Positions 1 through 64,000 of a stretch of DNA of 64,000 nucleotides are shown here, piece after piece. The stretch is from Zobellia uliginosa (GTDB taxonomy: Bacteria; Bacteroidota; Bacteroidia; Flavobacteriales; Flavobacteriaceae). Where the stretch lies: contig NZ_FTOB01000001.1 in assembly GCF_900156625.1 (NCBI RefSeq), positions 1,054,001 to 1,118,000 of the forward strand. The letters run 5' to 3'. The stretch's first letter is position 1; every line of letters starts with the position of its first letter. The translations under genes were made by a program, and so were the position numbers. The notes under the pieces were generated by a model that was given only the letters and a program-made list of their open reading frames with translations, did no database searches and was not told the origin of the DNA.

Positions 1-757
1 CAATAGACAATTGTCTCTCGGGATAGTTGTGTACAAAACTTGAAATTTCCCTTACCGATTCCATTTCCCTGGTGTTCAGGCTTCCGGTCCGGTTCTCTTG
101 GTTCTTAAGGTCGTCCGTGTGTTGTTGAACCTCTAGGGCCAAGATCATATGTACCAATCCCTCTATGAGAAGGCTGCGCACGATACCCTGTTGCTTGATG
201 GCCTTCAATTGTTTGATCTGATCGGCAATCTTTAGGTTGTACGAACCGATGTAGATGGTGTTCTCTGCGGTCTTTCCCTTTAAGATACGTTCTTGAAGCC
301 TATAGTTCAATCCGTTTCGTTTTTCCGTCTGTTCGGCCCCAACGGTCTTTACAACGATCAATGAGGTGTTGACCCTTACATCTTTTCTAAAGTATAAGGT
401 ATTTACGGCATGACTCTCATTGGTCAATATTCCGGTTTGGAAATTCTCCAAGGTATGTCTTTCGCTTTCGTTGTTAAAACTGTGTTCTATACGCCCTTCG
501 GAGCAGTAGGCAAAACATATGGGAGCGTTCTTGTCCGTGCCGGTCCTTAGGGTTACGTCTTCCGAAAATTCCATATCGAATTCTAGATAGGAAATTCCTC
601 CTTTAAAGGTAATTCCCCTAATGTGTCCACGTCCTAGCTCATTGTCAAGGGTTAAGATATGTTCTTTTACGTTTACCGAAAGCGACCCCCCAAAGTTGTG
701 GTGAAGTTGTTCGAACATATTTTTAATAGCTGCAGATGATAAGGTGATAGTTGTCAT
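1..757 (-). CDS. AraC-type transcriptional regulator, N-terminal part (cut by window edge)
   Basis: An uninterrupted minus-strand reading frame starts at an ATG at 757 and runs off the left edge, giving about 252 residues (begins MTTITLSSAAIKNMF). The visible part has a cupin-like sensory half (residues about 15-130) followed by a helical linker; the sequence ends at a PERQLSI stretch, which in flavobacterial AraC regulators lies just before the helix-turn-helix. The DNA-binding domain itself is therefore outside the window and its presence is inferred. The gene has its own upstream gap of about 400 bases, so it is probably transcribed separately from the kinase operon. Confidence 0.75.
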   Translation of the reverse strand, partial: MTTITLSSAAIKNMFEQLHHNFGGSLSVNVKEHILTLDNELGRGHIRGITFKGGISYLEFDMEFSEDVTLRTGTDKNAPICFAYCSEGRIEHSFNNESERHTLENFQTGILTNESHAVNTLYFRKDVRVNTSLIVVKTVGAEQTEKRNGLNYRLQERILKGKTAENTIYIGSYNLKIADQIKQLKAIKQQGIVRSLLIEGLVHMILALEVQQHTDDLKNQENRTGSLNTREMESVREISSFVHNYPERQLSI

Positions 758-1165
758 AGTGTTCTGTTTTAAGGTTGTTAATTTCTTTTGGTTGAAATTG
801 ATTATCCTTGGGGGTGTTGTTCCGTTCGGGATGCCCCCATATTGAAATGGTCGGATGTTGTTCCATTAGCGGAGAATTCATGAATCGATCGTACGCGGCC
901 TACTTTGGCCAGTTGTTCAGATACTTTTTCCATCAAATTTTTCATAAGGACCAGTTCAATTGTTTAACTGTTGCAAATATCGGATGAGAGGGAGCCTAGC
1001 CTCTTACACAATTACTGCATTGTGTTATACAATTGTGGGTTTTGGTCAAAAACCGCGTTAAAATGATCTAAAGTAGGGGGTAGGAAGTATCGCCGTTACT
1101 CGGTTTTAGGTCGAGTAAGGGGCGATGTCGGCCGGCGAGGAAAACAAAAAATGGAAGCTTAGGGG
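758..1165. promoter_or_regulatory. Intergenic region with candidate operator (inverted repeat)
   Basis: There is no coding signal in this gap between the regulator at 757 and the kinase stop at 1166. A perfect 7-base inverted repeat (acacaat at 1006-1012, attgtgt at 1019-1025) is followed by a further ACAATTGTG at 1029-1037 with the same half-site. The cluster lies about 250 bases upstream of the AraC-type gene and could be its operator. No convincing TAnnTTTG promoter was assigned. Confidence 0.3.
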
Positions 1166-4165
1166 TTAGGCCGGAAGGTAAAAAACAAAGGCGGAGCCTT
1201 TACCTAGTTCACTAGTGGCATAGATAAAGCCATGGTGATTTTCAATAATCTTTTTACAAATAGCGAGTCCGATTCCCGTACCCGAATATTCCGATTTTTG
1301 ATGCAGCCTTTGAAAGACCTCAAATATTTTTTCGGAGTGCTCGGTAGAGAAGCCAATGCCATTGTCGATTATGGTTATCTTATAATAGGTATTGGCAATC
1401 TTAAAAAAGTTCTCGGGAATCTGTTTGGAATGGATCTTTTCGGCCTGAATGGTAATGTTGGGGGTAACCTCGGTCGCCCTATACTTCAGGGCATTTGATA
1501 TGAGGTTATTGAACAGTTGTTCCAATTGGTAGGATACCCCCTTAATGGCGGGGAGCTCTTCACTTTTGATCAATGCCCCTGAATCGGCAATATTCGAGGA
1601 AAGGTCTTCTTTTACTTTGGCCAGTACCTCGTTAAGGTCAATGATGTCGAAATCTTCGTGTTTTGAATCGATACGCGAGTAGGTGAGCAGGTTCAGTACG
1701 AGCGATTGCATACGCGAGGCGGCATTGACCACTTTTTGAAAGTAGATGCGTCCCTTTTCAGATAAGTTTTCGGCCTCGGTACTTTCTAGGCGAGATATGA
1801 ACATCTGGGTCTTTCGCAAGGGCTCCTGAAGGTCGTGGCTGGCCACCCGGTTGAACGATTCCAGTTCCGCATTGGAATGTTGTAGTTGGAGGTTGCTCGC
1901 CCGTAATTTTTCCTCGGCGGCGATGTTTTGGGTTATATCTTGGGCCACCCCTAGCATGACCGAGGTATGGTTTTTCTCGATCAATTGTCCGTTGACCTCA
2001 AAATGTTTTACTTCTCCCTCGGTAGTGATAATACGGTAGCGGTGTTCCTTGACCTTTAGTTCATTTGTTGAATTTTTGATGTTTTCGTCGAACATCTTTA
2101 CATCTTCGGGATGGATAAACTTACGAAAAGCCTTTAAAGACGATTTAAAACCTTTGGGCTCAAAACCTATCATGCGATAAAAGTTATCGGAGATTTCAAT
2201 TTCATCGGTACCTACGTGCCATACAAAACTTCCGATTTTTGCAATGCGCTCGGCATCGGTAAGAATGGAGTTCTGAATGGAAAGTTCTTGGTTGAGCGCT
2301 GCCACCCGATCTGTTTTCTCTTTTTTTTCCGTTACATCGAGAACGACCCCGACCGAGACTTTTCTTCCGTTTCGGACCATACTACGTCCGTTCAGTTCAA
2401 TGTGTTTTACATCGCCCTGCTTGGTGATGATACGGTAGCCATTTACCTGCGATTGTCCGTGTTCGGAGGTTTCCTTGCCCAATCGGTCGTACATCTCGCG
2501 ATCATCGGGATGGACAAACTTACGGTAGCTCTCGTAAGTAACTTTAAAAGTATTCGGCTCATAGCCCAGTATGCGATAGAAGTTGTCTGATATGATAGCT
2601 TCTCCGTTATCGAGGTACCAGATATAACTACCGATGTTGGCAACGTTTTCCGCGTCGACAAAAATGGAATTCTGGGTCTCTAATTGGGTGTTTAGGTGCA
2701 GTAGTTCGTCGGTCTTTTCTTTTTCTTCGGTAATCTCCCGGGTCGTAAGGGTGATGCCATCGCCGAGTTTAATGGCCCGGGCACTGAACCATTTGGTCTT
2801 TCCGTCTACCTCATAGGGTACTTCGTAGGAAGTCGGTTGGCCCGAGTTGACCACCCCTTTTAGATATCCGAAGATTTCCGTTTCAAATATGGTAGGGAAG
2901 ACACTAGAGATATTCTTGTTGATGATATCTTGGGGCTGGTCGCCCGTAATCGGCGTAATCTTATCGTTGATGAATAAGATTTTAAAATCGATAATGGCCC
3001 CAGAGCTGTCCCTTACCGACTCAAAGTTCATGACCACATGGGATATGCTCTTAAAGATATTGTTGAGAAAGGCCCGGTGATCTAACAATTTTAGGTTTTG
3101 TTCTTCCAGTTGCTGGTTGAGCAATAACTGTTCTTCCTTGGCTTTTTCTTCGGCGGTTGAATTGCGTGCCGTTACCATAATACCATCGGCCAATGGGGTA
3201 ATGATCGATTTAAACCATAGTCGTTGGTCGGGACCCGAAATTTGACGGTCAAGGGTAATCTTGGTTTTTTCGGTGTAGGAAGTCACCAATTTTTCGAATT
3301 CGCCGTTCAACATGAGAAAGGGAAAAACCTTTGAGATGGGCTCGCCTATGATTTTATCGGGGTCGAGTCCTAGGTAGTCGCGGTTACACTCGTTGGCAAA
3401 ACTGATCTTAAAGTCAATAATTTTTTTCTGGGTATCGAATAGGGGCTCGTAATAGTTGACAATGTTATCGGTGGTGGCCAAAACGCTACGCAGAAAACCT
3501 TCTGACCTGCGAATGCGCAATTTGTTCCGGTAAATTTTAAAGAAGGCCAAGACGAAGACCAACAAAGCAAAGAAGGCCAATAAGAGCGATGTTAGCGGGG
3601 CCAGGTATTTATTGGTGTTGTATTCGCTCCGGGCATTCTTTATAGACAAACGTTCCTCGGCCAGCATTTGGTTCTTGATGTTCCGAATGCGGTAAAGGGT
3701 AAAGTTGATATTGTTCTTTTGCAATTTCTCGGCATCCTCCAAACTCAGGGTGTCGGAATTTGCCGAGGGCTCTTTCGATAGGTTATAAAGGTCTTCGTAT
3801 AGCGTATCTAAAAGCGATTGCATCGGGGCCAACCTAATCTGTTGGGATGAATCATTGGCGGTCAATTTTTTTAGGGTGTCGAGGATCTTGGTGCCGTCTT
3901 CCTTATAGCTATTGAAAAGGGCATCATTTGTATCTACGGTTTTCAACTGTTTTCTAAACTCCTCTGACTCGGCTTGGGTATAATGGGCGCTGAGCTCACT
4001 AATGGCATTGTTCACCTGAAGGGTATGGGCCACCTTTTCCGCAAGATCTTGCATACGCATAATCTGATAATAGGCCATGTTCGCCGTAAATAAAATGATG
4101 GCGAAGGAGATAATCAGTAATACAATGTAAGTCTTTGAAGATTGATATATTCGTTTGAAATCCAT
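1166..4165 (-). CDS. Membrane-bound multi-PAS sensor histidine kinase
   Basis: This 999-residue protein has an N-terminal transmembrane segment (about 12-33), a helical periplasmic sensor region, and a second segment (about 188-209). Four PAS/PAC-type repeats follow (about 222-345, 363-485, 505-625, 635-750); the last two are close copies sharing ISDNFYR and RKF(V/I)HP motifs. The HisKA phosphoacceptor is His777 in ASHDLQEPLR. The HATPase_c domain has NNLISNALKY, DNGIGF and GTGIGLAICKK. There is no receiver or HTH domain, so the phosphoryl group presumably passes to the response regulator encoded 5 bases upstream. The stimulus cannot be read from sequence. Confidence 0.93.
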   Translation of the reverse strand: MDFKRIYQSSKTYIVLLIISFAIILFTANMAYYQIMRMQDLAEKVAHTLQVNNAISELSAHYTQAESEEFRKQLKTVDTNDALFNSYKEDGTKILDTLKKLTANDSSQQIRLAPMQSLLDTLYEDLYNLSKEPSANSDTLSLEDAEKLQKNNINFTLYRIRNIKNQMLAEERLSIKNARSEYNTNKYLAPLTSLLLAFFALLVFVLAFFKIYRNKLRIRRSEGFLRSVLATTDNIVNYYEPLFDTQKKIIDFKISFANECNRDYLGLDPDKIIGEPISKVFPFLMLNGEFEKLVTSYTEKTKITLDRQISGPDQRLWFKSIITPLADGIMVTARNSTAEEKAKEEQLLLNQQLEEQNLKLLDHRAFLNNIFKSISHVVMNFESVRDSSGAIIDFKILFINDKITPITGDQPQDIINKNISSVFPTIFETEIFGYLKGVVNSGQPTSYEVPYEVDGKTKWFSARAIKLGDGITLTTREITEEKEKTDELLHLNTQLETQNSIFVDAENVANIGSYIWYLDNGEAIISDNFYRILGYEPNTFKVTYESYRKFVHPDDREMYDRLGKETSEHGQSQVNGYRIITKQGDVKHIELNGRSMVRNGRKVSVGVVLDVTEKKEKTDRVAALNQELSIQNSILTDAERIAKIGSFVWHVGTDEIEISDNFYRMIGFEPKGFKSSLKAFRKFIHPEDVKMFDENIKNSTNELKVKEHRYRIITTEGEVKHFEVNGQLIEKNHTSVMLGVAQDITQNIAAEEKLRASNLQLQHSNAELESFNRVASHDLQEPLRKTQMFISRLESTEAENLSEKGRIYFQKVVNAASRMQSLVLNLLTYSRIDSKHEDFDIIDLNEVLAKVKEDLSSNIADSGALIKSEELPAIKGVSYQLEQLFNNLISNALKYRATEVTPNITIQAEKIHSKQIPENFFKIANTYYKITIIDNGIGFSTEHSEKIFEVFQRLHQKSEYSGTGIGLAICKKIIENHHGFIYATSELGKGSAFVFYLPA

Positions 4166-4170
4166 AAAGT

Positions 4171-4617
4171 CTATATGCGGAACAGAAAAGTATCTTTGTT
4201 TAGGTTAGACGTATGGTACTGCCAATTAAGCTGCAATATACGTTCGACCGAATCTTGCAATTTAACAAAGTTGTTGGGCTTATTCAGATAAATATTTGCC
4301 CCATTTAAAAAGGTTTCCTCGATATCTTTCTCTGAGGAAGAGGTTGAATATATGGCAATGCAGAGGTCCCGCAAGGCCGGATTGCTTCTGATTTCCTTAA
4401 GGCATTGCATACCGTTTTTGATAGGCATGTTGAGGTCAAGGAAGATAAGGTTGGGCAATGCGATGTTCGGCGTATTCAAATGCTCCATCAATTCTTGTCC
4501 GTGCTTGAAGCAGGTCAATTGGGTCTTGATAGTGATTTCCTCAATGGCTTCACTGAAAAGCATTCTATCATCTTCATCATCATCGGCAAGTGCAATGTTT
4601 AACAGTTTGTTGCTCAT
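4171..4617 (-). CDS. Single-domain response regulator
   Basis: This 148-residue stand-alone receiver domain has the acidic pocket DDDEDD at residues 12-17, phosphoacceptor Asp61 in LIFLDLNMP, a conserved Ser/Thr (YSTSS) and a Lys in the NKP motif. No output domain follows. It resembles CheY/Rcp1-type regulators that pair with PAS-rich, phytochrome-like kinases. The gene sits 9 bases downstream of the AraC-like gene and 5 bases upstream of the kinase, so the three are almost certainly co-transcribed. It may act as a phosphate shuttle or bind a partner protein. Confidence 0.92.
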   Translation of the reverse strand: MSNKLLNIALADDDEDDRMLFSEAIEEITIKTQLTCFKHGQELMEHLNTPNIALPNLIFLDLNMPIKNGMQCLKEIRSNPALRDLCIAIYSTSSSEKDIEETFLNGANIYLNKPNNFVKLQDSVERILQLNWQYHTSNLNKDTFLFRI

Positions 4618-4626
4618 GAGTAAATT

Positions 4627-5190
4627 TTAGGTTTGGGAATGGGTCGTATAATTCGTTTTTTTTGCCATGATCCTCTGGAACGTACTAGGGGTAAGGCCGG
4701 TTGTTTTTTTAAATTGTCCCGATAAATGGGCCACACTGCTATAATTCAATTGAAAGGCAATTTCCGTAAGGGTCAAGTCCGTATTACAGATGAGTTCTTT
4801 GGCAAGATCTACTTTGCGCAAAATAATATAGTTTTCAATGGAAGTATAGGTGCTCTCCGAAAAAATGGAGGAGAGATGGGCATAGGAATAATTCAAGGTG
4901 TCGGCCAAATACGAGGATACTTTGACAGATTTTAGCTTTTCGTCCTTTAAGAGTTCGTCAATGGCATTTTTGATCCGTTCCACCAAGGTGATCTTTTGGT
5001 CGTCTAAGATTTCAATTCCATATCGCTTTAGCGAACTGGCCAGCGCTTGTCTTTGTTCTTCCGGTAGCTTCCCTTTAATATGGACTTCCCCCAGACTGCC
5101 CAAGGTATATGAAATACCAAAAGCATCAAGATGTTCCTTTAAAAGTGTCTTGCATGCCAGGTTAAAATCATATTTCACAAAGAGAGTCAT
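4627..5190 (-). CDS. AraC-family helix-turn-helix protein, first gene of the kinase operon
   Basis: This 187-residue protein has a short alpha/beta N-terminal domain (about 1-65, containing GEVHIKGKLPEEQR) and a C-terminal AraC HTH (about 85-178, with LTEIAFQLNYSSVAHLSGQFKK and GLTPSTFQ). The N-terminal half lacks the usual cupin sensor. As first gene of an operon with a receiver and a histidine kinase it probably supplies the DNA-binding output. It has no Asp-bearing receiver of its own, so coupling to the kinase would have to be indirect. Confidence 0.88.
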   Translation of the reverse strand: MTLFVKYDFNLACKTLLKEHLDAFGISYTLGSLGEVHIKGKLPEEQRQALASSLKRYGIEILDDQKITLVERIKNAIDELLKDEKLKSVKVSSYLADTLNYSYAHLSSIFSESTYTSIENYIILRKVDLAKELICNTDLTLTEIAFQLNYSSVAHLSGQFKKTTGLTPSTFQRIMAKKTNYTTHSQT

Positions 5191-5406
5191 AGGATAACGG
5201 TCAATGAATTTTATGAATAGGAAAGATATGTACTTTATTTTAAAAATTAAGCTATTTAATTTTCGAGGGGAAGGAAAAGTGGAAATTCAAGATTTTTTTT
5301 GATCGCCGATATATTGATGTGCTTCTTTTCCGCGGGCTTGTCGCCTATGATGGTATAGGTGTCGGTTCAAACGATTCCCGGAAATACTATTCGGGCAAGA
5401 CCCAAA

Positions 5407-5442
5407 AAAGCGGGAGCCTCCCCAAGGGAGAGCTCCCGCTTT
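5407..5442 (-). terminator. Rho-independent terminator after the small lipoprotein gene
   Basis: An 11-base stem (5407-5417 pairing with 5432-5442, core GCGGGAGC/GCTCCCGC) is extended by an inner CTCCC/GGGAG pairing. On the minus strand the stem runs into a T tract, the complement of aaaaaa at 5404-5409. It lies about 20 bases past the stop of the gene ending at 5463. Confidence 0.85.
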
Positions 5443-5462
5443 AACAACCAACCAAACTTATT

Positions 5463-5654
5463 CTAATTGTCGTCTACAGCATCTTCGATACCGTCTTCAA
5501 CATCTTCTGCGCCTTCTTCAATGGCATCTCCTGTATCGTCGATGGCATCTTCTATCTTATCACCGGTGTCTTTGTGCTCTTCCCTGCAACTTGTCAGGGT
5601 AGTGAAAGATGTGGTCATTACAATCATTAGCATGATATATAGTGTACGTTTCAT
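5463..5654 (-). CDS. Small acidic lipoprotein
   Basis: This 63-residue protein has a lipoprotein signal peptide ending in LTSC (lipid-accepting Cys about residue 23). The mature part of about 40 residues is almost entirely Asp, Glu, Ala and Gly in a repeating DAIEEG/DVEDGIEDA pattern. Such proteins occur widely in Flavobacteriaceae without a known function; the charge pattern suggests a flexible or amphipathic helical envelope tail. It lies next to a DUF1328 membrane protein and has its own strong terminator. Confidence 0.75.
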   Translation of the reverse strand: MKRTLYIMLMIVMTTSFTTLTSCREEHKDTGDKIEDAIDDTGDAIEEGAEDVEDGIEDAVDDN

Positions 5655-5682
5655 ATGTTTCGATTTTATAGATTAATATAGG

Positions 5683-5844
5683 TTATACGGTCTTCTTTCC
5701 AGTGAACAAAGAGATCACGAAAAGGATGAGAAAAATAAAGAACAAGACTTTGGCGATGCTTGCAGCTCCAGCTGCGATTCCTCCAAATCCGAATATTGCG
5801 GCAATGATTGCCAGTATTACAAAAGTGACTGTCCAGCGTAACAT
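5683..5844 (-). CDS. DUF1328 (YtjA-like) small inner-membrane protein
   Basis: Starting at the internal ATG at 5844 gives a 53-residue protein beginning [20 protein letters not shown], which matches the DUF1328 family in length and in its LRW..FxxIAxIAAxxGFGGIA signature. Two hydrophobic segments flank a Gly/Ala-rich turn (GGIAAGAA). The 20 codons upstream in the same frame are not family-like, so I chose the internal start. Relatives are general stress-associated membrane proteins of unknown biochemical role. Confidence 0.85.
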
Positions 5845-6008
5845 AATATGTAGTATTAGATTAGTAATTCTTGGTGTCGTACTTATCCGACTTCTATGAT
5901 ACAAAGATGGGGGATACGGGCCGTTCGGGTTGACACTATAAATTATGATTTTGCCTTAAAACAACAAGGGTGTGGGGTGTACTGGGTTCTAAAACAAGGG
6001 GGTAGGAC

Positions 6009-6749
6009 TTAGTTCCCGTCTAGGTCAATATTGTTCTGGTACAATAGCTCGCTCAGGGAAGTCGGCAGAAAATCTTCTTCTTTTAAGTAGGGGAGGTCGC
6101 CATATGCATCGGAATGCATATCGTAAACCAAATCTTCGGCAACCGCTTCGGCGGTCAATGTAAGGGTAGCCGATATATCTACTTCGTTTACCGATATCTT
6201 ATCCTCCAGCCATTCCCTTTGTTGGTGATCCGGTATCAAAACCGGCATTTGATCATCGATGTTATGCACTTCGGAAAATGAGCCATAGGCCTTTCGGGTG
6301 ATGAGGGCACTGGTAACAAATCCGTCTTCGAGTTCGTTGCAAATACCGGCAAGACAAAAGGGTCTGCCCGATTCTTGGGACATATGGAAAAAGAGAGCTT
6401 CGCCTTCATGTACGAAAGTGGTGAAAAAACCGGTTACGATCAAAAGGCATCTTTCCGTTTCTTCGGTCTGGGCGTACCACGGTTTGGAATATAAGGATGC
6501 CCAAGGTACCGAAAGGGTATTTACGTGTTTCTGAAATGCGGCCCAATCACCTTGGAACTTCTTGGGCAATAGGCCCCAAATAGAGGTGATAATGGTATTT
6601 TTCGGTCTTGAGGTAATTATGGGAACGGTACTCTCCTCGAGTCCGTTTACAATGGGTCGGGGCCTATAGATATCGGGAAATCGAAATCGGGCCCCGTAGG
6701 TCTCCTCAATCAGGTCCCGGTCTGCCCTGATGGATAATTTGTTATACAT
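6009..6749 (-). CDS. SRAP (HMCES/YedK)-fold protein with substituted catalytic residues
   Basis: The 246-residue product from ATG 6749 aligns by motif with SRAP proteins: VNG, WGL(L/I)P, an Asn region (Asn77), CLLIVTGFF, and VHNIDDQMPV with the conserved His162. In active family members Cys2 crosslinks abasic DNA and a Glu in the GF(Y/F)E motif supports catalysis. Here residue 2 is Tyr and the Glu position is Thr110 (GFFTT). A longer frame reaches 6824 but runs through a terminator hairpin, so 6749 is the better start. The protein is either a non-covalent ssDNA-binding paralogue or inactive. Confidence 0.75.
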   Translation of the reverse strand: MYNKLSIRADRDLIEETYGARFRFPDIYRPRPIVNGLEESTVPIITSRPKNTIITSIWGLLPKKFQGDWAAFQKHVNTLSVPWASLYSKPWYAQTEETERCLLIVTGFFTTFVHEGEALFFHMSQESGRPFCLAGICNELEDGFVTSALITRKAYGSFSEVHNIDDQMPVLIPDHQQREWLEDKISVNEVDISATLTLTAEAVAEDLVYDMHSDAYGDLPYLKEEDFLPTSLSELLYQNNIDLDGN

Positions 6750-6779
6750 ATCTAACTTATCAATGGTTCGTAAAATGTA

Positions 6780-6807
6780 AAAAAGGGATACAAATGCATC
6801 CCTTTTT
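6780..6807 (-). terminator. Terminator of the DUF2383 gene
   Basis: A 10-base inverted repeat (6780-6789 with 6798-6807, AAAAAGGGAT/ATCCCTTTTT) is followed on the minus strand by a T tract. It starts about 20 bases beyond the stop at 6827. It shows that the SRAP gene is not read from the upstream start at 6824. Confidence 0.75.
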
Positions 6808-6826
6808 ATTTTGGTCTTTACCACGC

Positions 6827-7276
6827 TTACAGCGCGTCTTCCACTATTTTGATATTATTTAGATCGGTACTGATCTTGTTCATCTGCTGGGTGAGTAGCG
6901 TAGTGGTCGAGGAAGGCAGGGAAACTTCCTTCAATACTTCCCTATACTCGTCAATGGCCGCCTTTTCACCGGTAATGGCTTCCTCTAGCATGGCTTCGTC
7001 ATTGTCTGCGCTGAACCAAGCTTTTACGTCCATCCAACTTCGGTGCATGGCACCAGTGGTGCTTCCGCCCTTTTCAAAATCTTGTCCGTAACGTACAATT
7101 TCTGTTTTTAAATCGTGACCGAAGCTATAACGCTCATCGGCCTTGCGCTTAAAAAAGGTTTTCAAATCCGTGCTCTTGGCATGTTCGGCCGCTTTTTTGA
7201 AGCCTTTTTCCGCATCGTACGTTTTCTCTAATATGTTATTCAATTTAGTCTGTACTTCTTCGCTATATGTACTCAT
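6827..7276 (-). CDS. DUF2383 / PA2169-family four-helix-bundle protein
   Basis: This 149-residue all-helical protein has the layout of the ferritin-like DUF2383 (PA2169) family: a first helix pair ending LKTFFKRKADERYSFGHDL, a GG-containing turn, and a second pair with EEAITGEKAAIDEYREVL. Conserved Glu and His residues could bind a di-metal centre, but binding is unproven for most of the family. The neighbours (DUF1328, topoisomerase IB, HPF, MscS) are typical of flavobacterial stress loci. It has its own terminator. Confidence 0.85.
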   Translation of the reverse strand: MSTYSEEVQTKLNNILEKTYDAEKGFKKAAEHAKSTDLKTFFKRKADERYSFGHDLKTEIVRYGQDFEKGGSTTGAMHRSWMDVKAWFSADNDEAMLEEAITGEKAAIDEYREVLKEVSLPSSTTTLLTQQMNKISTDLNNIKIVEDAL

Positions 7277-7474
7277 AATCGTATCTGTTTAAATGAACGG
7301 CAACTTGTTTATGGGGGATGTGTGCCGCATGACATCTTGTTAACTGATAGTAAAATTAGGAAGATGTTCTCGCGGACCTTTACCTGAAAAAATCAATTCT
7401 TGATGCAATCCGTAAATGCGGTGTTCAAAGGGTGTCTATTTGTATTTTATTGTGAAATAAAGTATAAATTCGTG

Positions 7475-8545
7475 TCAAAATTGGGGGGTGTACTGGTCAA
7501 AGAGTTCAAGTATGACCATTTCGGAAGTGGAAAAATGTTCAGATTTAGAATTGCTTTTATGGGTTTTGTCGAAGCATTTTTTTATGGATCCGTCTTCATA
7601 GGAAGAAGGCAGAACCGGATGCACGTAATATTTGCGACATACATTTCTAGTATTGCCGAGTGCCGCGGCAGCGGCGTCAAAACCAATGACTAGGTTTTTT
7701 TGGATTTCCTTTTGCGATTCGGAAAGGCCCAAATCTAAAAGGGTGTCGAAAAAAACGACCGAAGCGGCCCAAGTTCTAAAATCTTTGGCGGTAAAAAATT
7801 CTCCACTCACCTCGTGCAGATATTCATTTACCATAGTACTGTCTGCCGATTGCTTCTTGCCCGCTTCATCGTAATACTGAAAAAGTTCCCAACCCGGTAT
7901 GTCTTCGCAACGACTGATGAGGTGCATCAATTTTTTGTTGCGTACCGTAACCGAGTGCTTCTTTCCTTTCTTTCCCACGAACTCGAACTTGATATTGTTT
8001 TTAAAAACTTCAACATGTTTTTTGCGCATGGTAGAAAGTCCGTACGATTTGTTGCGTTTGGCATACTGCTCGTTGCCGATACGTATATGGGTTTCATCCA
8101 TCAACTTTATGATCAGGGCCACCACTTTGGCCTTTGACCATTCTTTTAACGAGAGGTCTTTTTCTACCTGGGCCCTAATGATCGGCAACTTTTTTCCGAA
8201 CAGGGCCATTTTATAAAACTTGGTCTGTTTTCTGATCTTTACCCAAGTCGGGTGGTAGCGGTATTGCTTCCTTCGTTTCAGGTCTTTCCCTACGGCTTGA
8301 AGGTGGCCATTGGATAGGTGGGTAATCTGTACGTCCTCCCAAGCAGGAGGTAAAACAAGGCTTGTAATGCGTTCCAGTTCCTTGGGGTCGGTAAGGGGCT
8401 TTTGATTGTATATATAGGTAAACCCCTTTCTTTTTCGAAGCCGGGAAATCGACAGCTTGTCGTGATTTACATAAACCAGGTCAAGGTTTTCTATGGCTAA
8501 TTCGGGGGCTTTTAATAGTTGGCGTAATAATTTCGCTTTGGTCAT
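7475..8545 (-). CDS. DNA topoisomerase IB (eukaryote/poxvirus-like)
   Basis: This 356-residue protein has the bacterial TopIB layout: an N-terminal beta-rich clamp with PPAWEDVQI, then a catalytic core with HIRIGNEQYAKRNKSYGLSTM, the KDFRTWAA motif carrying an active-site Arg, and the nucleophilic Tyr307 in VCRKYYVHP. The enzyme relaxes supercoils through a 3'-phosphotyrosyl intermediate. Length and motifs are complete. It lies alone on the minus strand in the stress-gene block, where bacterial TopIB genes are often found. Confidence 0.93.
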   Translation of the reverse strand: MTKAKLLRQLLKAPELAIENLDLVYVNHDKLSISRLRKRKGFTYIYNQKPLTDPKELERITSLVLPPAWEDVQITHLSNGHLQAVGKDLKRRKQYRYHPTWVKIRKQTKFYKMALFGKKLPIIRAQVEKDLSLKEWSKAKVVALIIKLMDETHIRIGNEQYAKRNKSYGLSTMRKKHVEVFKNNIKFEFVGKKGKKHSVTVRNKKLMHLISRCEDIPGWELFQYYDEAGKKQSADSTMVNEYLHEVSGEFFTAKDFRTWAASVVFFDTLLDLGLSESQKEIQKNLVIGFDAAAAALGNTRNVCRKYYVHPVLPSSYEDGSIKKCFDKTHKSNSKSEHFSTSEMVILELFDQYTPQF

Positions 8546-8773
8546 CGGTCTGTGGGTGAAAAGGATTGTCGATACGGTTCAGGTTAAAGATATCCCTAAT
8601 CGTATATGGGCTTTGGGCTCAATCGATAATTAGTTTGACCGCTTTGGTAAAAGCACTTTTTAAAGCAAAAAATCGCTGTATATTGAAACAAAGCGACGGC
8701 TGGAGCCTGTGTGATCAAGGGCTTTGGCATCGTTTGGAGAAACCATTGACAAATCGAAAAAAAGAAAATAAGC

Positions 8774-8959
8774 ATGGAAAATAGAGTAGAGGATAAAAAA
8801 GTAGGGAAGGAAGAAACCGAATTGGCCAAGGAGGCCCATGACCCTAAGGAATCGTACATTTTTCAAAAGAACGGAATTACTATAAAAGGGTTCTTCATCA
8901 TTGTCGCCATTTTGGTGCTTTTGGTCGTGGCCCTTGTGGCATCGGGAGTAGCCTTTTAA
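8774..8959 (+). CDS. Small single-pass membrane protein of unknown function
   Basis: This 61-residue product has a charged N-terminal half (MENRVEDKKVGKEETELAK...) and one C-terminal transmembrane helix (about 38-60, GFFIIVAILVLLVVALVASG). It is the only plus-strand gene in this block and is followed by a strong plus-strand terminator at 9000-9043, which supports it being a real transcript. No family is recognised. A tail-anchored topology with the charged part in the cytoplasm is likely. Confidence 0.6.
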   Translation: MENRVEDKKVGKEETELAKEAHDPKESYIFQKNGITIKGFFIIVAILVLLVVALVASGVAF

Positions 8960-8999
8960 ATTTAAGTACGACCTTAAAACGTTTGGAGTAAATGGATGG

Positions 9000-9043
9000 A
9001 ATAGTTACAGCCCTTTGGTTAGGGCCGTAACTATTTTGTTTTT
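9000..9043 (+). terminator. Terminator of the small membrane protein gene, overlapping the convergent AI-2E gene
   Basis: A 15-base stem with one mismatch (9000-9014 with 9021-9035, loop ttggtt) is followed on the plus strand by a T-rich run (ttttgttttt). The stem overlaps the last codons and stop of the convergent minus-strand gene ending at 9005, so the two genes share their 3' ends. Confidence 0.75.
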
Positions 9044-10105
9044 AGAGACGAATTGTTTGAGAACTACCTTTATCACCGTATACCCGGGTACGGCCAGCAT
9101 CATGCCTACAATACCGAAGAGCAGGCCGGCACAGAGTATTACCAAGAAAATTTCAAGGGGATGCGACTTTACGCTATTACTGAAGATAATGGGCTGGGAG
9201 AAAAAATTATCGATGAGCTGGCCGATCGTTACCCCAAGAAGGACATATCCCACCTTGGGAAGTATAATGGTGCTAAAATCTAAACCGGGATTGCCGGTAA
9301 CGGTAAACATCACCATAATCGTAGCGCCTATTACAGGGCCCAAATACGGAATAACGTTAAACAAGGCACACATAAAAGCTATAAGTACGGCATTTTCCAA
9401 GCCTACCAAGATCAGGGTAATGGCATACAGGGAAAACAAGATGAACAGTTGGATCAAAAGTCCGACAAAGTATCGCGACAGCAGGTTTTTGATCTTCGTT
9501 AGGGAATTGAGGGTCTTTTCCCTATGGGCGTCCGGCACCGATAGTAAGATGGACTTTTGGATCATATTACTGTCCCTAAGGAAGAAAAAGGAAATGTAGA
9601 GTACGGAAAACATTCCGATTCCAATATTGTCCAACACCTGTAAAATCGACTTGATAAATGAGGGCACCAAATCTTTCCCAAGGTCATTGACCGAATTTTT
9701 ATCCAAGGCAGCGTCTTCTACCAAGTCTTCAACCACTTTTTTGGTCGTACCAAAATACTCGGAAACCATAAGGTAGAGTTTGTCGAATTCGGCTTGAATG
9801 ATCCCGAAATCGAATAGGTACAGGTTTTTGCCCTGTTCGGTAAGTAAGGGTACGAGCAAGGTGGTGATTCCCCCGAAAAGCGCGGTCAAGATGAGCATGG
9901 TAAGAATAACGGCCATGGTATTCGGTATTCTCAAGCGGGTTTTTAGGAAGGTTACAACAGGTCTTCCTATCAAGGCCATTACGGCCGAAATAACCAAGTA
10001 GGCTACTATCGACTGTAGTTCGTATATCAGGAATAAGAGAAGTAGAACGCCGCATACCGCGGCGATCGCTTTTAGAATTCCTTGGGCTATTTCGTTCGAT
10101 TTCAT
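9005..10105 (-). CDS. AI-2E family (PerM/TqsA-like) membrane transporter
   Basis: This 366-residue polytopic protein belongs to the AI-2E transporter family (about eight predicted transmembrane segments, with a soluble region at about 90-150). Family features include LLSRYFVGLLIQ, the NVIPYLGPVIG motif and a C-terminal SHPLEIFLVILCAGLLFG segment. Members export AI-2 or act as Na+/H+ or small-solute transporters, so the substrate is not predictable. A second, divergent family member lies at 12828-13853. Confidence 0.88.
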   Translation of the reverse strand: MKSNEIAQGILKAIAAVCGVLLLLFLIYELQSIVAYLVISAVMALIGRPVVTFLKTRLRIPNTMAVILTMLILTALFGGITTLLVPLLTEQGKNLYLFDFGIIQAEFDKLYLMVSEYFGTTKKVVEDLVEDAALDKNSVNDLGKDLVPSFIKSILQVLDNIGIGMFSVLYISFFFLRDSNMIQKSILLSVPDAHREKTLNSLTKIKNLLSRYFVGLLIQLFILFSLYAITLILVGLENAVLIAFMCALFNVIPYLGPVIGATIMVMFTVTGNPGLDFSTIILPKVGYVLLGVTIGQLIDNFFSQPIIFSNSVKSHPLEIFLVILCAGLLFGIVGMMLAVPGYTVIKVVLKQFVSKNKIVTALTKGL

Positions 10106-10183
10106 GAATTCACTTTAAGTATGATGAAGGGTACTTTGAACAATGGGGTAATTTGGCCCCGTTGTTTTACGGTCCGCTTGGTC

Positions 10184-11083
10184 CTAAGACTCCGCTTTGA
10201 TCCTATGGGTGTTCATATTTAGACGATTCTTTCCGAAATCCAAGGTGCGGATAGGGAAAGGAATATTGATGTCTTTAGCGTCAAAATGATGCTTGATCAG
10301 TTTTACGGCTTCATGTCTGGCTTCGAGTTCTTGCTTGGCTCCCTTCATATCGATCCAAAAGCGAACCATAAAATTAATAGAGCTATCCCCGAATTCGGTA
10401 AAGAAAAATTCTACCGATTCATTTTTTTTCTGGGGAAAGTTTTCACTGATAATCTTCAATACCAAGTGCTCTACCTCCTGCAGCTTACTCTCGTACCCTA
10501 TACCACATTTGACGGCAATACGGCTTCTTTCGCTTAGGGAATAGTTCTTAAAAGACCCATCAATAAATTTAGAGTTGGGTATGATTACGTAATTGTTGTC
10601 GGGTTGGCGGACGACAATATTGCGTAGGCTTATTTCCGAGACGAATCCTTTAATACCATCACTTTCAATAAAGTCATCAATATTTATTTTTGGCATAAAG
10701 GAAAGAATGAGTCCCCCAAAAGTATTGCTCAATGTCCCTTGCAAAGCCAAGCCGATGGCCAGGCCGACGACCCCGGCACCTGCAAGAATACTGGTAAGGA
10801 CCTTGTCAAGCTCGAGTACGCCCAAGGCGATGAAGAACCCGATTAAAATTACGGTTAAGAAAACAAAGCGCGCAATGATATCTTGAATGGATTGCTGGCT
10901 GATACGCTTTAATAAAAACTTTCGCAATAGCTTACGTATGCCCCGTGCGATAAAATAAAACAAGACCATAATAAAAATGGCCATCACGATGTTCGGGAGT
11001 TTTAGGATAATGGCATCGAGCCATCCGTCTAACTTACCCCATAATTTAACAATTGAATCTTCTATTGAGAACTTACTTTCCAT
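10184..11083 (-). CDS. Small-conductance mechanosensitive channel (MscS family)
   Basis: This 299-residue protein has three N-terminal membrane segments; the third, pore-lining helix carries the Gly/Ala-rich pattern ILAGAGVVGLAIGLALQGTL. The MscS beta domain follows (FGGLILSF..., IRLNNVVR-like SEISLRNIVVRQPDNN, VIIPNSKF), then a C-terminal alpha/beta cage. These channels release osmolytes during hypo-osmotic shock. The start is 12 bases downstream of the remains of an SLC13 permease gene, so transcription may enter from there. Confidence 0.93.
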   Translation of the reverse strand: MESKFSIEDSIVKLWGKLDGWLDAIILKLPNIVMAIFIMVLFYFIARGIRKLLRKFLLKRISQQSIQDIIARFVFLTVILIGFFIALGVLELDKVLTSILAGAGVVGLAIGLALQGTLSNTFGGLILSFMPKINIDDFIESDGIKGFVSEISLRNIVVRQPDNNYVIIPNSKFIDGSFKNYSLSERSRIAVKCGIGYESKLQEVEHLVLKIISENFPQKKNESVEFFFTEFGDSSINFMVRFWIDMKGAKQELEARHEAVKLIKHHFDAKDINIPFPIRTLDFGKNRLNMNTHRIKAES

Positions 11084-11094
11084 AATTTATATTT

Positions 11095-12088
11095 TTATAA
11101 CATGTTGGTTAATAAGAGGGAAGCCACTACCGCCAGAATAAGGCTCAAAAGGCCACCTATGATTAAAAAATAACTAAACCTGTAGTTTCCTAGGCTATAT
11201 ATAAGCGTGTTGGTTTGGTAGGTTTTCCCATGCATTTATCCGCGATAGGTTCTCTAGGTCGCACAATAGGAGCAGTTCGTCACCCGCCTTAAAGGTGATG
11301 TACTTTCCCGGGGAATTGTGGACTCTATGGTTTCGGGTCAGTTTTAGGAGCGTAACATCGGGGTTTTCAAATAGAAAACTTTCTTGAATGGTCTTTCCGA
11401 CCCATTGCGACCCCGCATTGATATGTACATGGGTCACATAGTTATCAAGGTTATAGTCCTCATCAATATTTTTTGTTTTTCCCCAAGGCAGCCAGTGTAG
11501 GGTAAGGGTGAGGTAAACAATTGAAATGATCAGAAAAATAGATCCCAGGAGGGAGAATTCGAAAAACCCTAATTTTTCGGCGCCTAGGTCGGTCGCCACT
11601 GAATTTACGATCAAGTTGGTAGAAGTGCCCATAAGGGTGCAAGAACCGCCTAGAATACCCGCAAAAGATATGGGCAATAGCAATTTGCTTTGGGAAACAT
11701 TGTATTTTTCCGAGAGCTGGTTTACTATTTTAATAAAAACTATAACTACGGCAGTAGTGCTGATAAAGACCGATATACCCGCGGTTACGGACATAAAGAG
11801 AGGGGCCATGACATAAAGGGGGAAGCCCTTGATCCGGCCCATGCCCGATGACAGCCCATTGATGACGCCATTCTCTTCTAGGGCAATGGCAAGAATCATT
11901 AAGGCAAGAACGGCTATGGTGGCACTGTTGGAAAACCCGCTAATGGCTTCTTCGGGTTTTACCAAACCCAATAGGATAAGGGAAACAATAATCAAAAAGG
12001 CGATTTTGTCGACCGGAAAGACCTCGAACACAAATAAGATTACCGTTACCAGTAATACACAAAACATTAAAGTTATTTCCCAAGTCAT
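11095..12088 (-). pseudogene. SLC13/DASS-type permease with internal deletion and frame change
   Basis: The main frame (from ATG 12088 to a stop at 11195) encodes the N-terminal half of an SLC13-type anion permease: six or so membrane segments with ISTTAVVIVF and the substrate motif GTSTNLIV, then one TrkA_C-like domain (GKTIQES...). Intact relatives run to about 590 residues. In the +1 frame the next codons, down to a stop at 11095-11097, encode LGNYRFSYFLIIGGLLSLIL, which resembles the final membrane helix of the same family. I infer that about 250 codons were lost with a frame change. The last 46 codons could alternatively be read as a separate small ORF from 11235. Confidence 0.6.
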
Positions 12089-12129
12089 TTTTTGTTTGGC
12101 CTTGAACCGGAGGTACAAGGCCCGATTGA

Positions 12130-12291
12130 TTAGCCTTTTAGTTTTTTTCTCTTCTTCCTTCCTTTGTCCGATTCTTTGCTCTGTATGAGTTTGTATCCCA
12201 AGTAGGCAAATTGCATTCCTACCAAGGCAAGTTTGAGTTTTCTACTGCTGGCCAGTGCCGAGGCAATGCCAATAAGCGATGTGGGTCTCAT
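12130..12291 (-). CDS. Small basic hypothetical protein
   Basis: This 53-residue frame starts at ATG 12291 (MRPTSLIGIASALASSRKL) and ends with a strongly basic tail (KGRKKRKKLKG). The middle (about 18-36) is amphipathic to hydrophobic and could associate with the membrane. It lies between HPF and the permease remnant, in the same orientation. No family is recognised, but small proteins of this shape are common beside flavobacterial stress genes. Confidence 0.5.
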   Translation of the reverse strand: MRPTSLIGIASALASSRKLKLALVGMQFAYLGYKLIQSKESDKGRKKRKKLKG

Positions 12292-12329
12292 ATTCGTTTT
12301 TTTTAGTTTTTACATTGGGTGATATCGGT

Positions 12330-12629
12330 TTAGTGCTCCGACATTTTTTCTTTTATTTTTCGCAGTTGGTGTTCTAGGTCGCGAACGGTCTCGTTCAGGG
12401 CCGTATCAAACGTTTCGGCATTGGAGGAGGCGAAGATGCGTGGTCCGGGCATGCTCAAACGGATATCGCAGAACATACCGTAGTCGTCGCTTCGATTTTC
12501 AGTCTTGAAAAACACATCGGCGCGATGTACGAAATCGTATTTTTTTTCAAGTTTTTCGAGTTTTTCCTTGGCCAAGCCCTCTAAACGTTGACTGGCCGAT
12601 ACATCGTGATACTCATAGATAATTTGCAT
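12330..12629 (-). CDS. hpf: Ribosome hibernation promoting factor (HPF/RaiA family, short form)
   Basis: The 99-residue product has the beta-alpha-beta-beta-beta-alpha pattern of the S30Ae fold: MQIIYEYHDVSASQRLE, a basic helix with KLEKLEKKYDFVHRADVFF, then CDIRLSMPGPRIFASSNAETFDTALNE and a C-terminal helix. It lacks the extra C-terminal dimerisation domain of long HPF. Such proteins bind the 30S A/P sites and stabilise inactive ribosomes during stress or starvation, which fits the neighbourhood. Confidence 0.88.
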   Translation of the reverse strand: MQIIYEYHDVSASQRLEGLAKEKLEKLEKKYDFVHRADVFFKTENRSDDYGMFCDIRLSMPGPRIFASSNAETFDTALNETVRDLEHQLRKIKEKMSEH

Positions 12630-12827
12630 AGTATTTTCTTTTGGGTTATAATTTTTGATAGCTCTTGGTCGAGCCGAGCTAGGCTATAATCTAAAGCTAA
12701 TTAGCCCCATGGTATATTAGGGATACTTTTAAAAAGTGCTTAGCCCGATTAGGTGTATTGTTAGTGCTATAAGATAGCTAGGCGCCTTGGGGCTTCTGAT
12801 CGGTTGTCCTTTTCCGGTTTTTAAGGG

Positions 12828-13853
12828 TCAGGCCTCGTTATGACTGGTTTCTTGACCGTATTCCTGTTTATAGATTTGAACGATGATTAGAAAGAGGCTG
12901 ACAAATAGCGGCCCGAAGATCAATCCGATAAAGCCGAAGAGGGGAATACCGATAAGCACCCCGATCAAGGTTATCAGGGGATGGACATCATCTAACTTTT
13001 GGAGGATGTACAATCGGATGATATTATCGGTAGAACCTACTACAACAATGCCGTAAACAAGAATACCCCAAGCCTGAAAGGTGTCTCCGTTCGATAAGGT
13101 CAGTATGAATACGGGCAGCGTACCCAACATATTGCCTACAAAGGGAATCATAGACCCTATGGCCACGATGGCCGCCCAAAAAAATGGGTTTTCGATACCG
13201 AAAATGAGGAAGCCCAGTAGGGCCACAACCCCTTGGGCAATGGCCACCAAGGGAATGCCAAGGGCGTTGGCGCGTACCATCTGTCTTATTTTACTGCCGA
13301 TGGTTTTTAAATTTTCCGTGCTGATCGGAATGTATTCATAGAGCGACTCCCGCATTTCCTTACGGTTGGTTAGCATAAAGTAAAGAATGAAATACATGAT
13401 GCCAATAGCGATAACCGAGGTGAAGGTACTACCGGCCAGCCCCTGTAGCTTGTCGGAAAGCCATCCCGATACGGCCGACACATCAATTTGCGACGACAGG
13501 TCGTAGCCCACATAGCGCTCTAAGTTTTCCAGTTGTGACTTTACAGCTTTTACCACCTTTTCGGAGTTGTTGACCGTTTGGCTCACTTTGTTGCCCAACA
13601 TGAGCACCGCACCGGAAACCGGTATTAAGATGACGATGACCGAGGCAAACATCAAAAGGCCCGCCGCAAGATTGGGTTTCCAGCCCTTTTTGATCAGTCG
13701 GGCCATGGGTTTTTTTAGTAAGACATAGAGGGTAATAGCCCCTAGGACCCCCGAAAAATAGGGCGCCATTTCTTTGAAAATGAGTCCGCCTATAAATACT
13801 ATGAGCAATAGCACGAAAATTTGGCGAATGACTTTTGGATGTATCGATTTCAT
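12828..13853 (-). CDS. AI-2E family membrane transporter (second copy)
   Basis: This 341-residue polytopic protein has the AI-2E family layout: paired N-terminal helices, a soluble region (about 80-145), the AIGSMIPFVGNMLG motif equivalent to the family's IPxxGP loop, and a C-terminal LITLIGVLIGIPLFGFIGLIFGP-like region. It is only distantly similar to the copy at 9005-10105, so it is not a recent duplicate. The substrate is unknown. It is close to the DUF7218-like gene upstream. Confidence 0.87.
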   Translation of the reverse strand: MKSIHPKVIRQIFVLLLIVFIGGLIFKEMAPYFSGVLGAITLYVLLKKPMARLIKKGWKPNLAAGLLMFASVIVILIPVSGAVLMLGNKVSQTVNNSEKVVKAVKSQLENLERYVGYDLSSQIDVSAVSGWLSDKLQGLAGSTFTSVIAIGIMYFILYFMLTNRKEMRESLYEYIPISTENLKTIGSKIRQMVRANALGIPLVAIAQGVVALLGFLIFGIENPFFWAAIVAIGSMIPFVGNMLGTLPVFILTLSNGDTFQAWGILVYGIVVVGSTDNIIRLYILQKLDDVHPLITLIGVLIGIPLFGFIGLIFGPLFVSLFLIIVQIYKQEYGQETSHNEA

Positions 13854-13890
13854 AGGGCGTAATTAATATGGGAAATGAGGCGGCAACTTA

Positions 13891-14130
13891 CTAATTGTTC
13901 CGAAGGGCATGGATAAGCTCTAACTTGCTCATTTTCGAGCGGCCCTCAATGGCTACATTCTTGGCTTGTTCGTAAAGTTCCTCTTTGGTCCGTTCTTCAT
14001 ATGGCTTTGCTTTTCCGCCTTTCTTTCCGGGATGGCTAGAATTGGCTATCCGCGCTGATTTTTCTTTGCTGTACCCCTTGTCCCTGAGTGCCTCGTATCG
14101 GTTTTCGTTCTTTATGCTCGGTAAGTCCAT
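13891..14130 (-). CDS. DUF7218/Rho N-terminal-like small protein
   Basis: This 79-residue basic protein starts MDLPSIKNENRYEALRDKG and has a Gly/Lys-rich centre (SSHPGKKGGKAK). The C-terminal YEERTKEELYEQAKNVAIEG...SKMSKLELIHALR is a Rho N-terminal/SAP-like helical motif. Proteins of this kind are found in bacterial stress loci and are thought to bind nucleic acid; no biochemical role is known to me. It is 38 bases upstream of the AI-2E gene and probably in the same transcript. Confidence 0.75.
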   Translation of the reverse strand: MDLPSIKNENRYEALRDKGYSKEKSARIANSSHPGKKGGKAKPYEERTKEELYEQAKNVAIEGRSKMSKLELIHALRNN

Positions 14131-14180
14131 TTTATGCGTTTTATAGGTGAATAATCCGTTTCAAATCAAATAGGGGTATT

Positions 14181-14924
14181 CTATTTTTGTTGCTCTGTGG
14201 GCATGATAAAGACATCGTTGATATTGGCCCTGGCAGGTTGTATCAAGGCGTAGTGAATGGCCTCTGCAATGTCTTTCGCTTCTAGAAAGGTCATTTTTTG
14301 CATCTCCTTAAAGGTTTCCTTGATATCTTCGTCGGTTATGGTATCGGTGAGTTCCGTAGCGACCGCGCCAGGTTCAATAGATGTTACGTTAATACCATAT
14401 TTAGGGGCAAGTTCTTGCCTAAGGCCTTCGGAAAACATTTTTACGGCCGATTTTGTAGCGCAATAAACGGCCCCGCCCGGAAAGTAATTGTGGGCCGCAC
14501 TCGAAGCTATATTGATAATACTTCCACCCTTGTTTTCGATCATGGTCGGAAGTACGGCGGCCACACCGTTCAATACACCTTTAATATTTACGTCTACCAT
14601 CTTCTCCCATTCGTCCGTCTTTAATTTTTCTACGTAGGAGAGCGGCATTAGACCCGCGTTATTGATAAGGACATCAATTGTTTTGAATTTGCCCAGTGTT
14701 TTTTCAACCAATTTCTCGTAATCCGATTTTTTGGTAACGTCTCCCGTTACGATCAAGGCTTCACCGCCCCTTTCCTCAATTTTTTTCTGTATGTCTTTGA
14801 GTCGGTCTTCACGTCGTGCGGTAAGTACTACCTTGGCTCCTTCTTTTGATAGTTTAAGGGCGGTCGCTTCACCTATTCCACTTGAAGCTCCGGTAATGAT
14901 GACTACTTTATTATCTATGTTCAT
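14181..14924 (-). CDS. Short-chain dehydrogenase/reductase
   Basis: This 247-residue classical SDR has the NAD(P)-binding TGASSGIGEA at residues 11-20, the adenine-ring motif NNAG, a catalytic Ser in NIASSAA and the YCATK catalytic Tyr/Lys pair. An Arg-rich patch after beta-2 (TARREDR) favours NADP(H). The closest type is YdfG/clavaldehyde dehydrogenase-like SDRs; the substrate is unknown. It lies within the stress-gene block and has standard length. Confidence 0.9.
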   Translation of the reverse strand: MNIDNKVVIITGASSGIGEATALKLSKEGAKVVLTARREDRLKDIQKKIEERGGEALIVTGDVTKKSDYEKLVEKTLGKFKTIDVLINNAGLMPLSYVEKLKTDEWEKMVDVNIKGVLNGVAAVLPTMIENKGGSIINIASSAAHNYFPGGAVYCATKSAVKMFSEGLRQELAPKYGINVTSIEPGAVATELTDTITDEDIKETFKEMQKMTFLEAKDIAEAIHYALIQPARANINDVFIMPTEQQK

Positions 14925-15044
14925 TTTTTTATGTTTTTAAATTGAAAGTTATAGTGTGGCAAAGGTTTCGATTTGGGGTGTAAGGGCTTGATCACATCAA
15001 GAAAAATATTGACTATAACCGTGCACTAGGGAAGGGAGAAGGGG

Positions 15045-15950
15045 TTATTCAATCAACTTTTCGGAAGATTCCTTGGGGACCCCATGCCCATATCGTCTGG
15101 CATAGACCCATGTGAATTCGGCCCCGAAGAAAAGGATCAGACACGAGTAGGAAACCCATAGAAGAATCAGAACTATGGTACCTGCCGCGCCATAGGTAGA
15201 GCCTGGGTCTGCCTCGCCAAAATAATACCCTAAGAGCGACTTGCCCAGAACAAAAAGAACGGCGGTGATAAGGGCGCCTATCCAGACCGTTTTCCAGCGT
15301 ATTTTCGTATCTGGGAGATAGCGGAAAATCAAGGCGAAGAGTATGGTAATTATTCCTACGGAAACAGCAAAATCAAGAATATAGGCAATGTAAACGATTA
15401 CGTCGGGCAATATACTGCGGATGTATCCGTTAAGGGCCGAAATGGCAGCCGTGACCAAAAAGCTGATGAGCAACAAAAATCCTATGGCGAGAATAAAGGC
15501 GAAGCTTCGGGCCCTATCGATAAGCATTTTTACGAAATTGGAATCGGGTTTGGGGTCGACCTCCCAAATCTGGTTAAGCGATAATTGCAAGTGGTAGAAA
15601 ACCCCAGTGGCCCCAAATATCAAGGTGCCTATACCAAGAATACTGGCAACGGTGCTACGGTCTTTGTTTTGAGTCTCGATCATCATCGACTGTATGGCCT
15701 CGGCGGCATCACGCCCCAGGGCACTCGATATTTCTTGGGTGAGCTCACCCTGAACGATTTCCGTACCCCAGACCGAACCTACCAGATTGACGATAATCAC
15801 TAAAAGTCCGGGTAAGGAAAGCACTGCATAGTAGGCGATAATGGCACTCAGCCGAAAGGGGTCATCGGCCTCCCAAGCCTTGTAGGTGTCTACAATAAGC
15901 CGTGGCAGGTGTTTGAGTTTAAATCTTTTTTCAGAATCTGTAGCTGTCAT
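15045..15950 (-). CDS. YihY/BrkB family inner-membrane protein
   Basis: This 301-residue protein has a cytoplasmic N-terminus (WEADDPFRLSAIIAYYAVLSLPG, the family signature) and six predicted transmembrane segments, including LIFGATGVFYHLQLSLNQIW and YGAAGTIVLILLWVSYS. The family was once mis-called RNase BN; its function is unresolved, with envelope or transport roles suggested. It is a monocistronic minus-strand gene, bounded upstream by the terminator at 16106-16124. Confidence 0.9.
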   Translation of the reverse strand: MTATDSEKRFKLKHLPRLIVDTYKAWEADDPFRLSAIIAYYAVLSLPGLLVIIVNLVGSVWGTEIVQGELTQEISSALGRDAAEAIQSMMIETQNKDRSTVASILGIGTLIFGATGVFYHLQLSLNQIWEVDPKPDSNFVKMLIDRARSFAFILAIGFLLLISFLVTAAISALNGYIRSILPDVIVYIAYILDFAVSVGIITILFALIFRYLPDTKIRWKTVWIGALITAVLFVLGKSLLGYYFGEADPGSTYGAAGTIVLILLWVSYSCLILFFGAEFTWVYARRYGHGVPKESSEKLIE

Positions 15951-16105
15951 AGGTTTAGGCTAAGGTATGGTCTGCATACCTGCTCATGGTAAAATTAGCC
16001 TTAGGCTTTTCAAGGGCTTGACCGAAAAGCGTAATGTTTTAATGGGATTGCATCATGCGGGCTATGCTCTTTTATGGGAAGGCGGTTGAGGTAGGGAAAT
16101 AAAAA

Positions 16106-16124
16106 CCATCGGGCGGACCGATGG
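16106..16124 (-). terminator. Terminator of the serine hydrolase gene
   Basis: A perfect 7-base stem (CCATCGG at 16106-16112 with CCGATGG at 16118-16124) is followed on the minus strand by a T-rich tract (complement of aaataaaaa). It lies about 30 bases past the stop of the gene ending at 16153. Confidence 0.7.
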
Positions 16125-16152
16125 CTACGGGAACAGGAAGGAAGTCCTGATC

Positions 16153-17133
16153 TTATATTTCGAGTTGGGGAAGGAGCCGTTGCTGAATGAGCGAGACCCT
16201 GTCTTTGGCGCGGGGCATAAATCGGGAGGTTAGGGCAACGACCGTTTTCTTTTCCGGGCTCACGTAAATGATGTTCCCGCCATCACCAATGGCAGCAAAG
16301 CAAGGGTTTTCTTTCCCCTCAATAATCCACCAGAGATAACCATAGTGTCGCTCTTTCCAGCGACTATGTGTTTTGGTGCTTGTTTCTACCCATTCTTCGG
16401 ATACGATCTGTCGGTTTCGCCACTGGCCTTTATTGAGGTAGAGTTGGCCAATTTTTGCCATGTCCCGTGCGCTTAAGGTTAGTCCCCAACCCGCTGTATT
16501 GATCCCTTTGGGGTCGATAACCCAACCCTTGACATATTTATCTTTGAGGAAGGCAAAATGTTCTTCCTTGTTATGGATGCTTACGTTAGGGGGTGTTTTG
16601 ATGTTTAGGGGCCTGAACAAGTGTTCCGTAGCAAAATTGAGTACAGCGGTTTTAGTGGCGTTCGCGAGTATTCCTGATAATACCTGTAGCCCTACGGTGG
16701 TGTATTTAAAATCACCGCTTAAAGTTTTTCCTCCCAATAGATCCAATACTGCCTTTGTCCAATCGTCGCTCGAATACACTTTGGTATAGGGTTCGTATTT
16801 GAATTTGAAGGGTGCGGTCATGGTAAGCAAGTGCTTTAGCTTTACTTTTTGGATGGTTTTCTCCCTTTTTTTGATGAGGTATTCCGGGAAAAAATCCAAG
16901 ACATTTTGATTTACACTAGTGATAAAGCCCTTGTCTATGGCGATGCCTATGAGAATGGACAATACACTTTTGGTCACCGACGCGATATGAACCGTATCGT
17001 TCGGGCCGTATCCTTGAAAGTAGCTTTCGTAGGCCATTTTGTCGTCTTTTAGAACTACGATGCCCGCAATGTTATCATAGTCCTTCTGTATGAGTTCCAC
17101 CAGCTCTTTTTGAAGTTGTTTCGTCATGGTCAA
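16153..17133 (-). CDS. Serine hydrolase of the class C beta-lactamase/penicillin-binding fold
   Basis: This 326-residue protein carries the nucleophile motif SVTK (Ser52-Lys55) in HIASVTKSVLS, conserved LLTMTAPF and GWGLTLSARDMAKIGQLYLN regions, and a C-terminal GDGG loop in place of the KTG box. The usual YxN motif is altered to YTT. There is no signal peptide, so it may be cytoplasmic, unlike secreted beta-lactamases; an esterase or peptidase role is more likely than drug resistance. Confidence 0.85.
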   Translation of the reverse strand: MTMTKQLQKELVELIQKDYDNIAGIVVLKDDKMAYESYFQGYGPNDTVHIASVTKSVLSILIGIAIDKGFITSVNQNVLDFFPEYLIKKREKTIQKVKLKHLLTMTAPFKFKYEPYTKVYSSDDWTKAVLDLLGGKTLSGDFKYTTVGLQVLSGILANATKTAVLNFATEHLFRPLNIKTPPNVSIHNKEEHFAFLKDKYVKGWVIDPKGINTAGWGLTLSARDMAKIGQLYLNKGQWRNRQIVSEEWVETSTKTHSRWKERHYGYLWWIIEGKENPCFAAIGDGGNIIYVSPEKKTVVALTSRFMPRAKDRVSLIQQRLLPQLEI

Positions 17134-17373
17134 GGTATCTTTTTTTTATGCGTAAATGATTTGACAAATGTTTCTTGACTGTATAAGGCTTCCTCCCTAA
17201 GATCGATTGATCAAGGGAAAGTTTGCAATTGAAGATAGCACATTTACCTAATTTAGGCTAGGGGGAAAAACGCAAAGTACCGGGTTTTGACCGCTATTTT
17301 TTAAAAGAGTAGAAGAGTTGTTGTGAATTGCAGGATGTTCTAAGGTTTTATAAAAAAGCGGAAGGTTTTTGGT

Positions 17374-17856
17374 CTATTTCAAGGCTGTGGTCAAATGCTC
17401 CAAGTAGGTGTCGGTATATTTTTCCCCGAAACTGTCAATGGCAATGGCAAAACCCAAATGCAGGATAAGGGCCGTAAAGATGCCGAACAAGATAGATTTT
17501 GATGCTAGAAAGGACATGGTCACGACCAATGCCACAATTACGATTCCGTAGATCAGTTTAAGCCAGAAGAAAGATTTTAAGGCCTTTTGGGTGGCTAGGG
17601 ATTCGGCTTGAAGAAATTTGGAACGATTACTTTGGTAGGTAGATATCTTATGTTCTATTTTCTTTGGGTACTTCAGGTAGGTAGAAAACATGGCGGCCAT
17701 TTCCAGGAGCCCGATGACGATCATGGTCGTAGCGAAAACCTTATGGACGGAGAACATCATGAGGAGCAGACCGAGCACTACTGAAGCCGTACCGATTATT
17801 CCCGCGAAAAGGTATAGTGTTTTTTCGCTCTTAAAAAAGTCCGATATAAATTCCAT
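17374..17856 (-). CDS. Four-helix membrane protein of unknown function
   Basis: From ATG 17856 (MEFISDFFKSEKTLY) this gives about 160 residues; an in-frame ATG at 17901 would add 15 non-hydrophobic residues. Four transmembrane segments occur in two pairs, separated by a charged helical loop (KKIEHKISTYQSNRSKFLQAESLATQK). No family was recognised. It stands alone between two gene-free stretches. Confidence 0.65.
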   Translation of the reverse strand: MEFISDFFKSEKTLYLFAGIIGTASVVLGLLLMMFSVHKVFATTMIVIGLLEMAAMFSTYLKYPKKIEHKISTYQSNRSKFLQAESLATQKALKSFFWLKLIYGIVIVALVVTMSFLASKSILFGIFTALILHLGFAIAIDSFGEKYTDTYLEHLTTALK

Positions 17857-18570
17857 AATCGAGGGTTCGTTTTGCACTAGGCCTTTGTTTTGGGTAAGCA
17901 TGGTGTTTTTCTTGTCTTCGTTGGTTTTGGTTCGAATGGTATGGGTAGGGAATATAGTGAAAATCCTGTTAGTACCTAAAACCGACTATAGAAGGGGAAG
18001 GATATTTTCTTGGTCATAAGAGTAGATTTTTTAGGGGAGTTTCAATACCTTATTCTCTGTTGAAATGGGAAAAATAAAAGGATGGGCCCCGAGCCGTAAA
18101 AGTTTGTTTTTTTACTCGATAATTGAGATTAAATGCTCCGAATCTTGCCTCAAAATCAAGATGTATTCCTTTTAATGCTTCGCGGGCTTGCCCCGAGGTA
18201 GTTGACGCTGTTTTGAGAAAGGGACAAGGCAAGAAAGAGAAAAATAATAATGGGAAGCGAAACTAGGGCCATCCGTTTGTGGTGCGGGGTTTTTGTCTTA
18301 TTGTCGGCTGTAAATGAGTAGGTTAAAAATATCATTTATGTAGGATAATTAGGTCAGTCGGAATATTTGACCTATCTTTGTCACTGTTCTGGGTATGAAA
18401 ATTGAATCCCACGACTAAGATAAATAGTAAAAATAGGCTACTCCTCCAGTAGTTCTCCGTTAAGCAATTCTTCACTAGATTTTACTTCAACGTTTCAATT
18501 TGATTTCACAAGTCGAATATCATTTTTACCCTTTCTCGAAGTAAATATTGTTTAACTAATTTCTTTTCCT
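17857..18570. other. Gene-poor stretch upstream of the desaturase
   Basis: About 700 bases without a credible gene. A 60-codon minus frame at 18050-18232 has no start context or family resemblance. TATCTTTG at 18373-18380 matches the Bacteroidota -7 box TAnnTTTG and is a possible desaturase promoter element, but no -33 TTTG lies at the right distance. Nothing else is recognised. Confidence 0.4.
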
Positions 18571-19686
18571 ATTAAAAATTTAACCTTTTCTAGATCAGTA
18601 AGCTCTGATTTTTCCAAAACGCTGAAAGTTCGTGTTTCGGAATATTTTAAAAGCACAGAAAAAAGTAGATACGGCAATACACCTATGGTTTTTAAAACCG
18701 CTATTATGTTGTTGTTGTTCTTCACGCCATTATCAATCATCATTTTCTCATCGATAACCAGTGTTCCATTACTGTTCGGTCTTTATATTCTGAGCGGCCT
18801 AGGTATGGCCGGTATCGGTATGGGAGTAATGCACGATGCGATCCACGGCTCCTACTCAAAGAACAAGACGATTAACCGGATCATGGGCTACACCATTAAT
18901 TTAATTGGTGCGAACGACAAGGTTTGGAGGCTACAGCACAATGTGCTTCACCATAGCTTTACCAATATCGATGAGCATGACGATGATATCAATGCTCCTT
19001 TTTTCCTGAGGTTTTCCCCCCATGCAAAACGGAACAAACTACATAAGTACCAACATTATTATGCTTGGTTCTTTTACGGACTATCGACCATTTCGTGGGT
19101 TACATCAAAAGACTTTATCCGATATAAGCGATACTATAAAATGGGATTGATCAAAGATCGAAGCACCTATAGAAAAGGTATGATGAAGATTATAGCGTGG
19201 AAACTGCTGTATTATTCCTATGCCTTGGTACTGCCGATCGTTTTGACCGCTTTTGCACCTTGGACCGTAGTGTTGGCCTTTTTGGCCATGCATTTTGTAA
19301 CTGGGTTAAGCATCTCCTTGGTCTTTCAAACGGCCCACGTTTCTCCCAATGCCGCATTTCCCCTGCCGGACGAAAACGGACATTTGGAATCGGGACGCCT
19401 GGCCCACCAGTTGGAAACCACCTGTAATTTTGCACAAAAAAGTGTGCTCCTATCATGGTTGATAGGTGGCCTTACCCATCAAATAGAACATCACCTTTTT
19501 CCGAACATTTCGCATGTACATTACCGGAAAATAGCACCGATCGTTAAACGGACCGCAGAAGAGTTCGGACTGCCCTATCATTCCAATGGCTCTTTTGTTT
19601 CTGCCGTCTCTAAACATTTTCAAATGCTCCGAGACCTGGGGCGTATGGATATGCTTCCTATCGAAGCAATTCCCACAAATCAATAA
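18571..19686 (+). CDS. Membrane fatty acid desaturase (acyl-lipid/acyl-CoA type)
   Basis: The three His boxes of membrane desaturases are present: HDAIHGS, HNVLHHSFTN and HQIEHHLFPN. The first ATG of the long frame is at 18685 (333 residues), but it falls inside what should be conserved N-terminal sequence. The same frame is open upstream and encodes KNLTFSRSVSSDFSKTLKVR, as expected for flavobacterial desaturases. It begins after a stop at 18553 with no ATG, GTG or TTG; the best candidate is ATT at 18571. Either a rare start is used or ATG mutated to ATT. The enzyme introduces double bonds into acyl chains; with the helicase and cold-shock genes downstream it suits membrane adaptation to cold. 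Confidence 0.8.
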   Translation: MKNLTFSRSVSSDFSKTLKVRVSEYFKSTEKSRYGNTPMVFKTAIMLLLFFTPLSIIIFSSITSVPLLFGLYILSGLGMAGIGMGVMHDAIHGSYSKNKTINRIMGYTINLIGANDKVWRLQHNVLHHSFTNIDEHDDDINAPFFLRFSPHAKRNKLHKYQHYYAWFFYGLSTISWVTSKDFIRYKRYYKMGLIKDRSTYRKGMMKIIAWKLLYYSYALVLPIVLTAFAPWTVVLAFLAMHFVTGLSISLVFQTAHVSPNAAFPLPDENGHLESGRLAHQLETTCNFAQKSVLLSWLIGGLTHQIEHHLFPNISHVHYRKIAPIVKRTAEEFGLPYHSNGSFVSAVSKHFQMLRDLGRMDMLPIEAIPTNQ

Positions 19687-19695
19687 AATACAAGA

Positions 19696-20853
19696 ATGAA
19701 TTATAAAAAGAATAAGTTCCGGACGAAAACGTCCGGAAGAAGGCCGGCCTCTACCTTAAACCCAGAATTGCTGGTCAAGAAATCAACAGGGGTTTCAGTA
19801 ACACCTTTTGAGTCGGAACGTAGTTTCGACCAGTTGGAACTGCATCGTACACTGTTGAAAAACATAGAGGAAAAGGGATATAAAAGCCCTACCGAAATAC
19901 AAGAAAAGTGCATTGATCCATTGATGTCGGGCAAAGACCTCATAGGTATTGCCGCCACCGGTACGGGTAAAACGGCCGCTTTTCTAATTCCCATGGTGCA
20001 GCAAATGCTCGCCTCTAAGGGTATCACCGGATTGGTGGTCGTGCCTACCAGGGAATTGGCACAACAGGTGTACAGCGAATTTAAATCGTTGACCAAGGGT
20101 ACCGCTTTGTCGGCTGCCTGTTTTATAGGAGGAACCAGCGTGAACAAAGACAGTTCGCTGGCCAGAAGAAATCGAAGCCTGATCGTAGGTACCCCGGGAA
20201 GGTTGAACGACCTGATCGATAGGAAAGCCCTAAACACCCGAGCACGTTCCGTTTTGGTCTTGGATGAATTTGATAGAATGCTCGATATGGGCTTTATCAA
20301 AGACATCAGGAAGATTGTATCGGGAATGCACGGCAGAAGGCAGACCATGCTCTTTTCGGCTACCGTAGACCCGTCACAAGAAAGGGTGATCAATGAAATT
20401 ATTGGAGACCCCTTACGGATCAGTGTGTCTAGCGGCACGAAATCTAGCGACAATGTTGATCAAAGTATCATCAGGGTCGGTAGGGACGAGAATAAGTTCG
20501 AAGTCCTTTTTAACCTTGTCAACGAGCCCTCTTTCAAAAAGGTACTGTTGTTCGCGGAAACCAAAAGAGGAGTAGATAAATTAAGTAAGCAGCTTATGCA
20601 ATCAGGGATTCGGTCTGACGTGATCCATGGCAACAAATCACAGAACTACCGATCTAGGGCCATTGAGTTGTTCAAATCGGGTAAAACCAAAATATTGGTG
20701 GCAACGGATGTTGCGGCCAGGGGAATTGACATAAAGGGGGTAACCCATGTCATCAATTACCAATTGCCCCAAACCATGGATAGCTATATCCATAGAATAG
20801 GTAGGACCGGCCGGGCAGAGCGCACGGGAACGGCCTACACGTTCGTCAATTAA
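19696..20853 (+). CDS. DEAD-box ATP-dependent RNA helicase
   Basis: This 385-residue protein has the full helicase core: Q motif region (YKSPTEIQEKCI), motif I ATGTGKT, Ia PTRELA, Ib GTPGRL, motif II DEFD, III SAT, V ATDVAARGID and VI HRIGRTGR. Motif II reads DEFD rather than DEAD. A basic N-terminal tail (KNKFRTKTSGRRP) and lack of a long C-terminal extension resemble compact RhlE-type enzymes. It starts 10 bases after the desaturase stop and lies 25 bases before a cold-shock gene, so the three are likely co-transcribed. A role in unwinding RNA at low temperature is inferred. Confidence 0.93.
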   Translation: MNYKKNKFRTKTSGRRPASTLNPELLVKKSTGVSVTPFESERSFDQLELHRTLLKNIEEKGYKSPTEIQEKCIDPLMSGKDLIGIAATGTGKTAAFLIPMVQQMLASKGITGLVVVPTRELAQQVYSEFKSLTKGTALSAACFIGGTSVNKDSSLARRNRSLIVGTPGRLNDLIDRKALNTRARSVLVLDEFDRMLDMGFIKDIRKIVSGMHGRRQTMLFSATVDPSQERVINEIIGDPLRISVSSGTKSSDNVDQSIIRVGRDENKFEVLFNLVNEPSFKKVLLFAETKRGVDKLSKQLMQSGIRSDVIHGNKSQNYRSRAIELFKSGKTKILVATDVAARGIDIKGVTHVINYQLPQTMDSYIHRIGRTGRAERTGTAYTFVN

Positions 20854-20878
20854 TAAACATTAAATAAATAATATAATA

Positions 20879-21070
20879 ATGAAAGAAGGAACAGTAAAAT
20901 TTTTTAATGATGCGAAAGGATTCGGTTTTATAACACCGGCCAATTCGGATCAAGACATTTTCGTACACGCATCGGGTCTAATCGATGAGATACGTGAAAA
21001 TGACCAAGTTCAATTTGAAACGGAACAAGGTAAAAAAGGCTTAAACGCCTTTAATGTTGAAGTGATTTAA
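20879..21070 (+). CDS. cspA: Cold-shock domain protein
   Basis: This 63-residue CspA-like protein has RNP1 (KGFGFI) and RNP2 (DIFVHAS) on a five-stranded OB fold, starting MKEGTVKFFNDAKGFGF. It binds single-stranded RNA or DNA and acts as an RNA chaperone. It is preceded by an A/T-rich leader and followed by a strong terminator, and it sits 25 bases after the helicase gene. Confidence 0.93.
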   Translation: MKEGTVKFFNDAKGFGFITPANSDQDIFVHASGLIDEIRENDQVQFETEQGKKGLNAFNVEVI

Positions 21071-21095
21071 CATTTTAAAGAAATAGATTGTTGAG

Positions 21096-21129
21096 AAGCG
21101 GCTCTTTTTAAGAAAGGGGCCGCTTTTTT
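21096..21129 (+). terminator. Terminator of the desaturase-helicase-csp unit
   Basis: A 7-base stem (AAGCGGC at 21096-21102 with GCCGCTT at 21119-21125) with further weak pairing inside is followed by a run of T's. It starts 25 bases after the cold-shock gene stop. Confidence 0.85.
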
Positions 21130-21213
21130 ATGACTATGTCCGTGGCACAAACCATGTATGCATCGGAGGATGTGTCAACGACAGAATGGACTATGGGTCA
21201 AACCTGTAATTTA

Positions 21214-21248
21214 ATGTTCAATATATCGTGACGCTATTTATTGAACAT
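21214..21248. promoter_or_regulatory. Candidate operator: 10-base inverted repeat
   Basis: ATGTTCAATA at 21214-21223 is exactly mirrored by TATTGAACAT at 21239-21248 across a 15-base spacer. It lies about 50 bases upstream of the broken dehydrogenase gene. Arms and spacing suit a dimeric regulator such as the AraC-type protein whose remains follow. It may be an orphan site left after loss of the regulated genes. Confidence 0.4.
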
Positions 21249-21299
21249 ATGAGTAGGTTAAAGTTTTTACATTACACTGTAAATATTGATACCTAAAGA

Positions 21300-21698
21300 A
21301 TGGATTTTAATCTAAAGAGACTAACTTTTTTAAGTCTAGGCTCGATATTGTTATTTGGTTCCTGTGGCGAAATAAAGAACAAGCCCGATGGTATGGCTGA
21401 AGCTAAAGCCAAGGAATGGGAGGAGCTGGTGAAGAAACATACGGATACCTCCGTAAAGGTTTTTGGGCATTATGCTGCCGTCAAGTTGCCGATAGACAAG
21501 GGTGTTCCCTTGTGGAACCCCACTAATGTGGCTATTGGTCCCGATGGTGTTATGTATGCCGCTAATTACACGGGTGAAATCTATTCGCTTCAAGATACCG
21601 ATGGTGATGGCTTGGAAGACGAGGCAAAATTGTTCTGTGATGTAAAGGATGATGGGTTGCGATATCCCACATCCATGATATTTAAGGAAAACAAGTGA
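21300..21698 (+). pseudogene. 5' fragment of a secreted sugar/membrane-bound dehydrogenase-type lipoprotein
   Basis: The 132 residues start with a lipoprotein signal (LLFGSC) and continue as the N-terminal blades of a PQQ/sorbosone-dehydrogenase-type beta-propeller (LWNPTNVAIGPDGVMYAAN, YSLQDTDGDGLEDEAKLF, DGLRYPTSMIFK). Intact relatives are several hundred residues long, so most of the propeller is missing. The sequence breaks off in mid-blade at about 21690, where an AraC gene fragment begins in another frame. Confidence 0.65.
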
Positions 21699-22200
21699 GG
21701 TTCTAAATGTTTGCTTCACTGAAATCGGAAAATGTATAGAAGAATCAAAAACTGAAGGTCAGATTCCACATTCAAAGCTTACCATACTGATAAACCAGTT
21801 GTTGTTGCAAATGCTCGATCTGTTCAGAAAGGGCCAAGTGGAATTGGATGAATCCTTGATCGTTAACCTTCGAACGGTAGAAATATTCTTAGACCACCTT
21901 CGGACAGATTTCGAGAGGCATTGGACCTTGGATGAAATGGCTGGACATTGCGGTATGGATATAACTAGCCTGACAAAGTATTGTAAACAGCTTTCAAATT
22001 TGACCCCGATTAATTATCTCATTAAAATAAGGCTTGAAGCGGCTGCAAAAATGCTGCTCGATGATGAAGATAAGGGGGTTGGGGAAATAAGTTATGACTG
22101 TGGTTTTTCGAGTAGCCAATACTTTGCGACTCGGTTTAGAAAGCAGTACGCCGTTTCACCGAAAGATTATCGGGCAAATTTACTGCTTGCCAAAAAGTAG
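21690..22200 (+). pseudogene. 3' fragment of an AraC-family regulator
   Basis: An open frame without a proper start runs from about 21690 (SEVLNVCFTEIGKCIEESK) to the stop at 22200. It encodes the linker and complete HTH domain of an AraC-type regulator (WTLDEMAGHCGMDITSLTKY, GVGEISYDCGFSSSQYFATR, YAVSPKDYR). The cupin sensory half is missing. The first ATG is at 21799, so a 133-residue DNA-binding fragment could still be made. It joins directly to the dehydrogenase fragment, consistent with one deletion removing the 3' end of one gene and the 5' end of the other. Confidence 0.65.
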
Positions 22201-22375
22201 TTGTAAGCTATAATTCCTCAAAATATCACTAATACTAGTTTATGCTTAGGTCATTCGTATGCGTCGCATCTGCTCCTAGAACAGGTCGAGCGATATGGGT
22301 ATGAACGGATACATGGAAGGATGCAACTAAGATTTCGTAATCGTATGGATATAGTTATACAAAAATTTTCAAGGT

Positions 22376-25300
22376 TCAATTCTTTTTAACAAAGGCCTTT
22401 AATGTGGAAGAATTGGAACTCACCAATAGTATAGGGCGGCCCGAGGCCCCTGTGATAATTTCAATGTCACGGGCATCGTCATCTACAAAAAATCCGCTTA
22501 TATTTCCTTTGATGGGAGCAAATGTCCCTTTCCCATCTCCCATTAAAGAAAGTCCGATCGAGGCATCATGGTTGCCCACAGACGCATCATAGCTATAGTC
22601 GTTACCTGCAAGAAGAACATCTAAGTTGCCGTCCGCATCAATATCCGTGACCTGAATGGTTTGTACCGGGGCAAGTTGGGCTTCAATGGGCAACGCGCTC
22701 AACTTGAATCTTCCCTTGCCCAAGTTCTCTATATAGGCGCTTTCAAAAGTTTGACTCTTGACCACATAGGCATTTTCTATTTCTTCGGGAAGAAAGGCTT
22801 CTTCAAAAGTGACGTTGGAATACGATTCAAATGTTGTAAATCGGCCCTTCATTGCCGGAATTTGTCCGATTATGGCATCCCTAGGGGGCGCGGGGTAGTT
22901 CTTTCCCTTAATGTAGTAGCACATAACGGGGTCAAGGGTGCCGTTCTTGTCGTAATCATTAGTGTAGATGCATAAGGGTTCCTTGACGGAGGCCTTGTAC
23001 TTGCTGTTTAAGCCTAGGTTTCCGGCTATGTAGTCTATATCCCCATCATTATCGAAATCTCCTTGGGCAAGGCTGTTCCACCAACCGTAAGATTCTGCCA
23101 AACCTGCGTTCTCGGTTTCTTCGGAAAAAGTGGTGCCCTTGTTTTTGAAGATTCGAATGGGCATAAATTCGCCTGTAATTACCAAGTCTAAGAGGCCATC
23201 CTTATCCATATCTGTCCACAGCGCGGCGGTAACCATTCCGGCTTCCTGTAATGGGGCACACATGCTAGGGGTGACATCGGTGAATGTCCCGTTGTCGTTT
23301 CTTAAGATAAAGCTCTTTGCGGGCATAGGGTATTCTCCGGGAACGAGTCTTCCTCCTACGAATATGTCAAGGTCGCCATCGGCATCATAATCGCCTGTTG
23401 CCACTGGCCCCCCGGAAGTTGTTATTTGGGGAAGGGCATCGGGGCTGAGCTCAAAATTTCCCAAGCCGTCGTTTGTGTAGAGTCGGTCTTGATAGAGGCT
23501 ATTGTTTTTCGGGAATTCAGAACCCCCGCTTACAACGTATAGGTCTAGGTCGCCATCACCATCGGCATCAAAAAACAAGGCATCCGTATCTTCGTTTGCT
23601 ATTTCCGAGCCTAAGGGCCGTTGGCTAAAGCTTCCGTCTTGCTCTTGAACAAAGAACAAGCCGCTGTGCCCTTTTGATCCCCCCATGTAAAAATCCTCTA
23701 AATTATCGCCATTGATATCCCCAACGGCAAGTTTGGGCCCCAATCGGGAGTGCATATGGGGTAGGAGCGGCTGTTTGTTAAAGTCGATATAATTGTTCTC
23801 CTTGTGCTCTACCGCAATGCCCATTTCTTCGGCAATATCGGCAAACAATTGGGGAGGCTGTGGAGTGCTTGTATCTGTGGACGTTTTTGCGTTTTTGTAG
23901 TCCAGAACAAGTAATGTGTCGCTCTTGATATTGCGCAATATCTGTATTTTTCTATCGGGCCAGGTAATCTTAAGGCTGTCGATCGCGGGGAATTGTGCAA
24001 GTCCGAAATGAATATTGTGGTCGATGCTCGAGGCATATCCTCTTGTGAGGAAGTGCTCGTAATACTGCGAAGCACCTTTTGTGAACAAGCTGATTTTTGC
24101 ACCTATGCCATCTTGGTTTTTATCGCTTCCTTTTAACCGTAATTTGAGATAGTGCTTGTTCTCTGTTCGGTCTATGTTGTTTCTAAGGATGCTGGCTTTT
24201 TCATTGATATTGTTGATTACCAGATCTAGGTCTCCGTCGTTGTCAAGGTCGACATAAGCGGCCCCGTTCGAAAGACTGGGTTCGACGGCCGCCCATTCCT
24301 TTGAAGTATTGGTAAAGGTCAGGTCTCCGTTGTTTTTGAAGAAATAGTTAGGAATGGCGGCACTTGGCAATTCTTTTATTTCTTTGATTTTGCTCTCTTT
24401 TTTCGCCGTTTCCGTACCAAAAAAAGTAGAGCTTTGCTGTTGGTAATTGATATAGTCTAAATTGCCCACGTCTCTTCTGAACCCGTTCGTGATAAATACA
24501 TCCCTAGTTCCGTTGTTGTCGTAATCGGCCAATAGAACGCTCCAGCTCCAGTCCGTACTGCTAATACCGGCCAAGTATGATATTTCGCTAAAGGAGTCGT
24601 TGCCGTTGTTTATCTGCAGGGTATTGCGGGTGTATTGTTCCTTATAGCCCTTTCTTTTGAGCATGTTGAATTTGTCGTAGCTGACCGACGGAATAAGGTT
24701 TTTAAGTCTTTTGTTTTCTTCCGGAAGCATATCCAAGACTACGATATCGGTTTTGCCATCGTTATTGACGTCGGAAATATCATTGCCCATACCGGCAAAG
24801 CTGGTGTGTTTTAATTGTTCTTGAGATTGGTCTGCGAACGTGCCGTCCCCATTGTTGATGTACATAACATCATTGGTCAAAAAATCATTTGAGATATAGA
24901 CATCGGGCCATCCGTCATTATTTAGGTCACTGATGCCAAGTCCTAAGCTATATCCTTCAATGCGAATTCCAGATTCATAGGAAACATCGGTAAAAGTACC
25001 ATCTCCATTGTTTCTGTAGAGTTTGTCCGTACTAGGGGCTTGTCCGTCCAAGAGTTTGGGCCGTACGGAATTTACGTTAGACATGGTGTAATTCACCGGA
25101 TTGATGATCAAGAACAAATCCAAATCGCCGTCTAGGTCATAATCGAAAAAAGCGGATTGTGTGACTTGGGAGGTATCTGCAATACCATAGGCCTGGGCCT
25201 GTTCTGTAAATGTATTGTCCTTGTTGTTGATGTATAATAGATTGGCCCGGTTTTTTGGCACGTCGGAACCGGAGACGTTAACGTAAATATCTGACCATCC

Positions 25301-25666
25301 GTCTTGATTTATATCTATTATGTTTACGCCCGTACACCAGCTGGAATTTTCTAGGCCGGCACTTTTGGTAATGTCCTCGAATACAAAATCGCCTTTGTTC
25401 AGATAGAGTTTGTTCGACACGATATTTCCCGAAAAAAAGAGGTCGGGTAGTCCGTCGTTATTGAAATCTCCGATTCCTACGCCCCCACCCGTATAAACGT
25501 TCATAAAATTGAACATGTTGTGGGTGTCGTCTTCCTCAATTTCATTGGAGAAATCGACTTGACTATGGGAGGCGGCTATTGGGGTAAAGAGCTGGTCGGG
25601 GTTTTCTTTACAAGAAAATTGGGCGAAACCAACTAGTGTCAATAAAAATAAAAGTTTACTCCTCAT
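22376..25666 (-). CDS. Large FG-GAP/VCBS repeat lipoprotein with ASPIC/UnbV domain
   Basis: This 1096-residue protein has a lipoprotein signal (LVGFAQFSC, Cys about 19) and many FG-GAP/VCBS calcium-binding repeats of the DxNxDGxxD type (GDFNNDGLPD, DYDLDGDLD, DINGDNLED). A central ASPIC/UnbV domain (about 515-600: GIGAKISLF, GYASSIDHNIHFGL, LKITWPDRK) separates two propeller-like halves. Such proteins sit on the surface of Bacteroidota and usually neighbour SusC/SusD loci, where they may bind glycans. The start overlaps the stop of the upstream paralogue by 11 bases. Confidence 0.9.
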   Translation of the reverse strand: MRSKLLFLLTLVGFAQFSCKENPDQLFTPIAASHSQVDFSNEIEEDDTHNMFNFMNVYTGGGVGIGDFNNDGLPDLFFSGNIVSNKLYLNKGDFVFEDITKSAGLENSSWCTGVNIIDINQDGWSDIYVNVSGSDVPKNRANLLYINNKDNTFTEQAQAYGIADTSQVTQSAFFDYDLDGDLDLFLIINPVNYTMSNVNSVRPKLLDGQAPSTDKLYRNNGDGTFTDVSYESGIRIEGYSLGLGISDLNNDGWPDVYISNDFLTNDVMYINNGDGTFADQSQEQLKHTSFAGMGNDISDVNNDGKTDIVVLDMLPEENKRLKNLIPSVSYDKFNMLKRKGYKEQYTRNTLQINNGNDSFSEISYLAGISSTDWSWSVLLADYDNNGTRDVFITNGFRRDVGNLDYINYQQQSSTFFGTETAKKESKIKEIKELPSAAIPNYFFKNNGDLTFTNTSKEWAAVEPSLSNGAAYVDLDNDGDLDLVINNINEKASILRNNIDRTENKHYLKLRLKGSDKNQDGIGAKISLFTKGASQYYEHFLTRGYASSIDHNIHFGLAQFPAIDSLKITWPDRKIQILRNIKSDTLLVLDYKNAKTSTDTSTPQPPQLFADIAEEMGIAVEHKENNYIDFNKQPLLPHMHSRLGPKLAVGDINGDNLEDFYMGGSKGHSGLFFVQEQDGSFSQRPLGSEIANEDTDALFFDADGDGDLDLYVVSGGSEFPKNNSLYQDRLYTNDGLGNFELSPDALPQITTSGGPVATGDYDADGDLDIFVGGRLVPGEYPMPAKSFILRNDNGTFTDVTPSMCAPLQEAGMVTAALWTDMDKDGLLDLVITGEFMPIRIFKNKGTTFSEETENAGLAESYGWWNSLAQGDFDNDGDIDYIAGNLGLNSKYKASVKEPLCIYTNDYDKNGTLDPVMCYYIKGKNYPAPPRDAIIGQIPAMKGRFTTFESYSNVTFEEAFLPEEIENAYVVKSQTFESAYIENLGKGRFKLSALPIEAQLAPVQTIQVTDIDADGNLDVLLAGNDYSYDASVGNHDASIGLSLMGDGKGTFAPIKGNISGFFVDDDARDIEIITGASGRPILLVSSNSSTLKAFVKKN

Positions 25667-28600
25667 GGCTTATTTTTATTTGTCTCATTTGTCCGAGGAA
25701 AGAGAAGATTTCTACGGTCTCCGTGGTTTTTGGGTCTATTTTTAGGCTTCGTGATGTCTGGCTTAAGTAAGAGTTTCCGTAATGGAATTCTTGCTTATAC
25801 GGACTCCCATTTTTTGGATGGATAATGGCATAAGCCTCGTTTGGGGCGATTGGGATCGTTTCTTTTTGGGAAGCGTAGGTATAGGCTTTTACCGGGCCGA
25901 GGTTTTGGCTTGCCACGACTACGGGCTCGCCGTTAGCGGATTGAAGTTGAACGATAGCTTTGGCGTCACCGTCAATTTTTAATCCGCTTTCCGAAGTATT
26001 GACCGCTTTGAAATTACCTTCTCCATCACCTAACAGACAAAGACCAGAGAAGGCATCATAGGCCCCTGTTAGGGCTTCAACGGAGTGCATATTCCCTACT
26101 AAAAGCAGGTCTGGGTTGTTGTCGTTATTGTAATCTTGGACTTCCATTCCGAAAATGGGTGCAAACTGTGCTTCTAGGGGAAGGGGAGTTGTTTTGAATT
26201 TGCCGTTTCCTAGGTTTTCAAGGTATGCGCTGCTGAACATTTCGGCCTTGAGGGTATAGGTGTCTTTTAGTTCTTCTTCTGAAAAGGCTTGGTCGAAAGG
26301 TGTATTGGCATACGATTCAAAGGTTCTGAAACGGGCTTTCATTGCATTTATTTGACTGCTTAAGACATCCCTGGCGTGTATGATCTGCTCTTGACCTTGA
26401 AGGAAGGTGGTCGTTATGGGGTCAATGGCCCCATTTTTATCAAAGTCTTTGGCGTATATGGTCATCGGTTCTTCAGGACTCACCTTGTAGCAGCTGTTCA
26501 GGCCTAGGTTTCCCAGTATATAGTCCGTATCCCCATCCATGTCAAAATCGGCGGATGCAATACTGTTCCACCAACCGTTGGCATTTTTAATTCCGGTATG
26601 CTTTGAAACATCGTTGAATACCCCTTTTTCGTTTTTCAGGAATATAGGCGACATGTATTCGCCGACGAGGATAAGGTCGATAAAGCTATCGTTGTCGAAA
26701 TCGGTGAAAAGGGCATCGCTTAACATGCCTAATTCTCCGTTGCCCTGGAGGACGGTTTGGGTGGCGTCAACAAAGCTTCCGTTTTCATTTACCAAAAGAT
26801 AGCTTTTGGGAGATAGGGGGTAAGAGCCGTCGATGTATCTTCCTCCAATGAACAGGTCTATATCGCCATCTTTGTCAAAATCGGCCGCCCTGATAAAGGA
26901 GCCGGAGTTCGGTCTTGTAAAGAGAGTGCTTTCCGAAAATACCCCGTTACCATCGTTCGTGTATAGTCTGTCGGTATAGTCGTTAGAGGTATTGGGGGTG
27001 CGTTCTCCCCCGCTAATGACCAAAAGGTCTAAATCGTTATCATGGTCTATATCTATCAACAATGCCCCCATATCTTCATGCGATTCACCATTTTCCAGTA
27101 TTCTTTCGGTGAAGCTTCCGTTCGCTTGTTGTATGAAAAAACTCCCGTTTTGCCCTTTGCCTCCGCCAATGTAAAAGTCTTCTAAGCCATCGCCGTTAAT
27201 ATCGCCTACGGCCATGCCCGGCCCCAGCCTTGAAGTCATTTTTATTAAAGTTGGCTGTGCATTAAAGTCGATGAATTTCTTCTCTTTATGTTGGTATGTG
27301 ATACCGATATCATCGGATATTTCTTTGAATAGGTGTAGGCTGTCTTTTTGTTTATGGACTTTGACGGCCTCTGCTTCTTGGTATTTTAAAAGAAGGGATT
27401 GATTGGTTGGAACATCGGTCAAAACCTGGTAGGTGCCATTGGGCCAGGTTATTTTTAAGGAGTCTATTTTTTTTGTGGCCCCCAGGCCGAAGTGCAGCCT
27501 GTTGTCCATTGTAGATAAATAGCCCTTGACCGGGGAATAGAATTGATATTGTTTGGTGTCTTTGGTGTATAAGGTGACTTCCGAACCTATAAAATCGTCA
27601 AGTCCTTGAAGAAGGATGGAAATGTAATTGGTGCTATCCGAAACTTGATCTGTAGCGGAAATGGTCATGTTTTGATAAAGGTGTGCCTTGTCGTCAATAT
27701 TGTTCACGACCAAATCTAGATCACCGTCATTGTCAAGGTCGGCATATGCCGCACCGTTAGAATAGCTTGGGGTGTCGATTCCCCAGTCTAAAGACTTGTC
27801 TTCAAAAGTTAGGTTTCCCTTGTTTTTATAGATGTAGTTGTGAAGTTTTACCTCGGGCAAAGCTTTCAATTTTTTCAATTTTTCTTTGTGGATGGCCGTG
27901 GGGTCGCCAAAAGGCCCTTGTTGTTGTCCGTATACGATAAAGTCTAAATTGGTGACATCCCTTCTATATCCATTGGTGATAAAAATATCTTTAAAGCCGT
28001 CATTGTCAAAATCGGCAATCAAGGGAGACCAGCTCCAATCCGTAGCGCTAATACCGGAAAGCTGGCCGATTTCGCTAAAGCTGCCGTTCCCATTGTTCAA
28101 CTGGAGTGTGTTTCGTACGTATTGGGGGGTGTATCCAAAATCGGTATCAAGAACGAGCTTGTCATAGCTGAAGTAGCCAATAGTTTGTTTTAAACGCTTG
28201 TTGTCTTGGGGCATCATATCCAATACGACAATATCGGAAAGAGCATCGTTATTGATGTCTGAAATGTTCAGTCCCATTCCGTTATAGCTCTGGTGCTTCA
28301 AGTAGTCGGTAATCTTGTCGGAAAATGTGCCATCACCGTTGTTTATGTACAAAATGTCATTGGTCAAAAAATCATTGGAAACGTAGATATCTAGCCATCC
28401 GTCTTGATTGAGGTCGCAAACCGCAACCCCGAGGCCAAAGCCTTCGATGGTAATGCCGGCCTCCTTCGATATGTCGGTGAAGGTATTATCGCCATTATTG
28501 CGATAAAGTCTATCGGTACTTGGGGCCTCTCCATTGGTGATTTTTGGTCTTGAGGTATTTCGGTTGTAGGGAACCAAGGCGTTGGTCAAAAGGTATAGGT

Positions 28601-29183
28601 CTAGATCACCATCTTTGTCGTAGTCGAAAAATACCGATTGTATGCTGTAGCCCGTATCGGCCACTCCAAAGGTCTTGGCCACTTCCTTAAAAGTGCCATC
28701 GCCATTGTTGAGGTAGAGAAGGTTGGCCATTTTTTCTTCCGAGGTGTTTCTGGGCCCGCCTTTGCTGATGTACATATCGATAAAACCATCTTGGTTTACG
28801 TCGTGAAAAGCCACTCCGTTACACCATCCCGTGGTCTCAACGTTGGCCTCCTTTGTAATGTCTTTGAATTTGAGGTTGCCTAGGTTGCGGTATAGTTTTC
28901 CGGGGACTTGGTTGCCTGAGAAATAAATGTCTTGTAATCCGTCATTATCGATATCGCCTATAGCTACCCCACCTCCGTTGAACATAAATTCAAAGTCGAG
29001 AATATTGGTCGTATCGTTTTCCGATAAGGTGTTTATGAAGTCTATGGAGCTGTCTGTGGAAGGAAGAAGTTTGAAAATGGGGCTTTTGGAATTCTTCGGG
29101 GTGCAGCTTGAAATAAGGAGACCCAATATGCCAATAAGGGATAGTTTGCAAGCAGAACGTTTTATTTGCTTTTGGCGTATCAT
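25656..29183 (-). CDS. Large FG-GAP/VCBS repeat lipoprotein with ASPIC/UnbV domain (paralogue)
   Basis: From ATG 29183 the product is about 1175 residues, beginning MIRQKQIKRSACKLSLIGIL with a lipobox at LLISSC; a more upstream ATG at 29231 adds 16 residues that spoil the signal peptide. Its domain order matches the following gene: FG-GAP repeats, a central ASPIC/UnbV domain (GLDDFIGSEVTLYTKD, LKITWPNGTYQVL), then more repeats with DxDxDGxxD motifs. It carries an extra C-terminal tail of about 70 residues (YASQKETIPIAPNEAYAII). The pair forms a two-gene operon, probably from an old tandem duplication. Confidence 0.88.
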   Translation of the reverse strand: MIRQKQIKRSACKLSLIGILGLLISSCTPKNSKSPIFKLLPSTDSSIDFINTLSENDTTNILDFEFMFNGGGVAIGDIDNDGLQDIYFSGNQVPGKLYRNLGNLKFKDITKEANVETTGWCNGVAFHDVNQDGFIDMYISKGGPRNTSEEKMANLLYLNNGDGTFKEVAKTFGVADTGYSIQSVFFDYDKDGDLDLYLLTNALVPYNRNTSRPKITNGEAPSTDRLYRNNGDNTFTDISKEAGITIEGFGLGVAVCDLNQDGWLDIYVSNDFLTNDILYINNGDGTFSDKITDYLKHQSYNGMGLNISDINNDALSDIVVLDMMPQDNKRLKQTIGYFSYDKLVLDTDFGYTPQYVRNTLQLNNGNGSFSEIGQLSGISATDWSWSPLIADFDNDGFKDIFITNGYRRDVTNLDFIVYGQQQGPFGDPTAIHKEKLKKLKALPEVKLHNYIYKNKGNLTFEDKSLDWGIDTPSYSNGAAYADLDNDGDLDLVVNNIDDKAHLYQNMTISATDQVSDSTNYISILLQGLDDFIGSEVTLYTKDTKQYQFYSPVKGYLSTMDNRLHFGLGATKKIDSLKITWPNGTYQVLTDVPTNQSLLLKYQEAEAVKVHKQKDSLHLFKEISDDIGITYQHKEKKFIDFNAQPTLIKMTSRLGPGMAVGDINGDGLEDFYIGGGKGQNGSFFIQQANGSFTERILENGESHEDMGALLIDIDHDNDLDLLVISGGERTPNTSNDYTDRLYTNDGNGVFSESTLFTRPNSGSFIRAADFDKDGDIDLFIGGRYIDGSYPLSPKSYLLVNENGSFVDATQTVLQGNGELGMLSDALFTDFDNDSFIDLILVGEYMSPIFLKNEKGVFNDVSKHTGIKNANGWWNSIASADFDMDGDTDYILGNLGLNSCYKVSPEEPMTIYAKDFDKNGAIDPITTTFLQGQEQIIHARDVLSSQINAMKARFRTFESYANTPFDQAFSEEELKDTYTLKAEMFSSAYLENLGNGKFKTTPLPLEAQFAPIFGMEVQDYNNDNNPDLLLVGNMHSVEALTGAYDAFSGLCLLGDGEGNFKAVNTSESGLKIDGDAKAIVQLQSANGEPVVVASQNLGPVKAYTYASQKETIPIAPNEAYAIIHPKNGSPYKQEFHYGNSYLSQTSRSLKIDPKTTETVEIFSFLGQMRQIKISHEE

Positions 29184-29550
29184 TCTAAGTTTGTCCTTTG
29201 TTTTTACTGAAAATGTAGAGGTTAGATGCACTTACAATACGTATTAGATGCGCTCAATATAATTAAATATGTTTAAAATAGCTTGGTATTTGCAAGATCT
29301 AAAAGCTTGGGTAATGAAATGGGTGTCACAATTTTCTTGTGTAATTCCCTAACGTACAGGGTTTAAATAAGGATGTCTTTTGAAGCAATAATGCTCTGGC
29401 GAGAGAATAAGGTGAAAATGCGTGGCTGAAATTTTATCGATAATGGCGGCCACTTCGCACTTTGGTTTCTAGGATATTGTTTTTGGGGCCTTGGGGAGGA
29501 CCATATACTTACTACCGGTCCAGCGGGAGTCCGTTTGGCATATTTAGGTA
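29184..29550. other. Intergenic region, nothing recognised
   Basis: This gap separates the FG-GAP operon from the 3' end of the split ATP-PPase gene. Short frames in it show no family resemblance. It must hold the promoter of the FG-GAP operon, but no clear TAnnTTTG/TTTG pair was assigned. Confidence 0.35.
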
Positions 29551-30270
29551 TTATTCCATGGGTATCAGGTCGCAAAACCAGAACCCCATGGTATTGCGTG
29601 TCTTTGCTTCACTGTCGTTTTCAGGGTTCTTATATTCCCTATAGACTTTTTCTCCCAAGGTGAATTTTACAGGATTTTTAAAAATCGGACCGTCATAACA
29701 GAAGGTGTGGAATTCCCCGTTTTCACCGCATATATCAACGTTTTCAGGTAGGTCCCTAATAAAACTTTCATCAATATCCCTTCCGACAAACGAGGCATCT
29801 AGCAGGTCAGATTTTATGCATATGACCATGGCTTTAAAGCCCAAGGCTATAAACTCCTCCATTAGGGCTTTAGAATCTCTTTTCCAAAGCGGAAAGCAAG
29901 GGGTAATATTATATTTTTTAAGTTGTTCTTCTCGATAAGCCCTGAGGTCTTCCAGAAAGATATCCCCAAAACAGCAATGCGTATACCCTTTGGATACCAA
30001 ATTCGTGACAACTTGGTCCATTTACTTGTTGTAAACCTCCATTGTAGGCTCTTCGGGTAGTTCTATGGTTGTGACCGGAAGCCCGATTTCTTGAGTTTGT
30101 TTTACGAGTAATTCCCTTCTAAGACCGTGCATGGAAACGCGGTTGTGGTGGGCGTTTATAGAAGTGACCAGGTGGTCTACGTGATATTTTCCGTCTTTTA
30201 AAATGTGGTAATAGGCCAATGCCGCATCCTTGCCGGTACTCCAGTTAAAATAGGTCTTTAATTTGCTCAT
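29551..30270 (-). pseudogene. Diphthine-ammonia ligase-type ATP-PPase gene split by an in-frame stop
   Basis: Two frames in the same phase make one family-length protein: 82 codons (30270-30022) with the PP-loop STGKDAALAYYHIL and VSMHGLRRELL, then 156 codons (30021-29551) with YTHCCFGDIFLEDLR, GFKAMVICIK and CGENGEFHTF. They are separated only by a TAA directly followed by ATG (AAG TAA ATG). Relatives read straight through here, so one substitution such as AAA to TAA would explain it. The enzyme is a Dph6-like or adenine-nucleotide-hydrolase-superfamily member. It may be dead, or made as two chains by stop-start reinitiation. Confidence 0.75.
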
Positions 30271-30296
30271 TAAGGGTTTGTTTTTTTCGTACTGCG

Positions 30297-31073
30297 CTAC
30301 ATCATTTTGCCAAGTATTTCTTTCATCATTTTCGCCGCCAAAAAAGCGGTCATATTTTGAAAGTCCCTTTTAGGATTGTATTCAACAATATCGGCACCGA
30401 TGATTTCAGTTTCTATGTTTTGGATTAAATCGATTACTTGTCTAGAGGTGAGGCCTCCGGGCTCATGATGCGAAACGCCAGGGGCATAAGCGGGGTCAAA
30501 ACCATCCATGTCAAGGGAAATGTATAAAGGGTTTTTAAATTTGGGGATTTGGGTTAAATCCAAATCTTTCATTTGGTGGATCTCAACATTGAATTTATCG
30601 GCCTGTTGGGCTTGATGACTGTTTAAGGTTCTGATTCCTACTTGCACTAATTTAACGGCAAATCCGTTTTCCATGATCCTGGCAAAAGGGCAAGCATGGG
30701 AATATTTATCCCCCTCAAAGTCGTCGTATAAATCGGAATGTGCATCAATGTGGAGAATGTCCAATTTTGGATATTTTAGACTATGTGCCTTCATTATAGG
30801 GAAGGTTATGGAATGGTCGCCACCTAGGGTAAGCACTTTGGCCCCTGTATCTAAGTGGTCTTTAGTTATTTTTTCAATATCAAAATATTCCGATATTTCA
30901 AAATCACCTTTATCATCGATTTTTGTGTTTTCAATGGAGACTAGATTTTCCGTATACATATTTGCAGAACCACAATGGAGGGCTTCCCTTATTAATGGTG
31001 GGGCAAGTTTAGGTCCCTTTTGATATGAAGATTTGTCATCGAATTGTATTCCCTGGATGATTATTCTATTCAT
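30297..31073 (-). CDS. Arginase/agmatinase/formiminoglutamase family hydrolase
   Basis: The 258-residue ureohydrolase has all binuclear Mn2+ motifs: GGDHS, DAHSDLYD and SLDMDGFDPAYAPGVSHHEPGG. It hydrolyses a guanidino or formimino compound, releasing urea or formamide. Length and loops suit agmatinase-like or arginase-like enzymes, but the substrate cannot be fixed. It is 26 bases upstream of the ATP-PPase gene in the same orientation, so the two probably share a transcript. Confidence 0.88.
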   Translation of the reverse strand: MNRIIIQGIQFDDKSSYQKGPKLAPPLIREALHCGSANMYTENLVSIENTKIDDKGDFEISEYFDIEKITKDHLDTGAKVLTLGGDHSITFPIMKAHSLKYPKLDILHIDAHSDLYDDFEGDKYSHACPFARIMENGFAVKLVQVGIRTLNSHQAQQADKFNVEIHQMKDLDLTQIPKFKNPLYISLDMDGFDPAYAPGVSHHEPGGLTSRQVIDLIQNIETEIIGADIVEYNPKRDFQNMTAFLAAKMMKEILGKMM

Positions 31074-31252
31074 TGTACCGTATGTATGGCATTAGGTGTA
31101 AGTGGCGGTAAAATTCTTCTTTCTTAAACCTAGCTTATTTAATGGGTGTTCCGAAAGAATACGTAATCGCTATAGCAAATATAGAATTGTTTGAAGATAG
31201 ATTTAAAATTCTGTAATCTGCTTTTTATTTAATCTTGGTTATCTTTATTCGA

Positions 31253-31939
31253 ATGATAGAATTAGAAGAACAATTAAAAAACCCCGTTTGGTATTCCCTA
31301 AAGGAAACTCATAAAAAATTTGTTGTTGAACTTAACGGAGTTCAATTTTATAACCCGGAAGTTTGCACTTTTGGTTCTTTCTTTGATGAAACAAAAACTA
31401 CCGAAGCAGCAAATGAATATTTAAAGGCTTCGGATCATTTCTTCTTTGTTTCGGAGAGCCAAACCCCTATAGTAGATGATACCCAGGTTTTCTTGGAGAA
31501 AAAAATTGATGGTTGTCAGATGGTTTTAAACAAGCTAACCGACGTTTCAATAACCGAGAATATTGTGTTGTTAGGTGAAGGGTTCATTGATGAGATTTAT
31601 GATTTAGTCTGGTTGGTTATGCCCGGTTATTATAGGAGAAGGACTTTTGAAATGGGTAAATACTTTGGGGTATTCAAAAATGGTAAATTAGTTTCAATTA
31701 CGGGCCAACGAATGCAAACTAATCACTTTACAGAAGTCAGTGCCGTAGTTACACATCCTGACTATACAAGAAAGGGACTGGCCAAACAATTAATAGCACA
31801 TACTACAAAAGAAATTTTAAAGGAAAACAAAACGCCTATTTTGCATACAAATAAAGGAAACCCGGCGATTTCTTTATACGAAAAACTAGGTTACGAGTTA
31901 ACCAGGGATATGAACTGGTGGCTGTATCGTAAAAAATAA
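31253..31939 (+). CDS. GNAT family N-acetyltransferase
   Basis: From ATG 31253 (MIELEEQLKNPVWYSLKET) the protein has about 228 residues; a start 18 bases upstream is possible but less natural. The FR47-like GNAT domain is C-terminal: FGVFKNGKLVSITGQRM, the acetyl-CoA loop YTRKGLAKQLIAH (R/QxxGxG/A-like) and NPAISLYEKLGYELTRD. The N-terminal half is poorly conserved, and the acceptor substrate is unknown. Confidence 0.88.
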   Translation: MIELEEQLKNPVWYSLKETHKKFVVELNGVQFYNPEVCTFGSFFDETKTTEAANEYLKASDHFFFVSESQTPIVDDTQVFLEKKIDGCQMVLNKLTDVSITENIVLLGEGFIDEIYDLVWLVMPGYYRRRTFEMGKYFGVFKNGKLVSITGQRMQTNHFTEVSAVVTHPDYTRKGLAKQLIAHTTKEILKENKTPILHTNKGNPAISLYEKLGYELTRDMNWWLYRKK

Positions 31940-32099
31940 GCTGTTATTGGGTAGTGTATAGTAGTGTATTTTTGACTTCCTCCGCTTCTCGGAAAAGCCG
32001 ATTATTCAAACTCAATCGAAGTTTCAGTAATCCATTTTTTGGGGAGTTGGCCTAGGGCTTTTGCCCTTGTGTTCGTAAAAATGTTTTACCTTAAGCGCT

Positions 32100-32675
32100 A
32101 TGGAAGTACAGAGGTTAAATAACTCAATTTGTGCATACGGTCATGATTTGACCCAGAAGTCTCTTGCGGCCTTCGCTGCTTTATGTAAAGAAAGGACCTA
32201 TGCAGCCGGAAGTACCATTTTTAAGCCTAATCAAAGCAATACATCCGAGTATGTCTTACTAAAGGGAATAGCGCGCACTTTTTTACTGGACACCCAAGGA
32301 GAGCAAATCACGCTTTCCTTTTTTGAGAAAAATATGATTTTGCCTCCCTATGTAACCCGAACCAAAAATGGAAAGTCATTATTGTACGGAGAGGCGCTAA
32401 CTGACTGTGTCTTTGCCGAAATAAATGCGGATGATTTTGGGTTGCTGATGATTGAAAATCTAGAAATACGCGATTTTGGTAATTCCGTGTTACGACAAGA
32501 GCTATTGAACAAAGTGCATAAAGAAATACGAATGGCCTCTTGGACTGCCAAAAAGCGTCTGGAGCAGTTTCGGGATGACTTTTCCATGTTAGAGAACCAT
32601 ATTCCCCATCCTATGATCGCTTCCTATTTGGGGATTACCAACGTTTCCCTTAGCAGACTACGGAAATCGTCTTAA
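32100..32675 (+). CDS. Crp/Fnr-family transcriptional regulator
   Basis: This 191-residue regulator has an N-terminal cyclic-nucleotide-binding fold (about 20-120: ALCKERTYAAGSTIFKPNQ, LLKGIARTFLLDTQGEQITLSF) and a C-terminal winged HTH (HPMIASYLGITNVSLSRLRK). The cAMP phosphate-binding motif (GE..L...R.A) is not evident, so the ligand may differ. It is of the short flavobacterial type that often controls neighbouring genes. It lies 68 bases upstream of a membrane-protein gene and near a nucleotide cyclase fusion. Confidence 0.87.
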   Translation: MEVQRLNNSICAYGHDLTQKSLAAFAALCKERTYAAGSTIFKPNQSNTSEYVLLKGIARTFLLDTQGEQITLSFFEKNMILPPYVTRTKNGKSLLYGEALTDCVFAEINADDFGLLMIENLEIRDFGNSVLRQELLNKVHKEIRMASWTAKKRLEQFRDDFSMLENHIPHPMIASYLGITNVSLSRLRKSS

Positions 32676-32743
32676 AGAGCGATTTTATCAATTGTTAATG
32701 TAGGAGCTAAATTACTGCCATTTCTTTGCTGAAAATCAAGGAA

Positions 32744-33298
32744 ATGAAAACGTTTAAACATAGTCTGCTCCAAAATATTCAAGGTAAAAAGGTATTGTAC
32801 CTGTTCTTGCTTACCAATACCGTTTACGCCACAATGCTTTTTATTACCATTCCTAATGTCATGAGCTTTTCCAATGGAATGCGGCTGTTAGATATGCAGC
32901 CCTTTGGATATGGGCATGAGTATGTTCATTCACTCTTTCGTACCCTTGGTCCGGAAGGCCGTCGTGCTTATTTGTACCACCAGATACCTTTAGATATGGT
33001 ATATCCTTTTCTGTTCGGAATAAGCTATTGCCTAGTCTTGGCATACTTTCTTAATAAATACAACAGATTGAAGCCTCCTTTGGTATATGTATGCCTGTTG
33101 CCATTAATTGTTGGTGTAGCCGATTATTTTGAAAACTTTGGAATAGTATATCTATTAAATGCTTATCCTGAAACATCTGATGGTATGGTAACCTTTACGC
33201 TCGTTTTTACCTTAGTGAAAAGTATGGGCACGCTTTTGTATTTTTTAATTTTAGTGGGGTTATTGATCTTACTTGTGCTTAAGACCTTAAGGAAATAA
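32744..33298 (+). CDS. Polytopic membrane protein of unknown function
   Basis: From ATG 32744 (MKTFKHSLLQNIQGKKVLY) this is a protein of about 184 residues with four predicted membrane segments and a soluble loop (MRLLDMQPFGYGHEYVHSLF). No family was recognised beyond small uncharacterised membrane proteins. The position between the Crp/Fnr regulator and the cyclase fusion, all on the plus strand, suggests that it belongs to the same unit. Confidence 0.75.
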   Translation: MKTFKHSLLQNIQGKKVLYLFLLTNTVYATMLFITIPNVMSFSNGMRLLDMQPFGYGHEYVHSLFRTLGPEGRRAYLYHQIPLDMVYPFLFGISYCLVLAYFLNKYNRLKPPLVYVCLLPLIVGVADYFENFGIVYLLNAYPETSDGMVTFTLVFTLVKSMGTLLYFLILVGLLILLVLKTLRK

Positions 33299-33395
33299 AA
33301 ACACAGGGTTCATGTTCATTCCGGATGCCGATAAACAATACAAAACGGGCCAGCCTTGCCAATTAAGAAATTATCGTAATTTTAATGACAATCTT

Positions 33396-35732
33396 ATGTC
33401 CGAGTCAAAAAACCGTCGCATTGCAGCTATTATGTTTACCGATATTGTCGGTTACACTGCATTGATGCAAAAAGATGAGACTGCGGCAATGGAGATGAGA
33501 AAGAGGCATCGCTCAACCTTCAATAAAAACCATAATGTATACACAGGGGAGATTGTTCAGTACTATGGAGATGGTACTTTAAGCACGTTTTCGAGTGCTG
33601 TGAAAGCCGTTGAATGTGCAATTGCTATTCAACGAACCTTGCAAACCGAAAAAACGGTACCCATACGAATTGGACTGCATTTGGGTGATATTGTTTTTGA
33701 TGGAACGGAAGTGTACGGAGACGGTGTAAATCTATCCTCTAGAATTGAATCCTTGGGTGTGGCAGGTTCTATTCTGATATCGGGAAAATTGAACGATGAA
33801 CTTAAAAATCAACCGCAGATAGCTACAAAATCCCTTGGCTTTTTTGGGCTGAAAAACATTGCAAAACCTGTAGAGGTTTTTGCGGTCGCCAACGAAGGGT
33901 TGGTAGTTCCAAAAAAATATGAACTCAAAAATAGCTTTAATAAAGAAGATAAGACTATTGCGGTATTGCCCTTTGTGAACATGAGTTCTGATGCTGATAA
34001 CGAGTTTTTTTCGGATGGGATGACCGAAGAAATAATCAACGCTCTTTCAAAGGTGAAAGGGCTAAAGGTGACCTCCCGTACATCTTCCTTCCATTTTAAG
34101 AACAAGAATATCCCAATTTCAGATATTGGCAAGGCGTTGAATGTTTCCACTATTTTGGAAGGAAGTGTGCGCTTGTCCGGCAAGAAAATGAGAATAACCG
34201 CTCAATTAATAGATGTGGTTGATGATTTTCATTTTTGGTCGGAAACCTTTGATCGGTCGATAGATGATGTTTTTAAGGTTCAAGATGAAGTAAGCATACT
34301 CATTGCGGATAAGTTGCGAGAACACTTAGGCCATTTTAATATTGGAGAACATTTGATAGAGGCTCCCAATGTGCCTGTTGACGTTTATACCTCGTATTTA
34401 AAGGGAAGGTATCATTTAATGAAATTAACGCTTCCGGAAACGGAAAAGGCCATCGGTATCTTTAAAGACGTAATAGAGAAGGAGCCCAACTTCCTCTTGC
34501 CATATTTGGATATTAACCAAGGTTATACCTTTCTCGGAACCATGGGGTTGTTACCTGCATTTGAGGCTTTTCAAAAAGCGAAACCTTTTTTGGATAAGGC
34601 CTTGGAGTTGGATGCCAATTTACTGGAATCGCAATTGAACCTGGCTTGGATAAGCTGCTGGCAAAATTGGGATTTGGAAGGAGCCTATCGACATTTGAAC
34701 AATGCTTTGGAAATTCGCCCTTCTGATGAAATCTATCTGACGTTTTCAAACATACTTACGCTAGAAGGGAAGCTAGGGGCTGCCTTGAATTATGTTGAAA
34801 AAGCCCTTGAGCTAGACCCTTTTTCCGCAATGAACATCCACTATAAGGGCTTTCTGTATTACCTTATGGAAAAGTACGGGAAAGCCGCGCCTTTTTTTGA
34901 AAAAGCTTTAGACTTAAAGCCCAACCTGCCTTTTCCGCCACTCTATATAGGGAGTATGCTATTACTGGAAGGACAGGCCAAGAAAGGATTGTCCTATTTC
35001 CAGAATTTACCTCCGTTGGGCCCCGAAGATTTAACGAAACGGGGAGGTATGACCATGGCGTATATAGCCTTGGGGAACGTACCAAAAGCGGAGGAGGGCA
35101 TAGCGGAACTGGAGTCCTATTTGCAAACGGATTCAATGGGCCGTGCCTTGTTCTTTTTAATACTATGCCACACCATGAACGGCAATTATGGGAAGGCACT
35201 TGATTTGGTGGAAAAGGGTGCCGAATATAGGTTACCTAGGGTATTGCTGCTGTATACAGAGCCCATAGTAAAACCCCTTCGCTCTAACCCCCGTTTTTTA
35301 AAGGTCATGCAGCCGGTTCTAGGAGACAGAAATGTTCTGAAGAACTCTACAAGGAAATATAAGAAGTCGTTGTTCAATACAACTGAACTCAAACAATACC
35401 AGGCTCAATTAGAGCATTTAATGTTGAGTGAGGAACCTTATCTTAATCCGGATTTAACCCTTCGTGACCTGGCCCAAATGATGGAAATTCCTCCTAACTA
35501 TTTATCGCAATTACTTAATGAAGGTTTTGATAAAAACTTCTCTGAATTTGTAAATTCCTACCGTTTGGAAACCTTTAAGTCTAAAGCGGCAGATGCATCA
35601 CAGCGGCATTTAACAATTTTGGCATTGGCTTACGATAGTGGTTTTAACTCTAAGACCGTTTTCAATACCTATTTCAAGAAAACCATGAAAGTCACTCCCA
35701 AGACCTACTGGAAGCAGTTAGTTGAAAATTAG
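33396..35732 (+). CDS. Class III nucleotide cyclase - TolB/FlgO-like - TPR - AraC HTH fusion
   Basis: Starting at ATG 33396 gives 778 residues; an earlier ATG at 33312 adds 28 residues without family support. The cyclase domain (about 8-165) has metal-binding Asp16 (FTDIVGYT) and Asp59 (YYGDG) and the transition-state Asn/Arg in YGDGVNLSSRIE, so it looks catalytically competent. A FlgO/TolB-like domain follows (KTIAVLPFVNMSSD, VSTILEGSVRLSG, FDRSIDDVFKVQDEV). TPR repeats come next (about 330-620), then a C-terminal AraC HTH (LTLRDLAQMMEIPPNYLSQLL, ILALAYDSGFNSKTVFNTYF). One polypeptide thus joins second-messenger synthesis to DNA binding. There are no membrane segments. Confidence 0.9.
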   Translation: MSESKNRRIAAIMFTDIVGYTALMQKDETAAMEMRKRHRSTFNKNHNVYTGEIVQYYGDGTLSTFSSAVKAVECAIAIQRTLQTEKTVPIRIGLHLGDIVFDGTEVYGDGVNLSSRIESLGVAGSILISGKLNDELKNQPQIATKSLGFFGLKNIAKPVEVFAVANEGLVVPKKYELKNSFNKEDKTIAVLPFVNMSSDADNEFFSDGMTEEIINALSKVKGLKVTSRTSSFHFKNKNIPISDIGKALNVSTILEGSVRLSGKKMRITAQLIDVVDDFHFWSETFDRSIDDVFKVQDEVSILIADKLREHLGHFNIGEHLIEAPNVPVDVYTSYLKGRYHLMKLTLPETEKAIGIFKDVIEKEPNFLLPYLDINQGYTFLGTMGLLPAFEAFQKAKPFLDKALELDANLLESQLNLAWISCWQNWDLEGAYRHLNNALEIRPSDEIYLTFSNILTLEGKLGAALNYVEKALELDPFSAMNIHYKGFLYYLMEKYGKAAPFFEKALDLKPNLPFPPLYIGSMLLLEGQAKKGLSYFQNLPPLGPEDLTKRGGMTMAYIALGNVPKAEEGIAELESYLQTDSMGRALFFLILCHTMNGNYGKALDLVEKGAEYRLPRVLLLYTEPIVKPLRSNPRFLKVMQPVLGDRNVLKNSTRKYKKSLFNTTELKQYQAQLEHLMLSEEPYLNPDLTLRDLAQMMEIPPNYLSQLLNEGFDKNFSEFVNSYRLETFKSKAADASQRHLTILALAYDSGFNSKTVFNTYFKKTMKVTPKTYWKQLVEN

Positions 35733-35852
35733 TTCCGATTTTCATATCCGAACGATTCCCCCTTTTTTACTCAGTAAGTTTGGCCTCTAATTTGGGGAAC
35801 ATCAAAACACTCAAAATTGATAGAAGTCTATCAAAAAAAAAACAAGGCAGAT

Positions 35853-36893
35853 ATGACCAAGCGGCAGATAAAACGGATACTGAGGATAGGGTTTATAATG
35901 GTAAGTATTGGCTCGCTATATTTTGTGCCATGGATTTTGGTAAAAGCTTGGATACTGCCATTGCCGGGTACCGTTCAAGAACAGCTTGAAGAAGCATTAG
36001 GGCATGGATTTGACGGAATGGTCGTATATGTGGACCAAGGGGGCAGGCCATCGGAATTTTATGCGGCCGGTTACAAAAATAGAGCGGAGAAAATACCGGC
36101 AGACCCTAAGTCCCTATTCAAAATAGGGAGTGTCAACAAATTATATATTGCCGTTTCTATTGCCAAATTGGCGAATGATCAACGTTTGTCCTTAGATAAT
36201 ACCTTAGCCGATTATTTTCCTGAACTTGAAGATAGGATAGTATATGCAGATAAAATTACTTTGCGGTTAATGGTGCAACACCGTAGCGGTATCCCCAATT
36301 TTACAGATCACCCGGGCTTTTGGAACGAACCACAGGCAAGGGGTAACGATGTTTTGGAATATGCACTTGATTTACCGGCCAGTTTTAAGCCGGATGAAGG
36401 TTATGAATACTCAAATACAAATTATTTATTGCTTTCCAGGCTCATTGATAAAGTAGTAGGCTATAGTCATCACCAATACATTAAAGAGAAAATTTTGATA
36501 CCACTTGGGTTGAAAAATACCTTTAGCTCCCTTAGCGAAATAAATATAGATAAGCTTATGAGCGGTTATTATGTAGGGTATGATGAAGACCTAAAAACAA
36601 ACGATTACGGATCCATGATCGCTACGGCCGAAGATGTGGGTATATTTTTAAGGGCATTGAACGATGGTACTTTGTTGAATGAAAATGAGCAAAAAATATA
36701 CTCGTCTATATATGTATATGAACATGGGGGGCTTATTCCCGGGTATCAATGCTTAGCGGAATATCATAAGGATATAGATACCGTAGTGGTCCAATTCATC
36801 AATACCACCAACTTTGATGGGTACGAATGGAATTTATCCGAAATCGTAATCAACCGCATTGTGAAAATACTTCGAAGTAGGGAAAGTTCATAG
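35853..36893 (+). CDS. Membrane-anchored serine hydrolase (class C beta-lactamase fold)
   Basis: From ATG 35853 (MTKRQIKRILRIGF) the protein has 346 residues, with an N-terminal signal or anchor segment (about 10-35). The nucleophile motif is SVNK (GSVNKLY), followed by LMVQHRSGI, the YSN motif (YEYSNTNYLLL) and an HGG loop (YEHGGLIPGY), so all three catalytic boxes are recognisable. It probably acts in the periplasm as a DD-peptidase or esterase. It starts 120 bases after the cyclase fusion and is closely followed by an alpha/beta hydrolase. Confidence 0.87.
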   Translation: MTKRQIKRILRIGFIMVSIGSLYFVPWILVKAWILPLPGTVQEQLEEALGHGFDGMVVYVDQGGRPSEFYAAGYKNRAEKIPADPKSLFKIGSVNKLYIAVSIAKLANDQRLSLDNTLADYFPELEDRIVYADKITLRLMVQHRSGIPNFTDHPGFWNEPQARGNDVLEYALDLPASFKPDEGYEYSNTNYLLLSRLIDKVVGYSHHQYIKEKILIPLGLKNTFSSLSEINIDKLMSGYYVGYDEDLKTNDYGSMIATAEDVGIFLRALNDGTLLNENEQKIYSSIYVYEHGGLIPGYQCLAEYHKDIDTVVVQFINTTNFDGYEWNLSEIVINRIVKILRSRESS

Positions 36894-36916
36894 GACCATA
36901 TAAGAGATTAAAAATA

Positions 36917-37774
36917 ATGAAGGCACTTTTTAAAACAGAAATAGGAAAGAGGGAAATATTGGATCTGTACGATCAAAAACTAGAGGAACTCAATATTGAG
37001 TTTACATATCTAAATATTGATACTGGATTTGGGAAAACCAATATAATTGCCACTGGTGAATCTACTAATCCACCAATTGTATTGATTCACGGTTCCAATG
37101 GTTGTGCGCCAATTGCGCTTGAAACCTATCCTAATTTAAGAAAGAACTTTAGGGTGTACGCCGTAGACGTTGTAGCGCAACCCAACAAAAGCGAGGATAA
37201 GTGGTTAAGTATGAAAGATGATTCATATGGGCGTTGGGTCAATGAAATCATAAGTTCTTTAGGGCTTGAGAAGGTTACTCTTGTGGGGTTTTCTTTAGGC
37301 GGACTCATCATATTGAAAACGCTTGAGTTTGACGAGAGTAAAGTGAAGCAAGTGTATTTGGCCGCGCCAGCTTACATAGTTAATGGAAATCCGTTAAAAA
37401 CATTGTTCAAGATTTTTATTCCCATGAAGCGTTTTATGAGAACCCAAAAGGTGAAATATATAGAGAAATTCCTAAAGGAACTTTTTACGGAACGAGACGA
37501 ATTTGCCATGCGCTATTTGTCAAAAGTTTTTTTACATTTTAAAATGGATTTTACACCGGTTCCTGTAATAAATAAAAGCCGAGCTAATTCAATACAAACT
37601 CCAATAACGCTATTTGCAGCTCAGGACGATATTCTGTTTCCCGGCATAAAAATGATAAAAAGAGCAAAGGAAATATTTCCTTCCTTAAAAAGCGCCCAAA
37701 TATTTGAATATTCAAAACACGTTCAAAGTAAGGCACAAAACCAGATAATAGAAAAAGCTATTTTGGCGGATTAA
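36917..37774 (+). CDS. Alpha/beta hydrolase
   Basis: This 285-residue protein has the oxyanion-hole region LIHGSNG, the nucleophile elbow GFSLGG, an acid residue region near AAQDDIL and a C-terminal His in YSKHVQ. The substrate is unknown. It starts 23 bases after the serine hydrolase stop, so the two hydrolases are probably co-expressed. Confidence 0.87.
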   Translation: MKALFKTEIGKREILDLYDQKLEELNIEFTYLNIDTGFGKTNIIATGESTNPPIVLIHGSNGCAPIALETYPNLRKNFRVYAVDVVAQPNKSEDKWLSMKDDSYGRWVNEIISSLGLEKVTLVGFSLGGLIILKTLEFDESKVKQVYLAAPAYIVNGNPLKTLFKIFIPMKRFMRTQKVKYIEKFLKELFTERDEFAMRYLSKVFLHFKMDFTPVPVINKSRANSIQTPITLFAAQDDILFPGIKMIKRAKEIFPSLKSAQIFEYSKHVQSKAQNQIIEKAILAD

Positions 37775-37979
37775 AACCTTTAAAATGATAAGACTTATAC
37801 TTATAATAATAGCCTTCGTTCTAACGGTTTATTTTTAATAGACCAAGGTAGATTTATTCCCTAAAAACCTAGTAATCCCATAGTTATACTGTATTGTTAA
37901 AAAAATGATAATATTTCATTATTTGTAAGAATTTATTTATTAACATTGTAATTGTTATAACTAATTAAATTTTAATAAA

Positions 37980-38870
37980 ATGAAAAATTTAAATCGGAAA
38001 GTAGCCTATATATTAGGGGTTACGTTTTTTTCAGTGTTACAATCTTGTACTAAAGACACCGACGTTGCAGGTGTAGGAATTGCGGAAGAATCTGTTTTGG
38101 CAATTTCAGATGCTTTTCCAGAAGAACTGCATAATTGTGGGTATGTAGATGGTTATTGGAGCAGCACGGCTTTTTTATCTAGCACTATTGGTACTGCATC
38201 GGAAACTAACTTTATGCAAACCCAGAATTCTAAGATAGCATCTGTTTGGGGAAGACCAGCTGTGCCTTTATCTTTTGTAAAAGACAACGTTAATCCAAAT
38301 TCTACGTACAATGCTATATCTTATGGTAGTGGTAAAATTTATTTCGGTGAGGCTATTTATAATGCAGCAAAGGCACAAGGGCAAATTGCTAATGTTATGA
38401 TTTTAGCACATGAATTTGCACACCAATTACAATTTACTTACGGTTATCCTTCTAAAAATGAAAGCACGGCAAGAGCTGCGGAGTTGGAAGCAGATGGTAT
38501 GGCTGGATATTACCTAAGAAGACCGAATGGGTACAATAAAACCAGTTTTTCCGAGATTGCGGCGGCTTATGAGTTTGCTGAATCTATAGGTGATAATAAT
38601 ACATCTAGCCCAGGACACCATGGTCGTAGCTACCAGAGACGTTCTGCGGTGAGGTTAGGGTTTCTTTTAGGGGCATATGACCTTGATGCCGCTAGTTTTG
38701 ATTACAACTTTTTCTACTACTATAATGGCGTATTGAATGGCTCTTACAAGCAAGAGAAATCAGAATATTTTAATCCGGAAATGGACAAATACATTCGTTC
38801 TTATACTAAGGAGTTAGAAAGAATTAAGAATGGTGAAATGACGGATGAAGAGTATTTTCAGTTAGATTAG
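37980..38870 (+). CDS. Zinc metallopeptidase-like lipoprotein
   Basis: This 296-residue protein has a lipoprotein signal ending in LQSC. A gluzincin-type active site is present: HEFAH (HExxH) in ILAHEFAHQLQF and a third-ligand/helix motif ELEADGMAGYYL, as in YpfJ-type neutral zinc metallopeptidases. It lies alone between an AT-rich leader and a bidirectional terminator. Its substrate is unknown, and surface or periplasmic proteolysis is inferred. Confidence 0.82.
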   Translation: MKNLNRKVAYILGVTFFSVLQSCTKDTDVAGVGIAEESVLAISDAFPEELHNCGYVDGYWSSTAFLSSTIGTASETNFMQTQNSKIASVWGRPAVPLSFVKDNVNPNSTYNAISYGSGKIYFGEAIYNAAKAQGQIANVMILAHEFAHQLQFTYGYPSKNESTARAAELEADGMAGYYLRRPNGYNKTSFSEIAAAYEFAESIGDNNTSSPGHHGRSYQRRSAVRLGFLLGAYDLDAASFDYNFFYYYNGVLNGSYKQEKSEYFNPEMDKYIRSYTKELERIKNGEMTDEEYFQLD

Positions 38871-38922
38871 ACACTATCCCAATAAGTCTGTAAGTTAAAA
38901 ATAACGGGGAGACTTTAAACTG

Positions 38923-38972
38923 AACTCTGTCTGAATAAAATTAATGATTATATTCTTTTTTCAGACAGAGTT
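38923..38972. terminator. Bidirectional terminator between convergent genes
   Basis: A perfect 13-base inverted repeat (AACTCTGTCTGAA at 38923-38935 with TTCAGACAGAGTT at 38960-38972) has an AT-rich loop of 24 bases. It lies between the metallopeptidase stop and the stop of the convergent GH16 gene. Confidence 0.7.
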
Positions 38973-39033
38973 TAATTTACACCCTTATGATAAGGTAGTA
39001 AAGACACTTACTTTAGATAACCTTTGCCAACAA

Positions 39034-39915
39034 TTAATTCTTTGAATCAACCAATTGCCATGACCTTACCCAATTGTATGTTGTAGTTCTATCCTCTTTT
39101 GAACCGGTCATGCCACCGTCTTTGGGTACTGGATTCCAATCATAGGTCTCAACGACCATTCGTAAATACATTTCAATATCAAAATCGGCCGGGGGCGTTA
39201 CTTTAGATTGCATTTTGCCGTCCAAGAAAAATATAATTTCATCCTTAGATTTCCACCAAACGCCATAAACATGGAAATCTTCGTATGCTTTTCCTCCTAA
39301 CTCCGCTTTGCCTTTGTTCGATCCTTTTTCGTATTCACATCCTTCGGGAATATTTCTACTATGGGTATTCGAGTTCATGGTTTGGTCAAAGTATTTCATC
39401 CAGTCGGCATCATTTGTTATTTGTCCAACAGATTCCTGAATGTCCAATTCCGTTGTTCTTTTGTCGCATCTTGATCGGTCTTTACCTTCATTAATTAACC
39501 AAAATGTAGAGGACATAAAGGTTTTGTTGGCTTTCATTTCGCACTCATAATAGCCATAGGTCATACCATTTCTTGAGCCAACGTAACCACCCCCGTGCGT
39601 ATAGGTCTTATTGTTTTTGACTATAGGTTCTGGCAGCATAGTTGTAGTTATTTGTAAACTTCCGTTATTTAAGGAAATATTTTCTGCAAGAAACAATCCC
39701 GGAGCGCGACCTATCCATCCTTGTCCCGAAATCTGCCATTTTTTTTCATCTATCTTTTTCCCTTCAAACTCATCGGACATGTTTTCAATTAATTTCCATT
39801 CCTGATGAGGTTGCTTTGGGTCTTCTCCAGGCTTAAAATGTGGGGCTTCCTGAGCGAATGTAATACTTGTGATCAGTAGGGTAATTGTTGTTAGGAGTTG
39901 GTTGGAAAGCTTCAT
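39034..39915 (-). CDS. GH16 agarase/porphyranase-type glycoside hydrolase
   Basis: This 293-residue secreted enzyme has a signal peptide (TSITFAQ, cleavage about residue 21-22) and a single GH16 domain. The catalytic motif is ELDIQE (Glu156 nucleophile, Asp158, Glu161 acid/base). Features such as WQISGQGWIGRAPGLF, SSTFWLIN and CDKRTTELD resemble marine beta-agarases and beta-porphyranases rather than laminarinases, whose motif is EIDIME. There is no T9SS tail or CBM. The enzyme probably cleaves a red-algal galactan; agar and porphyran cannot be told apart by eye. Confidence 0.83.
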   Translation of the reverse strand: MKLSNQLLTTITLLITSITFAQEAPHFKPGEDPKQPHQEWKLIENMSDEFEGKKIDEKKWQISGQGWIGRAPGLFLAENISLNNGSLQITTTMLPEPIVKNNKTYTHGGGYVGSRNGMTYGYYECEMKANKTFMSSTFWLINEGKDRSRCDKRTTELDIQESVGQITNDADWMKYFDQTMNSNTHSRNIPEGCEYEKGSNKGKAELGGKAYEDFHVYGVWWKSKDEIIFFLDGKMQSKVTPPADFDIEMYLRMVVETYDWNPVPKDGGMTGSKEDRTTTYNWVRSWQLVDSKN

Positions 39916-40267
39916 TTTCGTAGATGTAAATTTTTAGTTTGTTAAAATTTTGCCTTGTATTGGTTTGATATAGTTGTTATGGAATATATAAAGGGTAAGA
40001 AAACATATCATTTGATTTAATTGCATTTCGCACGATTTTAGAATCGAAATTAAAGGTGTAATAACAATCGGCGAATTAATCAATGACACCCTAATTACCT
40101 TTTTCATAGGAATTGCAATTTATGAATATCTAGATTCTTTCGTCATGTATAACTCGTAGAACTGTAAGAGATACTGTAACTTTAACGGTAAAATATTAAA
40201 ATTACTGTCGTAGTAAAGGAAATTATCAAACACAAAAAACAAGCGAGAAATAGATGGCCTTTTTTTT

Positions 40268-40292
40268 TAGTAGCACGGACTGGACTCGGACC
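40268..40292 (-). other. Decayed tRNA 3' end (left boundary of island)
   Basis: On the minus strand this reads as the T arm and acceptor end of a tRNA. It matches 22 of 25 positions of the better preserved fragment at 54304-54328 (differences at two acceptor bases and one T-loop base). The rest of the tRNA is absent. Flanking sequence (GATGGCC plus T run) also resembles the other copy. It is best read as one side of an old insertion at a tRNA gene. Confidence 0.55.
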
Positions 40293-40690
40293 TGACCCCT
40301 CCCCCTATTTAAACAAACAGATTAAAGTTGGAAAGATCGGAGCGAATAAATGTTCAAGTTTAAACCACTATTTGTTTTTTAAGGCTAAAGAATCCCATAA
40401 TCTTAAAAAGGGTACTCTTGTAGATTGCCAATGTGATTTCCTGTTTTTCGATATCCTAAAATTTTAATAAAAACGGCATCATTCAATCCGTGAAAATACG
40501 TTTTGAAGGAGTTTCGGTGTATATATCCTAAGAAAGGAACCACAAAAACATCGAAAATACCTGCACAACACCTGCACAAAATCAATCGGAGCGCTATTTT
40601 TTCGGAAAAAACCTTACTGTTTTTAGAATATTGAAAATCTATCTAATCGTATAGTATATGGGGTGTTTTACTATCAATTTATCAGTAAAA

Positions 40691-40724
40691 AGGTATTTTT
40701 TTGCTTTGTATGTTTTTTGTTGAT
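40691..40724 (+). promoter_or_regulatory. Shared upstream motif, copy 1 (chitinase)
   Basis: This block has the elements AGGTATTT, a GC-TTGTATGTTTT core and TGTTGAT, about 200 bases upstream of the chitinase start. The same string with a small length change recurs at 42817-42846 before the next gene, and the surrounding DNA is not similar. It is a candidate binding site for a common regulator such as the one at 47480. Confidence 0.4.
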
Positions 40725-40924
40725 ATTCTTTCCTCTCTTCAAAGGAAGCAACGATAATATATTTGCGGCTCATTATAATTTCAATTATGGAGCCATCTTA
40801 TGTAACAAACTCTCCTGTACTTAAAAAAGTACAAGGCCCTCCTTAGTTTAGGTGCGTATATTTTTTATTCCTCAATTTTTTACATGTTTAACTCAGGGAC
40901 TTTTATAAGAGTCTCTCAAACTTA

Positions 40925-42538
40925 TTGATTATGAATTCACTAAAAAAGATTATTGGGTCTCTTTTCTTGATTCCCTTTTTGTTTTCGTCCTGTTCCAAGG
41001 AAATCGCTTCCGAGGAACAAAGTTTAGATCCGGAACCGATAACCCCGGTTGCGGCACAGGCCTCATCTGTAGATAAGCCCATTGTTTTGGGGTATTTCCC
41101 GTCTTGGTCCGAAACTTGGGCGGCTTCCGGGCAACCTTCGAAGTTAAGAGATCTTCCGGGGCATATTACTCATGTTTTTCTAGCCTTTGCCAAACCAAAT
41201 TTGAGATACCAAAAGGGTTCTATGTCACTCTCTGGTACAGGTATACAGACACCTTATGACGGTGAGGCCCTCAAAGAGACCGTTTCTATCCTAAAGGCTA
41301 GGGGCACCAATGTCATCCTTTCCATCGGTGGGGAAACCTATTGGGGGTCTCAAGCGGCCTACGACATCGATTACCAACAGATTAAGGATTTTGTCGATGA
41401 CATGGGCTTTCAAGGTATCGATTGGGACTATGAGCCCAGGGGGAGTTTCGCGACCATCGGTGATCCGGAAAACGTACAACACTTTATTGATTTTTTCAAC
41501 AAATCAAGAGCCATCATGCCTAAGGGCGAATACCTTTTGGCCTGTGCTCCTGCAGGTGTAGGGGCCTTGGGAGGTCTAAACAATGACGACCCTGCTTCTC
41601 CCTATGCCTACAGTAAGCGAAATTCCGTAACCGGGGAATCGGACGACAAACTCTATAAGGCCACGGAGCCCAATGAGGCCATCAGTCTTTTTGGCTTCGG
41701 TGCTACCGGACATTTTATTCCCGTTATGAAAGCGGTGGGCGATAAAATCGACCTTGTGGCCTATCAGGGCTACAACACCGGGGCGGCTAGTAATCGTAAG
41801 ATCATGTATGACGCATACAAACACTATGCGGATCAGTACGGCTTCAACATAGCGGCGGGTACCCATTATCCCAATGAGCCTTGGGGCCCACATTACACTT
41901 ATGACTATCAAACAATTGCCGACCTGTCGGAGCATATCGCGGCCAAAAGCCAAAATGACGGTCTAATGATCTGGCAATTGCTGTTGGGCAATGGCAACAC
42001 CTCGTCCTATGGCTATTTGCATGTAGGCAGCCAAATATTGAACGGTGTTTCTAGGTCGACCGCCATAGCCAATGCTGAAAATTATCCCGATGGTGGTAAT
42101 GGAAACCCAAATCCGGATCCAGACCCAGATCCAAATCCAGACCCAGATCCAAATCCAGATCCAGATCCGAACGATGGCACGGATTGCGATTCGGCTGCGG
42201 CATGGAGCGCTACTGCGACCTATACTGGAGGTATGTACAGTACCTACGAAAATTCACTTTATCGAGCCAAATGGTGGACACTGGGCGACCTGCCTACTAG
42301 TGGTGGCGTATGGGAATTTATCGGCAGTTGTTCTGGTGATGAGGGTGGTAATAATGGTAACGATGGGGGCGATTGCTCATCTATTGCCCAATGGAGTGCA
42401 TCAGCCGCCTATCTCGGTAATGCGGAAGTAGTTTACAGCGGAACCGTATATAAGGCGAAGTGGTGGACCAGTGGAGATGTACCTTCTGAAAGCACTGGTG
42501 ACGGTCAGCCTTGGGAGGTGGTACGGTCTTGTAATTAA
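40925..42538 (+). CDS. Secreted GH18 chitinase lipoprotein with two CBM5/12 modules
   Basis: This 537-residue protein has a lipoprotein signal (LFSSC, Cys23). The GH18 domain (about 52-385) has the substrate strand NVILSIGG and the catalytic motif QGIDWDYE: acid Glu170 and two Asp are kept, but the usual first Asp is Gln163. A Pro-Asp-Asn linker (about 398-418) leads to two CBM5/12 chitin-binding modules, each with an AKWWT core. It probably cleaves chitin at the cell surface. It is the first gene of the island and has its own terminator. Confidence 0.9.
   Translation: MIMNSLKKIIGSLFLIPFLFSSCSKEIASEEQSLDPEPITPVAAQASSVDKPIVLGYFPSWSETWAASGQPSKLRDLPGHITHVFLAFAKPNLRYQKGSMSLSGTGIQTPYDGEALKETVSILKARGTNVILSIGGETYWGSQAAYDIDYQQIKDFVDDMGFQGIDWDYEPRGSFATIGDPENVQHFIDFFNKSRAIMPKGEYLLACAPAGVGALGGLNNDDPASPYAYSKRNSVTGESDDKLYKATEPNEAISLFGFGATGHFIPVMKAVGDKIDLVAYQGYNTGAASNRKIMYDAYKHYADQYGFNIAAGTHYPNEPWGPHYTYDYQTIADLSEHIAAKSQNDGLMIWQLLLGNGNTSSYGYLHVGSQILNGVSRSTAIANAENYPDGGNGNPNPDPDPDPNPDPDPNPDPDPNDGTDCDSAAAWSATATYTGGMYSTYENSLYRAKWWTLGDLPTSGGVWEFIGSCSGDEGGNNGNDGGDCSSIAQWSASAAYLGNAEVVYSGTVYKAKWWTSGDVPSESTGDGQPWEVVRSCN
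42104..42173 (+). repeat. Short tandem repeat coding for the PD/PN linker
   Basis: Imperfect 6-base units of the type CCAGAT/CCAAAT/CCGGAT repeat about a dozen times inside the chitinase gene and encode a Pro-Asp/Asn linker between the catalytic domain and the CBMs. Copy number could vary by slippage without changing the frame. Confidence 0.6.
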
Positions 42539-42639
42539 ACCCATATCTCCTATGTTGTTTATGACAGGCCCATGTCAATTATTCAACATGCTTCAAACTT
42601 AAATAGTATAGTCTTAACCTACTAGAATGCGATTGATTA

Positions 42640-42669
42640 GGGACGATAGTGATATCGTCCCTTTTTTTT
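42640..42669 (+). terminator. Terminator of the chitinase gene
   Basis: An 8-base perfect stem (GGGACGAT at 42640-42647 with ATCGTCCC at 42654-42661) and a six-base loop are followed by eight T's. Confidence 0.85.
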
Positions 42670-42816
42670 CAACAAATCATATAAACATCAACCATACGGC
42701 ATCAATATGTTTTTGGTTTAGATCGATAAAATTCCAATAGTCAAGTATTTCTACGGAACATCGGGATGTCCGTCAAATCGGGTAATCCCACCTAGGGAAT
42801 TTTTAAAAGCAGGGCC

Positions 42817-42846
42817 AGGTATTTGGCTTGTATGTTTTCTGTTGAT
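42817..42846 (+). promoter_or_regulatory. Shared upstream motif, copy 2 (GH16)
   Basis: This copy has AGGTATTT, a GC-TTGTATGTTTT core and TGTTGAT, and ends about 100 bases before the 943-residue GH16 gene. It matches copy 1 at 40691-40724 apart from a few bases and a 4-base length difference. Confidence 0.4.
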
Positions 42847-42944
42847 GTCATTCTTAATCATTTACAAAAAATTAAAAATACTTTGGCAGTTAGATTAAAT
42901 CACGAAAGGTGGAAAATTTTTAAAGGAAACTAAAAATTAATAAA

Positions 42945-45776
42945 ATGAAAAATTGTTACACAAAGAAGGAATTTAGGAAGGGGCAAAAGGGAATAGGAAC
43001 ACCGATGTATTTAAAGTCAATCTTATTGGTGTTGATTGGTTCCGTTTTGTTCCTGTCAAATGTTCAAGCTCAGGTAGGCCAAGTTTTATGGGAAGATAAT
43101 TTCGATACGTTTGACGAAAGTTTGTGGACTCCCGACATAGGCGATGGCTGCGCACAGGGTATCTGTGGTTGGGGAAATCAAGAACTTCAGTCGTACGAAT
43201 CCGATAATATATATATAGAAGACGTGCCTGGCGAACCGGGGAACAAGGCCCTGGTACTCGAGGCCAAAAGGGAGAATTCTGGCAGCAAGTCGTTTACTTC
43301 AGGAAAAGTCACCACCAATAAGAAGGTAGCTATACATTACGGTCTTATCGAGGTCAGGGTGCGGGTGCCAGACCTACAGACCGGTCTATGGCCGGCTGTA
43401 TGGCTCTTGGGAACTTCTAATCTGGTATGGCCCGCTAAAGGGGAAATCGATATGATGGAAATGGGCTTTAACCAAGAAGAGCGAACCCGGCAACTGGAAC
43501 CTAATTCTACGGTCAACACCTACACGGGTGCCAATGCCTTTTTTCCAATACCCGATAACGGAGGGGTGGGAAACATCGCTTATGAAGTCGATTATAATAC
43601 GCCCTATGTGGCCGACCGACCGCTAAACGATCGTTTTGTTACCTACAAGCTCTATTGGGAGCCTACGTCCCTGCGCTTTGTGGTTGAGGATGAAGGAACG
43701 GAGTACGATTTGTATGCCGGACCGCTACCCCTGGATCCCGAAGGCGATACTGCTGTTTTTACACGTCCTTTTTATATGTTGCTGAACTTGGCGGTAGGCG
43801 GTAGCTTAACGGGTGTTACGGATCCTAACGGTATCAATGCGCCCCTGCCTGGTAAAATGATGGTGGACTATGTGCGTGTTTCTGAATATAACGGACATGG
43901 AAGCGTAGAATTTGGTGATGGCAGTGACGATCTAGTGGCCGAATCGGGCAACTTTGGCGTGTTCACTGAAAACACCCCAGTGGCGAATAGACTGAATTTT
44001 GGCAGTGATGCCGATATCTTCGTTTTTTCTGAGACCTTTGCCGAAGGTTCTGAAGCGCCTTACGAGGGCGAGGAGGTCATCAGTTGGGAAACTCCCTCAT
44101 CCAATACTTGGTTCGGTGCCGGAATTACCAGTCTGTTCGGTAAAAATATGTCCAATTATGTCGAGGAGGGCACCATGAAGTTCAAGATCAAGATTCCCGC
44201 CGACGTATCCTTCCGTATCGGTATCACCGATAATTTTACCAATGAAAAATATATCACTTTTCCAGCGGGCGAGACCAAATATGGTCTGGTAAGGAACGGT
44301 GAATGGGGGCAAGTAGAGATTCCCCTTTCTGATTATGAGGGCTTGTTGGCTTTTCAAAACTTATCCTATTTGTTCATATTCTCCAGTGACCCCGAGAATC
44401 TACCATCCTCGCCCTTCAAGGTGGCCATCGATGATATTGTCTGGGAAGATGGAAGTGGTGCGATAGGTTGTCAACCTTCGGATATCATCGCCTCTGCCAA
44501 TGTAAATGGTGATGCGACCTCTCAAACGAATTTGACCGTTGGTAGGGGAGATAGCGTGAGCTTAACTCCGGAACCCTTGGAAGGTACTTGGAACTGGTCC
44601 GGTCCCAACAATTTTTCATCGAACCAAAGACAGGTCGATCTCCTTGCTGTCGAGGAGGGTGATGGGGGTAGTTATACGGGAACCTACACCAACGGTTGTG
44701 GCGCCGAGACGACTATTACCTATCGTATTACCATCGATTCCGTTACCTTACCGGAGCCACCGGTCGGAGTGATCAAATCTTGGACCAGTGTCAGCAAGGC
44801 GGGGAATGTTATTAGACATCTTGATGGTCGGGCTGGAATTGCCGATGATGTCGTGCCCGTTGAAGCGGGACAATGGAATATGGTAGCGGGACTTGCCGGT
44901 AGCGGCGTATCGTTTCAATCCGTTGATTTTCCGAACAAATACCTAAGGCATCGGGGTGGAGAGGTTTGGTTAGATGATGTTGAAGATAACACTATGTACA
45001 GAGAGGATGCTACCTTTTTTGAACGGGAAGGATTGGCCGACATCTCGGCGACCTCGTTCGAATCCTTCAACTATCCCGGATATTATCTGCTGCACAGAAA
45101 TTCTCTATTGTACATCGATACCGTGGATACTGATTCGGCAAGAAATGATGCGACCTTTACGGAGAATGGCGAACAGGATAATGATGGTGACGGCAGCTGT
45201 TCTCAGCTTGCGCCCAATAACGATTACACCGTCAAGATAACCGAAAATAGTGAGGGAAGCTTTCTGACTTTTGTACCTGAAAAACCGGGTATCGGAGATA
45301 GCGTGGCCATTCTGTACTATGGTACGGTCGAAAACGGAATTTTTCCCGGTTATAACGTGATGCCCAATGAACCGAAGGCCATTAATGTCGAGCTTGGGCA
45401 GACCGTCTATTTCTACTACACCTACAACGTTCCCGAGGGTGGGGAGCACAATACATCGGCGAACCGACATAGTTTCGAGGTCGGCAGTTGTGCCGCTGCC
45501 GCTGCCGTACAATTCAATGCTTCGGTGTTTGGTTCGGAAGCCCCCGATTGCTTTGTCTATCCGAACCCTGTTCAAGATAGGTTACAGGTGAATATAGACC
45601 GTACGACCGATTATCATACGGCCATTCTAGTAAACGGATTGGGACAGGAATTGGACAGGAAGGACATCAAAAACGGGGAAAGTCCTGTTTTTGAAATGGC
45701 CAGTCTGCCTAGAGGTATTTACTTTATTCGGATGATAGCGGCCGATAGGACAGAAACCGTTAAAGTGATCAAATAG
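42945..45776 (+). CDS. Multimodular secreted GH16 beta-1,3-glucanase with T9SS tail
   Basis: This 943-residue protein has a long charged n-region before the signal peptide (cleavage about residue 43). The GH16 laminarinase domain (about 46-310) has the catalytic EIDMME (Glu167, Asp169, Glu172) and W-rich GLWPAVWLLG. Next come a beta-sandwich CBM-like region (about 345-500), an Ig/PKD-like segment (about 505-595), and an AbfB/CBM42-like beta-trefoil (about 600-730; FPNKYLRHRGG, NYPGYYLLHR). A further binding-type module (about 735-840) and a T9SS sorting domain (from about 862; YPNPVQDRLQV, LPRGIYFIRM) complete it. Beta-1,3-glucan is the likely substrate. Confidence 0.88.
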   Translation: MKNCYTKKEFRKGQKGIGTPMYLKSILLVLIGSVLFLSNVQAQVGQVLWEDNFDTFDESLWTPDIGDGCAQGICGWGNQELQSYESDNIYIEDVPGEPGNKALVLEAKRENSGSKSFTSGKVTTNKKVAIHYGLIEVRVRVPDLQTGLWPAVWLLGTSNLVWPAKGEIDMMEMGFNQEERTRQLEPNSTVNTYTGANAFFPIPDNGGVGNIAYEVDYNTPYVADRPLNDRFVTYKLYWEPTSLRFVVEDEGTEYDLYAGPLPLDPEGDTAVFTRPFYMLLNLAVGGSLTGVTDPNGINAPLPGKMMVDYVRVSEYNGHGSVEFGDGSDDLVAESGNFGVFTENTPVANRLNFGSDADIFVFSETFAEGSEAPYEGEEVISWETPSSNTWFGAGITSLFGKNMSNYVEEGTMKFKIKIPADVSFRIGITDNFTNEKYITFPAGETKYGLVRNGEWGQVEIPLSDYEGLLAFQNLSYLFIFSSDPENLPSSPFKVAIDDIVWEDGSGAIGCQPSDIIASANVNGDATSQTNLTVGRGDSVSLTPEPLEGTWNWSGPNNFSSNQRQVDLLAVEEGDGGSYTGTYTNGCGAETTITYRITIDSVTLPEPPVGVIKSWTSVSKAGNVIRHLDGRAGIADDVVPVEAGQWNMVAGLAGSGVSFQSVDFPNKYLRHRGGEVWLDDVEDNTMYREDATFFEREGLADISATSFESFNYPGYYLLHRNSLLYIDTVDTDSARNDATFTENGEQDNDGDGSCSQLAPNNDYTVKITENSEGSFLTFVPEKPGIGDSVAILYYGTVENGIFPGYNVMPNEPKAINVELGQTVYFYYTYNVPEGGEHNTSANRHSFEVGSCAAAAAVQFNASVFGSEAPDCFVYPNPVQDRLQVNIDRTTDYHTAILVNGLGQELDRKDIKNGESPVFEMASLPRGIYFIRMIAADRTETVKVIK

Positions 45777-45793
45777 AATGCTTAGATAGGAAT

Positions 45794-45825
45794 GTTTACG
45801 GGAAACTCCCCGGTTTCCCGTAAAC
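45794..45825 (+). terminator. Terminator of the multimodular GH16 gene
   Basis: A perfect 13-base stem (45794-45806 with 45813-45825, core TTTACGGGAAA) has a six-base loop and is followed by a T-rich stretch. Confidence 0.85.
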
Positions 45826-46409
45826 CCTATTTTACCTTTTTTGCCTCATTTTTTATTGAACATTAACCTGGCATGCTAGTATGAAAAATATCACACTATA
45901 GCTTTTTAAGGTGGCCGGTACCCTGGTGTACGAATATTTTGGGAAAACGCTTGAGGGAAGGTTTGAGTTCCCTTGATGTCGCGATCGATAATCAGGGCTA
46001 AAGGCTATGTTTTATACGGTTTCAATCGGTGGTGAAATAATGGCCAATGAAGGATTTTTAGTGGACTCATATAAAACGGAAAAACAAGCTCCTTTTCAAA
46101 AGTAGGAGGATTATGTCTATTCTGATACCCTGTCCGTTACCAACACACCCCTCTTCGGAAAATCGCAGCTGATGTTGAGTATTATTGGTATCTTCAACCG
46201 AATACCTTTGTTCGTAGAAACCCTGAACCTAGCTGCCATGACGGTCAGAACTACCAAGGGGCACAGTATTCATCGCGTCAAAAAATTGGGTGCGTTTTGA
46301 ATAGGTAGGGGTATATACATAAAAGTCTCCTTTTCTTATATTTTTTCTAAAAATAAACGTAACCATTTGGTAAACTGTATATTGTATTGCTGGTATTTAG
46401 CTTTGTGCT
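45826..46409. other. Degraded coding-like DNA upstream of the IS66 relic
   Basis: From about 46020 to 46300 one plus-strand frame is open except for a single TAG and reads MLSIIGIFNRIPLFVETLNL...VKKLGAF near its end. It has no start and no family I recognise. It is probably a remnant of a gene destroyed by insertion or deletion next to the transposase relic. Confidence 0.35.
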
Positions 46410-46832
46410 ATGCAAAAAGAAGACACTAAACGAAAACTGTATGCTGTTCCTATTTTAACGGCATTAGAGGTTTGGTTCTAACAACAGACACTTATGGTCC
46501 TTCCTAAAAGCGCTATTGGTAAAGCAATCTCCTACACTCTTAAGTTATGGGGCAAACTCATAGCATACGCTAGTGATGGTAGCTATGAAATAGATAATAA
46601 CCGCATAGAAAATACCATCAGACCATTGGCAATAGGGAGAAAGAACTATTTATTTGCAGGATTACATAAGGCTGCCCAGAAAGCTGCAATGGTATAGTCT
46701 TTCTTTACTACTTGTAAGATTAACAATGTAGATCCCTATACTTGGCTAAAAGATATTTTAGAAAGAATCTCAGACCATAAGGCTAATCGGTTATATGAGT
46801 TGTTACCACATATTTCGGAGGTATCATCATAG
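46410..46832 (+). mobile_element. IS66-family transposase remnant (C-terminal part, two in-frame stops)
   Basis: One frame from 46410 to 46832 encodes the C-terminal part of an IS66 TnpC-type transposase: KLYAVPILTALEVW, VLPKSAIGKAISYTLKLW, the DGSYEIDNNRIENTIRPLAIG block with the catalytic Glu region, KNYLFAGLHKAAQKAAM and NVDPYTWLKDILERI. Stops at 46479-46481 (TAA) and 46695-46697 (TAG) interrupt it, and the N-terminal two-thirds are absent. It is inactive. Confidence 0.85.
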
Positions 46833-47479
46833 AGCAAAGTGGATAACAATAGATTCATCCCTGAGTAATAATTTTGAAACTTTCTAATGCCAATGGCTAT
46901 AAAGGCGGTTATAACATCTCCAGTCAAAGGTATTATATCCAAGTCGTCGTTCTAGCCGTACTTGATAACCAATATTTTTGATATATAGTGAATTACAGGT
47001 TCGCTTAGAGTTACCGCTTATTTACTGTGTACTGAACCTATATTTACTCCAACAAAAGAAAAGAACTGTTAAAAATTACATTTTTCATAGGGTAATGATT
47101 TATGTAATTGTTTTTAAATAAAGATAAGTTTTAAAATTAATACTAGATATAAGACTTTACTTTTAGAATTATCGAACCTGTTTTTATTAAAAAAAAGCTT
47201 TCTTAATTATAAGTGATTTAAATACAGATAAAATATGAAACGAATAGAAAATACAGATCTGGAAAGCGATTTTAGAGCACTTCTTATAAGTCATCCTTCG
47301 TATGGACCCCGCAAAACTAAACTAGAGCTAACTATATATTAGAGCAAATTCAGCGTTTATATGTTCTGGAGCGAAAAACCGGAGATCGGAGTAAGCGTAT
47401 GGTAATGTGCATTGCCATATGTTTACAAACAGACCATACGGTGATATATAAACGTATACAAATTATGTAGGCTGCCAAT
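46833..47479. other. AT-rich debris between the IS66 relic and the regulator
   Basis: No intact gene was seen. A short frame at 47234-47341 (MKRIENTDLESDFRALLISH) and a following one in another phase (LEQIQRLYVLERKTGDRSKR) look like pieces of one former reading frame, but I cannot assign them. The regulator's natural promoter and ATG may have been lost here. Confidence 0.35.
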
Positions 47480-50302
47480 TTGAAAAATCGACGTAATCAT
47501 TTGAAAACACTGTATTTTACAACGCTTTTTTTGACTGCCCTATGCTTAGGGGCGCAGGAACTTCCACCTATACAAAACTATGCGACCTTTGATTACGGGG
47601 CAGAGACCCAAAACTGGGCCATCTCGCAATCCAAGGAGGGCTACCTATATTTCGGTAACAATAGTGGGTTGCTGCAATACGACGGGGAGGATTGGAAAAC
47701 CTATTATACCACTAATCGATCTGTCATTCGTTCCGTAAAGGCCAAGGGCGACCTGATTTACACCGGATGTTACATGGAATTTGGTTATTGGGAAATCAAT
47801 GCCCTTGGAGATCGGGTGTACCGTAGTCTACTTGATAAATTGGAAACCCCTTTGGTGGAGGACGAGGAATTCTGGAACATTCTTATACTGGATCAGTACA
47901 TTTTCTTTCAGTCCCTCAACCGTATCTATATTTATGATACCGATGCCGAGACCTTCAATATAATCGATGCGCCTTCAACTCGTGCACGTATCTTTGAAAT
48001 GGGCGGTACAGTGTTCTTCCAGCGTTCGGGGGAGGGACTCTTTAAGATTGAAGACGGCGGGGCAACCAAAGTTTCGACCCACCCCTTACTTAAGTCTACT
48101 ACGATTATCGGATTGTTCGAAATACAAGATAAACCATTGCTTTTATTGGAGAACGGAACCTTCTTCTTTTTGGAGGATGGGCGTCTATCTCCATGGAAAA
48201 TACCAGCTTCCGATCAACTGGAATCGCTTACCATCTATAGCGGACTGCAACTTATTGACGGTAGTATTATTGTGGGGACTATTGCCGATGGTATCTACCA
48301 TTTAGATGCCGAAGGAAGCATTCTACATCATATCAACCAAGGGGCAGGCCTAGGTAACAACACGATATTGTCTATCTATGAAGATAGGGAACAAAACCTC
48401 TGGCTGGGTCTCGATAATGGCATCAGCGTAGTCAACCTGAACTCTTTTTTCGAGGAATATGTCGACAAGATGGGCACTTTAGGAGTGGTGTACGCCGCCA
48501 CGATTTTCGAAGGGTATCTATACCTAGGCACCAATCAGGGCTTATTCTTCAAAGCTGTGGATGCGACTGGCGATTTTGAGTTTATTGAGAATACGAATGG
48601 CCAAGTCTGGGCCCTGAACGTAATCGATAATACCCTATTCTGCGGGCATAATGAGGGTACTTTTACGGTCAAGGGAGGAAAGGCTAAGCTGATTTCCGAT
48701 TTTCCGGGGTCTTGGGGGGTCAAAAAGATTGCCGACCGGCCCGATCTATTGCTACAGGGGAATTATGGGGGACTCAGTATTTTACATAAAACTGATGATG
48801 GGTGGATACTTCGAAATACCATCGAAGGCTTCGATATTTCGAGTCGTTTCTTTGAGTTCACTAAGAACGGGGAGATATTGGTCAACCATGAGTACAAGGG
48901 TATTTTTACCCTAGAGCTCGATCCCGATTTCCAAAAGGTCGTCGAAATCGATGAAAAACCGCCCAACGGTATGGGGGCCAGCTTGGTCAAGTTCCAAGAT
49001 GATATATTGTTTATGAGTCATCTGGGGGTTTTTGATTATGAAGCTGATTCGAAAACCTTTGTAAAGGACAGTGTTTTTACGGCTAACCTATTTTCCGAGG
49101 AAGAAAGACCTATCGGTATTCTGATGGCCGATGCTTCGGCCGACAGACTTTGGTGTTTTACCAACGCAAATATTCAGTATTTGAGTCCCGGTAACTTTAA
49201 CGAAAGACAACAGCGGGTTCAAATACCGATTCCCGAAGCCTTCCGACGAAATTTGGGTCCTTTGGGTTTTGAGTGTCTTATTCCCCTTCCTGATGATAAA
49301 TATCTGATAGGCATATCCAATGGGTTTGTTACTTTGGATCTTAAAAAACTAGAGGAAAAGGTCTATGACATAAGGCTCAATTCCGTAGCCCTTAAAACCG
49401 ATGATCCCGAGCTAAGCGTAAGCCTTCCAATAGCAGAGAAGGGCGAATTCGAGGCGGGTCAAAATAGCATTGAATTCACCTATAGCATACCCGAATACGC
49501 AAAGTATCTGGAATCCAATTACCAATATCAGCTCGAGGGCCTGCATAGCAATTGGCAAAGTTGGACACTGAGTTCGAAAGCGGTGTTTGAAAAGCTACCC
49601 AGTGGCGATTATGTATTTAAGGTGCGGGCCAAGGCCGGTAATCAACTAAGTGAGAATATTGCATCTTATGCCTTCACTATCGCAAGACCCTGGTATTTTT
49701 CGAAAATAATGATAGTGGTCTATGCGATTTGTTGCTGCCTGCTTTTCTATATGGTTCACCGTGTTTCCCGAGATTTTTACAAAAAACAACAGGCCCGATT
49801 GGAAAAAGAGAGCGCGCGTGAGCTGGAGCATAAGCGCGCCGAGGCCGAAAGGGAGATTATGCGCGTCATGAACGAAAAACTGGAACAGGAAATTAAGGGT
49901 AAAAGCCGTGAACTGGCCATCTCGACAATGAGCTTGATTAAAAAGAACAAATTTTTGAATGCCATCAAGGAAGAGCTTAAGGGGGTTGAGGATCCCAAGG
50001 TAAAGTCCGTTATACGTACCATAGACCGCAACATCAACCATGCCGACGATTGGAAATTTTTCGAGGATGCCTTCAACAACGCCGATTCCGAATTCTTGAA
50101 AAAAATCAAGGCAAAACACCCTGAGCTTACTTCAAACGACCTACGCCTTTGTGCCTATCTTAGGTTGAACCTTACCTCAAAGGAAATTGCCCCGTTATTG
50201 AACATTACCGTGCGCAGTGTCGATGTTAAACGGTATCGCCTGCGTAAAAAAATAGGCCTGTCCCACGATGATGGACTAACGGACTATATATTGAGTATTT
50301 AA
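47480..50302 (+). CDS. Propeller/Y_Y_Y sensor with cytoplasmic LuxR-type HTH
   Basis: This 940-residue protein starts at a TTG (MKNRRNHLKTLYF) with a signal peptide ending at about CLGAQ. The periplasmic part is a two-component-regulator-type beta-propeller (about 30-650) plus a Y_Y_Y domain (about 660-735; FTYSIPEYAKYLESNYQYQL, GDYVFKVRA). A transmembrane helix (about 744-765) leads to a coiled coil and a C-terminal LuxR-type HTH (LTSKEIAPLLNITVRSVDVKRYRLRKKIG). There is no kinase domain. It resembles hybrid two-component regulators of polysaccharide loci with the phosphorelay removed. It likely senses an oligosaccharide released by the neighbouring enzymes. No ATG is available near the start. 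Confidence 0.88.
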   Translation: MKNRRNHLKTLYFTTLFLTALCLGAQELPPIQNYATFDYGAETQNWAISQSKEGYLYFGNNSGLLQYDGEDWKTYYTTNRSVIRSVKAKGDLIYTGCYMEFGYWEINALGDRVYRSLLDKLETPLVEDEEFWNILILDQYIFFQSLNRIYIYDTDAETFNIIDAPSTRARIFEMGGTVFFQRSGEGLFKIEDGGATKVSTHPLLKSTTIIGLFEIQDKPLLLLENGTFFFLEDGRLSPWKIPASDQLESLTIYSGLQLIDGSIIVGTIADGIYHLDAEGSILHHINQGAGLGNNTILSIYEDREQNLWLGLDNGISVVNLNSFFEEYVDKMGTLGVVYAATIFEGYLYLGTNQGLFFKAVDATGDFEFIENTNGQVWALNVIDNTLFCGHNEGTFTVKGGKAKLISDFPGSWGVKKIADRPDLLLQGNYGGLSILHKTDDGWILRNTIEGFDISSRFFEFTKNGEILVNHEYKGIFTLELDPDFQKVVEIDEKPPNGMGASLVKFQDDILFMSHLGVFDYEADSKTFVKDSVFTANLFSEEERPIGILMADASADRLWCFTNANIQYLSPGNFNERQQRVQIPIPEAFRRNLGPLGFECLIPLPDDKYLIGISNGFVTLDLKKLEEKVYDIRLNSVALKTDDPELSVSLPIAEKGEFEAGQNSIEFTYSIPEYAKYLESNYQYQLEGLHSNWQSWTLSSKAVFEKLPSGDYVFKVRAKAGNQLSENIASYAFTIARPWYFSKIMIVVYAICCCLLFYMVHRVSRDFYKKQQARLEKESARELEHKRAEAEREIMRVMNEKLEQEIKGKSRELAISTMSLIKKNKFLNAIKEELKGVEDPKVKSVIRTIDRNINHADDWKFFEDAFNNADSEFLKKIKAKHPELTSNDLRLCAYLRLNLTSKEIAPLLNITVRSVDVKRYRLRKKIGLSHDDGLTDYILSI

Positions 50303-50619
50303 GCCCCCTAACATACCTATGCCCTATCACAACATTATCACTACAACTTGCTACTTATCCTCTTTTTTGTACTGTTTAATCATATGGACTATAATCGCGG
50401 AACCCTAATAACTACAGTATGTTGTACTCGAATTCCTACGTTGTCTTAATTTATTTTACGTGATGTATACATTTTGTATTGCAGCCTTATTTAAATCTTT
50501 TTGTGTGAACTGATAAATTAGCGGTGTTAAAAAATAATAGTGGCCGTTGTGCAGACTTAGCTCAACTCGCCCATATCATGCCCCATTTATTACTGTAAAA
50601 ATTAATTAAACGAAATGCT
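50303..50619. promoter_or_regulatory. Leader region of the GH64-GH16 pair
   Basis: 317 bases without a gene, AT-rich, ending in an A-rich stretch before the ATG at 50620. There is no clear hairpin, and the shared motif seen at 40691 and 42817 is not convincingly present. Confidence 0.3.
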
Positions 50620-52497
50620 ATGAAAACATTCTACTTTACACTGTTATATCTAATTCTTGGAGGGGCCCTTTTGAGTGCTCAGACCCTGCCTTATCAGATT
50701 GCGAACAACTCGGAGTTCCCTGATGATGAAGTTTACGTGGCCGTAGTCGGCGAAATTGGAGGCTTCGTTTGGGTAGACCCCGTAAATGGACAGGTCAATA
50801 GGATGTCCCGTTCCGATAATACCGTACCTGGCCCTGTCATTAACGGCAATCTCGGTCCCGGACTTGACGGTCGCTACGCGAATTGCTTCAGGAAGTTGAG
50901 CGACATCCCTGGTAAAACGGTAAACATCCCAAAAATTGCAGGATGCCGTATCCTGATTTCTTTTGGAAGTCCCCTCTATCTCTATTTTTTTGGGTATGAT
51001 GGTGACCCAAGGGGATATGCGGCTCCCAACCTAGAGAACCCCACAGACCCGAACCAGGGAATTACATTTGAATCCATCGAACTTACCTATAACGAGTTCG
51101 GAATCTTTAACAATACCTCGAGGGTAGATGCCTTTCAATATCCTATCGGACTCGAAGTCGAGGGAGTCAATTTCTTTAAAAAGGTCGGGGAGTTGAAATC
51201 CTCACAGGAAATTCAGGATGAATGGGCAAGAACGGCCCCGCCCGAATTTCAGGGGCTTTTAAAAAGAGATCAAGGTATCATAAAGTTTCCCACCAAAGAC
51301 GATAGCTTTCCGACGAATTATATGGACGGCTACATCGATGCCATTTGGTCGAAATACCGTAATGCCGAACTTTATTTCAACTCTGGGGATGCCGGCCGAT
51401 GGAGAGGTAGGGTACAGGGTGATAATTTTGTATTTACACGGGAAAGCGATGGCCAGGTGGCCACCATCCCCGGAAAACCTACCACGCTTATGGCAATGGA
51501 AGGCAGTGGTGTCATGGCCTCCGGGCAACGTTGGGACTTGGTGGTGCAGGCTCAGATGGTCGCTGCGATCACACGTCACGCTATCGACTTGAACGCACCT
51601 TCGGGAGCCTTTCAGGATTTCGGGGACGCTTCAAGATATTATCAGGTAGAACCTTATAATTGGTACTCGAAATTCTTTCACAGAACGGACATCAGTTTCG
51701 AGGGCCAGACCTACACGTTTGCCTATGATGACGTATTCGACCAATCGTCGACCATTAGTACCGGACAGCCTCTTCGCGCAAAGATTACCCTTGGCCCGAT
51801 CAAGGTAGACGGCGATGGAGATGCTACCGATCCCGACCCCTTGCCTTCACGGCTGATCGAGGCGGAAAGCTTTTCCTATTTCAACGGCGTACAAAAGGAA
51901 GCCTGCTTTGAAGGTGGCGAGAACGTCGGTTATATCAATAAGGGCAGTTGGATGGCCTATTCCGATATCAACTTTCCGTCTTCAGGAAATTATTTGATCG
52001 AGTATCGCGTGGCCAGTGCCATCGACGGCGGTCGGTTTTCTTCCGATCTGGAGGCAGGCAAAACGGTGCTTGGTGAACTTTCGGTACCCAACACTGGAGG
52101 ATGGCAGAATTGGACTACCATTTCACAAACGGTCAATGTAAATGCAGGAACGTATCAGTTCGGTCTCTATTCGATTTCGGGAGGATGGAACATCAACTGG
52201 ATTCGCATTACCCCACAAGGGAACTCCACGGCCTTACGGGCCGATTTGACTCAAGAGGCCATAAGTGAAACGAACACCGTCATGTATCCGAACCCCTTCT
52301 TCGATACGGTGACCTTCGGAAGAGGGGAAGGCGAAATAGATGTTATGATCCTAAACATAGAAGGTCGTGAAGTATTGGCGCCACATACGTTGAAAGCCGG
52401 TAGTTCCCTCGATTTGTCGACTCTCGAAAAGGGAATGTACATCGTAAAGATGAAAACAGGTAGCGGGGAGAAAACCCAGCGTCTTCTTAAAAATTAA
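50620..52497 (+). CDS. Secreted GH64 beta-1,3-glucanase with CBM6-like module and T9SS tail
   Basis: This 625-residue protein has a signal peptide (GGALLSAQ, cleavage about residue 21). The GH64/thaumatin-like domain (about 24-395) includes LPYQIANNSEFPDDEVYVAV, SRVDAFQYPIGLEVEGV and YYQVEPYNWYSKFFHRTD. A CBM6-type beta-sandwich follows (about 410-535; EAESFSYFNGVQKEAC, GGWNINWIRI), then a T9SS sorting domain (MYPNPFFDTVTFG, LEKGMYIVKM). GH64 enzymes release laminaripentaose from beta-1,3-glucan. The CBM is nearly identical in DNA to that of the next gene. Confidence 0.9.
   Translation: MKTFYFTLLYLILGGALLSAQTLPYQIANNSEFPDDEVYVAVVGEIGGFVWVDPVNGQVNRMSRSDNTVPGPVINGNLGPGLDGRYANCFRKLSDIPGKTVNIPKIAGCRILISFGSPLYLYFFGYDGDPRGYAAPNLENPTDPNQGITFESIELTYNEFGIFNNTSRVDAFQYPIGLEVEGVNFFKKVGELKSSQEIQDEWARTAPPEFQGLLKRDQGIIKFPTKDDSFPTNYMDGYIDAIWSKYRNAELYFNSGDAGRWRGRVQGDNFVFTRESDGQVATIPGKPTTLMAMEGSGVMASGQRWDLVVQAQMVAAITRHAIDLNAPSGAFQDFGDASRYYQVEPYNWYSKFFHRTDISFEGQTYTFAYDDVFDQSSTISTGQPLRAKITLGPIKVDGDGDATDPDPLPSRLIEAESFSYFNGVQKEACFEGGENVGYINKGSWMAYSDINFPSSGNYLIEYRVASAIDGGRFSSDLEAGKTVLGELSVPNTGGWQNWTTISQTVNVNAGTYQFGLYSISGGWNINWIRITPQGNSTALRADLTQEAISETNTVMYPNPFFDTVTFGRGEGEIDVMILNIEGREVLAPHTLKAGSSLDLSTLEKGMYIVKMKTGSGEKTQRLLKN
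51889..52203 (+). repeat. CBM6-module direct repeat, copy 1 (in GH64 gene)
   Basis: A 315-base segment encoding the carbohydrate-binding module is repeated at 53461-53775 with few differences; a central run of more than 100 bases is identical. The flanking catalytic domains are unrelated. Confidence 0.85.
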
Positions 52498-52632
52498 TAA
52501 GATGGTTTAAGCCATTCACCAACTCTTTTTCAATGGCCGTCGGAAGGGTTTAATTGTCGGTCTCCTATTCCGGCGGACATTTATTATTACAGTTTTTTAA
52601 AATTTAATTGACAACCCCAAAATTAGAACAAG

Positions 52633-54081
52633 ATGAGAAAAATTACGATCTATTTACTAATGGCCTTGTGCTTTGGCCTGGCCCCGATGCTTTCGGCCCA
52701 AAATTACAACTTGGTCTGGCAAGATGAATTCGATGATGTTATTGGCCCTGATTGGGTCTTTGAGACCGGCATGAACTATATGGGCTGGGGCAACAATGAA
52801 TTGCAGTATTACAGACGCGAAAACGCCCATGTCGAGAATGGCAATTTGGTAATTACCGCAAAACGTGAGAATTTCGGCGGTGCCCAATATACTTCGGCGC
52901 GAATGAAGACCCAGGGTCGGAAGAGTTTTAAGTTCGGAAAAATTGAGGCTAGGATCGCATTGCCTTCAGGTCAAGGACTATGGCCCGCGTTCTGGATGCT
53001 CGGGAGCAATATTACCAGTGTGAGCTGGCCTGCCTGTGGGGAAATAGATATCATGGAGCGCGTCAATAACGATCTACGGACCTACGGTACCATCCATTGG
53101 CCCGATGAAAATGGCGACGTGGTCTCCTATGGTGACGGCGTAGGTGTAAGCGATCCTGGGCAGTATCATGTCTATGCCATTGAGTGGGATACGGACTCCA
53201 TCAAGTGGTTCGTTGACGGGCAGCAGTTTCACGAGGCGGATATTAGTAACGGTATCAACGGTACTGGCGTATTCCAGAACGAGTTTTTTATTATCCTGAA
53301 CATGGCAGTAGGAGGTGATTGGCCGGGATTCGATGTGGACCATAGTAAGCTTCCGGCCGAAATGTTGGTAGATTACGTAAGGGTCTACCAAAAGGGAGAT
53401 GACAATGATAATACTAACGCCCTTCAAATCGAGGCCGAAAGTTATTTACATTCCAACGACGTACAAAAGGAAGCCTGCTCTGAAGGTGGCGAGAACGTCG
53501 GTTATATCAATAAAGGCAGTTGGATGGCCTACCCGGGTATCAACTTCCCGTCATCGGGAAATTATTTGATCGAGTATCGCGTAGCCAGTGCCGTCAACGG
53601 CGGTCGGTTTTCTTCCGACCTGGAGGCAGGCAAAACGGTGCTTGGTGAACTTTCGGTACCCAACACTGGAGGATGGCAGAATTGGACTACCATTTCACAA
53701 ACGGTCAATGTAAATGCAGGAACGTATCAGTTCGGGCTCTATTCGATTTCGGGAGGATGGAATATCAACTGGATCAAAATCACAAAGCTGGGCAATGCTC
53801 GGGCGGCCCAGACCATGAATTCCGCTTTGATAGTTGCTGACGATGATATTTCCCAAGAAATTAGGGTATATCCCAACCCTTTTACGGAATACGTGTCCGT
53901 TAATTTTGAGGGGGGGACGGCGAACCTGATCCTTCAGGATATGTTAGGTACGGTTATCTTTACTAAATCGGGCGTTTCAGCTGATGAATCCGTCGATTTA
54001 TCGGGACTAAAAAGTGGTATGTATTTCTTGACCATTGAACAAGGCGGAAAGTCTACTGTTAAGCAGTTGGTCAAAGAGTAG
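52633..54081 (+). CDS. Secreted GH16 laminarinase with CBM6-like module and T9SS tail
   Basis: This 482-residue protein has a signal peptide (PMLSAQ, cleavage about residue 22). The GH16 domain (about 24-255) has WGNNELQYYRREN, GLWPAFWMLG and the catalytic EIDIME (Glu137, Asp139, Glu142), the pattern of endo-beta-1,3-glucanases such as flavobacterial LamA. The CBM6-like module spans about 268-390, and the T9SS domain follows (VYPNPFTEYVSVNF, LKSGMYFLTI). It starts 136 bases after the GH64 gene in the same orientation, so the two form a laminarin-degrading pair. Confidence 0.92.
   Translation: MRKITIYLLMALCFGLAPMLSAQNYNLVWQDEFDDVIGPDWVFETGMNYMGWGNNELQYYRRENAHVENGNLVITAKRENFGGAQYTSARMKTQGRKSFKFGKIEARIALPSGQGLWPAFWMLGSNITSVSWPACGEIDIMERVNNDLRTYGTIHWPDENGDVVSYGDGVGVSDPGQYHVYAIEWDTDSIKWFVDGQQFHEADISNGINGTGVFQNEFFIILNMAVGGDWPGFDVDHSKLPAEMLVDYVRVYQKGDDNDNTNALQIEAESYLHSNDVQKEACSEGGENVGYINKGSWMAYPGINFPSSGNYLIEYRVASAVNGGRFSSDLEAGKTVLGELSVPNTGGWQNWTTISQTVNVNAGTYQFGLYSISGGWNINWIKITKLGNARAAQTMNSALIVADDDISQEIRVYPNPFTEYVSVNFEGGTANLILQDMLGTVIFTKSGVSADESVDLSGLKSGMYFLTIEQGGKSTVKQLVKE
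53461..53775 (+). repeat. CBM6-module direct repeat, copy 2 (in GH16 gene)
   Basis: This is the second copy of the segment at 51889-52203, offset by 1572 bases without insertions or deletions. Differences concentrate in the first half, so the 3' half looks recently homogenised. Confidence 0.85.
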
Positions 54082-54263
54082 CATTCTATCGCCCTATATA
54101 AAAACTGACAAAGCAATTAATGATTGATAGAATACCATACGAAGCTTAGGAAATACCTGAATTTTTTAATTGTTAGACTGTGTGGGTCGGTGCTGCTTCT
54201 AATCTTGGCGGTACCGACCCTGGTCTTTATTCCTGTAAATCGAAAAAATGTCGGGAAGAAAAA

Positions 54264-54297
54264 AAGCCATTTATCTGAAAACTCAGATAAATGGCTT
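54264..54297 (-). terminator. tRNA-associated terminator hairpin
   Basis: A perfect 15-base stem (54264-54278 with 54283-54297, AAGCCATTTATCTGA and its complement) has an AAAC loop and runs into a T tract on the minus strand. It lies just past the acceptor end of the tRNA fragment and is probably that gene's original terminator. Confidence 0.85.
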
Positions 54298-54303
54298 CTT
54301 ATT

Positions 54304-54349
54304 TAGTAGCGGGGACTGGACTCGAACCAGCGACCTTCGGGTTGTGGGC
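54304..54349 (-). pseudogene. 3' half of a decayed tRNA gene (right boundary of island; Met-type suspected)
   Basis: Reading the minus strand gives the 3' anticodon-stem side (AACCCGAAGG), a complete T arm (CTGGTTCGAGTCCAG) and the acceptor strand CCCCGCT plus A. The 5' half, D arm and acceptor 5' strand are absent. The loop remnant CCCACAA differs by two T-to-C changes from the CTCATAA expected for a CAU anticodon, so an initiator-Met-type origin is my best guess. Its first 25 bases recur at 40268-40292. Confidence 0.65.
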
Positions 54350-54551
54350 TTTATACCCAATTTTAACAACAGTTTTATTGAGGGCAATGGCTATAAAATT
54401 CTAAAATCGCATCATTTATTTTTCATTTAACTTATTTAAATTAAAGTGTTAGTATCGGTTCTGTCGATTAAAATTAGTGTGCTTAACTTAATAGTCGAAT
54501 CTGTAATTTAGTATAAGTCAAATGTTTTAAGGGATTTAGGTCTTTTATTGT

Positions 54552-55772
54552 TTAATTCCTGTTTTTTTTGACATTTTCAATAATTATAGCGTAACCCATA
54601 CCAACGCCTACACACATAGTTGCCAATCCGTATTTTCCACCGGAACGAATTAATTGATTTGTTGCAGCCTGAATAATGCGAGTGCCTGACATTCCTAAAG
54701 GGTGCCCTAGAGCAATAGCACCTCCATTAGGATTTATTCTTGTATCGTCATCAGCTAAACCAAGTTCACGTATGCAAGCTAATGCTTGCGAGGAAAAAGC
54801 TTCATTGAACTCCATGACATCCATATCACTTAACTTTAAACCAGCTTTTAGTAAGGCTTTTTTGGTGGCATAAACAGGACCTATTCCCATAATTCTTGGT
54901 TCTACACCAACCACGGCAGAAGCCACAATTCTTGCTTTTGGGGTTAAATTGTACTTTTTCAAAGCATCTTCAGAAACAACTAACATTGCAGCTGCACCGT
55001 CATTTAACCCTGATGAATTACCAGCTGTAACACTACCATCTTTTTTGAATACGGTTCTTAAAGTAGATAGTTTTTCTAAAGTTGTACTAGGACGTATAAA
55101 TTCGTCTTGGTCCACAACCATCGGATCTCCTTTTCTCTGTGGAATATCTACTGGGCAAATCTCTTCAGCCAAGATTCCGTTTTGTTGTGCTTTGGAAGCT
55201 TTCATTTGAGAATTGTATGCAAACAGATCTTGATCTTCGCGGCTAATGTTGAATAGCTCAGCTAAGTTTTCAGCAGTAACGCCCATAGCATCTGTACCGT
55301 ACATTTCTTTTAATTTAGGATTCACAAAACGCCATCCGAAACTGGAATCCTCCATTTTTGAATCATTGCCAAATGCTATAGAAGCCTTTGACATCACGTA
55401 GGGTCCACGAGACATATGCTCCATACCGCCTACAATAAAAACATCACCGTCACCGGCTTTAATGGCTCTATTGGCTTGAACTACAGTAGACATACCCGAT
55501 GAGCATAATCGATTGACCGTTTCTCCTGGTACTGAATATGGAATACCTGCCAGAAGCAATGCCATACGGGCAACATTTCGGTTGTCTTCGCCTGCTTGGT
55601 TATGACACCCTAAAATAACGTCATCGATAACATCTTTGGGCAAGTTTGGATATTTTTCAAGTAAAGCTTTTATGGGGATCGCTGCCAAATCATCTGCTCT
55701 GATTGGAGCCAGAGCACCTCTAAAACTTCCTATTGGTGTTCTTAATGCGTCAACTATATATGCTTCTTTCAT
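54552..55772 (-). CDS. pcaF: Beta-ketoadipyl-CoA thiolase
   Basis: This 406-residue thiolase has the acyl-enzyme Cys90 in NRLCSSGMS, the GHPLG motif with catalytic His, and the second Cys in TMCVGVGMG. By context it cleaves 3-oxoadipyl-CoA to succinyl-CoA and acetyl-CoA, the last step of the beta-ketoadipate pathway; by sequence alone it could be a general acetyl-CoA acyltransferase. It is the final gene of the operon, 4 bases after the CoA-transferase. Confidence 0.9.
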   Translation of the reverse strand: MKEAYIVDALRTPIGSFRGALAPIRADDLAAIPIKALLEKYPNLPKDVIDDVILGCHNQAGEDNRNVARMALLLAGIPYSVPGETVNRLCSSGMSTVVQANRAIKAGDGDVFIVGGMEHMSRGPYVMSKASIAFGNDSKMEDSSFGWRFVNPKLKEMYGTDAMGVTAENLAELFNISREDQDLFAYNSQMKASKAQQNGILAEEICPVDIPQRKGDPMVVDQDEFIRPSTTLEKLSTLRTVFKKDGSVTAGNSSGLNDGAAAMLVVSEDALKKYNLTPKARIVASAVVGVEPRIMGIGPVYATKKALLKAGLKLSDMDVMEFNEAFSSQALACIRELGLADDDTRINPNGGAIALGHPLGMSGTRIIQAATNQLIRSGGKYGLATMCVGVGMGYAIIIENVKKNRN

Positions 55773-55776
55773 TCTT

Positions 55777-57120
55777 TTATAATTTTTCTACAAATTTTGC
55801 CTCAGTTTTTTCACGAACCTCCTCCAAACTACTTCCAGGCAGTATTTCTACAAGTGTCAATTGACCCGCTATAAATTTGAAGACCGCTAATTCGGTAATT
55901 AACATATCTACACAGTTGAAATCTGTAATAGGTAAGCTACATTTTTCAACCACTTTAGAAGCCCCATCCCTATCTGTATGTCTTAAGGTGACTATTAATT
56001 TTTTTGCTCCAGAGGCCAAATCCATAGCGCCGCCAACCCCTAGTAGAGGTTTTCCTGGAACCGTCCAATTCGCCAAATTTCCTGCAGCATCTACTTCTAG
56101 TCCGCCCATTATAGCAACATCTATATGGCCGCCGCGAATCATGGCAAAACTATCGGCACTATCGAAATAACTACTTCCTGGTAAAGCGGTTACTGGCACT
56201 TTACCCGCATTTACCGGGTAAAACATTGCGCCACCGCCATCTTTCGGTTCAGGACCAACGCCTAACATACCGTTTTCCGTATGTAGTATAATACCATCTT
56301 CTGGTTTAATCAAGTCAGCTACTAAAGTAGGAATGCCAATACCCAGATTTACCACGTCACCCTTTTTCAATTCGGCAAATGCTCGTTTCGCCATATTCAT
56401 CCGTTTTTCATCAACTACTTTGGAGGAACCTACCGATGCCGAAGAACCTAAATCTTCTTCGGTCAATTTTCGTTCTACCAAAAAATCGACATAACAACCA
56501 GGTGTATGAATTTCATTCGGATCTAATTCTCCAACAGGAACAATCTCCTGAACTTCAGCTATAACGATATCTGCAGCGGTAGCCATGGCTCTGTTGAAAT
56601 TCTGCTCGGTCATTCTGTATTGAAGATTGCCTGCCGTATCTGCTTTCCAAGCACGAATGATGGCTACATTACCTCGTATACCTTCAATAAAGACCTGTTC
56701 TTTACCGTTCAGTATTTTAGTTTCTCGTCCTTCGGCAATTAGAGTGCCTGCCGAAGTTGGTGTATAAAATCCGCCAATGCCTGCGCCACCTGCTCTTATG
56801 GCTTCGGCTAAAGTGCCTTGTGGCAGTAATTCATAGTCTACGCGACCTTCTTGTGCAGCCAAGACCGCTTCTCGGTTAGAAGTAAAAAAAGAACCTATCA
56901 CTTTCTTCAACTGTCCGTTATTCAACAAACGGCCACCACCCATATTAGGTTCGCCTACATTATTGGCTATAAAGGTTAAATCTTTGGTTTTTGTTTTAGC
57001 CAATTCATGAATGATATTTACAGGGTTTCCCGTCATACCAAAGCCTCCGCCTAGAATAACATCCCCATCCTTTACTAAACTTGCAGCCTTTTCGGCTGAT
57101 ATTATAGGAACTTTTTTCAT
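55777..57120 (-). CDS. pcaIJ: 3-oxoadipate CoA-transferase, fused alpha and beta subunits
   Basis: This 447-residue protein joins the two CoA-transferase family I subunits. Residues about 1-215 are the alpha (PcaI-like) part with the CoA-binding loop [10 protein letters not shown]; residues about 235-447 are the beta (PcaJ-like) part with GIGIPTLV and the catalytic Glu in [13 protein letters not shown]. It transfers CoA from succinyl-CoA to 3-oxoadipate. Many bacteria encode these as separate pcaI and pcaJ; here they form one chain. It starts 12 bases after pobA ends. Confidence 0.9.
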
Positions 57121-57132
57121 AATTGTTTGTCG

Positions 57133-58326
57133 CTAATATTCATAGGTTTCAAAAGGTAGTCCTACATAATTTTCTGCAATGGTAGTTCTACTGGCTTTTG
57201 ACATTTTTAGGTAATCGAATTTCGCCTTCTGTAACTTATAATTATAAGAACCATGTTCCTCTTGTTTATGAAAAAGTGTGGTCATGAAATTAGAAAAATC
57301 TTGTGCTCTCCATATTCTACGTAGCGCCATTTGCGTGTAGTTATCTAAGTCATCTGTAGAATTATGCTTGTAAAAACTTACCAGACCATCTACCAAATGT
57401 TTTACATCGGCAATTGCTAGATTCAGCCCTTTTCCGCCAGTTGGAGGAACAATATGGGCAGCATCTCCAGCTAAAAACAAACGACCTGAACTTAGATTGT
57501 CAATCATGTGACTACGCATTGGGGTAATACTCTTATCGAATATAGGGCCTGCTTTAAGCTCAAATCCTGGTGTCGCCAAACGTGTTGATAGTTCGCTCCA
57601 GATACGGTCGTCCGACCAATCGTCAGGTGATTCTCCATTGGGTACTTGTACATACAATCTACTAACGGTTTCAGAACGGAGACTGTGCAAGGCAAATCCA
57701 TTTTCATGGTAAGCGTAAATCAGTTCATCTGTTGAAGGTGCAACATTTGCCAAAATACCCAGCCAGCTAAACGGATAGGTGATATCATAAGAGCGATAGT
57801 TGTCTTTAGGCATTGTCTTTCTACCTACACCATGAAAACCGTCACAAGCAGCAACAAAGTCACATTCTAAAATTCCGTCTTCACCAGCATGTTTAAAATG
57901 AATTTTCGGGTTCTTTGTATCAAAATCTACAATTTCGCTAGCACCGGCTTCAAAATAAAGTTCTTCATCAGCATCCAACCAAGCATCGGTCATATCCTTT
58001 ACAACTTCTTGTTGTCCGTAAATAGTGATTTTTCGTCCTCCGGTAAGTTCGGCGAAAGGAATATGTACCCGTTCGGAATCAAAACTCAAATTAACCCCAT
58101 CGTGCTCAATACCTTCTTTCTTCAAGCGGTCGGCCAAGCCCAGATCATTCATGATATCAACAGTGTTCTGTTCGAGCAAACCTGCGCGAACACGCCCTTC
58201 AACATATTCTCGGCTGCGAAGTTCTAGAATAACGGATGAAATTCCATTTCTTTTCAACCAGTGCGCTAATGTCAACCCCGCCGGACCGGCTCCTATAATT
58301 CCTACTTGTGTTTTAATTTTTTTCAT
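57133..58326 (-). CDS. pobA: 4-hydroxybenzoate 3-monooxygenase
   Basis: This 397-residue flavoprotein has the FAD-binding GAGPAGLTLAHWL near the N-terminus, the middle fingerprint (CDGFHGVGRKTM region) and the second FAD motif RLFLAGDAAHIVPPTGGKG. Length and motifs fit the PobA family, which converts 4-hydroxybenzoate to protocatechuate with NAD(P)H and oxygen. It lies inside the pca operon, linking the upper step to ring cleavage, and follows the pcaDC gene by 9 bases. Confidence 0.93.
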   Translation of the reverse strand: MKKIKTQVGIIGAGPAGLTLAHWLKRNGISSVILELRSREYVEGRVRAGLLEQNTVDIMNDLGLADRLKKEGIEHDGVNLSFDSERVHIPFAELTGGRKITIYGQQEVVKDMTDAWLDADEELYFEAGASEIVDFDTKNPKIHFKHAGEDGILECDFVAACDGFHGVGRKTMPKDNYRSYDITYPFSWLGILANVAPSTDELIYAYHENGFALHSLRSETVSRLYVQVPNGESPDDWSDDRIWSELSTRLATPGFELKAGPIFDKSITPMRSHMIDNLSSGRLFLAGDAAHIVPPTGGKGLNLAIADVKHLVDGLVSFYKHNSTDDLDNYTQMALRRIWRAQDFSNFMTTLFHKQEEHGSYNYKLQKAKFDYLKMSKASRTTIAENYVGLPFETYEY

Positions 58327-58335
58327 GTGGTGCTA

Positions 58336-59466
58336 TTAAAGTTTGATGTTATTTTCTTGAAATACCTCTTCGGCAGAGTGCATGGCATCGTTAGCTGCTG
58401 GCAAGCCACAATAAATACCTGATTGCAATATGACTTCTTTGATTTCAGCTGCCGATACACCATTGTTGAAAGCTGCCTTTACATGCATTTTAAACTCCGC
58501 TTTTCGATTTAAAGGAATCAACATTGAAAGCGTTATTAAGCTTCGGTGGTGTTTTGGTAATCCTGGTCTGGTCCAAATTTCGCCCCATGCATAGTGAGAT
58601 ATAAATTCTTGAAAATCGGTATTAAACTTGTTTTTATTGCCGTTCGCCCTATCTACATGTTCGCTGCCCAAGACCGTTCTACGTACGTGCATACCTCTAT
58701 CAAAAGTGAATTCACCCACAATAAAGTTGATAAGCGTCTCCGCATAGTCAAATGGTAATTCGGTACTTGGTAAATGTCGCGCATGAAATACTTTCATCTT
58801 TGCACCGGGAATCTCTTTTTGTATTTTTTGGGCAGCAGCTACATTGGTTACCACATCTTCATCACCCGTAATAATCAAGGTTTCTAAAGATATCGTTTTA
58901 ACAACCTCCCTGAAATCAGCGGCACCAATTGCAGCGCAACAGGCCGCATAGCCTGCAGGTTTGTTTGCCAAAAACATCGTGGTCATTTCTGCTACACGGG
59001 ATGTTTTGTTCTTGCGAAAGCCATCTGTGAACCATTTCTCCATAGTACCCTCAACAATAGAAGTCATTCCGTTTTCGGTAATGGTTTTTATGCGTTCGTT
59101 CCAACTTTCTACCGTTCCGATTCTTGAATCGGTATTACTGATAATTAGTTTATTTAGTCTCTCTGGATGGTTAATGCCTAACCATTGACCTATGAGTCCT
59201 CCCATAGATAATCCACAAAAATGCACTTTGTCAATGTTCAGTTCGTTCAAAAGATCGATAACATCGTTTCCTAATTGCTCAATGCTATATGGGCCTTTCG
59301 TAGATTCACTTTGACCGTGACCTCGGGTATCATATTGTAACACCCTGAAATAAGGTAATAGATACGGCACCAGTTCATCCCACATTTCCATGGTAGCCCC
59401 TAAAGAATTGGAGAACATTAAAACAGGACTATTAGGTGTGCCTTGTATTTTATAGTTGGTTTTCAT
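58336..59466 (-). CDS. pcaL: 3-oxoadipate enol-lactonase / 4-carboxymuconolactone decarboxylase fusion
   Basis: This 376-residue two-domain protein has a PcaD-type alpha/beta hydrolase (about 1-250) with nucleophile Ser87 in GLSMGG, an Asp near GDEDVV and a His in ARHLPSTE. The PcaC domain (about 258-372) has TRPGLPKHHRSLITLSML, H-x-KAAFNNG and YCGLPAANDAMH. It performs two consecutive steps: decarboxylation of gamma-carboxymuconolactone, then hydrolysis of the enol-lactone to 3-oxoadipate. The same DC fusion is known as PcaL in some actinobacteria. Confidence 0.92.
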   Translation of the reverse strand: MKTNYKIQGTPNSPVLMFSNSLGATMEMWDELVPYLLPYFRVLQYDTRGHGQSESTKGPYSIEQLGNDVIDLLNELNIDKVHFCGLSMGGLIGQWLGINHPERLNKLIISNTDSRIGTVESWNERIKTITENGMTSIVEGTMEKWFTDGFRKNKTSRVAEMTTMFLANKPAGYAACCAAIGAADFREVVKTISLETLIITGDEDVVTNVAAAQKIQKEIPGAKMKVFHARHLPSTELPFDYAETLINFIVGEFTFDRGMHVRRTVLGSEHVDRANGNKNKFNTDFQEFISHYAWGEIWTRPGLPKHHRSLITLSMLIPLNRKAEFKMHVKAAFNNGVSAAEIKEVILQSGIYCGLPAANDAMHSAEEVFQENNIKL

Positions 59467-59470
59467 AGTG

Positions 59471-60781
59471 TTACGAATAGGCTTTTAATAGATTCTTAAC
59501 CCAAATGATGCTATTGCCAATCGCATTTTTTGGTTGAAATAATTTGTCGATATTTTCTATCTGCGGATGCATTTCCAACACCACTTCTTTTAAATGTCTT
59601 CTCTGTTGGGTAGCTATCTTACATGCCTTTTTAACCGATTCATGAGCTTGCATTTTTCCAAGAGTTTTGGATAGTTGGAAAGACACTTTTTCAGCATATA
59701 TTAAACCATTTGTGATTTCTATGTTTTGAAGCATACGTTCCTTATCTACTTCTAGATTTCCAATTAAATCTACCGCCTTCTCCAACGAACCTGCTGTTAA
59801 ACTCATCAATTGCGAAAGAGTTTCCCATTCGGTATGCCAGAGCCCGGCAGAGCGTTCGTGTTCTTGTGGCATGGCAGAAAGCATGGTAGAAATCAAACCT
59901 GGGGTTCGGGCGGCATTGCTCAATATAAGTGCACAAGCAACGGGGTTCCGTTTGTGTGGCATGGTACTGGAGCCTCCCTTACCTTCAGCAGCTCCTTCGA
60001 AAACCTCAGCTACTTCTGTTTGCATTAAAAGTGAAATATCTTTTGCTATTTTACCCAATGAACCTGATAGGATGCCTAAGAAAGAAGCGAATTCAACCAA
60101 CGAATCACGTTGCGTTTGCCATGGAAACGATGGTGATAACCCCAATAATTTTGCAAAAACCAATTGAACATCGGTTGTAATATTGGTATTACCGCTTCCT
60201 ACAGCTCCGCCCAGTTGAATACACAAAAGGCGACTTTTTAAATCATATAATCTTGATTTGCTGCGGGAAATGCTTTCTAACCATCCAGCTGTTTTGAGGC
60301 CGAAGGTCATGGGTTTTGCCTGTTGCAACAAGGTTCTCCCCATCATAATAGTATCTATATGCTTTTTGGTCAAATCAATCAAAATAGTTTCGAGACTATT
60401 TAGTTTGACTTCTAACCATTCTATATATTCCTTGCTTGTACTTATAGTGGCCGTATCGATAATATCTTGACTCGTAGCCCCTAAATGAACATACTTAGAG
60501 GCTTCAAAATCACTGTTTTTTATAAGTTTCGTCAACTGCTTAACCAAGGGTATTGCAACATTGCCCCCTAAAACCACATCATTCTTCAAGGCATTAATAT
60601 CAATGGCATCAACCACACAGCAATCAACAATTGTTTTGGCCGCCGCTTCTGGTATAATACCCACTTTTGCCTGAGCCATCGCCAAAGCAGCTTCGACCCT
60701 CAATAATTGCGAGACTGCATATCGGTCTTCAAAGAGCTCAGACAATTCTCTGGTATAAAATGTTTCAGCGTATAGAGACAT
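59471..60781 (-). CDS. pcaB: 3-carboxy-cis,cis-muconate cycloisomerase
   Basis: This 436-residue member of the fumarase/adenylosuccinate lyase superfamily has the signature GSSTMPHKRNPVAC with the flexible catalytic Ser loop, plus LGATSQDIIDTA and GRTLLQQAKPMTFG. It converts 3-carboxymuconate to gamma-carboxymuconolactone, which PcaL then processes. It lies 14 bases after pcaG and 4 bases before the fusion gene, so it is tightly embedded in the operon. Confidence 0.93.
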   Translation of the reverse strand: MSLYAETFYTRELSELFEDRYAVSQLLRVEAALAMAQAKVGIIPEAAAKTIVDCCVVDAIDINALKNDVVLGGNVAIPLVKQLTKLIKNSDFEASKYVHLGATSQDIIDTATISTSKEYIEWLEVKLNSLETILIDLTKKHIDTIMMGRTLLQQAKPMTFGLKTAGWLESISRSKSRLYDLKSRLLCIQLGGAVGSGNTNITTDVQLVFAKLLGLSPSFPWQTQRDSLVEFASFLGILSGSLGKIAKDISLLMQTEVAEVFEGAAEGKGGSSTMPHKRNPVACALILSNAARTPGLISTMLSAMPQEHERSAGLWHTEWETLSQLMSLTAGSLEKAVDLIGNLEVDKERMLQNIEITNGLIYAEKVSFQLSKTLGKMQAHESVKKACKIATQQRRHLKEVVLEMHPQIENIDKLFQPKNAIGNSIIWVKNLLKAYS

Positions 60782-60795
60782 AACAATTTTTCTGA

Positions 60796-61332
60796 TTATA
60801 ATTGAAAGAAGACGGTTTCGTGATTTCCCTGCATATAAATATCAAATACATAGCGGCCGTCTTCTTTTTTGGCGATTATGGTTTTCCTACGGTCTTCTGG
60901 AATACTGTTCAACGTCTCATCAGTAGCGTTTAACGTTTCTTCGTCTTCAAAATAGATTCGTGTGTAGGAATGCAATAACTGCCCGCGCATGAATATAATT
61001 ACATTGATAAAAGGTGCTTGGCCATCTACTGATTTTGGCTTCACTGTAGTAAAGGAAAATTTATTGCCTTCATCCGTACCTGTACCATATCTACCGAATA
61101 ATCGACGTTCACCATCATTCTGCCAAAGCTCCAGCATAGCGTCGTCAACTGATTTACCCTCGGCATCATAGACCGTTCCAATTATTTGTACAACATTGCC
61201 TTCATCATTCTTGTCAACCATCATTCCATCCACTATACCGGGAAAATTATAACCATATTGACCTGGTGTTAATCCATATGCAAAATAAGGACCTATGGTT
61301 TGGGAAGGGGTCTGTAGTTTTTTAGCACTCAT
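60796..61332 (-). CDS. pcaG: Protocatechuate 3,4-dioxygenase alpha subunit
   Basis: This 178-residue subunit is shorter than PcaH, with the intradiol dioxygenase beta-sandwich (TPSQTIGPYFAYGL, DAMLELWQNDGERRLFGRYGT, FINVIIFMRGQL). As in other PcaG proteins it lacks the full iron-ligand set; the active site is completed by PcaH. It starts 9 bases after the pcaH stop. Confidence 0.93.
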   Translation of the reverse strand: MSAKKLQTPSQTIGPYFAYGLTPGQYGYNFPGIVDGMMVDKNDEGNVVQIIGTVYDAEGKSVDDAMLELWQNDGERRLFGRYGTGTDEGNKFSFTTVKPKSVDGQAPFINVIIFMRGQLLHSYTRIYFEDEETLNATDETLNSIPEDRRKTIIAKKEDGRYVFDIYMQGNHETVFFQL

Positions 61333-61341
61333 AATTTTAGG

Positions 61342-62049
61342 TTATAAATTCTCGAATGGAGTTGCGTTCTCGCCTCTTAAAACAATATCAAATCGATACC
61401 CTAAAGCGAAACTGGGCTCAGTGTGGTCTAGATCAAAAGTGGATACCAATAAATCTCTCCCTTTTGCTGGTACGGCATTAAAAATAGGGTCATACTTGCA
61501 TAATGGATCGTTAGGGAAATACATTTGAGTAATCAATCGACTAGAGATGGCCCCACCGAACAAGGATAAATGAATATGCGCCGGCCGCCAAGCATTGTAG
61601 TGGTTTCCCCAAGGGTATGCCCCAGGTTTAATTGTATAGAACCTATACTTACCGTTTGCATCGGTCATACATCTTCCCGTACCCAAAAAATTTGGGTCTA
61701 AAGGTGCATCATGCTGGTCTACTTTATGTACATATCTACCTGCAGAATTTGCTTGCCAAATTTCTATCAAGGTATATGGCAATGGTTGCCCCTTCTCGTT
61801 TGTTACGATACCATGTACCACAATACGTTCTCCTAAAGGTTCGGCAACCTTAATTGCATTTTTTGTTAAATCATGGTCCAAGGCTCCAATTTCAAAATCC
61901 TTGAACAAGGGCCCCGTACTTTCGGACAATGACTTTTTTGGAAGAACAAGGGCCCTTGATGGCGCCCTTAAAAGAGTTGATTTATAACCTTTATCCAAAT
62001 AAGATGGCTGAACTTCCATATCAAATCCCTGTTGGGCCATTTCACTCAT
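61342..62049 (-). CDS. pcaH: Protocatechuate 3,4-dioxygenase beta subunit
   Basis: This 235-residue subunit has the intradiol dioxygenase fold with all four Fe(III) ligands: Tyr106 (GRYVH), Tyr145 (GAYPW), His158 and His160 (WRPAHIH). Their spacing equals that of Pseudomonas PcaH. It opens the protocatechuate ring to 3-carboxy-cis,cis-muconate. It is the first gene of the operon; the promoter must lie in the 192-base divergent region shared with the AraC regulator. Confidence 0.94.
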   Translation of the reverse strand: MSEMAQQGFDMEVQPSYLDKGYKSTLLRAPSRALVLPKKSLSESTGPLFKDFEIGALDHDLTKNAIKVAEPLGERIVVHGIVTNEKGQPLPYTLIEIWQANSAGRYVHKVDQHDAPLDPNFLGTGRCMTDANGKYRFYTIKPGAYPWGNHYNAWRPAHIHLSLFGGAISSRLITQMYFPNDPLCKYDPIFNAVPAKGRDLLVSTFDLDHTEPSFALGYRFDIVLRGENATPFENL

Positions 62050-62180
62050 GACTAACTATTTTTTTATTCTACCGACTAAATTATATGCATCATAAAAAGA
62101 ACTATTGGACATATTTATTTTATTATTGTACTTTTTAAACATTTATGTTTTGGTTATACCAAAAATATATTCATAACTTA

Positions 62181-62216
62181 CTATATATAAATGGTTAATA
62201 CTATTTATATATATAG
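62181..62216. promoter_or_regulatory. Candidate operator in the pcaH-araC divergent region
   Basis: CTATATATAAAT at 62181-62192 is mirrored by ATTTATATATATAG at 62203-62216, with a 10-base spacer and one extra TA in the right arm. It lies between the divergent starts at 62049 and 62242, about 25 bases before the AraC-type gene. The low complexity weakens the case, but the position suits a site for the AraC- or IclR-type protein. Confidence 0.4.
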
Positions 62217-62241
62217 CATACACTTGTTTTAAATACACATT

Positions 62242-63111
62242 ATGAGTAACATTTTACGGTTTAGAGGATTGTATGGGGACCAGCACCTATCTTTTGTTAG
62301 CGATTTTATTCACTTAGAACCCTTACAAGAACGAAGTAAGATATACTCATGGGAGATCAAAGAGCACTTTCATTCTAATTTGATACAAATCTTCATTATT
62401 GAATCTAGTGAGGGCACTTTATTTTCCGAAGGAAAAAAAATCAACTTAAAAGCACCATGTGTTGTTACGGTTCCATCCAATGTACTACACGGATTTAATT
62501 TTGAACCCAAAATTACTGGCGATGTTATAACTATTTCTCAATCTTTTTTTCAGACACTACTGACCGAAAAGCCGTATATCAAGAAAGAAATGGGGAAGCT
62601 ATCTTGTTTAAACTTAAAAAATAAACCAGAAGTGTTGGCCGACTTGTTGAAGTTGAAATCCAAAATACAACAAGAAATATTCGATGAGGCCCCCGAAAAA
62701 TCACTGGCCTTAAAAATTTATTTCGAGTTGTTTTATCTAGAACTATATCGCTCCACTTTACGAAGCACCTCCGAAGCCCTAATTAGCAAAAACAAGAACC
62801 TTGCCTATTTTCAACAATTTCAAGTACTCATAAGAAAACATGCCCAAAACCTACCTAGTATCAGAACTTTTGCAAAAGCTTTAGGAATAACCCAAACCCA
62901 CCTTAACCGGGTTTGCCACACCGTTGCCGGCACCTCTGCCCTAAAGGTTGTACAGGATTTTACTATCAACGAAGCCAAAAAATACCTGTTGAATACATCT
63001 TATTCTATTTCCGAGATATCGTATTTTTTAAATTTCAACGACCCTGCCTACTTTAGTCGATTGTTCAAAAAACGGGTGGGTGTACCACCAGGAGAATTTA
63101 GAAAGGGATAA
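62242..63111 (+). CDS. AraC-family regulator divergent from the pca operon
   Basis: This 289-residue protein has an N-terminal cupin-like sensor (about 10-100; EHFHSNLIQIFIIESSEG, CVVTVPSNVLHGFNF) and a C-terminal AraC HTH (about 190-287; IRTFAKALGITQTHLNRVC, ISEISYFLNFNDPAYFSRLF, VGVPPGEFRK). The type is close to PobR/HpaA-like activators of aromatic catabolism. By position it probably activates pcaH and the following genes in response to 4-hydroxybenzoate or protocatechuate. Confidence 0.9.
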   Translation: MSNILRFRGLYGDQHLSFVSDFIHLEPLQERSKIYSWEIKEHFHSNLIQIFIIESSEGTLFSEGKKINLKAPCVVTVPSNVLHGFNFEPKITGDVITISQSFFQTLLTEKPYIKKEMGKLSCLNLKNKPEVLADLLKLKSKIQQEIFDEAPEKSLALKIYFELFYLELYRSTLRSTSEALISKNKNLAYFQQFQVLIRKHAQNLPSIRTFAKALGITQTHLNRVCHTVAGTSALKVVQDFTINEAKKYLLNTSYSISEISYFLNFNDPAYFSRLFKKRVGVPPGEFRKG

Positions 63112-63215
63112 CTACTATACTAAGACCTTTAGCGCCAGTTATATAATCAAATTATAAAATACCCACTTTAGTTAGTATCAATAAAAATCTTCAATTCACT
63201 AACTATAAAACTTAC

Positions 63216-63983
63216 TTATGAACTTTTTTTCAATGCTATACTAATTTCTTCACATGTCGCTTGAAGATGGGGTAAAACATTAGAGATCAGTTCCTCATTG
63301 TTGAATCTACTGGTTTGCACAAGAATATTTATAGCATACTTTACTTTGTTGCCCTTAGAAAAAATTGGAGCGGAAATCGAACGCAAACCTGCTTCTAATT
63401 CTTGATCGACCAAAGACCATTTTTGAAGTTTTACCTTTTCCAGTTCTCTTTTTAAATGCTCTTTACTCATGATAGAATTAATGGTGTATTGTTTGTATTC
63501 TATGTCATCAAGGGCATTTGTTAAATGCAGGTCGTTCATGGCCCATAGAACACGGCCCATTGAAGTTACATGAGCCGGTAATCTTGATCCTACCCCTAGT
63601 GAAACCGTCATGATTCTAGACACCTGCTGTCTGGCTATGTATATTACTTCTAAGCCGTCTAAAGTAGCCAAAGAACAAGATTCGCCAACTTCAAGGGATA
63701 ATTTTCTCATTAAAGGACCGGCTAATTCGGAAATATCAAGAGAAGACATATACCGATACCCCAGGTCGAGCACTTTTGATGTTAATTCAAAATATTTGCC
63801 GTTAGTGGACATGTAGCCTAAATAACAATAAGTCAACAGAAACCTTCTTGCGGCAGCTCTTGTTAATCCGGTTATTTCGGCAACTTCAGATAATGTCATC
63901 GACTTTCTGTCCGCAGAAAAAGCCGTTAAAACCTTTAAACCTTTGTCTAATGACTGTACGTAATCCGTTTTCTTTATATCCAA
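63216..63983 (-). CDS. IclR-family regulator (PcaR/PcaU/PobR type)
   Basis: This 255-residue protein has an N-terminal winged HTH (YVQSLDKGLKVLTAFSADR, MTLSEVAEITGLTRAAARRFLL) and a C-terminal IclR effector domain (LGVGSRLPAHVTSMGRVLWA, DQELEAGLRSISAPIF). The YVQSLxKGLxVL opening and TRAAARRFL recognition helix are typical of the PcaU/PcaR/PobR subgroup, which controls beta-ketoadipate genes. It is convergent with the AraC-type gene, with 104 bases between the stops. The start ATG is just inside the window end. Confidence 0.9.
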   Translation of the reverse strand: MDIKKTDYVQSLDKGLKVLTAFSADRKSMTLSEVAEITGLTRAAARRFLLTYCYLGYMSTNGKYFELTSKVLDLGYRYMSSLDISELAGPLMRKLSLEVGESCSLATLDGLEVIYIARQQVSRIMTVSLGVGSRLPAHVTSMGRVLWAMNDLHLTNALDDIEYKQYTINSIMSKEHLKRELEKVKLQKWSLVDQELEAGLRSISAPIFSKGNKVKYAINILVQTSRFNNEELISNVLPHLQATCEEISIALKKSS

Positions 63984-64000
63984 TTTTAAACAAAAATAAA

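What the first reader, a model, noticed from the sequence alone, without database searches (positions are those of the whole stretch)
40268..54349. Fourteen-kb polysaccharide island bounded by two decayed 3' ends of the same tRNA
The minus-strand string at 54304-54328, the T arm and acceptor end of a tRNA, recurs at 40268-40292 with 22 of 25 matches, and flanking T-rich sequence is also alike. Everything between is chitin and beta-1,3-glucan degradation plus IS66 debris. Duplicated tRNA 3' ends are the usual footprint of tyrosine-recombinase integration. No integrase is visible, so the element would be an old, immobilised island. The tRNA type (Met-like) is a guess.
Basis: partly seen in the sequence, partly recalled or inferred. 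Interest (0 to 1): 0.72.

Follow-up and report, generated by a model that had tools for sequence, protein, structure and literature searches.

The report
Tandem sugar-degradation islands at tRNA-Met
In a seaweed-associated marine bacterium, a 14-kb block of chitin- and beta-glucan-degrading genes sits between two worn copies of the end of the same methionine tRNA gene; it looks like one unit of a stack of DNA islands that inserted one after another at that tRNA, a site used repeatedly in this bacterial family to pick up extra genes.

Summary
Observation confirmed. Both strings are 3' halves of one tRNA-Met(CAT) gene. The only place in the genome within 3 mismatches that is an intact tRNA lies on another contig, 262 bp from its end. 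The genus is Zobellia. Both halves and the 14-kb enzyme block recur in G004 (probably Z. galactanivorans) at 90-93% identity; the other 7 of 9 Zobellia genomes give only weak partial matches (4) or none (3). In 6 of 9 genomes displaced tRNA-Met halves lie on the tRNA's own contig, 3' of it and in its orientation; spacings are 14-41 kb, and Z. russellii has three units in a row. A tyrosine recombinase starts 27-50 nt after the tRNA end at three such sites. In 149 genomes of the family, 20 of 49 matches to this recombinase lie within 1 kb 3' of such a tRNA end, all on its strand, none on the 5' side. Corrections: the island is one of at least two stacked units, the pca cluster beside it belongs to the next, and the missing integrase has probably decayed. 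A single 14-kb insertion is inferred, not shown. New member of a known kind.

The parts
54303..54348 (-). Displaced 3' half of tRNA-Met(CAT) (upper att remnant, frag1): anticodon loop to 3' end plus one A
   Evidence: 44 of 46 nt identical to the whole tRNA's core; whole copy at G000:C19:59652-59725
54259..54297 (-). Terminator-like hairpin and T run after frag1; part of the left end of the 14-kb unit, of the type found at the tRNA in G004
   Evidence: read from the sequence, no terminator scan run; 81 bp at 89% to the left end at the G004 tRNA
40268..40292 (-). Decayed 3' end of the same tRNA-Met (lower att remnant, frag2): T arm and acceptor strand
   Evidence: 22 of 25 nt; same substitutions in G004
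40293..54302 (.). 14-kb cargo unit (element B) between the two remnants; no recombinase found
   Evidence: G000 and G004 of 9 Zobellia genomes; no PF00589 hit in the window
40925..42538 (+). GH18 chitinase-like protein with CBM5/12 modules
   Evidence: Pfam
42945..45776 (+). GH16 enzyme with AbfB domain and secretion-sorting tail
   Evidence: Pfam
46494..46697 (+). IS66 transposase fragment
   Evidence: Pfam DDE_Tnp_IS66 9.7e-20
47480..50302 (+). Regulator-like protein with Y_Y_Y domain and a weak propeller-repeat match
   Evidence: Pfam
50620..52497 (+). GH64 beta-1,3-glucanase with CBM6 and sorting tail
   Evidence: Pfam
52633..54081 (+). GH16 enzyme with CBM6 and sorting tail
   Evidence: Pfam
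54361..54412 (-). Right-end sequence of the next element (element A), adjoining frag1
   Evidence: 79% over 52 bp to two Z. amurskyensis element ends and 80% over 46 bp to the Z. russellii E1 end; 0 of 500 shuffles reach either of the two scores tested
54552..62049 (-). Protocatechuate (pca) catabolic gene cluster, cargo of element A (thiolase by Pfam; other names by my reading of the translations)
   Evidence: translations, thiolase; 74% DNA identity to a stretch inside Z. russellii element E1
23620..37842 (.). Flank beyond the array; lies 3' of tRNA-Met on one contig in Z. amurskyensis (with gaps); pieces also on the tRNA's contig in G001, G006, G007

Best explanation
The two tRNA pieces are displaced attachment-site halves left by successive integrations into the 3' end of one tRNA-Met(CAT) gene. 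Each incoming element recombines its attP with the 46-nt core that runs from the anticodon loop to the 3' end. The element's own copy of the core rebuilds the tRNA, and the old half with its terminator is pushed to the far end. In order from the tRNA: whole tRNA-Met (contig C19); element A (at least 28 kb, pca and carbohydrate cargo); frag1; element B (the 14-kb glucan/chitin cargo); frag2; chromosome. Shown: the tRNA identity, the core, orientation, tandem arrays and adjacent recombinases in relatives, presence or absence of the cargo, persistence in G004. Inferred: that C19 and C16 join across a gap, that B entered as one piece, that B's recombinase was lost, and the recombination chemistry.
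For: One whole tRNA-Met in the same genome and no further copies within 3 mismatches. All 9 Zobellia genomes searched carry the core. Relaxed scan of 582 kb in 11 stretches: 22 copies, 0 on the other strand. 8 stretches hold the whole tRNA, and the 9 displaced halves on them all share its orientation; the other 3 stretches (5 halves) have no tRNA and I turned them by the halves themselves, so only their mutual agreement counts. Spacings of 13.7-40.8 kb. Full-length recombinase ORFs begin 27-50 nt after the core at 3 sites; 8 of 22 Zobellia sites have the recombinase or a remnant 3' of them. Family sample of 149 genomes: 20 of 49 recombinase rows within 1 kb 3' of a core, all same strand, 0 on the 5' side; 23 of 23 neighbouring core pairs under 100 kb apart in the same orientation. 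93 exact-core stretches in named genomes: 62 with a 5' half within 3 mismatches, 29 displaced, 2 cut by an end. Frag1's other side is an element right end; the C19 tRNA's 3' side matches element left ends. Flank order agrees on one Z. amurskyensis contig.
Against: No recombinase in the window and none of this subfamily in the own genome at E 1e-20. No recognisable element right end beside frag2: the lowest shuffle fractions in 14 comparisons were 0.012 and 0.03, both in the wrong register. GC of the 14 kb (44.1%) is close to the flank (43.3%). C19 and C16 ends do not overlap, so the join is not shown. 2 of 9 Zobellia genomes (G003, G008) show no displaced half in what I fetched. 29 of the 49 recombinase rows are not within 1 kb of a core, and the search model was built from recombinases picked because they lie at this tRNA, so the association leans that way. 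In the family sample I did not tell whole tRNAs from displaced halves except in 6 genomes.
Confidence: 0.86

Rival explanations
1. The fragments mark two integrations, but the 14 kb between them is not one element: it is a composite left after deletions and later insertions, with the original element mostly gone.
For: No integrase, no right end beside frag2, an IS66 remnant, and 318 bp (46191-46508) with no counterpart in G004. In Z. russellii and Z. amurskyensis the sequence next to frag2 (W39032-40208) follows an att copy at 1.6-2.6 kb, with two or three other ORFs between; in G001 a homologue of the 39034 gene lies instead just before a displaced half.
Against: The block is colinear in G000 and G004 and coherent in function; the left end at frag1 is of an element type.
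Confidence: 0.25
2. Tandem duplication of the tRNA-Met gene followed by decay, without any mobile element.
For: Copies are tandem and in one orientation.
Against: 29 copies with an exact core have 14-26 mismatches in the 31 nt just upstream, where the 5' half should be; units between copies differ in content between genomes; 18 recombinase rows start 42-57 nt after a core.
Confidence: 0.03
3. Chance similarity outside any tRNA family.
For: Frag2 is only 25 nt of good match.
Against: 0 control matches in 5.3 Mb, 0 on the other strand in 582 kb, conservation in G004, 44 of 46 nt for frag1.
Confidence: 0.01

Closest known systems
Tycheposons (cargo-carrying tRNA-associated elements of Prochlorococcus; tRNA-Met(cat) type in Methylophilaceae, PMC10872708, abstract and passages seen)
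   Same: tRNA-Met(CAT) at the border, tyrosine recombinase, sizes within 4-200 kb, metabolic cargo
   Different: The recombinase here was not compared with tycheposon recombinases, and tycheposon core genes were not tested; here units stack in tandem and carry glycan, aromatic or restriction genes
ICECleSHZ29-like ICEs (Chryseobacterium, PMC12561888, abstract and passages seen)
   Same: Insert at the 3' end of a tRNA-Met-CAT gene in flavobacteria, direct repeats at both ends
   Different: Conjugative backbone and a 17-bp repeat of another sequence; here the core is 46 nt, and PF03432 and PF12696 have no hit in the Zobellia arrays
Riemerella anatipestifer 10K and 50K genomic islands (PMC6764341, PMC9745183, passages seen)
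   Same: Integrase next to a tRNA, direct repeats at both ends; integration and excision were tested there
   Different: Arg-tRNA for 10K and a tRNA not named in the passages for 50K; no tandem array in the passages seen; other repeats
Islands at tRNA hotspots with tandem accretion (for example Klebsiella asparagine tDNAs, PMC4891358, search listing with start of abstract only)
   Same: Different islands at one tRNA type
   Different: Other hosts, tRNA and cargo

Membership tests
tRNA-targeted genomic island (tyrosine recombinase type) | Direct repeats of a tRNA 3' end at both borders | tested here: met
tRNA-targeted genomic island (tyrosine recombinase type) | Patchy presence in sister genomes | tested here: met
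   2 of 9 genomes hold the block
tRNA-targeted genomic island (tyrosine recombinase type) | Integrase gene at the border (common, not required; PMC6764341 passage: 'often harbor integrases') | tested here: not met
   Not in the 14-kb unit; 8 of 22 Zobellia sites have the gene or a remnant
tRNA-targeted genomic island (tyrosine recombinase type) | Excision and re-integration | not testable with these tools
   needs an experiment; unlikely for this decayed unit
Tycheposon | tRNA border plus tyrosine recombinase plus cargo | tested here: inconclusive
   Met at some sites in relatives; recombinase absent from the window unit
Tycheposon | Recombinase and core genes related to the Prochlorococcus elements | not tested
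   no reference sequences fetched
ICE / IME | Relaxase and coupling protein or mating-pore genes | tested here: not met
   PF03432 (hits in 3 of 9 genomes) and PF12696 (hits in 5 of 9) have no hit inside any Zobellia array; only these two families were searched
Prophage | Virion genes | tested here: not met
   None among Pfam matches of the 6 ORFs of the unit that were scanned; a related recombinase does sit on a prophage in G130

The most novel reading that the evidence does not exclude
The Zobellia arrays belong to an undescribed family of flavobacterial cargo islands with a fixed three-gene head: recombinase, g2 (about 220-260 aa) and g3 (about 140-170 aa, Cys-rich N terminus). They stack at tRNA-Met and shuttle whole glycan-use, aromatic-degradation or restriction gene sets between genera without conjugation genes of their own; g2 and g3 would be their excision or transfer factors. 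The window's 14-kb block would be a headless, domesticated relic of this family.
Probability: 0.4. Interest if true: 0.68.

Novelty: new member of a known kind. Interest (0 to 1): 0.48.

Why it matters
Polysaccharide-degradation gene sets are thought to move between marine Bacteroidota (recalled), but the vehicle is often unclear. Here one tRNA gene with a recognisable scar and a linked recombinase subfamily gives a way to order and roughly date such gains: position in the stack gives relative order, and decay of each tRNA half gives age. It turns 'this gene set looks horizontally acquired' into a testable integration history for Zobellia, and perhaps for the fifth of sampled genera that hold the recombinase (32 of 148 genera).

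Tried and rejected
Rejected: overlap of contig ends C19 and C16 (none). A resemblance I saw by eye between the sequence upstream of frag2 and right-end family A did not survive shuffling. Composition: GC is no help; the tetranucleotide distance of the 14 kb from the flank (0.125) exceeds that of 14-kb windows of the flank (0.053-0.079), but those windows are part of their own reference. Further decayed tRNA halves in 199 kb of extra flank: none. Structures of g2 and g3 from three sequences each: mean pLDDT 47.6 and 57.4, too poor for a fold search. g3 in phage and plasmid records: no match. The fold leaves the first base unpaired and puts three G-C pairs at the foot of the anticodon stem, which I recall as initiator features, so it is more likely the initiator. 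A regex search with indels timed out and was replaced by a mismatch scan.

Literature: six searches aimed at Zobellia, tRNA-Met, islands or polysaccharide loci showed no paper on these arrays in what they listed: 20 of 71; 2 of 2; 20 of 129; 4 of 4; 20 of 1,283; 15 of 78. Searches (tycheposon, 8 of 8; tandem accretion, 10 of 18) gave comparisons. Beyond listings I saw passages of four papers only.

Not done: tree of the recombinases, phylogeny of the cargo, family scan of all element ORFs (20 chosen ORFs, 10 of L011), what lies beside the 29 recombinase rows not near a tRNA-Met core, and any analysis of L170 (G137) or of the whole 3' side of G003 and G008. The genome search scores a capped number of candidates per genome (for example 33 of up to 69 and 33 of up to 58, 10 of up to 18), so its counts are lower bounds.
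Full report
What was checked. The two strings are real, at the stated places and with 22 of 25 matches. No whole tRNA is in the window. A genome-wide pattern search with up to 3 mismatches gives three places and no control match: the two window copies and a whole tRNA-Met(CAT) at C19:59652-59725, 262 bp before that contig's end. The upper copy matches it over 44 of 46 nt, from the anticodon loop to the 3' end; the lower copy keeps only the T arm and acceptor strand well. The tRNA folds with its first base unpaired and three G-C pairs at the foot of the anticodon stem; I recall these as marks of the initiator tRNA, but no call tested the type.

Where this is. The window is G000:C16:1054001-1118000, genus Zobellia. 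Sister genomes G007, G002 and G008 have contigs whose lengths equal those of Z. russellii KMM 3677, Z. amurskyensis KMM 3526 and Z. uliginosa C3R17. G004 is one contig of 5,521,712 bases, which I recall as the length of Z. galactanivorans DsijT.

Sister genomes. All 9 Zobellia genomes searched carry the core. A relaxed scan of 582 kb found 22 copies (the C19 tRNA is not among them) and none on the other strand. In 6 genomes (G001, G002, G004, G005, G006, G007) a total of 9 displaced halves lie on the same contig as the whole tRNA, 3' of it and in its orientation. G000 has its two halves on another contig than its tRNA, and G002 has three more on two other contigs; those stretches were turned by the halves themselves. 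G003 and G008 show none in what I fetched. Z. russellii has four cores in a row, 37, 38 and 34 kb apart. G004 has the whole tRNA, then 28.4 kb, the counterpart of the upper fragment, 13.7 kb, and the counterpart of the lower one with the same substitutions. The 13-kb enzyme block matches G004 at 90-91% in two pieces; G001, G003, G005 and G008 have only short partial matches at 63-94%, and G002, G006 and G007 none (33 candidates scored per genome at most). The DNA upstream of the tRNA is 91.5% identical between G000 and G004, so the block has diverged about as much as the chromosome and was probably there in their common ancestor.

Order in the chromosome. In Z. amurskyensis one contig holds the whole tRNA-Met, a displaced half 31.5 kb on, and then most of the DNA that flanks the array at window 23620-37842. 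Pieces of window 31235-37774 lie on the tRNA's contig, on the same relative strand, in G001, G006 and G007 too. In G003 and G008 they are on other contigs, in G005 more than 1 Mb away, and G004 has no match.

The recombinase. Full-length ORFs begin 27-50 nt after the core at three Zobellia sites, one in G001 and two in G007; a truncated one follows the core in G002:C3. PHROGs calls the G007 E1 protein an integrase at 2.4e-32; Pfam gives it a SAM-like domain and a sub-threshold PF00589 match, while G001 and the second G007 protein pass that cut-off. N-terminal remnants lie at four further sites, making 8 of 22. G008 has a different recombinase about 1 kb from its tRNA. An alignment of 8 members (A1), picked because they lie at this tRNA, finds 49 rows in 32 of 149 family genomes (148 genera) at E 1e-20, none in G000; two genes are split over two rows each, and G001's own protein is in the alignment. 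20 of the 49 rows (19 genes) lie within 1 kb 3' of a core, 18 rows at 42-57 nt, all on the core's strand; none lies within 1 kb on the 5' side; 29 rows are not near a core. The core with up to 3 mismatches is in 99 of 149 genomes; 23 neighbouring pairs less than 100 kb apart all have the same orientation, 0 opposite, though I did not sort whole from displaced copies there. In named genomes the exact core has 93 stretches: 62 with a 5' half within 3 mismatches, 29 displaced, 2 cut. A Maribacter MAG recombinase is 93.6% identical over 439 aa to that of Z. russellii E1, and one of Maribacter stanieri 97.4% over 272 aa, which argues for recent transfer between genera.

What the window holds. The 14-kb unit (element B) runs from the upper to the lower fragment. 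Its left end resembles that at the tRNA of G004 (81 bp, 89%). It carries GH18, two GH16, GH64, a regulator and an IS66 remnant. The other side of the upper fragment is the right end of another element: 52 bp at 79% to two Z. amurskyensis ends and 46 bp at 80% to Z. russellii E1, with 0 of 500 shuffles reaching the two scores tested. Z. russellii E1 also carries a pca cluster, 74% identical in DNA to window 54568-63109. The rest of element A up to the end of C16 holds transporters, a sulfatase, GH43 and dehydrogenases. The tRNA on C19 is followed by 77 bp at 80.5% to the left end and integrase start of Z. amurskyensis C3, and 75 bp at 76% to Z. russellii E1. The last 64 bp of C19 resemble DNA beside the G004 tRNA (75%) where an ISL3-type transposase lies; an insertion there could explain both the broken recombinase and the contig break. 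I infer that element A spans the gap between C19 and C16.

Wider content. In six other genera fetched, the units at this tRNA include SusC/SusD-type genes (G128, G068; SusD in G136) or DNA-methylase genes of restriction type (G120, G035), and in G130 a prophage with a related recombinase (10 ORFs scanned, the rest read by eye). No relaxase (PF03432) or TraG (PF12696) match falls inside a Zobellia array; other conjugation families were not searched. A gene g2 and a Cys-rich gene g3 often follow the recombinase: of 29 g3 rows in 21 of 149 genomes, 20 lie within 2 kb 3' of a recombinase on its strand, 18 of them at 726-802 nt; 9 do not. The g3 model too was built from genes picked beside recombinases. 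Of the g2 and g3 proteins scanned, g2 has at best a sub-threshold DUF2023 match (0.0013), and g3 weak PHROGs matches, the best over its first 40 or so residues to HNH endonucleases at 7.9e-6. In 50,697 phage records the Maribacter MAG recombinase finds 11, at 25-35% identity; g3 finds none there or in 72,556 plasmids.

How sure. That both fragments are integration scars of one tRNA-Met site: high. That the 14 kb is a single former element: moderate, since its recombinase and right end are gone. That the C19 and C16 ends are neighbours: likely but not shown. Published precedents are tRNA-Met-targeted ICEs in flavobacteria (PMC12561888), tRNA-associated islands in Riemerella (PMC6764341, PMC9745183) and tycheposons with a tRNA-Met border (PMC10872708); for all four I saw passages found by search terms, not the whole text.

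Noticed in passing
L005:5653-5726 (tRNA-Met on C19): The integration target looks like the initiator tRNA: first base unpaired, three G-C pairs at the foot of the anticodon stem (these marks are recalled). Each integration would then have to rebuild an essential gene.
   Followed up: partly
window 51856-52211 and 53427-53774: The CBM6 modules of the neighbouring GH64 and GH16 genes are nearly identical in protein by eye, and each matches the other gene's module in G004 at 91 and 87% DNA identity; perhaps a copied or converted binding module.
   Followed up: no
window 46191-46508: 318 bp beside the IS66 remnant have no counterpart in the otherwise colinear G004 block.
   Followed up: no
G130:C1:1767001-1817000 (L173-L175): A prophage (portal and tail genes) uses a related recombinase at the same tRNA-Met, with no g2 or g3 seen, so phages and cargo islands share the site.
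   Followed up: partly
L005:5823-5964 (near the end of contig C19): A direct repeat of about 70 bp, two copies head to tail, lies between the tRNA-Met and the contig end (read).
   Followed up: no
window 54248-54430 (+): A 60-aa ORF antisense to the tRNA half reads ...DWTRTSDL..., an ORF type I recall as a common false gene call over tRNAs.
   Followed up: no
G001:C1:4210242, 4260464, 4298261: Three more full-length recombinases of the same subfamily lie far from tRNA-Met; their target sites were not looked at.
   Followed up: no
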